Positions 1-25,542 of a stretch of 25,542 bases of DNA are shown here, one piece after another (position 1 is the stretch's first letter; each line of letters starts with the position of its first letter). Made by a program: the position numbers and the translations under genes. This DNA comes from a virus, in the IMG/VR virus record IMGVR_UViG_3300031772_000251, positions 1 through 25,542 of that record. The stretch is one strand, 5' to 3'. The notes under the pieces were generated by a model. It ran no database searches. It was not told where the DNA came from and saw nothing but the letters and a program-made list of their open reading frames with translations.

Positions 1-231
1 AGGCAGGCCCGTAGGGTAGACCGCTAGGTTAGGGATCGTGAACGTCTGTAGGACGAAGCTGACCAGGTTAGGGTCAGAGACGAATGCCCCACCGTTGACC
101 GAGAGCTGCACCGAGACCGTGTTCACACCCACGGTGCCCGTGATGAAGATGCTTTCCAGGTTAGTGGAGAACACGAGGTTCGTGGTAAACCCGCTACCAT
201 CTCTGAGTGCAATTTGGGGAGCAGTTGCCAT
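1..231 (-). CDS. N-terminal part (77 codons) of a beta-rich structural protein, cut by the left edge
   Basis: The minus strand reads open from an ATG at 229-231 to the window edge, giving 77 residues that begin MATAPQIALRDGSGF. The stop of the preceding gene (TAA at 233-235) lies one base upstream, as at the other tight junctions here, which supports this start. The sequence alternates hydrophobic and polar residues, with several Val/Thr/Ser strands and a short turn around VNGGAFVSDPN. This looks like an immunoglobulin- or fibronectin-like beta sandwich, common in phage baseplate and fibre proteins. By position, just after the gp25-like gene, it should be a baseplate periphery or fibre component. 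Function is not recognised, and the C-terminus and total length are unknown. A GGAG lies rather far upstream (about 15 bases), so translation may be coupled to the preceding gene. Confidence 0.75.
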   Translation of the reverse strand, partial: MATAPQIALRDGSGFTTNLVFSTNLESIFITGTVGVNTVSVQLSVNGGAFVSDPNLVSFVLQTFTIPNLAVYPTGLP

Positions 232-232
232 T

Positions 233-1312
233 TTAAACCACGACTCCAACCTGAGGTAACCGCAACCCACGTGTCAGTTGTATGGGTTCGTTAGATCTGT
301 TCTGAACGGTCATATCTAAGAAGACCACGGTAGGGTCCGTCGTACTTTGCGTAAGATTCACGGAGAGAAGACTGAAGGGGTACTCTTTGTCCGACACGAA
401 TTGGCCAACATCGGTTTCTTGTTGGCGCTTAATCGACTGCCAACGATTGAAGGCCTGGTAAACATCCGCCACAATGAAGTTCTGAGCAAAGCCTCCGGAC
501 GTAAGCTTCTTACCAATGGCGTCGATAAGGTCTGTCCCGTACCACGAGTGGAAAGGGTTGGACCCACGGATCGTGTAGAAGTCCTTCTGTAGCTCTTGGA
601 TGAGCAGATCCTCGTCACGGATCTCAATGAGCTTGCCGTTGTTGTCGTAACGCCAGTCGTTTTCCACCCCTATGCCACCACAGCGCCGACACTCCTCCCG
701 AAGCGTGACGTATGAGATTTCCACAAAATCCGAACCACTACGCAGGGGCTCATCAAATAGGATGAGTCTAGCGGGGCGATCAGCAAGCGTTGTTGGGTCG
801 GTTACAAGCGTCCACCCTGGAACGTTCTGTTGCCCCCGGTACTCTTGGTTTGAGGCAAGACCAAAAGTAAGAGCAGCGGTACTCGTGGCCTTTAGGAAGA
901 CGCTGGCTTGTCGCCCACTATCCGTAGACATAAAACCCAAGCGTTCATTAACCGCGAAAAATGACACCCCAGTCAGTTGTTGATTCAAGATGTCCACGAC
1001 GCGGTCAGTCGAGATCTTATTGGAGGCGGGGAAAACCGCCGTCTGCGTTACCCCCTGATTCACCGAAACCTCTAGAATATCGTTGACGCCTGCTGAGAAC
1101 GAGAAAGGCCCTTTCCGCCCACCCGTGACTTTTGCGGGTAGCGTAGAGCCAAAAGACGGCACCTCAATGGCATTATTGAGAAAGACCTTCACAGAGGCCC
1201 CAGACGAGATGGGGCGTAAAGGACGAACAGTCATCCGATCAGAAGAAACAAAGAGGGCTTCTTCTGTGACAGCGTGCGGACACACTTGATTTATAGCCCT
1301 ATCAAAGGACAT
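233..1312 (-). CDS. Baseplate wedge protein with a gp25-like C-terminal region
   Basis: A 359-residue protein. Residues 1-205 are beta-rich. They include a stretch around 100-155 (TDRVVDILNQQ, then FFAVNERLGFMSTDSG, then TFGLAS) that resembles a small repeat module seen in phage tail proteins. A Cys pair follows (C208-R-R-C211-G-G). Residues 232-345 then read like the gp25/W/XkdS wedge family: DLLIQELQKDFYTIRG, a YGTDLIDAIG motif at 258-267, a helix, and a final pair of strands (VNLTQ and VVFLDMTVQN). T4 gp25 is only about 130 residues, so this would be gp25 with a large N-terminal extension. In T4 and P2 this protein anchors the sheath to the wedge. The start is firm: GGAGG (1318-1322) lies five bases upstream, and the ATG directly abuts the TGA of the previous gene. 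The family call rests on motif resemblance only. Confidence 0.6.
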   Translation of the reverse strand: MSFDRAINQVCPHAVTEEALFVSSDRMTVRPLRPISSGASVKVFLNNAIEVPSFGSTLPAKVTGGRKGPFSFSAGVNDILEVSVNQGVTQTAVFPASNKISTDRVVDILNQQLTGVSFFAVNERLGFMSTDSGRQASVFLKATSTAALTFGLASNQEYRGQQNVPGWTLVTDPTTLADRPARLILFDEPLRSGSDFVEISYVTLREECRRCGGIGVENDWRYDNNGKLIEIRDEDLLIQELQKDFYTIRGSNPFHSWYGTDLIDAIGKKLTSGGFAQNFIVADVYQAFNRWQSIKRQQETDVGQFVSDKEYPFSLLSVNLTQSTTDPTVVFLDMTVQNRSNEPIQLTRGLRLPQVGVVV

Positions 1313-2050
1313 TCACGCCTCCGGCTTTACTAGCCCATCCACGGTCCTCTGGTAAGACGTGGATGTGGTGCCCTTACCACCGCCGCCCGGCATGTAGGAA
1401 GCGACTGGTGCCCTAGCAAACTTGCCATGCGGATCCGTATTGGCGTCATTCGTGACCGGCATGTATCTCCGGTCGGATGCAAAGGATTCCATGGTACTGA
1501 CCATGAACTCCAGAGAGCCCTCCACATCCACAGATGCCTTCATCAACTGGAGTTCACTGACCTCAGCATCTAACTGCTCAGCATAGTCGATAGCCCTCCG
1601 AATTTTCCGTTCAAGAGCCCCTCGACGGTAGTGCAGATCACCCGCAGTCCAACCTCGAAGTTTTTGCATGATGCTCGCGGATGCCGCATCGGAAAGGCCG
1701 CCAACCCCCACGACCTCGCCGTTAGAGTTGAGTTGCGATAGCTGAGCTGCGTCACCGGTAAGTTTGAAAACCGGCTGATCTGTACTACGGACTTGCAGAT
1801 CAAAATCCGCGTCCCCACCGAGAGCCTCATAAGCGCCAAACAGTTTCCCACAATAAGTCTGTGGCGGATCGTTAGACATACCCGTAGGGATCCCGCCAGA
1901 GTCGTAGGCAAAGAGCAGGTCACCCACTCGGGAGCGCTCCGCTTGTAAATGCTGAATACGGGCATCAATAAGTTTGACCTGGTTTCGGAGATATGTCCGA
2001 AACCGCTCGAACTGACTGGCCGTAAGCGTCCCATTGAACTGAAAAGGCAC
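1313..2050 (-). CDS. Helical baseplate-associated protein, function unknown (~245 aa)
   Basis: Not recognised. I chose the GTG at 2048-2050 because GGAGG (2056-2060) sits five bases before it. An in-frame GTG at 2063-2065 would add five residues but would place that Shine-Dalgarno site inside the gene. Near the N-terminus is a helix rich in Arg, Gln and Leu (from FERFRTYLRNQVKLIDARIQ) that could form a coiled coil. A second long helical stretch lies near the middle (from ALERKIRRAIDYAEQLDAEV). The last 40 residues are Gly/Ser/Thr-rich and probably flexible. Its place between the 729-residue protein and the gp25-like gene suggests a baseplate wedge part or assembly factor. The TGA is followed at once by the ATG of the next gene, so the two are probably translated together. 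Confidence 0.8.
   Translation of the reverse strand: MPFQFNGTLTASQFERFRTYLRNQVKLIDARIQHLQAERSRVGDLLFAYDSGGIPTGMSNDPPQTYCGKLFGAYEALGGDADFDLQVRSTDQPVFKLTGDAAQLSQLNSNGEVVGVGGLSDAASASIMQKLRGWTAGDLHYRRGALERKIRRAIDYAEQLDAEVSELQLMKASVDVEGSLEFMVSTMESFASDRRYMPVTNDANTDPHGKFARAPVASYMPGGGGKGTTSTSYQRTVDGLVKPEA
1318..1322 (-). promoter_or_regulatory. Shine-Dalgarno site of the gp25-like gene
   Basis: GGAGG on the minus strand, then CGTGA, then ATG at 1310-1312. The site lies inside the last codons of the upstream gene, so the two genes are adjacent with no spacer. This fixes the start of the 359-residue protein. Confidence 0.7.
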
Positions 2051-2055
2051 AAGAA

Positions 2056-2060
2056 CCTCC
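2056..2060 (-). promoter_or_regulatory. Shine-Dalgarno site that decides the start at 2050
   Basis: On the minus strand this reads GGAGG, followed by TTCTT and then GTG. Spacing is five bases, which is near ideal for the GTG at 2048-2050. It would be inside the coding region if translation began at the upstream GTG (2063-2065). Confidence 0.7.
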
Positions 2061-2092
2061 AGCACAGCGTTAGCACAAGAGAAAACGCGGCC

Positions 2093-4282
2093 CTAGAAGA
2101 TCAGAGAGAACGCCTCTGAAAACGGCCCGATATCCACCGCCACATACGCTAAACTAACCCCGGCCGAATACCCAGTAGGGCCACTTGGCGGGGGCGTGCC
2201 TCCGGCATTGTCAATAATCGAGGCCCATTCGTTGGAGTCGCCGCTGGTCTGTGGGACGCTTAGAATGTAGACGGGCAATGCCAAACTCTCGATGAAGTTT
2301 AGCAATGAGATCAGGTACTCTAGAAAGCCCTCCAGCACATTGATCTTTCGGATAATGAGGTCGATGAACGCCTTGATTTCATCAATGACCCCACTATAGG
2401 CGTCCAAAAGCGCCTGCATCTTAGCCAGCAGTTCGTAGAGTAGCTGAGCAGACCACGGAACGATGTCGCGCAAAAAGCTGACTTGAATCCAATCCGGAGG
2501 GGCACCCCCTAAGGTGAAGGTCTTGCAGAAGTTCACCGCCGCTAAGACGTTGAGTCGAACGATGTCATCGGTGAACAAATTGCCGTAAAGCACGCCCGCC
2601 GTCTGAACGCCACCTTGGCCAGACAAGTTAGGATCTTGCACCTTGGTAATCTCGTAGACCAACTCCTTCAGGTTAGTGGCTTTGAGGGTAGTGCTGCTCG
2701 GGGGGATACCCTTCGGAAAGTCGCCCTCCATGTACTCCTTGAAAACCAGGGCGTTGTTGGCTTGCAGCATGGCCCCAGCCACAGTTATCGCCAAACGGGA
2801 AGCGTTCCGACGTACCAAAGACTCGTTCCAGGGTAAAACAGGTAGTAGCCCCGTGACAGGATCAGGCTGAAACGCAGCGGTCACAGCCAGCACGTTAGAA
2901 CCAGCACCAACAAGTGGGATGGCCTCGAAGGACGTTAGCGGACCGGCCAGTGTGGTGAGCGAACTCTTGCCAACGTCTGAGCCTACTGTGTACGGCTCAA
3001 GGTGTGCCCCCGATGGATCAAACTTTGCCCCCTTGGGCAACGGTAAGTGAAAGTTCAGAGAGAACGCGGTCTGAAACAAACGATTGAGAACCTCAATGAC
3101 ATCGAACTTCTCCGGATACACAGGTATCATTATTGAAGCCGTAGGAGAAGCCTTGCCCATCACCGGGGGCTTTGAAGGCTCTGTGCCAGGCCACACAATG
3201 TAAGGGGTTTGGTCTATTACGTTTGTCTCGGGCAGACCAAAGGTAACGGAGTCATTGACCACGGCAAGAGAGCCACTGTAGGCCCTGACACGATAGTAGT
3301 ACGTCTTGTTCAGTTCCACATCGTTGTCGATGTAACGGAACGTACCTAACTGCCCAAGTAGAAATGTTGAGGTGTTCGTCGAAGTGTCAATGACGATGTA
3401 CTTCTGAAACTTGACAACAGGGTCTTGGTAGTTATCCAGGATCCTAACTTGCTGGCTAAGGATAACCCCGGGTTGCCCACGCCCTTCAAACTTGGTAGGC
3501 ACCGTAGCAACCACCTGACCCACAGCATCCGGATCGGACAGTAGAGAAACGTCAACCTCCCCCGTGGCTGGGTTAACTTCGCTCTTCTCGATCAGAAAAC
3601 GTGGCGGCAGGAAGTTCAATGAGGCTTCCTGAATCAAATCTGAAAACCCCGGATCACCTGGGTTTGAAGCAGGCGGTAAAGACCACTCCACCACAACTGA
3701 CTTCGGTTGATCCTGAAACAACTTCACTATGGATAGGATAGGATCCCCATCACCGCCTAAGGGGAGTACCTTAACATCTGCCGGAGCCGCATACTGCGGG
3801 GTCAAAAACTCCCTACCGAAAAACCGCAAAAGAGTTTGAATCCCGTTGAGCAAGTCCTCAATACTGGTTGAATCGACTACAAGGAGAACGAAGCCGCTAT
3901 TAGTGAGCCCAGCAATGGGTTGAGGTCGATTAGGGTCACGTGAGTCTTGCAGACCAGCTTTGAACCTGGTCGTGAACCCCTGGTACCCACCGGAAACCCG
4001 TTTCAAAGTGGGGTCAGTCTGAGGATCTGGTACGTCCCACCAGGCGTAAATACCAGTACGCTGGAGGGCATTGAATAAGGCTAGGATAAGTTGAATCAGC
4101 GCCTCAACCAGCGCCTTGATAGGGTTCCCAAAGTCAACTAGGAATACCTTCACAGTCTCAAGAATGGTCTTCAGAACCTCCAAAAAGACCATCAAGGTTT
4201 CGAGGACGTTCCGGGCCTTGTCCAGCAATTCCTGCCCAGGAATCTGGATTGAAAGAGACTCCCAATTTGCGGTGGTGGCCAT
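2093..4282 (-). CDS. Large baseplate protein with long hydrophobic helices at both ends (729 aa)
   Basis: Not assigned to a known family. Residues 16-75 form a long helix with hydrophobic residues on a heptad-like spacing (LLDKARNVLETLMVFLEVLK, then LVEALIQLILALFNAL). Residues about 606-669 form a similar helical bundle (ELLAKMQALLDAYSGVIDEI, then LEGFLEYLISLLNFIESLAL). Between them the protein is beta-rich. It includes a fibronectin-III-like strand pattern around 315-340 (FRYIDNDVELNKTYYYRVRA). The helices contain charged residues at regular intervals, so they read as coiled coils rather than membrane spans. Size and position between a giant baseplate protein and the gp25-like gene suggest a wedge or bundle-forming role such as T4 gp6/gp7 fill, but no sequence motif proves it. 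The ATG at 4280-4282 lies six bases past the stop of the 63-residue gene. Confidence 0.75.
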   Translation of the reverse strand: MATTANWESLSIQIPGQELLDKARNVLETLMVFLEVLKTILETVKVFLVDFGNPIKALVEALIQLILALFNALQRTGIYAWWDVPDPQTDPTLKRVSGGYQGFTTRFKAGLQDSRDPNRPQPIAGLTNSGFVLLVVDSTSIEDLLNGIQTLLRFFGREFLTPQYAAPADVKVLPLGGDGDPILSIVKLFQDQPKSVVVEWSLPPASNPGDPGFSDLIQEASLNFLPPRFLIEKSEVNPATGEVDVSLLSDPDAVGQVVATVPTKFEGRGQPGVILSQQVRILDNYQDPVVKFQKYIVIDTSTNTSTFLLGQLGTFRYIDNDVELNKTYYYRVRAYSGSLAVVNDSVTFGLPETNVIDQTPYIVWPGTEPSKPPVMGKASPTASIMIPVYPEKFDVIEVLNRLFQTAFSLNFHLPLPKGAKFDPSGAHLEPYTVGSDVGKSSLTTLAGPLTSFEAIPLVGAGSNVLAVTAAFQPDPVTGLLPVLPWNESLVRRNASRLAITVAGAMLQANNALVFKEYMEGDFPKGIPPSSTTLKATNLKELVYEITKVQDPNLSGQGGVQTAGVLYGNLFTDDIVRLNVLAAVNFCKTFTLGGAPPDWIQVSFLRDIVPWSAQLLYELLAKMQALLDAYSGVIDEIKAFIDLIIRKINVLEGFLEYLISLLNFIESLALPVYILSVPQTSGDSNEWASIIDNAGGTPPPSGPTGYSAGVSLAYVAVDIGPFSEAFSLIF

Positions 4283-4288
4283 TCAGGT

Positions 4289-4480
4289 TCAGCTTCCGTA
4301 CTGCAATTTAGCTAGCTTACGCTTGAGACCAGCAATCTCGGCCTCTGTGGCCACTGCACTCAGGCGGCAGACCTCTTTCATACGCCCGTTGATCGCGAAC
4401 TCACGCTTCTCCCAAACGCCCTTAGGCTTAGGGGGCGTATCGTCTTGCACTTCCTCCGGGGTAACTTCGTCTACGCTCAT
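4289..4480 (-). CDS. Small acidic-to-basic protein of unknown function (63 aa)
   Basis: The ATG at 4478-4480 overlaps the TGA of the 2134-residue gene as ATGA. GGAGGG (4484-4489) lies three bases upstream, so this is a real small gene and not a chance frame. The first 15 residues are acidic (MSVDEVTPEEVQDD). A Pro/Lys segment follows, and the C-terminus is a basic helix (EAEIAGLKRKLAKLQYGS). Such a short charged protein with one helix could be a minor virion part or an assembly partner of its large neighbours. I do not recognise the family. Confidence 0.75.
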   Translation of the reverse strand: MSVDEVTPEEVQDDTPPKPKGVWEKREFAINGRMKEVCRLSAVATEAEIAGLKRKLAKLQYGS

Positions 4481-7400
4481 GAGCCCTCCACGGCCAACAG
4501 CTTGATCAACTGCTTGTAAATGTTGGCCTGGTCTTTAACCCGGTTAGCAGTGGCGGTAGCCTGCTGCACAGTCAAGCCGGATTCCAAGTTGATTCTCGCG
4601 TCAACCCACGTCCAACGAGTATCGTACAACCTGTCCGTGTTGGCCAGAATGTTCTCAACCGTCAAGATGTCTGTGGGGAGTGCCGCGATACGGGCATCCA
4701 CGACCATGTCCCGGGTACCCAAGTCTGTGGTCAGAGTTGCCCTCGCAAACGATGCCGTATCGGCAGGTGTTCTGGTCACCGCCACAGGAGTCGAGATCAA
4801 CGTCTGGAAGGCCGTGGCACTGCTGATCAAGGCCGCGATGTTCTGATGAAGCGCAAAGAGCGCTTGGATCGAAGCCTCCGAGGCACCGAAAAGGGAAACC
4901 ACCCGGTACGCGACACCCGCCGCCACCACAGGGAACGGGGTGGTCACCGTAATCTGCGTCTGGGTGACTGACAGCACAGGGTAGATCCCCGCGTTCAATC
5001 CCGTCTCAATGTAGACGTAGTTAACCGGCGATACTCCATCGTCCAGGAATGTGGCAGAACCGTCCGTAAGCACCGCTGCACTGGTGGAGCCCGTACCGGT
5101 CGTCACGTCCGTGAACACTTGATCCAGGAAGTCCTCGATGTACTGCTGCTCATCAGGGTACAACAGGATCTCACCCGCCAACGCTGCACTCAACTCGGTC
5201 ATGTGATCGCCCGAGGTGCCCCCGTAGGTCGCCAAAGAATTGTCAATACGATACGCTTGGCCCGCAGGAAGGAAGGGCAGAGCTGGCGTCATCGTCAACG
5301 AAGTGTTGCTGGCGATAGCGGAAATCTGCCGACGTTCCCCATTGTTAGCACCAGAGGTTAGGACAACGGTTTGACCCACTTTGGCAGAGGTCAAGAAGGT
5401 GGCTAGCAGGTCGTCAAGCTGAGTCACCGTGCTGGTAACAGCCGCTGTCCCGGTAACCGCCAGGGCACTCACCCCAATCTCGAACGTGAAACCAGCGTCT
5501 ACGACTGCAAACACTTCCGACACCGTCACCGTAGAGGCACCTACGGCTGTGATTCGGCGGAAGGTCGTCTGGCCGTTCAGACCCGACAAAATACGAACCA
5601 GGTCATGAACCTTCGGGAGCGGAGCCACAAAGGGCACCGCATTCGTGATGATCGTTCTCGGGGCGTTCAAGCTGCCGGTCCCCACGAATGGCGAGGTCGT
5701 GACAGTGCGTATGAGTCCCGTCACAGCATGGATCAGCTTGTCCTCAGTGAACAGGTAGCCTTGTTGCTCGCTGTCGGGATCCGGAGTCTGGATCGGGAAA
5801 CTCAAGTCACCGTCATCGTCTTCAATACCCCCGTAAAGCGCCGGGAACTGGAGGGGTGCAGTCAGAGTGTTGATGAGGTTGACTTTACCCGAGAGCGCCT
5901 GAGCCTCGACAAGCTGGGTGTTAACGAGGGGTGGTGGGAACGCGCCGATGTAGATGACTTGACCGCTGTCCCCGTTGAAAGAGTAGTCCAAACCAAGCGT
6001 GTAGTAGGTCAGTTTGTCTGGGTCAACTTGCACTGAGTCGTCAATAGGGGAACGGTACACAGTGGTGCCCACGTCAGCGACACTCGCTAGACCCGTAACT
6101 GTCAACTGGTTGGCCGCTACAGCGGTAACCGTGACCGGACTGGTCGCAGGGTTAATGAACGTACCATCCCGACGTTGAACAACGCATTTCATCCCGTTCT
6201 TGAAGGGCGGGCGGGCATACTTCTCAACTTGATCATCGAACCCAGGCTCCGAACCATCCGCGAAGTCCACCTTGAGGATCGAAGGTCCTGAGAATTCGGT
6301 GGACTCCGTGAGAACTCCCCAGGCTAACCGCGTATGCAACTCAGCTACGAGCGTGACGTTTGTGGACTTGGTGTCCACAACCTCATCCCCTGTCTCAGAG
6401 TCAGACGTCACAGTAGAAAAGGCAAAGAAATCCTTTGAGGTTGGATAGAATCGACTCAGCGCCCCCGGGATGTAGTATTTCCGGAACGTCCCAATAGACG
6501 TCACGACAAGAGGCGGGAACTTAATCGAATACGGTGCCGGGGATACCTGGATCACATCGTCAATCTGGTTCGTAGCCAGAACGCGATACTTACCAGACGA
6601 CGTCGAAGGAAGAGCTGGCGACAGCGTGAGTTGAGTGCCGCTAGGTACTGCGGTAATCGTTCGCTTCAGGCTCTTGTTAGCGCCAGAAAGCACCTCCACA
6701 GTCCTGCCAATAAGCACCGTGGTGAAGATCGCACTCAAATCTTGGAGCGTCGTGACAAGCGGGAATGTCGCTGACCCAGACGGGTTGAGTATACCCGTGG
6801 TCCCGTCGAACAAGAACAACCCATCGTTGTTGCCTACAACCCGACCATCAAGAGCCCTGAGGTACGCCTCAAGCAAGTTGACTGAGTTGTTGTAGAACAG
6901 CAGACTGGATCTGGCGATGATGTCCTGGTTGGCCAGGTGCCCTTCATCGAAATACAGAGACTTGCGGCCCTGCTCAAAGAGCTGCGGCTGAGAAGCGTTT
7001 GAGGTCTGTGGGCCCGAGGACCCGCTGCTCGCCTCAGACTCGATCTCCTTGGCATACTCGCCTCGGAAGTTGGTCATGGTCTCGACACGGTAGTAGAACG
7101 TGTCGGGAGACTGAATGAAGTAGTCCGCCAACAAGACCTGACCGAGAAGCCCGTTGTTGGCGTTGGGGGCAATCTGATTCGTGTACGAAGCTCGCAGGTT
7201 GATGCCCGGGGAAACCTGCCTAAGCCCTGTGTAGAAGATCGAGAATTCCTCCAACGGGGCTAGAGCCGTCGTGAACACCACGCGCCCTGTGTCATCGATC
7301 TTGTAGTCCGTGGGCGAGTCCAGGATAACGCCCGGTTGGCCTGTGACCCGACGGTACACAACGGTCGGCTGCGTCAGAACCGGAACCTGGCTGGTCGGGA

Positions 7401-10400
7401 CCTCAACGGTTGGGGGCTCGAAGACCGGCCGTACCGAGTAAAGCAAGATTTGCGTCCCCTGCACGTACTGACGCAAAGCGTTCGCCGACAACATGACCTT
7501 CGTACGGTCCGTGTCTGGGTCGTAGCTTGCCCCCGAGACTTGCAGGAAGTCCGTGAAGGTTGACCCGCCATTTGTGAACAAAAGCACAACGCCTGTGCGG
7601 TACGAAAGGGTGCGGTCCCCCGCGATCAAGAGCGTGTTGCTGCCACGGGCAATGGCCTCAAACGCCTGAGTCTCTGGCGTGAAATACGCGGGGACCAACG
7701 GGGCACTCGTGATCGGGGTGGGCCCCGAGGACACGTAGAGCTTGGGATCGTTGAAGGTGTCTTGGAAAACCTGCGTACCAGCCAACGTGACCGTGGTCGT
7801 GTCAGGGGCGTAAACCGAACTGCCGATCAGGTAGACCTGATCTTTCTCAATTCGGAGCAAGTACCCCGTTGGGAAACTCGCTGTGTAATCCCCACCCGTG
7901 ATCGTGAACTTGTTGTTGGGGTTACCGTTCTGATCCGTCTCTTGGATGTTGACGGTAGCCGTTTGGATCGGCGGATTCAGGATCGTCGTGGTCTTCTCAC
8001 CACCGACAGCCTGCGTCACGTAGTAATCGATGTAGACCCGCTCACTCGGGCCAATGATCGCGCCGTGTGGAAGGGCATCGGTGATGATCGAGTCCGCCAA
8101 GAACGTGATGGTGGAGGCAACCGTGTCCACCACGCATTGGGTCCCCAGCGTCTGAGGACGTCCACCACGAAAGACAGCGGGTGGTGGGTTTGAAGCCACG
8201 GGAAGAACAGGTCGGCCCGGGCTAGCCACGTTAAAGGTCAACGTCGAAGTTGGGGTTGGGTGGGCTTGCGTGATCTCCTTTCGGATCAGAAACCGAGCAT
8301 ACTCGGTGACCGGGGGACCGGCTGGCGTCGGAGGATCCGTAGAGGGCGGCTGGGTCGTGTACGTGATCAGGACTTCTTCCTGAGTCAGCATTCGGTCCGT
8401 GAACTGGATCAACCCCAACCCGGGGGACATGATGTAGTCCACGTCGGGAACCAAGGTTTTGGCCCAGTACACGGTGGTCCCGAGGTCAGCGGCTGCGAAG
8501 TTTAGGTCGCCGGAAGCCGCACTCACCTGCACGGTACCCGTCGGGGGTGCCGTGAAAGCGCCGTTGTTGGGCACCACCACAACCGTAGCGAACTGCCCAC
8601 CCGACGCCGGACCAAGGCGGAACCCCGAGCTGTTCACATAGGCGATCGGAATGTTGAGACGCGGGCCATTCGAGGCAGGCCCCAGCCCCCTGATACGCTC
8701 GACCTTGGTGGAAGGGTCTACCAACTGCACTTCATCGAAGTAACGGTCCGCGAGCACTTCCCGGTTGACCCGCACGCTGTACTGGGCACCCATGACGGGC
8801 GAGGGCGAGGGCACATCCGTAGTAAGGGCTGTGGCTGACACTACGGTTTGGACCGTGTAGACCCCCTTGGCAGCAGTGGTATCGATCTCGATCAGGTACC
8901 CAGGCTGCACCCCTGCTGCGATGAAGTCCGCCGTGAGGTCAGAGAAAGCTGTGCCCGAGAAAGAGGCGGAGGTTCCTTGCGCAACGATCTGCCCGGCATT
9001 TGTTGTGAGGGACACAACGCCCGAGGTCGAATCGAACAAGGCATCGGTACCCAGGACAAGCGGGTTGTAGATCCCTGTGCCGGGTCCCGTCTCAAGCTCA
9101 AGCAAGAGGTTGCCCTGTAGCACCAGAGGGTCAGGCAGCATTACGTCAGATGTGCGCTGTGTGATCGGGACGATCGTCAGGTTCTTGCGTTGCGCGTAGA
9201 ACAGGGTTCCGGCATCGAAGTCGATGTAATACCCAAGGTTGCTCGCCGGGTAGATGCTGTAGGTGGCCCCCACGACAGCCGAAGGTGCCGGAGGGTTAGT
9301 TGTCAAGGTCGTTGGGGTGACGGTGACAACTGTGTAGAGCCCTTTGGCCACAGTCGTGTGAATTTGCAACAGAGATCCAGTGGTGACGCCAGCCGTGCTA
9401 AAGCTAGCCAACGGATCCGTGAGAGTCGGACCTGTAAACGTCGTACTCGTGCCCGCCACAACCAAAGACAGGTCCGGGAAGTCGTTGCTGGTGAACGTCC
9501 CCTGCCCCTGAAACACCTGGACCTTCAACTGGTACCCGGCATCCTGAATGGGCGTCGAAGGCAAGAAGACTTGCGGGGACCCAATGATAGGGTCGGCCCA
9601 AGTGGCCCCCTTGACCTCGTAGATGGCTGTCACATCCTTGAGGGCTTGGCTGCCATCAAGGTTCACCGGGGTCCGCAGTAGACGCACCGAAATACCACGC
9701 TCGATCGGCAGATCCCCGAACACCACAGTAACATCCTCAGGTGCATAGGTGCTCTGGTCAGAAGCCGAGAACTGCACGACACCCGTCAAGGGGTCCACCT
9801 GGACCTCACCCACCTTTCCGGACGGCGAAAACGAAGCGCTGGGCAGATACTTGAATCGAGGGAATTGGTAGTACGTGGAGGCTGCGGGTAACGAGAAGAT
9901 CAGGTCCACGCCCACAGGGGGCAGACCCACGATAGCCGCCGGGGTCGCGATGTCCCCCAACACTTGACGAGGCAACTGTAGGCCGGTCGCGAACAGCACG
10001 CCATCGTAGTAGACCGGGGTACCCGCATAGGTGGCTGCGTCCCCTGCATTGAACGCCAGACGGCCAGTAGCCAGCGACCACTTCACGAAGCCCGAAGCCG
10101 GTGCCGGAACCAAACCAGCGTCGTTGGGGACCTCGATGGTCTGGAGGTAGAACCCAAAACCAAAGCGAAGCAACGGGAACTGCCCCGTGCCAGGCTTGGG
10201 GTTCAGCAAGATGAGCGGGTCCGTCAGGCTGACGGGGGCATACCCGACGTTCCCCGTGGACTCCTGGAAGTCGAAGAACTGCTGCTGCTGGAACCGAACC
10301 AACTGCCCCGCGTAGGTGGTCAAGTCAGCCGCGTGCCAGTTCAGGTTGCCCGTCTCTAGAGACAGTTCAGCGGTCAAGGAGGGCGGGGACCCGAAGTCAA

Positions 10401-10881
10401 CATCGAGGGCCACGATCGTAACTGCCCAGGCCACACCGGAGCCCGTAGCGCCCACAGAGAGGCGATACGGGGCGGCGGGAACTACGGCAGCCTGGACAGG
10501 GGCCCGGACCTTCAAGCGAGCTGTGTTGGAATTCGCCGCAAGGTTACCCACGACCGTGATGGCGGCCCCTGGCAGAGGCTTGAACCGCCCTGACCGGGCC
10601 GCGTAATCGAACCGCTGCACGATCTCATTTTTAACCCATCCGAACTCGGCCCCGTACAGGGCCCCTGGGTATGGCGGGGGCGTCCCAGGGATCAGCGGCG
10701 GCTCACCCTCAGAGGTGACCAGCACGAGGTAGTCAGTCCGAGGGTTCGCCTCACTCGACGGGTAGGCCGCGTCAAACGCAACCTGATTTGAGATCAGGTT
10801 ATCGGGTGTCTGCGTGAAGGGCGAGTTTGCCTGCCCCACGCGAATGGGCTCAAGAACATAACCTGAAATCTCGAAAGCCAT
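4477..10881 (-). CDS. Giant modular beta-rich baseplate or fibre protein (2134 aa)
   Basis: The largest gene in the window. The protein is almost all beta strands and turns, rich in Thr, Val, Pro and Gly, with no signal peptide. It is built from repeats. One family (residues 480-545 and 638-703) has the core FxxxGVxxGxLxxI, AKGxYTV, LTTxxPxP and GAxYS. A more diverged relative recurs at about 1371-1435, 1742-1803, 1814-1879 and 1929-1994. A hairpin motif, TGxLxFxxxDxxTYAG followed by a strand, recurs near 172, 268, 360 and 785. A fibronectin-like stretch (FYYRVETMTN) lies near 1262. The last ~130 residues turn helical (from EASIQALFALHQNIAALISS). Position after the spike and before wedge genes suggests a baseplate arm, wedge or long fibre. 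No catalytic motif was seen. The start is two bases after the upstream TAA. Confidence 0.8.
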   Translation of the reverse strand: MAFEISGYVLEPIRVGQANSPFTQTPDNLISNQVAFDAAYPSSEANPRTDYLVLVTSEGEPPLIPGTPPPYPGALYGAEFGWVKNEIVQRFDYAARSGRFKPLPGAAITVVGNLAANSNTARLKVRAPVQAAVVPAAPYRLSVGATGSGVAWAVTIVALDVDFGSPPSLTAELSLETGNLNWHAADLTTYAGQLVRFQQQQFFDFQESTGNVGYAPVSLTDPLILLNPKPGTGQFPLLRFGFGFYLQTIEVPNDAGLVPAPASGFVKWSLATGRLAFNAGDAATYAGTPVYYDGVLFATGLQLPRQVLGDIATPAAIVGLPPVGVDLIFSLPAASTYYQFPRFKYLPSASFSPSGKVGEVQVDPLTGVVQFSASDQSTYAPEDVTVVFGDLPIERGISVRLLRTPVNLDGSQALKDVTAIYEVKGATWADPIIGSPQVFLPSTPIQDAGYQLKVQVFQGQGTFTSNDFPDLSLVVAGTSTTFTGPTLTDPLASFSTAGVTTGSLLQIHTTVAKGLYTVVTVTPTTLTTNPPAPSAVVGATYSIYPASNLGYYIDFDAGTLFYAQRKNLTIVPITQRTSDVMLPDPLVLQGNLLLELETGPGTGIYNPLVLGTDALFDSTSGVVSLTTNAGQIVAQGTSASFSGTAFSDLTADFIAAGVQPGYLIEIDTTAAKGVYTVQTVVSATALTTDVPSPSPVMGAQYSVRVNREVLADRYFDEVQLVDPSTKVERIRGLGPASNGPRLNIPIAYVNSSGFRLGPASGGQFATVVVVPNNGAFTAPPTGTVQVSAASGDLNFAAADLGTTVYWAKTLVPDVDYIMSPGLGLIQFTDRMLTQEEVLITYTTQPPSTDPPTPAGPPVTEYARFLIRKEITQAHPTPTSTLTFNVASPGRPVLPVASNPPPAVFRGGRPQTLGTQCVVDTVASTITFLADSIITDALPHGAIIGPSERVYIDYYVTQAVGGEKTTTILNPPIQTATVNIQETDQNGNPNNKFTITGGDYTASFPTGYLLRIEKDQVYLIGSSVYAPDTTTVTLAGTQVFQDTFNDPKLYVSSGPTPITSAPLVPAYFTPETQAFEAIARGSNTLLIAGDRTLSYRTGVVLLFTNGGSTFTDFLQVSGASYDPDTDRTKVMLSANALRQYVQGTQILLYSVRPVFEPPTVEVPTSQVPVLTQPTVVYRRVTGQPGVILDSPTDYKIDDTGRVVFTTALAPLEEFSIFYTGLRQVSPGINLRASYTNQIAPNANNGLLGQVLLADYFIQSPDTFYYRVETMTNFRGEYAKEIESEASSGSSGPQTSNASQPQLFEQGRKSLYFDEGHLANQDIIARSSLLFYNNSVNLLEAYLRALDGRVVGNNDGLFLFDGTTGILNPSGSATFPLVTTLQDLSAIFTTVLIGRTVEVLSGANKSLKRTITAVPSGTQLTLSPALPSTSSGKYRVLATNQIDDVIQVSPAPYSIKFPPLVVTSIGTFRKYYIPGALSRFYPTSKDFFAFSTVTSDSETGDEVVDTKSTNVTLVAELHTRLAWGVLTESTEFSGPSILKVDFADGSEPGFDDQVEKYARPPFKNGMKCVVQRRDGTFINPATSPVTVTAVAANQLTVTGLASVADVGTTVYRSPIDDSVQVDPDKLTYYTLGLDYSFNGDSGQVIYIGAFPPPLVNTQLVEAQALSGKVNLINTLTAPLQFPALYGGIEDDDGDLSFPIQTPDPDSEQQGYLFTEDKLIHAVTGLIRTVTTSPFVGTGSLNAPRTIITNAVPFVAPLPKVHDLVRILSGLNGQTTFRRITAVGASTVTVSEVFAVVDAGFTFEIGVSALAVTGTAAVTSTVTQLDDLLATFLTSAKVGQTVVLTSGANNGERRQISAIASNTSLTMTPALPFLPAGQAYRIDNSLATYGGTSGDHMTELSAALAGEILLYPDEQQYIEDFLDQVFTDVTTGTGSTSAAVLTDGSATFLDDGVSPVNYVYIETGLNAGIYPVLSVTQTQITVTTPFPVVAAGVAYRVVSLFGASEASIQALFALHQNIAALISSATAFQTLISTPVAVTRTPADTASFARATLTTDLGTRDMVVDARIAALPTDILTVENILANTDRLYDTRWTWVDARINLESGLTVQQATATANRVKDQANIYKQLIKLLAVEGS
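4484..4489 (-). promoter_or_regulatory. Shine-Dalgarno site of the 63-residue gene
   Basis: GGAGGG on the minus strand, three bases before the ATG at 4478-4480. It lies within the last codons of the 2134-residue gene. Together with the ATGA overlap it argues that the small frame is translated. Confidence 0.65.
4900..6771 (-). repeat. Four diverged copies of the same repeat type in the C-terminal half
   Basis: Copies lie at residues about 1371-1435 (6771-6577), 1742-1803 (5658-5473), 1814-1879 (5442-5245) and 1929-1994 (5097-4900). Each has a short Asp-containing start, a strand ending in VGxxVxxxSG or similar, a G-x-N/K basic turn, a strand with ITAV or ISAI, then T-x-x-PALP or TPFP and a closing YRV/YRI. 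The second and third are nearly tandem. The relation to the copies at 480 and 638 is inferred from this shared order of motifs. Confidence 0.55.
8773..9444 (-). repeat. Two copies of a ~66-residue repeat in the 2134-residue protein
   Basis: Residues 480-545 (9444-9247) and 638-703 (8970-8773) align without gaps over most of their length. Shared features are T/S-x-F at the start, D-x-x-A-x-F, GV-x-x-G-x-L-x-x-I, TT-x-AKG-x-YTV-x-TV, LTT-x-x-P-x-P and GA-x-YS. The region between the copies is beta-rich and unrelated to the repeat. Confidence 0.7.
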
Positions 10882-10883
10882 CT

Positions 10884-11462
10884 TTAGATCACCGACCCGA
10901 AGCCGACGCCTGCACCACCAACCGGAGAACCCGTACCAACGATCGGGACAGGCTCGAAGAAGCCCGCGAACGTGATGTCCAGCCCGATCCCGATCGCCGT
11001 AGCGGTCTTGATCGGCCCATCACCAATCATTCCCATTGAAGCAAACCCCGCGATCATCGCAGGGACTGCCGTGGGGCCCACGATCCTCGCCACCCCGGCC
11101 CCAACACCGATCCCCGGGTGGTTGGTCTGCAAGAGTGCCAAGGCGGTCCAGCCGGTGATGAGCCCATTCGTGAGCCCCGTGATCAGCAAGGGGGCCATGG
11201 GACCCAAGATCCCCATGGACGAGAAGCCAGCGTAAAGACCGCCTTGAAGCAGCGGTGGGAGCACGAGCAACGGCATGATTGAGGTCCCTACACCAAGAAC
11301 CCCAGCGTCCACCGTCACAACCTTGGCTTGGACCGTAAGGTACTGGCACACCCCAACCGCAACACCCATTGCGAATTTGGGCATACCCATCCCGATGTTC
11401 CCTGTAGAAAGCAGGTTCGGAGCGAGGAACGCTGCCGCAAGTGCTGGCGGGTTCAAGGGCAC
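10884..11462 (-). CDS. Gly-rich hydrophobic virion protein built of three ~60-residue repeats (192 aa)
   Basis: The GTG at 11460-11462 shares its first base with the TAG of the HNH gene, and GGAG (11471-11474) lies eight bases upstream. The protein has very few charges and many Gly, Ala, Met and Pro residues. It divides into three repeats. The anchor motifs are LSTGNIGMGMP (18-28), FSSMGILGPMAP (80-91) and FASMGMIGDGP (140-150). Each is followed by a hydrophobic helix ending in Gly-x-Gly, and then a GVGxG-type turn segment. The spacing is 60-62 residues. The chain is not a clear membrane protein, since the hydrophobic runs are short and broken by Gly and Pro. It sits directly after the spike (ignoring the HNH insertion) and before the giant baseplate protein, so a baseplate or spike-tip role is plausible. 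No known family is claimed. Confidence 0.75.
   Translation of the reverse strand: MPLNPPALAAAFLAPNLLSTGNIGMGMPKFAMGVAVGVCQYLTVQAKVVTVDAGVLGVGTSIMPLLVLPPLLQGGLYAGFSSMGILGPMAPLLITGLTNGLITGWTALALLQTNHPGIGVGAGVARIVGPTAVPAMIAGFASMGMIGDGPIKTATAIGIGLDITFAGFFEPVPIVGTGSPVGGAGVGFGSVI
10887..11441 (-). repeat. Three tandem ~60-residue protein repeats
   Basis: Repeats span residues about 8-69, 70-130 and 131-192. The second and third are the closest, with AGFSSMGILG against AGFASMGMIG. The first keeps LSTGNIG at the same place. Each copy then has a Pro, an aliphatic helix and a Gly-rich end (VDAGVLGVGT, HPGIGVGAGV and VGGAGVGFG). Confidence 0.6.
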
Positions 11463-11953
11463 TACCTGCGCTCCAAATAGGCCGCAAGACGCAGGAAAAT
11501 TTGTGGGTCTGTGCAGTTCTGTTTGATGGTGTTAGCAAGGTGGCTGATCACCGCGACGTTACCAGGCACATAGCCTTTGGCAGGATCGATCTTGTCCAGC
11601 GTCATCGACTGCTGTCCGACCTTACCCACGCCACGCTTGAACGGAACCCGTGTAATAGGGCAGAGACCGTCCACCGGGATCAAGCAACGAATGTCCTCTG
11701 CCGTGATCGTGAACGGCAGGCCCTCTTTTCGAGCACGCTGCTTAGCACATTTGAACAGCAAAATTTCGGGATTCTCGATGTAGTAGTTTCGTTCTTTCGA
11801 TCGAACCAGCGTCAGATTCGTACGCCTGTACGCTTTCGAGTCCGCTCGGAACTTCTCTGCGTGCTTATCGTAATAAGCCTTGTTATAAACCCGACGACTT
11901 GAACGATGGGCTTCAAGTTGCTCAGGGGTTAGAGTCTCGACTTTGGCTGTCAT
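11462..11953 (-). CDS. Free-standing HNH-type homing endonuclease
   Basis: A 163-residue protein. Residues 16-60 are basic and Tyr-rich (RRVYNKAYYDKH, then KAYRRTN), a pattern seen at the N-terminus of many phage HNH proteins. The nuclease core follows. It has GLPFTIT (78-84), a Cys pair at C90 and C98 with LCPI, then LDKIDPAKGYVPGNVAVIS (119-137) and LANTIK (139-144). The usual first His of the HNH motif is replaced by Asp-Lys-Ile-Asp, as in a known subgroup of these enzymes; N132 and N141 are kept. Such genes spread by cutting alleles that lack them. It splits the structural operon between spike and the triple-repeat protein. Its ATG overlaps the spike stop (ATGA) and its TAG overlaps the next GTG. 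It is probably not part of the virion. Confidence 0.85.
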   Translation of the reverse strand: MTAKVETLTPEQLEAHRSSRRVYNKAYYDKHAEKFRADSKAYRRTNLTLVRSKERNYYIENPEILLFKCAKQRARKEGLPFTITAEDIRCLIPVDGLCPITRVPFKRGVGKVGQQSMTLDKIDPAKGYVPGNVAVISHLANTIKQNCTDPQIFLRLAAYLERR

Positions 11954-14103
11954 AGGGCGGACCTAAACAAAGCAGATCCAGCCAAGGGCAGGCCGGTTAT
12001 CCAATCCAGGCTAGGGGTACCAGGAGGCATCATCGGAGCCCCACGGCACACCCCAAGAGGGGCCGCAGCGGTCCCGATCAGCACCTGAGCGCTAGTGAGG
12101 GTAATGGCGGTGGGTGCCGTCAGGTTCATCGCGAGGCCCGCTGTGAGCGCCATCGCAAGACCTGCCGTAACCGACACCGCCCCGGCTGCCGCTGACAGGG
12201 ATAGCGCTCCCGCTGCCGTAGCGAGACTGATGGCACCCGAGCCCACGGTTACCGAGTAGGCACCCGCCGGAATGTTGGTGGTCATGGCACCACCCAGCAC
12301 GTTGATTGTGCGAGCACCCACCACCAAGTTCTCAGTGAGACCACCTGCAAGAATCGTAGATATCTTGCCACCGAGCACGATGGTTTCCAGAACCGCCAGA
12401 GCGTACTGGTATTGACTCTTGCCTGAGCTGAGCACGTCGATGCCCCCGGCATTCAAGCCAAAGCCCGATTGAGCGTTGACAGAAAACCTGTCTGCCAGAA
12501 TTTTGTACCCACCGTTAACCGTAGTAGCCTTACCGCCATCCACACGCTGGATATTATCCCCAGAAGAGTACGTTTGTTTGTTCCCCTGTAGGCTCTCGCT
12601 GTACGCCACATTATTGTTATCGGGGACCCCTTGAGCCTCAACCACGTAGGACGAGTGGGTGCGAAAGGTCAGACCCGCACCTGAAGAACCGCCTCGGAAA
12701 TCGAACACAACGCTGCCTTCCGAGGTCAGGTGAAGGGCCACCCCATTAGGACTAGCCGCCCCAAGACGCATCTTGAGGGCACCCGCCATATTGATCTCAG
12801 CCGAAACGTTCTTGACGCCGGATGCGTATTTCTCAACCCTTGACCCAGGGATGTTGACGAACAGCTTGCCTTGCTTTGAAACCGCCACAGCAAAAGCATT
12901 CAAGTTGTCGGAAACACCAGGGGGCTTCGGGGGCGGGTTAATCCTGAATAGGTACGCACCTGAGGTTGTGAACGCTTCGTCGTCATCCATTGGAGATCGA
13001 GCAATCGTCTCCAGGCTAAAAGTGCCAGGACTGGTCGCCAAGAAGTCGTCGAAAATCTTTGGCCGCAGTAGTTGCCCATACTGCTTAAGACCCGTATCCG
13101 AGGACGTGTCATTCCCGACGAGCGTGCCAAGGATACGCTCGATGTAGATCGGTTTACGATCCATTTGAAAACCGTCGATTTCCTCACGGACTTCTTGAAC
13201 CAAGTCCGTAGAGTGCAGCATCTCCAAGCGTTCTTCGGTAAAAGCATCCGCCCCGGCATTCTCAGTGGGGTGCTCGAAGTCAATCCCAGGACTCGTTACG
13301 GGGTAGTGTGCCCGTCGTCCGTTTGAAAAGGTTACGGGTGGGAAGCGAGCTTCGTCATTGAACGTATTAAACAACACGTCGGTACTGACCGTGTAGCGTT
13401 TCAAGATAGTGTTGCCGAAATACCGTTCCGATGAATCCTTGAGCGTCTTCCCCTCTTTGATGATGTCCGGAGGTAAGAACAAGCCACCGCGCCGAACGGG
13501 GCCCGAGGATCTGAACACACCCGCTTCACTCGCTACCCGGTGAATTGCCTGTGAGACAAGCGTGCGGTCAGAATCGCGAAGCTCAAAAAGATCCCCCGCT
13601 CGATTGGCCATCCGTACATCACGAGTCAACGTGAACTCAGAACCAGACGCGGACATACCGCCCACGTCTCCTGGCTCTAGGTTCAGACTCTTGTACCTGA
13701 TCTGCGGGGAAAACACCTTGTTGAACAGGGACTGCTCATCCGGGGTCACCTGCGACTGGTCGGTCGAGGAAAAAGGGTCGAAGCGCATGCCTGAGCGCTT
13801 GCCCACAGGCAGGTACCCAAGGATCATAGCCTCATGAAGCTGCTTGTGTTTCCGTCGATAGCCTAAGATGACCATCGAGTTAACTTCGGGTACACCACCC
13901 CAAAAACTACGCGGTCCAGTCATCCCCTGGGTGAGATCGATCTCAAAGCGCTCACCGCCGCCAGTAACGATGGTCACGTCAGCCTTCAACTCAAGGGGAT
14001 CAACCCGAGTAAGGACCCCGAGCTTCATCCCAAAGGGCTCGTGATCTATGAATTCCTTACCTGGTACGTAACCAGACGGGTGCTTTGGTCTATAGTCTGA
14101 CAT
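11950..14103 (-). CDS. Baseplate central spike (OB-fold plus triple-stranded beta-helix needle)
   Basis: A 717-residue protein of the gp5/gpV/VgrG type. Residues about 24-100 form an OB-like barrel (FGMKLGVLTRVDPLELKADV, then FWGGVPEVNSMVILGYRRK, then AMILGYLPVG). Residues 100-490 are mixed and less clear. From about 500 on, short strands rich in Gly, Ser, Val and Thr suggest an intertwined beta-helix. Residues 621-676 fall into seven 8-residue units (GSGAISLA, TAAGALSL, SAAAGAVS, VTAGLAMA, LTAGLAMN, LTAPTAIT, LTSAQVLI), as in the octad needle of T4 gp5. About 40 residues follow as a tip (GVCRGAPMMPPGTPSLDWI). Unlike T4 gp5 it has no lysozyme domain; the peptidase lies in the 586-residue protein. 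It should be a trimer on the hub. No Shine-Dalgarno site is seen, and the start is three bases after the hub stop, so coupling is likely. Confidence 0.85.
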   Translation of the reverse strand: MSDYRPKHPSGYVPGKEFIDHEPFGMKLGVLTRVDPLELKADVTIVTGGGERFEIDLTQGMTGPRSFWGGVPEVNSMVILGYRRKHKQLHEAMILGYLPVGKRSGMRFDPFSSTDQSQVTPDEQSLFNKVFSPQIRYKSLNLEPGDVGGMSASGSEFTLTRDVRMANRAGDLFELRDSDRTLVSQAIHRVASEAGVFRSSGPVRRGGLFLPPDIIKEGKTLKDSSERYFGNTILKRYTVSTDVLFNTFNDEARFPPVTFSNGRRAHYPVTSPGIDFEHPTENAGADAFTEERLEMLHSTDLVQEVREEIDGFQMDRKPIYIERILGTLVGNDTSSDTGLKQYGQLLRPKIFDDFLATSPGTFSLETIARSPMDDDEAFTTSGAYLFRINPPPKPPGVSDNLNAFAVAVSKQGKLFVNIPGSRVEKYASGVKNVSAEINMAGALKMRLGAASPNGVALHLTSEGSVVFDFRGGSSGAGLTFRTHSSYVVEAQGVPDNNNVAYSESLQGNKQTYSSGDNIQRVDGGKATTVNGGYKILADRFSVNAQSGFGLNAGGIDVLSSGKSQYQYALAVLETIVLGGKISTILAGGLTENLVVGARTINVLGGAMTTNIPAGAYSVTVGSGAISLATAAGALSLSAAAGAVSVTAGLAMALTAGLAMNLTAPTAITLTSAQVLIGTAAAPLGVCRGAPMMPPGTPSLDWITGLPLAGSALFRSAL

Positions 14104-14106
14104 GGC

Positions 14107-17100
14107 TTAGGGGGTAGAGAGTTGGGTCTGTTTGCGCAGAACATCTTGCTGGAGTTTAGCAATCTGTTCGTTTCTAGAGTCAATCTCATCCTTAAGGTTC
14201 ACACCAATCACAACAGTATGAGAAGCTTGTTGGCTCTCCAGGTAATCCACTTGGGCTGTGAGCCTAGCTATCTGTGCCTTGTCGTTGGCCAATTCCAGAG
14301 AAAGCTTGGTCTTGGTTGTGTCCTTCTTCAGGTTTTTGCTGAAATCCTCCCAACTCTTGGAAAGGTCCCTAGCGTTTGATTCCACAGCCCCCACGGCTGC
14401 CTTCACGTCGCCCAGATTGAACCGATTCGGGGCTGAAAACGGCGGAGCAAGTTCGGAGGGTTCACTCTGTCCGTCTACTGGTTGGACCTGTGTCGGAGAG
14501 AAAAGAGCATCCAGTTTCAACCCGGACAAAAAGGCGTCCTGACTCTCAAGTGGATCCTGACCCACGGCTGAGTTCAAAGACCTAGGTAGCAGATCCCCAC
14601 GGATTGCCTGCTCAAATTGTTGATGCGGGGTATCCAACTTGCTGTAAAGGTCCACCAAGAACTTGTCCACTTTGGACACGACTTCAGACGGGTTGCCCGC
14701 CGAAGACGAAGCACCACGTTGCAATAAGTCGAGTTCATCTTCAGCTTGTTGCAACCGAGCGGACACGCTACCCGCATTCGCAGAGGTCTGACGGGCTGCT
14801 AACTCCGCTTGGAGGCGTGCTATCTCCACTCGAACTTCTTGCAGTTGAGCCTCTAAGGGGCCGCCACTCACCTGTTGGGCATCTAGTTGGGATTGTAGGG
14901 AGGTGAACCTTTCACTAGCTGCTTGCAGCTTCAAATCCACATCTTCGGCGGCTGCTTGCTGTGCTTCAGCACCACCAGCCGTCAACTGGTCCCTCAGAAT
15001 AGCAATGTTCTGCTCTAACTGCTCTTGCCGTCCCGCTTCAATTGGCCCACCGGCCACCGTGGCTTGGAAGAGGCCCGAGTTATCTGTGGTAGAGGAAGGG
15101 CCGGTAAGTGGTTGGACAGTGTACCCGATATTCATGAAGGCCAGGTCTGCCCGCCCGGTCAAGCACACACAATCCTCGTCCCTGGTAGACAACCCGTCCT
15201 TCACGGACATCTCAGTAAGCGTCAAAGCTCTGGACAACTGTCCAGCTTCCACAGACTGAATGACACCTTTCTGCTCTTGCGATCCGAGAGGTGCTGTGTC
15301 TACGAAATTGTCACCGACATCGACAAACTCCATTCTCTTAGTCTGAGGGTTGATCACCCCGGTAGAAGCAGTCTGTGTGTCGTCAGGAGTTAGAGTCGCA
15401 AGGGTGGCCGCCGGATCAGCATACCCCGTTGAGACCGTAGTGAGCCCTTGGGACTGCGCTGTCAGCGTTGCACTCAAGTCACCACTCAAGGCGAGTTGTA
15501 GACTGACGGCAGCTTTCGTAACATTCGGGCCGCTAACAACTAAGCGACCATCCCTCAAAGACACTCGTCTGCCGTATTGGAAGTTGCCGATTACTTCAAA
15601 CCCACGTTCATCGCTCACCGGAACGATTACGGACGTAGTTGATTGAAGAATGTCCTTGGAATCAATGACCGTGACGTTCTTTGTGGGCAGAAGAAGTAAC
15701 TCGCTAATGACCCCACCGCCAGCCGACGTGTCATGGGCGTACACATACACCCCAGATGAGTTAAGACCGTACTGGTAACGATTAGTCCCCAACTTATCGA
15801 TTAGCTGATCCCGCGCACCAGTGACCAACCTGTCTTGCTGAAGAGGCAGGGTTTGAGTCTGTCGTTCCACCCTTTTCTGTTGATCAGAAACCGATAGGTT
15901 AGGGTCGGGCACACTCGCAGGCTTCTGTCCCGCTTGATTGCTGATATCCGCAGGGGTGTAGGGTCTAGTGTAGACCATCACTACGTTTGGGTAACCCACG
16001 ATTCGTCCGGTCTTAGGGTGCCGAAGAATGAGTGGATCGAAGGGGTTATCGACACCCGCCGCTGCCGCGTAAGAAGCTTCATCTGGAGGGAGAGTGGCCG
16101 CGCTACCCGCCTCTAACTTGAAAATCCCGCCCGTCGCAAGTTGCCTAGACGAGTAACGAAATGTCCGTTTCTCTCCCTCTTTAGACTCGTCTGGTACGTT
16201 ATTGAAGGAAGTTAGCTTGATATTCCCTATGCCTTTAGGGGCGATGAACTTGGAGCGCTTAGCCGTGAGCGTCAACTGCGTGGTGGCACGACCCCCAAAC
16301 GCAATGTTGTGACTGATCCCCGTGATATACCAAATTTGATCTTTGGGGGCGATGTAGATTGGAAAACCTAACCGCAACTCCGCTCGCATTGGGATGGTTA
16401 CAGTCGCTTGATTACGCGCTGAGTTGATCCTATCCAGAAGATCCAGCCCGTAGTAATACATGGCTTGAGGAGACGATAGGAACTCCGAGGTGTGGTCCTG
16501 TGATCGCCACCCGTACCTACGCAAAAGGCGGTAATCTGTGACAAACGTGCCTGGGGTTGCAGGGCCGTCAATACCAAGGTCCTGCGTACCGCCATAGGAC
16601 CCCTTAAGCACAACCTGAGTCACAACACTCGATTCCGACTCAGAAAAATCCCAGTCGATGATGTCAATGTCTTGGATCCAAGACACAGGCTTGTTGCTCA
16701 GAACATCTAGGTTGTAAAAGGGTGGTTTGAATACGATGTCGCCGGTCACATCCATGTAGAACTCGAACCCCAGAGCTTCTTTACATGTGTTGGCGATCTC
16801 TAGTTTAGTCTGGTACTCAGACTGCCATATGTCCATGTTTCCGGCGTTAGCTGTCACGAAACGGTACGCGGCTACCTGGTCCGAGGCGGCGTCAAAGACC
16901 ACCTGACCCCCGTCCACACCGCCGTTAGCGTCACGTATGATGGTGGAGACAACCGCACCCTTGTCGCCTTTGGCCCTAGAGTAGGTGTCAAATAGCGTGT
17001 CCCCGCGAACTGCAACACCTTGTGTTCCGTAAAGTAAGAGGCTGCTACGTATACGAGCAAAACGCTTACTCCAGTACCGCATGATATCGTCGGACGCCAC

Positions 17101-17730
17101 AGTCTGGGCTTCTGTGTTCTTCTCTCGTATGACGTTGTTTAGGGTCCCTGTAGCCACGATAATGTCCCCGAAGGCTTGGTTCGCCAGCGTGAACATTATG
17201 TCGTAAGGGTTAACCTGAGCAAAGACGTTACCCTTGATGGTTTTCCCCTCCTGCGGGTTAGGAGCTGTGAACGCCGCGTTGACGTTCACCTTACAAATAT
17301 CCCACCACTTCAGAATATCCGCACAAGAGATACTGACAGAATGCTCACCCCCGGAGTAGCTGTCCCCAACTTCCGTAACGATACCCCAGAAAATAGGGTA
17401 GTATTGTGGAATACCTTCCACCAAGTAATACCCCTTGGAGTAGATTTCTACCTCCATCATCGACGTGATGATCGGATTACCGTCGAAGTAGAAGTCGTCG
17501 ATGGCGTGCCGTGGAATTGACAAGTTGAACGAGGCTGATCCAGGCGCACGATCTATTCCCAGATCGGTTTGAACTGACGTGATGTACTTGTTGAAGTCGA
17601 ACGACCTGGAACAGCTAGGGCAACCTACGATCGCCTGCTCGCCATTCAAGTAGACAACCGTATCTGGAGCCGTGACCACAGTTGGCCGGACCCCAGATTG
17701 GTAGGTACCTTGATAGGGACTACGAGCCAT
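14107..17730 (-). CDS. Baseplate hub protein (gp27/gpD-like) with long C-terminal coiled coil
   Basis: A 1207-residue protein. Residues 24-500 read like a gp27/gpD-type hub: strands from VVYLNG, a Cys pair in GCPSC (36-40), SVQTDLGIDRAPGSASFNLS, then FWGIVTEV and SVSISCADILKWWDI. A second barrel includes DIVFKPP and WYITGISHNIAFGGRATTQL (467-486), a typical hub ending. Residues 500-890 are an extra Ser/Thr-rich, beta-prone extension. From 895 the chain is coiled coil, with a partly duplicated segment (GGPIEAGRQEQL at 894 and GGPLEAQLQEV at 956). A final helix runs near 1143-1203 (DKAQIARLTAQVDYLESQQ). T4 gp27 and P2 gpD have about 390 residues, so this is about three times longer. It should form the trimeric platform for the spike. 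Its ATG overlaps the previous stop as TGATG. Confidence 0.75.
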   Translation of the reverse strand: MARSPYQGTYQSGVRPTVVTAPDTVVYLNGEQAIVGCPSCSRSFDFNKYITSVQTDLGIDRAPGSASFNLSIPRHAIDDFYFDGNPIITSMMEVEIYSKGYYLVEGIPQYYPIFWGIVTEVGDSYSGGEHSVSISCADILKWWDICKVNVNAAFTAPNPQEGKTIKGNVFAQVNPYDIMFTLANQAFGDIIVATGTLNNVIREKNTEAQTVASDDIMRYWSKRFARIRSSLLLYGTQGVAVRGDTLFDTYSRAKGDKGAVVSTIIRDANGGVDGGQVVFDAASDQVAAYRFVTANAGNMDIWQSEYQTKLEIANTCKEALGFEFYMDVTGDIVFKPPFYNLDVLSNKPVSWIQDIDIIDWDFSESESSVVTQVVLKGSYGGTQDLGIDGPATPGTFVTDYRLLRRYGWRSQDHTSEFLSSPQAMYYYGLDLLDRINSARNQATVTIPMRAELRLGFPIYIAPKDQIWYITGISHNIAFGGRATTQLTLTAKRSKFIAPKGIGNIKLTSFNNVPDESKEGEKRTFRYSSRQLATGGIFKLEAGSAATLPPDEASYAAAAGVDNPFDPLILRHPKTGRIVGYPNVVMVYTRPYTPADISNQAGQKPASVPDPNLSVSDQQKRVERQTQTLPLQQDRLVTGARDQLIDKLGTNRYQYGLNSSGVYVYAHDTSAGGGVISELLLLPTKNVTVIDSKDILQSTTSVIVPVSDERGFEVIGNFQYGRRVSLRDGRLVVSGPNVTKAAVSLQLALSGDLSATLTAQSQGLTTVSTGYADPAATLATLTPDDTQTASTGVINPQTKRMEFVDVGDNFVDTAPLGSQEQKGVIQSVEAGQLSRALTLTEMSVKDGLSTRDEDCVCLTGRADLAFMNIGYTVQPLTGPSSTTDNSGLFQATVAGGPIEAGRQEQLEQNIAILRDQLTAGGAEAQQAAAEDVDLKLQAASERFTSLQSQLDAQQVSGGPLEAQLQEVRVEIARLQAELAARQTSANAGSVSARLQQAEDELDLLQRGASSSAGNPSEVVSKVDKFLVDLYSKLDTPHQQFEQAIRGDLLPRSLNSAVGQDPLESQDAFLSGLKLDALFSPTQVQPVDGQSEPSELAPPFSAPNRFNLGDVKAAVGAVESNARDLSKSWEDFSKNLKKDTTKTKLSLELANDKAQIARLTAQVDYLESQQASHTVVIGVNLKDEIDSRNEQIAKLQQDVLRKQTQLSTP

Positions 17731-19490
17731 CAGCCAGCCCCGGTAAAGTCGTTGGGCCCTACTGGACCCAAGCCATCATTGGACGGTAACGCAGGAGGCG
17801 GTAACGCCACATTCGGGCTAGGTTGAGGTGCAGTGTTCCCAGCCATGAGTGGGTTGCCCCCAGCACTGGTAGGAACGGAGGGCACAGTGGGCTTACCGTA
17901 CATGTACTGGTTGTCCTCAAAATGGTCCAAGAGGTACCACGAACGCACGGTGAACGAAAAAGAATACTCCAATGTGAAAGGAGCTGAATCGGTCTCAGTT
18001 AGGGTGAAGGAGTCGAAGGACCCTATGTACAAAATCTTGTCGTAGTAGAGGTAGATTGAGCCGACAACCGACAGGTTCTTAGCCCTGGAGTTTCCCGGCA
18101 CAAGTGGATCTGGAAACCAGATCCCTCCGTTATTCTTGTATATGAGCCACAGGGATAAGAGATTCTGGTAGCTCTTAGAGAACTGTCGAGCCGTTCGACT
18201 AAGCCCAGGGCCAGTTGGGTTATTGGCGTCTTGAGCGAAGAACGCGGCAACTTTACCCGAAGCCTCGATCTTGTCCTGGTTGTCGCCCCAGTGTTCGACA
18301 ATAGGGCCGTTCCTCCCCCAGTTACCGTCCGCTATGAGTTTCTCGGCTGTGACTTGGAAAGACTGCGGGTTGACCAACATTCGTAGCGGTGGTGTCCTAG
18401 CCATCAGTTCGAGGGCTTGCCGCATCTGATTGATCATGACCCGTTGTTGCTCTAGAAAGGACCCTTCCAATTCATCAGTTCTGAGGGATTTGGCAGCAAC
18501 CTGTGAGGTAGTCTTGCTGGCCTCATTAGCACTTATGGCCCCCAGCTCTACCCAATTCGTTGCAGGCTCACTGTCGGAGACGAACGGCACTTGCACAACG
18601 GGTGCCGTAGAAGTGTCCTTGGTGTCGGAAACCGATCGGCCCTGTAGCTTAAGCCAGACCTCAGGAGAGATGCGAGCTGGCCGCAATAAGTCTGGGGCAT
18701 TGATTTTATCCGCTGCTCCCGCTGCTAAAGGCTGAGGGCGTGGGGTACCAGGCCCTCCTGGTACATTCTTCTCAAGCACCTCAAAATGCAGATGGGGTGC
18801 CACCGGAGGCCCAGGCAAATGAGTAGTACCCACGTACCCAATAACCTCACCACCAACGACTTTTTTACCTACCGAAAGACCGGGCGCAAACCCTTTCAAG
18901 TGACCGTAGACAGTGACGCGGCCATCCGCATGCTCGATCAAGACACAGTTACCGTAGCGGTCCCGAACACCATCCGGAGCAACGGTCACCACCGTACCAT
19001 CCGCCGCTGCACGAACGTCAGCCCCAAGTTCCGCTCGAATGTCTATACCAGCGTGACGTTTTGCAGGACCAGGTTGGATCAACCTGAGGGAACCTGGATT
19101 ACTAAAGGGGGAGCTTATCTTACCAGTTGGCACTAACCCTGCCCCAGCTTTAACCGAAGTGGGTTCGTCGGTATCCGCTACCTCATCTTCAGCCTCAAGA
19201 CCTACATCGGGGCCTTCAGCTACGAAGGTACTGTCTAGAGATCGTACAGAAGCGGAGCGATCCAGGATTCTCCCTGTAACGTCAGAACTCGGAGGGACGA
19301 ATCCGACCGCCATCACATTGACGTCTTTAGGGCTTCGGAATTGTACCCCGGATAAAGGAATGAATTGCCCGTCAAGCGGTTCTGGCTGAGTCTCAAGAGC
19401 CTGGTAGAACGACAATAGCTCGTACACAGCGGGTTCGTAAAAATCCGCTGTATCTTCTATGTCTTGAGCTATCCGCTTCTTTGTGACCAT
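17730..19490 (-). CDS. Tail lysin: M23 peptidase fused to a tube/hub adaptor-like domain
   Basis: A 586-residue protein with two domains. Residues about 120-245 are an M23 (LytM-type) zinc metallopeptidase. All key residues are present: H146 and D150 in HAGID, H197 in VYGHL, and H233/H235 in HLHFEV. This family cuts peptide cross-links of peptidoglycan. Residues about 366-524 are clearly paralogous to the upstream 249-residue protein: VNPQSF, VEHWGD, KNNGG, YIGSF, LTETD and PFTLEYSFSFTV. The rest is linker, with a Pro/Asn-rich tail. There is no signal peptide, so it is a virion enzyme and not an exported one. Lying between the tape measure and the hub, it probably works at the tail tip during DNA entry. 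The start is six bases past the previous TAG; both genes are in the same reading phase. Confidence 0.85.
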   Translation of the reverse strand: MVTKKRIAQDIEDTADFYEPAVYELLSFYQALETQPEPLDGQFIPLSGVQFRSPKDVNVMAVGFVPPSSDVTGRILDRSASVRSLDSTFVAEGPDVGLEAEDEVADTDEPTSVKAGAGLVPTGKISSPFSNPGSLRLIQPGPAKRHAGIDIRAELGADVRAAADGTVVTVAPDGVRDRYGNCVLIEHADGRVTVYGHLKGFAPGLSVGKKVVGGEVIGYVGTTHLPGPPVAPHLHFEVLEKNVPGGPGTPRPQPLAAGAADKINAPDLLRPARISPEVWLKLQGRSVSDTKDTSTAPVVQVPFVSDSEPATNWVELGAISANEASKTTSQVAAKSLRTDELEGSFLEQQRVMINQMRQALELMARTPPLRMLVNPQSFQVTAEKLIADGNWGRNGPIVEHWGDNQDKIEASGKVAAFFAQDANNPTGPGLSRTARQFSKSYQNLLSLWLIYKNNGGIWFPDPLVPGNSRAKNLSVVGSIYLYYDKILYIGSFDSFTLTETDSAPFTLEYSFSFTVRSWYLLDHFEDNQYMYGKPTVPSVPTSAGGNPLMAGNTAPQPSPNVALPPPALPSNDGLGPVGPNDFTGAG

Positions 19491-19496
19491 TGCCTG

Positions 19497-20246
19497 CTAC
19501 TCGACTCCATTACCAACTTCGCCTGCCGGACCGAAAACCCCGAAGTCCACACTCACATTCCTAGGCACCTCAACAACACTATTGGCAACATTGTTGTTCG
19601 TCTGTTGGAAGTTAGGGGCGTTCTCATAGTTAGTCTTACCCCTTGCCGAAGGATCTCGACTGAGCCCTGGGATCTTCATCAACTCTTCTTCGACCTTAAA
19701 CGTCCAAGACACCTTAAAAGTGAAGGGTTGGTCGTCTGTTTCGGTCACATCAAAGGATCGGAAATACCCGATGTACGTGCCGCGATCAAAAAGCAGCATC
19801 ACGTTGCCTTGCAGCACGATGTTGCCGTAGGGGTCGTAAACGCTCCCGTTGTTGCGGTAGAGATCATGCAGATCTCGGTAGCGATCCCATGCGATAGTCT
19901 TGTGGCGCAGCACTGAGGACAGCCCCGTAGATATGTTCATGAACGCGCCGGTCGAGCCATCAGCAGAGATAGCGGTCAAATCGTCCCCCCAGTGTTGCTC
20001 CACGAAGCCGCCCCGAGTCTGGATTCGTTCAACTTTCTTAGAGTGGTTCTCCGTAAAGGTCTGCGGGTTGATGTGCATCACCAAGGCATGCGGCAACAGG
20101 CATCGCCGGTTGTTGAGCGGGCTGGTTATTTGGAAGGCCATTGGGATGTAGGACTTCCGCTGCTCAAGACCGTGCTGATAGTTGGGGTTCGTGGACGGAA
20201 CCTGCAACAAGTCAGTATCTGGGTTAGGGGAAGGAATGTGGGGCAT
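19497..20246 (-). CDS. Tube/hub adaptor-like protein, paralogue of the M23 protein's C-terminal domain (249 aa)
   Basis: Residues about 47-192 match the C-terminal domain of the next gene's product in the same order: INPQTF (59-64), VEQHWGD (82-88), ISADGSTGAF, YRNNG (130-134), YIGYF (158-162), VTETD (167-171) and PFTFKVSWTFKV (174-185). This layout of an NPQ-x-F start, an HWGD and a final YxGxF strand before an aromatic-rich strand resembles the tube-adaptor family next to the hub (XkdP, Afp7 or T4 gp53 region), but that link is inferred. The N-terminal 40 residues and the Asn-rich C-terminal 50 look disordered. The gene follows the tape measure, where initiator or tube-to-baseplate adaptor proteins are expected. 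AGAGG (20254-20258) overlaps the tape measure stop and supports the ATG start. Confidence 0.7.
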   Translation of the reverse strand: MPHIPSPNPDTDLLQVPSTNPNYQHGLEQRKSYIPMAFQITSPLNNRRCLLPHALVMHINPQTFTENHSKKVERIQTRGGFVEQHWGDDLTAISADGSTGAFMNISTGLSSVLRHKTIAWDRYRDLHDLYRNNGSVYDPYGNIVLQGNVMLLFDRGTYIGYFRSFDVTETDDQPFTFKVSWTFKVEEELMKIPGLSRDPSARGKTNYENAPNFQQTNNNVANSVVEVPRNVSVDFGVFGPAGEVGNGVE

Positions 20247-20253
20247 CGCAGTA

Positions 20254-20258
20254 CCTCT
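20254..20258 (-). promoter_or_regulatory. Shine-Dalgarno site of the 249-residue adaptor-like gene
   Basis: AGAGG on the minus strand, seven bases before the ATG at 20244-20246. Its first base is the last base of the tape measure stop codon, so ribosomes ending the tape measure are placed to restart here. Confidence 0.55.
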
Positions 20259-23200
20259 CAGCGCAACCGCTTATTACGGTCATGCTCCGCAGCGCCCTCA
20301 ACCACACGAGCGTCAATGAAACGCCGCAGGTCGCCCTTCAACTCCAGCTCGACCTTCAGGTTCCCGCCACCACCACGGCCACCTGCGGGAGTGATCCGCT
20401 CTCCGGTGCCCACCGATGCCAAACCTTCACCTGGGGCCGAACGGACGTTAGCTATACCATTGGCGATACTCGTTACAAGACCACCGTCCGCGTTAGGCGA
20501 CAGCATCTTACCCAACGCAGCTTGAGGGCTCCCCATAGTTGTGGCACCGCCTACAACACCTGACCCAAAGCTACCGGGACTAAAGGCACCGCCTCTCAGG
20601 CCCTGAGCCACAACCTTTTGGTCCAAATCTTTGTACATGTAATACTCGAACAAACCCGTGCGGATAGCCTCAAGGGTGGCTCCACCCATCTTGTCAACTG
20701 TGCTCTTCTCAATCGGAATACCCCTCTTGAGGGTGTCCGTCACACCCCCCACAGCCGCCGTAGTAGCCTCCACATCAGCGGGGGTAGCGGGGACGGTGGC
20801 AAGGGCGGCAACGGCAGGAGAGGCGGCAGGAGAGGCGGCAGGAGAGGCCTTTGGGGCCTCTTTGGGGGCATCACCCCCAAAGAAGTCAGCCACGCCACTC
20901 GCCATATCCGACCACACGCTTGTGGTGGGGGCGGCCTTGGGGGCAGTAGGGGCGGCCTTGGGAGCGGCGGCACCATCAGCAGCCTCCTCAGTGGCCTTTG
21001 TCAGCCTCTCCATGACTGCGACGTAATCCGTCTGATCTAAGTAGTAGGCCAACTTCGTGGCCATCTCATCAGCGGTCAATTTCCGACCCAGCTTTGCTTC
21101 GGACGCCTCGATATCAGCAGTGGATTGCTTCTTTGTGTTAGTGAAGCCGTGTCCCGCTATGGTCCTATTTGTGCTGCTATCCGCAACGGCATCCTCAAGG
21201 GCTGCCACAATAGCCGCTTTATCGTCCTCGCTACTCGCACTCATTTTGTCCGCGAGTGCAGGCAAGACCACTTTAGACAACGCATCCTTCTGGTACTTCG
21301 CCGCGTCCTCCCCGGATGCCTTCCAGGCACTCATGAGTTCTGTGTTTTTAGATTTCTCTAAGCCAGCTTGGATTTTCTCACCCTTGACATCCGCATCACT
21401 CTTCCCACCAAACATCGGGCTGTCAGCAATTTTCTTGAGGGAGGTGAAAATCTTGGTCAGGAGATTCTCTACCAAGATGGAGAACTCATCTAGAGTGCTC
21501 ACGGTAAGGTGTGCAGTAGCGTCTTGGAACTTCTTTGTGTTTGCCGAGTCTTTGAGCAGATCTTGCTGGCCTTGAGTGAAGCTGTTGTAGATATCCTGAT
21601 CATCTGCACCACGCACGTTAGCAGCAGTGGCGGCTTTCCCAGTAAGACCGCTCAGCTTCTTCAGTTGAGCCGTCTCTTTGACCGTCAAAGACAGACCCTT
21701 TTCCAACTTTTTGGCAAGGGTCTCCCGCGTAATCTCCAAACTCCCAGACATGAGAGCCATCTGAGTTATCATGTCCTCGCTCTGACCCGTCATCCCCTTG
21801 AAAGCAATGATCTGAGTGCCCGAAAGTTTCGCCAGAGGTGTGCCGAAGTTCTTCTGAGCCAGGGCCTCAAGTAACGCCATGTTCTCCCCAGGGCCCTGAT
21901 CTTTAATGACCATGGCCAGATCAATAGAGTTCTTAGTGTTTAGGCGACCCTGATTAATGGTGAGTCGTTCCAAGGCCCCACGTTGGTCGGATGTGATCTT
22001 ATCCCCAAGTGTGGCCAACAAACCGGACATCCCTTTGGTGTCCCCCTTAGAGATAGCATCTTTCAGGGCTAACATGGAGGCAGGATCAACTTTGGCCCCC
22101 AGGTCGCTTACGGTACTTTCAACCCTGCTGGATAACCCCTTCTGAGCGATACCCCTGGCTTTACCCTCACCAGCCAACATGACTGTTTTCAAGTTATCTA
22201 AGACATCGCCCTTACCGAAATCGGTGAGTGTGCGAAGGAACTTTGCTGAGTCCCGAGGATTCATCACCTTGCCCATAGCAGTGAGCGCTGTGGTGACGTC
22301 AACCATGCGTAGGGCAAACAGGGACAAGTCTGTGGAAAAGCTTTTGATGATCCCAAAGAACTTGTTGCTCGCCATCCCAGCCTCAGCCGCACCCTGCGTT
22401 AGGCGTTCATACTCCACAGTGAGGCTGGTTAGGCTCATCCCTACTTCGCTGGTAAGCTCCCCTTGAAGTTGAGTAAGTTCACTCAAACTAACTCCCCAAT
22501 GCCTAGAGTATGCAACGCTAGTCCACATCACGTCGTTGAGGCCTGATAGCCCCCCGGACAGCTTACTCACTTCTTTTGGGACCTTCGCGATTTGGTCGTT
22601 GAGCATCGAAATAGTCACACCCTCAGCCCCGAGCTGAGACTGAAAAGATGAGGTTATTTCCTTAGTGATGCCTCGCTGCACGTTGACCAGACGTGAAGCC
22701 TCGTCATAAGCCACACCCATAGCCTTCTCGGCCGCAGCGGCACCCAAGCCTACATTACCCATGCTACCGGCCAAGAAATCGGCGCTACCAGAAGTGGACA
22801 GAATTTCCTTCTGGAAATCCTTCATGGCTGCTTCCGCACCCAGGAGGAATTTAACAATGCCCATGATAACCCCACCAATCATACCCAGCATGGGGAGCAT
22901 CGTACTAATCCCCTTAAGCACGGGGGCGATACTGGACGCAAGCTTACCGATAACCCCGATAACGCCCTTCATCGCTGGGTCGCCACCCGTGGCTTCTTCT
23001 TTCTTGGCAGCGGTATGCATCTTACCGATAAGGTCTAGCTTGGAAACGGTTTTTCCAAACACCCTGCCCAACCCTACAAAGATCCCCGGCAAGTCCTTTG
23101 AGGCGAAAGCCCTAAATGGTTCTGACAAGTCCTCCCCAGACGCCTTGAGTGCATCAGTCAGGCCCTGTATATTCACACTCTTTTCCAAATCCTGGTGGGG

Positions 23201-23806
23201 CTCTGCCATGCTCTCCCCAGATGCTTCAAGTTCTCTGAGGGTCGCTAACTCCTGCTTCTTGACACTGAGGATGCTTTCAGCCCCCTTCAGAGCGACTTCC
23301 TGGGCTCGAACCATCTCCATGACGGACTCGACGTTTGCCTCAGCCGCCGCCACCTTACTCTTTGAGGCCGCTATAGCGGCCTCATCAACACGCAACCCGC
23401 GCTTCTGGTTCGCAAGCTGCTTCTGACCAAGGGCGTAATCGTCCTCTCTAAGGGACTTCAACTCCTTCTCTGCGTTGGTCTGTCGCGTCTTTAGTTCAGT
23501 AACGACCGCCAAAGTCTGATTAGCTGTCTTCACAACTTCAGCAAACGACAAGTTAGTGGACGCAATTACGTCCCTAATCGCTTTGCGGGATTTCAACTCC
23601 TTCTGCAAGACAGGGCCCACCACTTGCTTGACCCGACCCATCCTGTAAAGATACTGAGTAAGGCCCTTGTTCAGATCCTTCTCATTCCTCTCAACCACCT
23701 TGAGTTTCTTGGTCAACTCCTTCTGAAATTTAGTGGCTTGCGAGATCGCGGTCTGAGAATCGACCGCAAACTTGAAGTTGACTACTTCTGGTTTTTCAAT
23801 AGCCAC
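20258..23806 (-). CDS. Tail tape measure protein
   Basis: An 1182-residue protein with the usual tape measure layout. Residues 20-200 are helical and rich in Lys, Glu and Ala, with likely coiled coils. Residues about 278-323 are strongly hydrophobic (GVIGVIGKLASSIAPVL, then MLPMLGMIGGVIMGIVKFLL). A long helical stretch continues to about 940. A Pro/Ala linker follows (945-1010, including KAAPTAPKAAP and ASPAASPAASPA). The end has the Gly-rich DGGLVTSIANGIANV and GEGLASVGTGERITP patterns that I associate with phage tape measures. It sets tail length and is ejected with the DNA. The standard guide of about 0.15 nm per residue would give a tail near 175 nm. The start is a GTG (23804-23806) without a clear Shine-Dalgarno site. 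The stop of the upstream gene is two codons before it and in the same phase. Confidence 0.85.
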   Translation of the reverse strand: MAIEKPEVVNFKFAVDSQTAISQATKFQKELTKKLKVVERNEKDLNKGLTQYLYRMGRVKQVVGPVLQKELKSRKAIRDVIASTNLSFAEVVKTANQTLAVVTELKTRQTNAEKELKSLREDDYALGQKQLANQKRGLRVDEAAIAASKSKVAAAEANVESVMEMVRAQEVALKGAESILSVKKQELATLRELEASGESMAEPHQDLEKSVNIQGLTDALKASGEDLSEPFRAFASKDLPGIFVGLGRVFGKTVSKLDLIGKMHTAAKKEEATGGDPAMKGVIGVIGKLASSIAPVLKGISTMLPMLGMIGGVIMGIVKFLLGAEAAMKDFQKEILSTSGSADFLAGSMGNVGLGAAAAEKAMGVAYDEASRLVNVQRGITKEITSSFQSQLGAEGVTISMLNDQIAKVPKEVSKLSGGLSGLNDVMWTSVAYSRHWGVSLSELTQLQGELTSEVGMSLTSLTVEYERLTQGAAEAGMASNKFFGIIKSFSTDLSLFALRMVDVTTALTAMGKVMNPRDSAKFLRTLTDFGKGDVLDNLKTVMLAGEGKARGIAQKGLSSRVESTVSDLGAKVDPASMLALKDAISKGDTKGMSGLLATLGDKITSDQRGALERLTINQGRLNTKNSIDLAMVIKDQGPGENMALLEALAQKNFGTPLAKLSGTQIIAFKGMTGQSEDMITQMALMSGSLEITRETLAKKLEKGLSLTVKETAQLKKLSGLTGKAATAANVRGADDQDIYNSFTQGQQDLLKDSANTKKFQDATAHLTVSTLDEFSILVENLLTKIFTSLKKIADSPMFGGKSDADVKGEKIQAGLEKSKNTELMSAWKASGEDAAKYQKDALSKVVLPALADKMSASSEDDKAAIVAALEDAVADSSTNRTIAGHGFTNTKKQSTADIEASEAKLGRKLTADEMATKLAYYLDQTDYVAVMERLTKATEEAADGAAAPKAAPTAPKAAPTTSVWSDMASGVADFFGGDAPKEAPKASPAASPAASPAVAALATVPATPADVEATTAAVGGVTDTLKRGIPIEKSTVDKMGGATLEAIRTGLFEYYMYKDLDQKVVAQGLRGGAFSPGSFGSGVVGGATTMGSPQAALGKMLSPNADGGLVTSIANGIANVRSAPGEGLASVGTGERITPAGGRGGGGNLKVELELKGDLRRFIDARVVEGAAEHDRNKRLR
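20813..20848 (-). repeat. Three perfect 12-bp repeats inside the tape measure gene
   Basis: On the plus strand the unit is GGCAGGAGAGGC, present three times in a row. It codes for the Ala-Ser-Pro-Ala steps of the linker near residue 990. A second short repeat lies at about 20927-20965, where a 21-base period codes for KAAPTAP/KAAPTTS. Both are in frame, so slippage would change only linker length. Confidence 0.85.
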
Positions 23807-23809
23807 GGA

Positions 23810-25087
23810 TCATGTCTTTCTTCTGAACGGTGGGGTCCGAGGGGCTACAGTCGCAGGTAACGAAGTAGCCTGTGCTGTATCGCGATCTGTAGTAGAAACT
23901 GCCGCATCTGGGCCCAGTTCCCATCGCTGTAAAAAGTCTTGAGTCTTACCGTCATGGATCTCCGGGTACACCTGCCGTCTACCAGCCTCTTGAGCTTGAA
24001 GCTGTTTGCGGCGCTCTACCCGCCTACCTACCTCACCGGGTGTTATACCTTGCATGTCGGAACCACCCACGACATCATGGTCGCCAAACTGAATAGCATT
24101 CTCTTTTGCCACGACTTCAATCTGATTCCGACGCGCATTGTACTGATCTCGGATCTTCGTCTCGTGGGCATCGATCACCTGATCGTGCCAATCCTTATCC
24201 CCACGAAGATCCTTCTCTAGCTGAGAAGCCAGTTCCTCAACCGTACTGGCGGACGTAACCACAGCACCGGGGGTCATAGTAACGTTAGAATCAGGTCTTT
24301 CGCCTAAAACGACCTCCCGAAGAAGTTTGTCTTTACGGGCCAGGCGTTCTTCCTTGTCCTTACGCCTACGCTCGTTGTCCTGGTTGTAGACCTTTGTGAT
24401 ACCCTTACCAGCGAAGCAGGACCCTACAAATTTAGAGTTCTCCCACTCCCGCTCGTGCTGCTCATTCCTGTCCTCAGCGTGGTTGACGGCTCTCCAAAGT
24501 TGCTGTGCCCAATTGAGGCCCAGGTGTTGGGTGCCCTCTAGGCCCGTTACGGCAGTCGAGGTCAAATCCAAACCTTTAGTTTGCATCCAACGGTACCGGG
24601 ACACCGATTCCATCGCGTACGCCTCAGTAAGGATCACAGCGTTAGAAGACCGGCGATTCACGTTACTCACGTGCCGAACAATCATAGCTCTGGCTTCTTT
24701 GGGCAACGTCTCAAACAACTCAGCTAACTTAGGAAGCCACTTAGAGCGCTCCGAAAGAATGTTGATACCGTCAACCATGAACACGCCATAAGCCAAGAAG
24801 GTGGACCAAAACTTAGCTGTGACGCGATTGCCCCTTAGGCCGCCCCCTAACCTAAGCAGCTCGAACTCGTGGTGATTCAAGCTCTTGAACACGAAGTACA
24901 CATCGTTTATCTCGGCAGCTACCGTGATAAACCCGCGATAGAGCACAAATTCAACGTCCCGATAGACCTCTAGGTTAACCTCCGGCTCTTTAGGAGCCGT
25001 GATGTGGATGGCCTGAGACCCGTCGTGCTCAGCACGTAACCTTGTCTGCTCCGCCTCGTACGCCTGTGCCTGTGCTGCCTCTGACAT
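23810..25087 (-). CDS. Protein of unknown function upstream of the tape measure; candidate tail assembly chaperone (425 aa)
   Basis: Residues 1-40 look disordered. Residues 41-80 have strands and a motif, VEFVLYRGFITVAAEI then VYFVFKSLNHHEFELLRL. This resembles the 'fold then E-x-E-x-L' start of some tail assembly chaperone-like proteins. Residues 90-225 are helical with many Trp and Arg (NWAQQLWRAVNHAED, HEREWENSKFVGS). Residues 236-258 are highly basic (NERRRKDKEERLARKDK). The rest is Gln/Glu/Arg-rich and likely disordered. Tail chaperones usually lie just before the tape measure, but they are commonly shorter and made by frameshift, and no such site is convincing here. A virion protein is therefore also possible. 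The start has a weak TAGG five bases upstream, and the previous stop is five bases away. Confidence 0.6.
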   Translation of the reverse strand: MSEAAQAQAYEAEQTRLRAEHDGSQAIHITAPKEPEVNLEVYRDVEFVLYRGFITVAAEINDVYFVFKSLNHHEFELLRLGGGLRGNRVTAKFWSTFLAYGVFMVDGINILSERSKWLPKLAELFETLPKEARAMIVRHVSNVNRRSSNAVILTEAYAMESVSRYRWMQTKGLDLTSTAVTGLEGTQHLGLNWAQQLWRAVNHAEDRNEQHEREWENSKFVGSCFAGKGITKVYNQDNERRRKDKEERLARKDKLLREVVLGERPDSNVTMTPGAVVTSASTVEELASQLEKDLRGDKDWHDQVIDAHETKIRDQYNARRNQIEVVAKENAIQFGDHDVVGGSDMQGITPGEVGRRVERRKQLQAQEAGRRQVYPEIHDGKTQDFLQRWELGPDAAVSTTDRDTAQATSLPATVAPRTPPFRRKT

Positions 25088-25092
25088 ACAGC

Positions 25093-25542
25093 CTAGATCT
25101 TGGGTTGAGGCTTAAATCTTGGGTTGATACCGGCAGAAGGGGGTTTATCCAGAATCGTAGCCAAACCCGACGCATCAAAGGGCTCTCGTTTGCGTACCTC
25201 CACAGGCCCCTGCGGTTGATCAGGGCGGTACACTTCGATCAAACCATGACTGTCGGCAGCCCCTTCCAAAGCGGCAATCTCAGCCCCACGCTTCAATGCA
25301 GGTGACGTGTCTTGAGATGCCTGTGCTGCCACCACCGGTACCGGCGTACGAGATGCGATCACCTGTTGTAGGGTCAAATGTGGATCCATGGGACGACCCG
25401 CAGACGGGCGGGCTTGATCAGCAGCGGCTTGATCAGCAGCGGCTTGCTGAATAGCGGCTTCTGCCGCAGCAGAGGCTTGATCAGCAGAGGCTTGCTGAAT
25501 AGCGGCTTCTGCCGCAGCAGCGGCTTGATCAGCAGCGGCTTG
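25093..25542 (-). CDS. C-terminal part of an Ala/Gln-rich repeat protein, cut by the right edge
   Basis: The frame is open from the window edge to TAG at 25093-25095, giving at least 149 residues. The ATG at 25387-25389 is internal: 51 more codons upstream stay open in the same frame and carry a regular repeat. The repeat unit is 16 residues, with the pattern QA(A/S)ADQA(A/S)AAAEAAIQ. It is likely a long alpha helix or coiled coil. The last ~98 residues are non-repetitive with many Pro residues, for example VYRPDQPQGPVEVRKRE, and end in FKPQPKI. Function is unknown. It lies just before the 425-residue protein and the tape measure, so a tail or assembly role is possible. The true start lies outside the window. 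Confidence 0.8.
   Translation of the reverse strand, partial: QAAADQAAAAAEAAIQQASADQASAAAEAAIQQAAADQAAADQARPSAGRPMDPHLTLQQVIASRTPVPVVAAQASQDTSPALKRGAEIAALEGAADSHGLIEVYRPDQPQGPVEVRKREPFDASGLATILDKPPSAGINPRFKPQPKI
25419..25542 (-). repeat. 48-bp tandem coding repeat running off the right edge
   Basis: Two full units are seen at 25542-25495 and 25494-25447. They differ only at two GCT/TCT codons (Ala/Ser). A third unit matches for its first 28 bases (25446-25419) and then passes into a 15-bp sub-repeat coding for QAAAD. All units are in frame with the gene. The array may continue beyond the window. Confidence 0.9.

Follow-up and report, generated by a model that had tools for sequence, protein, structure and literature searches.

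Tandem tail-tube-initiator-like proteins with an exchangeable slot for putative peptidoglycan hydrolases in very large phages

In a window of 25,542 nucleotides, the whole stretch analysed here from the IMG/VR virus record IMGVR_UViG_3300031772_000251, two adjacent genes encode paralogous proteins resembling tail tube initiators, and the second of these contains a slot which holds an M23 peptidase domain here and unrelated hydrolase families in close relatives. The two genes appear from their sequences to be an ancient tandem pair that stays together without exception across a set of very large phages, most of them uncultured. We consider it probable that they encode tandem tube-initiator rings at the position of T4 gp48 and gp54, the second with a refillable hydrolase slot doing the work of the gp5 lysozyme.

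The gene pair, its fold and its neighbours

Paralogue 1 is a plain tail-tube-initiator-like protein of 249 amino acids (19497..20246, minus strand, as are all window features given below), described from its open reading frame, its tube-fold model and a best Foldseek E-value of 4.4e-6. Paralogue 2 has 586 amino acids (17730..19490), and its open reading frame, BLASTP and Pfam matches divide it into a conserved N-terminal domain, a hydrolase slot and a tube-fold domain. The tube-fold domain spans residues 34-191 in paralogue 1, which is the confident part of its model (19674..20147), and residues 366-524 in paralogue 2 (17919..18395), where BLASTP, the model and hhalign identify it as paralogous to the former.

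BLASTP aligned residues 55-185 of paralogue 1 to residues 369-515 of paralogue 2 with 33% identity over 147 alignment columns (E=8e-21). The Smith-Waterman score of the two proteins is 190, compared to 36.5 +/- 5.4 (maximum 61) for 500 shuffles, which places it about 28 standard deviations above. Profiles of 35 orthologues of paralogue 1 and 38 of paralogue 2 were aligned by hhalign with a probability of 99.3 (E=1.9e-20). A sequence-only reading of the window had proposed an ordered motif set common to both proteins, and the profile comparison as well as the motifs themselves bear this out: all six are found in the same order within the aligned domains, namely NPQ[TS]F (positions 60 in paralogue 1 and 374 in paralogue 2), HWGD (85 and 400), NNG (132 and 453), YIG[YS]F (158 and 488), TETD (168 and 498) and PFT (174 and 504).

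The AlphaFold2 model of paralogue 1, built with 35 orthologues, has a mean pLDDT of 72 and good confidence over most of residues 31-190. Searching it with Foldseek against the PDB gave 37 matches at E<=1e-3, all of which are tail tube or baseplate entries, with low TM-scores of about 0.35. They come from contractile and other tails and include the Anabaena, AFP, PVC and Algoriphagus injection systems, the phi812 baseplate, monocin, diffocin and others. First in the ranking are baseplate chains of injection systems, which we take, partly from their chain length, to be of the Afp7/Pvc7 type. The AlphaFold2 model of the whole paralogue 2 is weak outside the tube domain, with pLDDT < 50 across residues 87-313, probably because the alignment columns there mix unrelated enzymes. 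Much of the C-terminal domain is modelled confidently, and its top structural matches are the same group as those of paralogue 1 (best E=1.7e-3). Immediately before this domain the secondary structure of the model predicts a helical segment (residues 312-365; 18396..18557).

According to these models, both domains have the fold of tail tube and tube-initiator rings. Since both match the same fold family, the comparison gave no sign of two differing folds. The suggested likeness to XkdP/Afp7-type adaptors is upheld by the tube-like fold and by the Afp7/Pvc7-type chains among the best matches, but not by the domain content, as Pfam scans found no LysM domain in either paralogue. The Phage_tail_tube_init family (Pfam: PF23980) scores 18.8 bits in the window, below its curated cut-off of 27, and is likewise below cut-off for the relatives L134 and L178. 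The phi812 ORF59 protein matches the profile of paralogue 1 only weakly, with E=0.48, in the region of the NP-x motif, and a sequence search of paralogue 1 against solved structures returned no match. Both of these weak sequence matches point the same way as the fold.

The two tube-fold domains might instead have been recruited separately from the tail tube protein of the phage, not by duplication of an initiator gene. In phage tails the tube, the initiator and the hub have domains of one common fold, which Foldseek cannot tell apart, so the structural matches are compatible with such an origin. The 33% identity and the common motifs of the two domains argue against it, as do reciprocal cross-matches of the two profiles in all lineages, and in a comparison that covers the genes within the window, with the tail tube gene of the phage lying outside it, we regard separate recruitment as quite unlikely.

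To find relatives, IMG/VR was searched with each protein and with a profile of paralogue 1, and the pair turned up in many contigs, the longest of 530 kb. Paralogue 1 has 40 relatives in IMG/VR, and wherever sequence is available to both sides of a locus, paralogue 1 is followed by paralogue 2. In distant phages the pair can be found lacking the N-terminal domain and with no recognised enzyme in its second member. The simplest reading of this enzyme-free pair in distant groups is that the duplication most likely preceded the hydrolase graft. The sequence-only reading had assumed this order, with one copy of the duplicated domain gaining a peptidase at its N-terminal side. The enzyme-free pair supports the order, but the exchangeable slot speaks against a single graft. 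Nor was the peptidase merely added N-terminally, since the M23 domain is preceded by the conserved N-terminal domain (about residues 5-86) and followed by the tube-fold domain (366-524).

In the window the two genes are, as had been noted, in the same frame and separated by a UAG and two codons, after which the ATG of paralogue 2 follows. Readthrough of this UAG could therefore yield a fused product of 249+586 residues acting as a regulated tail lysin. Among 68 counted pairs, however, the frame is shared in 26 and different in 42, the stops between the genes are mostly TGA or TAA, with TGA the most frequent, and the downstream gene has its own ATG. As only 26 of the 68 related pairs share the frame, a readthrough product is not supported as a conserved feature, and we give a fused tail lysin next to no credence.

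The genes run in the order tape measure, paralogue 1, paralogue 2, hub and spike, so that the earlier placement of the pair between tape measure and hub agrees with the window as well as with conserved synteny. The probable tape measure (1182 amino acids; 20258..23806) lies immediately upstream and is proposed from its size, its position and its synteny with the annotated gp257 of Tunturi_5; it had no family match. DNA similarity is lost in the middle of this gene in most of the compared close pairs, with flanking genes 78-91% identical, and the tape measure may thus carry exchanged segments too. The probable baseplate hub (1207 amino acids; 14107..17730), immediately downstream, is suggested by its position and its N-terminal sequence pattern. 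It has neither a Pfam match nor an enzyme domain, it belongs to a PHROG of unknown function, and its profile gave only coiled-coil noise against solved structures. The probable central spike (717 amino acids; 11950..14103) matches a PHROG of the gp5 C-terminus (E=3e-4) and has weak profile matches to P1 and T4 gp5 repeats at its C-terminus; neither Pfam nor PHROG gave a lysozyme or other hydrolase match in it.

The annotated genes of Tunturi_5, a jumbo myophage in culture, follow this order too, from tape measure to the tail protein annotated as a lysin. Tunturi_5 is a distant relative with an acidobacterium host and a contractile tail (PMC11924767). In its record (L136) the first paralogue is the longer one: gp256 (10435-11751), annotated as 'lytic tail protein', is extended by about 220 residues at its N-terminus and has an insertion within the tube domain, and Pfam recognises no known enzyme in it.

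Further along the window, an endonuclease VII/HNH-like gene (11462-11953; PHROG 3322, E=5.7e-30) is located between the spike and a gene for 192 amino acids. L044, about 99% identical in other parts, lacks it, and L006 has a homologue placed between the genes for paralogue 2 and the hub. The gene resembles a homing endonuclease of the free-standing type, which may encourage recombination locally within the tail module. The 192-aa gene (10884-11462) is 64% identical in L044, compared to about 99% for its neighbours, which may be another sign of local replacement beside the endonuclease gene.

The slot of paralogue 2 and its exchange among relatives

The conserved N-terminal domain of paralogue 2 (residues 5-86; 19233..19478) has no family match and was delimited with a profile, LN, that matches nearly all ingroup orthologues and none in distant clades. 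It is about 85 amino acids long and may anchor or guard the cassette. The exchangeable slot, or cassette, comprises residues 87-299 (18594..19232), as defined from the slot families and their borders, and here holds an M23 domain with linkers. Peptidase_M23 (Pfam: PF01551) covers residues 145-243 (18762..19058) with E=1.7e-23 and 83.1 bits against a cut-off of 28.7. The sequence-only reading was right to call the peptidase complete, as the full Pfam domain and both metal-binding motifs are present, with the zinc ligands intact in HxxxD (HAGID at 146-150) and HxH (HLH at 233-235). The domain is thus a putative peptidoglycan peptidase.

Both ends of paralogue 2 are conserved across about 60 distinct relatives, with some 85 residues at the N-terminus and some 240 at the C-terminus, the latter including the tube domain. 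Between these conserved ends the main group has 170-300 residues which belong to unrelated families. According to Pfam and PDB profiles, the largest slot class is the SLT transglycosylase with a cluster of 22 sequences, followed by a GH73-like glucosaminidase with 19 (FlgJ match E=5e-6), the M15/VanY peptidase with nine, M23 with six entries, four of which are the window's own species, and the GH24 lysozyme with five; cluster members below the Pfam cut-off were typed by their similarity to members above it. CHAP is found in L028 and a CHAP-like domain in L120. A further class (CysP; L023, L033 and L087) matches nothing in Pfam or PHROGs, and its invariant Cys and His are the sole ground on which we call these slots putative cysteine hydrolases. 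Likely catalytic residues are conserved within the slot classes. For several slots no family was matched, and scanning the untyped ones against PHROGs gave mostly empty results. An M23 assignment of L006, L009 and L016, taken from BLAST alignments that run through the slot, was rejected: Pfam gives SLT for L009 and, weakly (E=0.01), for L006, and nothing for L016, which clusters with the GH73-like slots.

The exchange of the slot is frequent, precise and sharp-bordered. L008 (GH73) and L011 (SLT) are 91% identical in DNA upstream of the tape measure and 86% identical downstream of the slot. Inside paralogue 2 their similarity is gone between positions 9202 and 9976 of L008, in which the slot occupies 9212-9931. 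The same break, confined to the slot within paralogue 2, is seen between L087 and L100 (Cys/M15), L005 and L059 (SLT/M15) and L122 and L123 (GH73/M15). L093 and L100, which are both M15, align without a break. On a scaffold tree of 61 rows with nine states, at least 29 changes of enzyme class are needed, where the minimum possible is 8 and the mean for shuffled labels is 34; the tree of paralogue 1 alone needs 28. At least 12 of the changes on the scaffold tree go from a glycan-cutting to a peptide-cutting enzyme or the reverse. Pairs with 75-90% scaffold identity have the same enzyme class about half the time, and for pairs at 50-70% identity the class is shared no more often than by chance (0.23).

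As almost all of these sequences are metagenomic contigs, the variety of the slot could in principle stem from chimeric joins made inside the gene during assembly. The slot borders coincide in many independent genomes, however, and the reading frames are open across the joins. The same identical or near-identical variants were moreover recovered from different, independent metagenomes (L046-L048, L011/L012, L021/L022 and L023/L042), which argues against chimeras. An assembly artefact is therefore extremely unlikely.

Source of the cassettes and other seats of the enzyme

In 15-16 large records, M23, VanY, GH24 and SLT occur essentially only at the slot (in L038 on paralogue 1) and once per genome. 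The exceptions are an extra GH24-like match in L006 and a weak M23-like match with an internal stop in L019. An origin of the M23 domain as a copy of the phage's own endolysin is not borne out, as in the large contigs tested M23 exceeds the cut-off at no site other than the cassette or paralogue 1. Because these families occur essentially only there, the slot enzymes are not recent copies of a same-family endolysin in the same genome, and judging from their distribution the cassettes probably come from outside the genome.

The enzyme is also found on other proteins of the tail core. In L038, a record of 512 kb, the slot is missing and an M23 domain is present at the C-terminus of paralogue 1 instead. 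Among the distant phages, which lack the N-terminal domain, the hub gene encodes M23 in L134 (4.7e-31) and GH73 in LR745208 (1e-7). The hub of L181 has a tail-lysozyme match just below cut-off (7.5e-6) and that of L142 an SLT match below cut-off (6e-4). L202, again a distant record, has M15 in paralogue 2. Several distant records have no recognised enzyme at the scanned loci, so that the presence of one enzyme is a tendency and not a rule. The gene after paralogue 2, the hub, encodes 1480-1815 amino acids in L139, L181, L192, L203, L204, L209, L211, L214, L216 and L218, compared to about 1200 in the window. Only some of the scanned long hubs of distant phages contain a recognised hydrolase, and their length suggests that they hold further domains without a family match.

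The single occurrence of these families also bears on the stage at which the enzyme would act. It might work at lysis or assembly and not at entry, either after being cut from the ring protein or with the whole protein as the endolysin and the tube domain as its carrier. This would fit with M23, VanY and SLT exceeding the cut-off nowhere else in the large records and with the absence of a second lysin of the same family there. On the other hand, the gene lies inside the tail module beside tape measure and hub in all relatives, and where the enzyme has another seat it is on the hub or paralogue 1, which are all tail-core genes. The L006 record has one extra GH24-like gene, and the search covered other endolysin families non-exhaustively. 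On balance we think a role in lysis or assembly unlikely and favour one at entry.

Proposed role and comparison with known systems

T4 gp48 and gp54 are present in six copies each at the junction of baseplate and tail tube (PMC3004832). From the tube fold, the syntenic position and this arrangement in T4, we read the pair by analogy as two stacked tube-initiator rings at the gp48/gp54 position. The tail tube would be built on these two rings above the hub. The second ring protein would, in this lineage, have gained a linker-flanked slot for one peptidoglycan hydrolase, and the copies in the virion ring would carry several hydrolase domains at the tube tip to the cell wall after contraction. 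The hydrolase of paralogue 2 would thereby substitute for the gp5 lysozyme of T4, which the spike appears to lack here, as if the tail lysozyme had been transferred from spike to ring. The slot is flanked by variable low-complexity linkers, as would fit a mobile cargo domain. The slot would be refilled by recombination with unrelated hydrolases, M23 in the window, and because of this refilling the scaffold would be inherited but the bond that is cut would not. The chemistry of the host wall would be the obvious selective pressure on the enzyme in the slot; a host search among the genome contigs gave two metagenomic bins and no firm host.

More generally, we lean towards the view that the slot of the tail ring serves jumbo phages as a hot spot for exchanging their whole wall-entry chemistry, with many switches between glycan-cutting and peptide-cutting enzymes in one lineage, and that the enzyme can shift to the sister ring or the hub, such that the tail core usually keeps a hydrolase whose kind and seat are not fixed. 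The relatives form a natural series of about 60 proteins with the same scaffold and different enzymes. With this series one can ask whether the enzyme tracks the host, which linkers permit grafts and what cargo a tail protein tolerates. The conserved tandem pair further offers a handle for locating the tail-core lysin of uncultured jumbo phages where annotation fails. In the open-access literature we found no report of a tube initiator with a peptidase, of fused lysozymes in huge phages or of an exchangeable slot in a tube-initiator paralogue.

A close parallel to the proposed arrangement is T4 with gp48, gp54 and gp5. Both systems would have two ring proteins between hub and tube, the pair adjoins the genes for tape measure and hub, and a tail-associated hydrolase is delivered at the tube tip, as we infer for the phages studied here. 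In T4, however, the lysozyme is located in the middle of gp5 on the spike, between the OB fold and the triple beta-helix, whereas here the enzyme is in paralogue 2 and its class varies between close relatives. No sequence similarity of the window pair to gp48 or gp54 was detected. The tube-like fold is also found in phi812 ORF59 (PDB: 9euf), Afp7/Pvc7, the phiCD508 initiator and PF23980, and the NP-x region aligns with ORF59 and PF23980. These simple contractile initiators differ from the pair described here, which has two tandem copies, one with an enzyme, no LysM found and PF23980 below cut-off. phiCD508 is a contractile phage without any such enzyme (PMC11948020).

Mosaic domains are already well known in endolysins and tail fibres. 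Unrelated catalytic domains are exchanged beside conserved fragments in endolysins and receptor-binding proteins (PMC10684548), and the parts of that survey cited here highlight endolysins, tail fibres and spikes, neck passage proteins and polymerases and describe no tube-initiator scaffold. Tail modules of enterococcal phages contain M23, CHAP, NlpC/P60, lysozyme or amidase domains in varied architectures (PMC10194240), with neither a tube-initiator paralogue nor an exchange mapped on a scaffold tree in the sections of that study drawn on here. A fast-exchanging enzyme slot in a core tail assembly protein is more of a surprise, since a tube-initiator ring has to make a precise fit with both hub and tube. 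The hub gp147 of the Bacillus phage 0305phi8-36 likewise has hydrolases, namely transglycosylase, NLP and M23 domains, on a conserved tail-core protein, and is remodelled in relatives (PMC2147016). That protein is a hub and was compared in few genomes, whereas the slot described here is a single one in a tube-initiator paralogue, filled by six or more enzyme classes across about 60 genomes.
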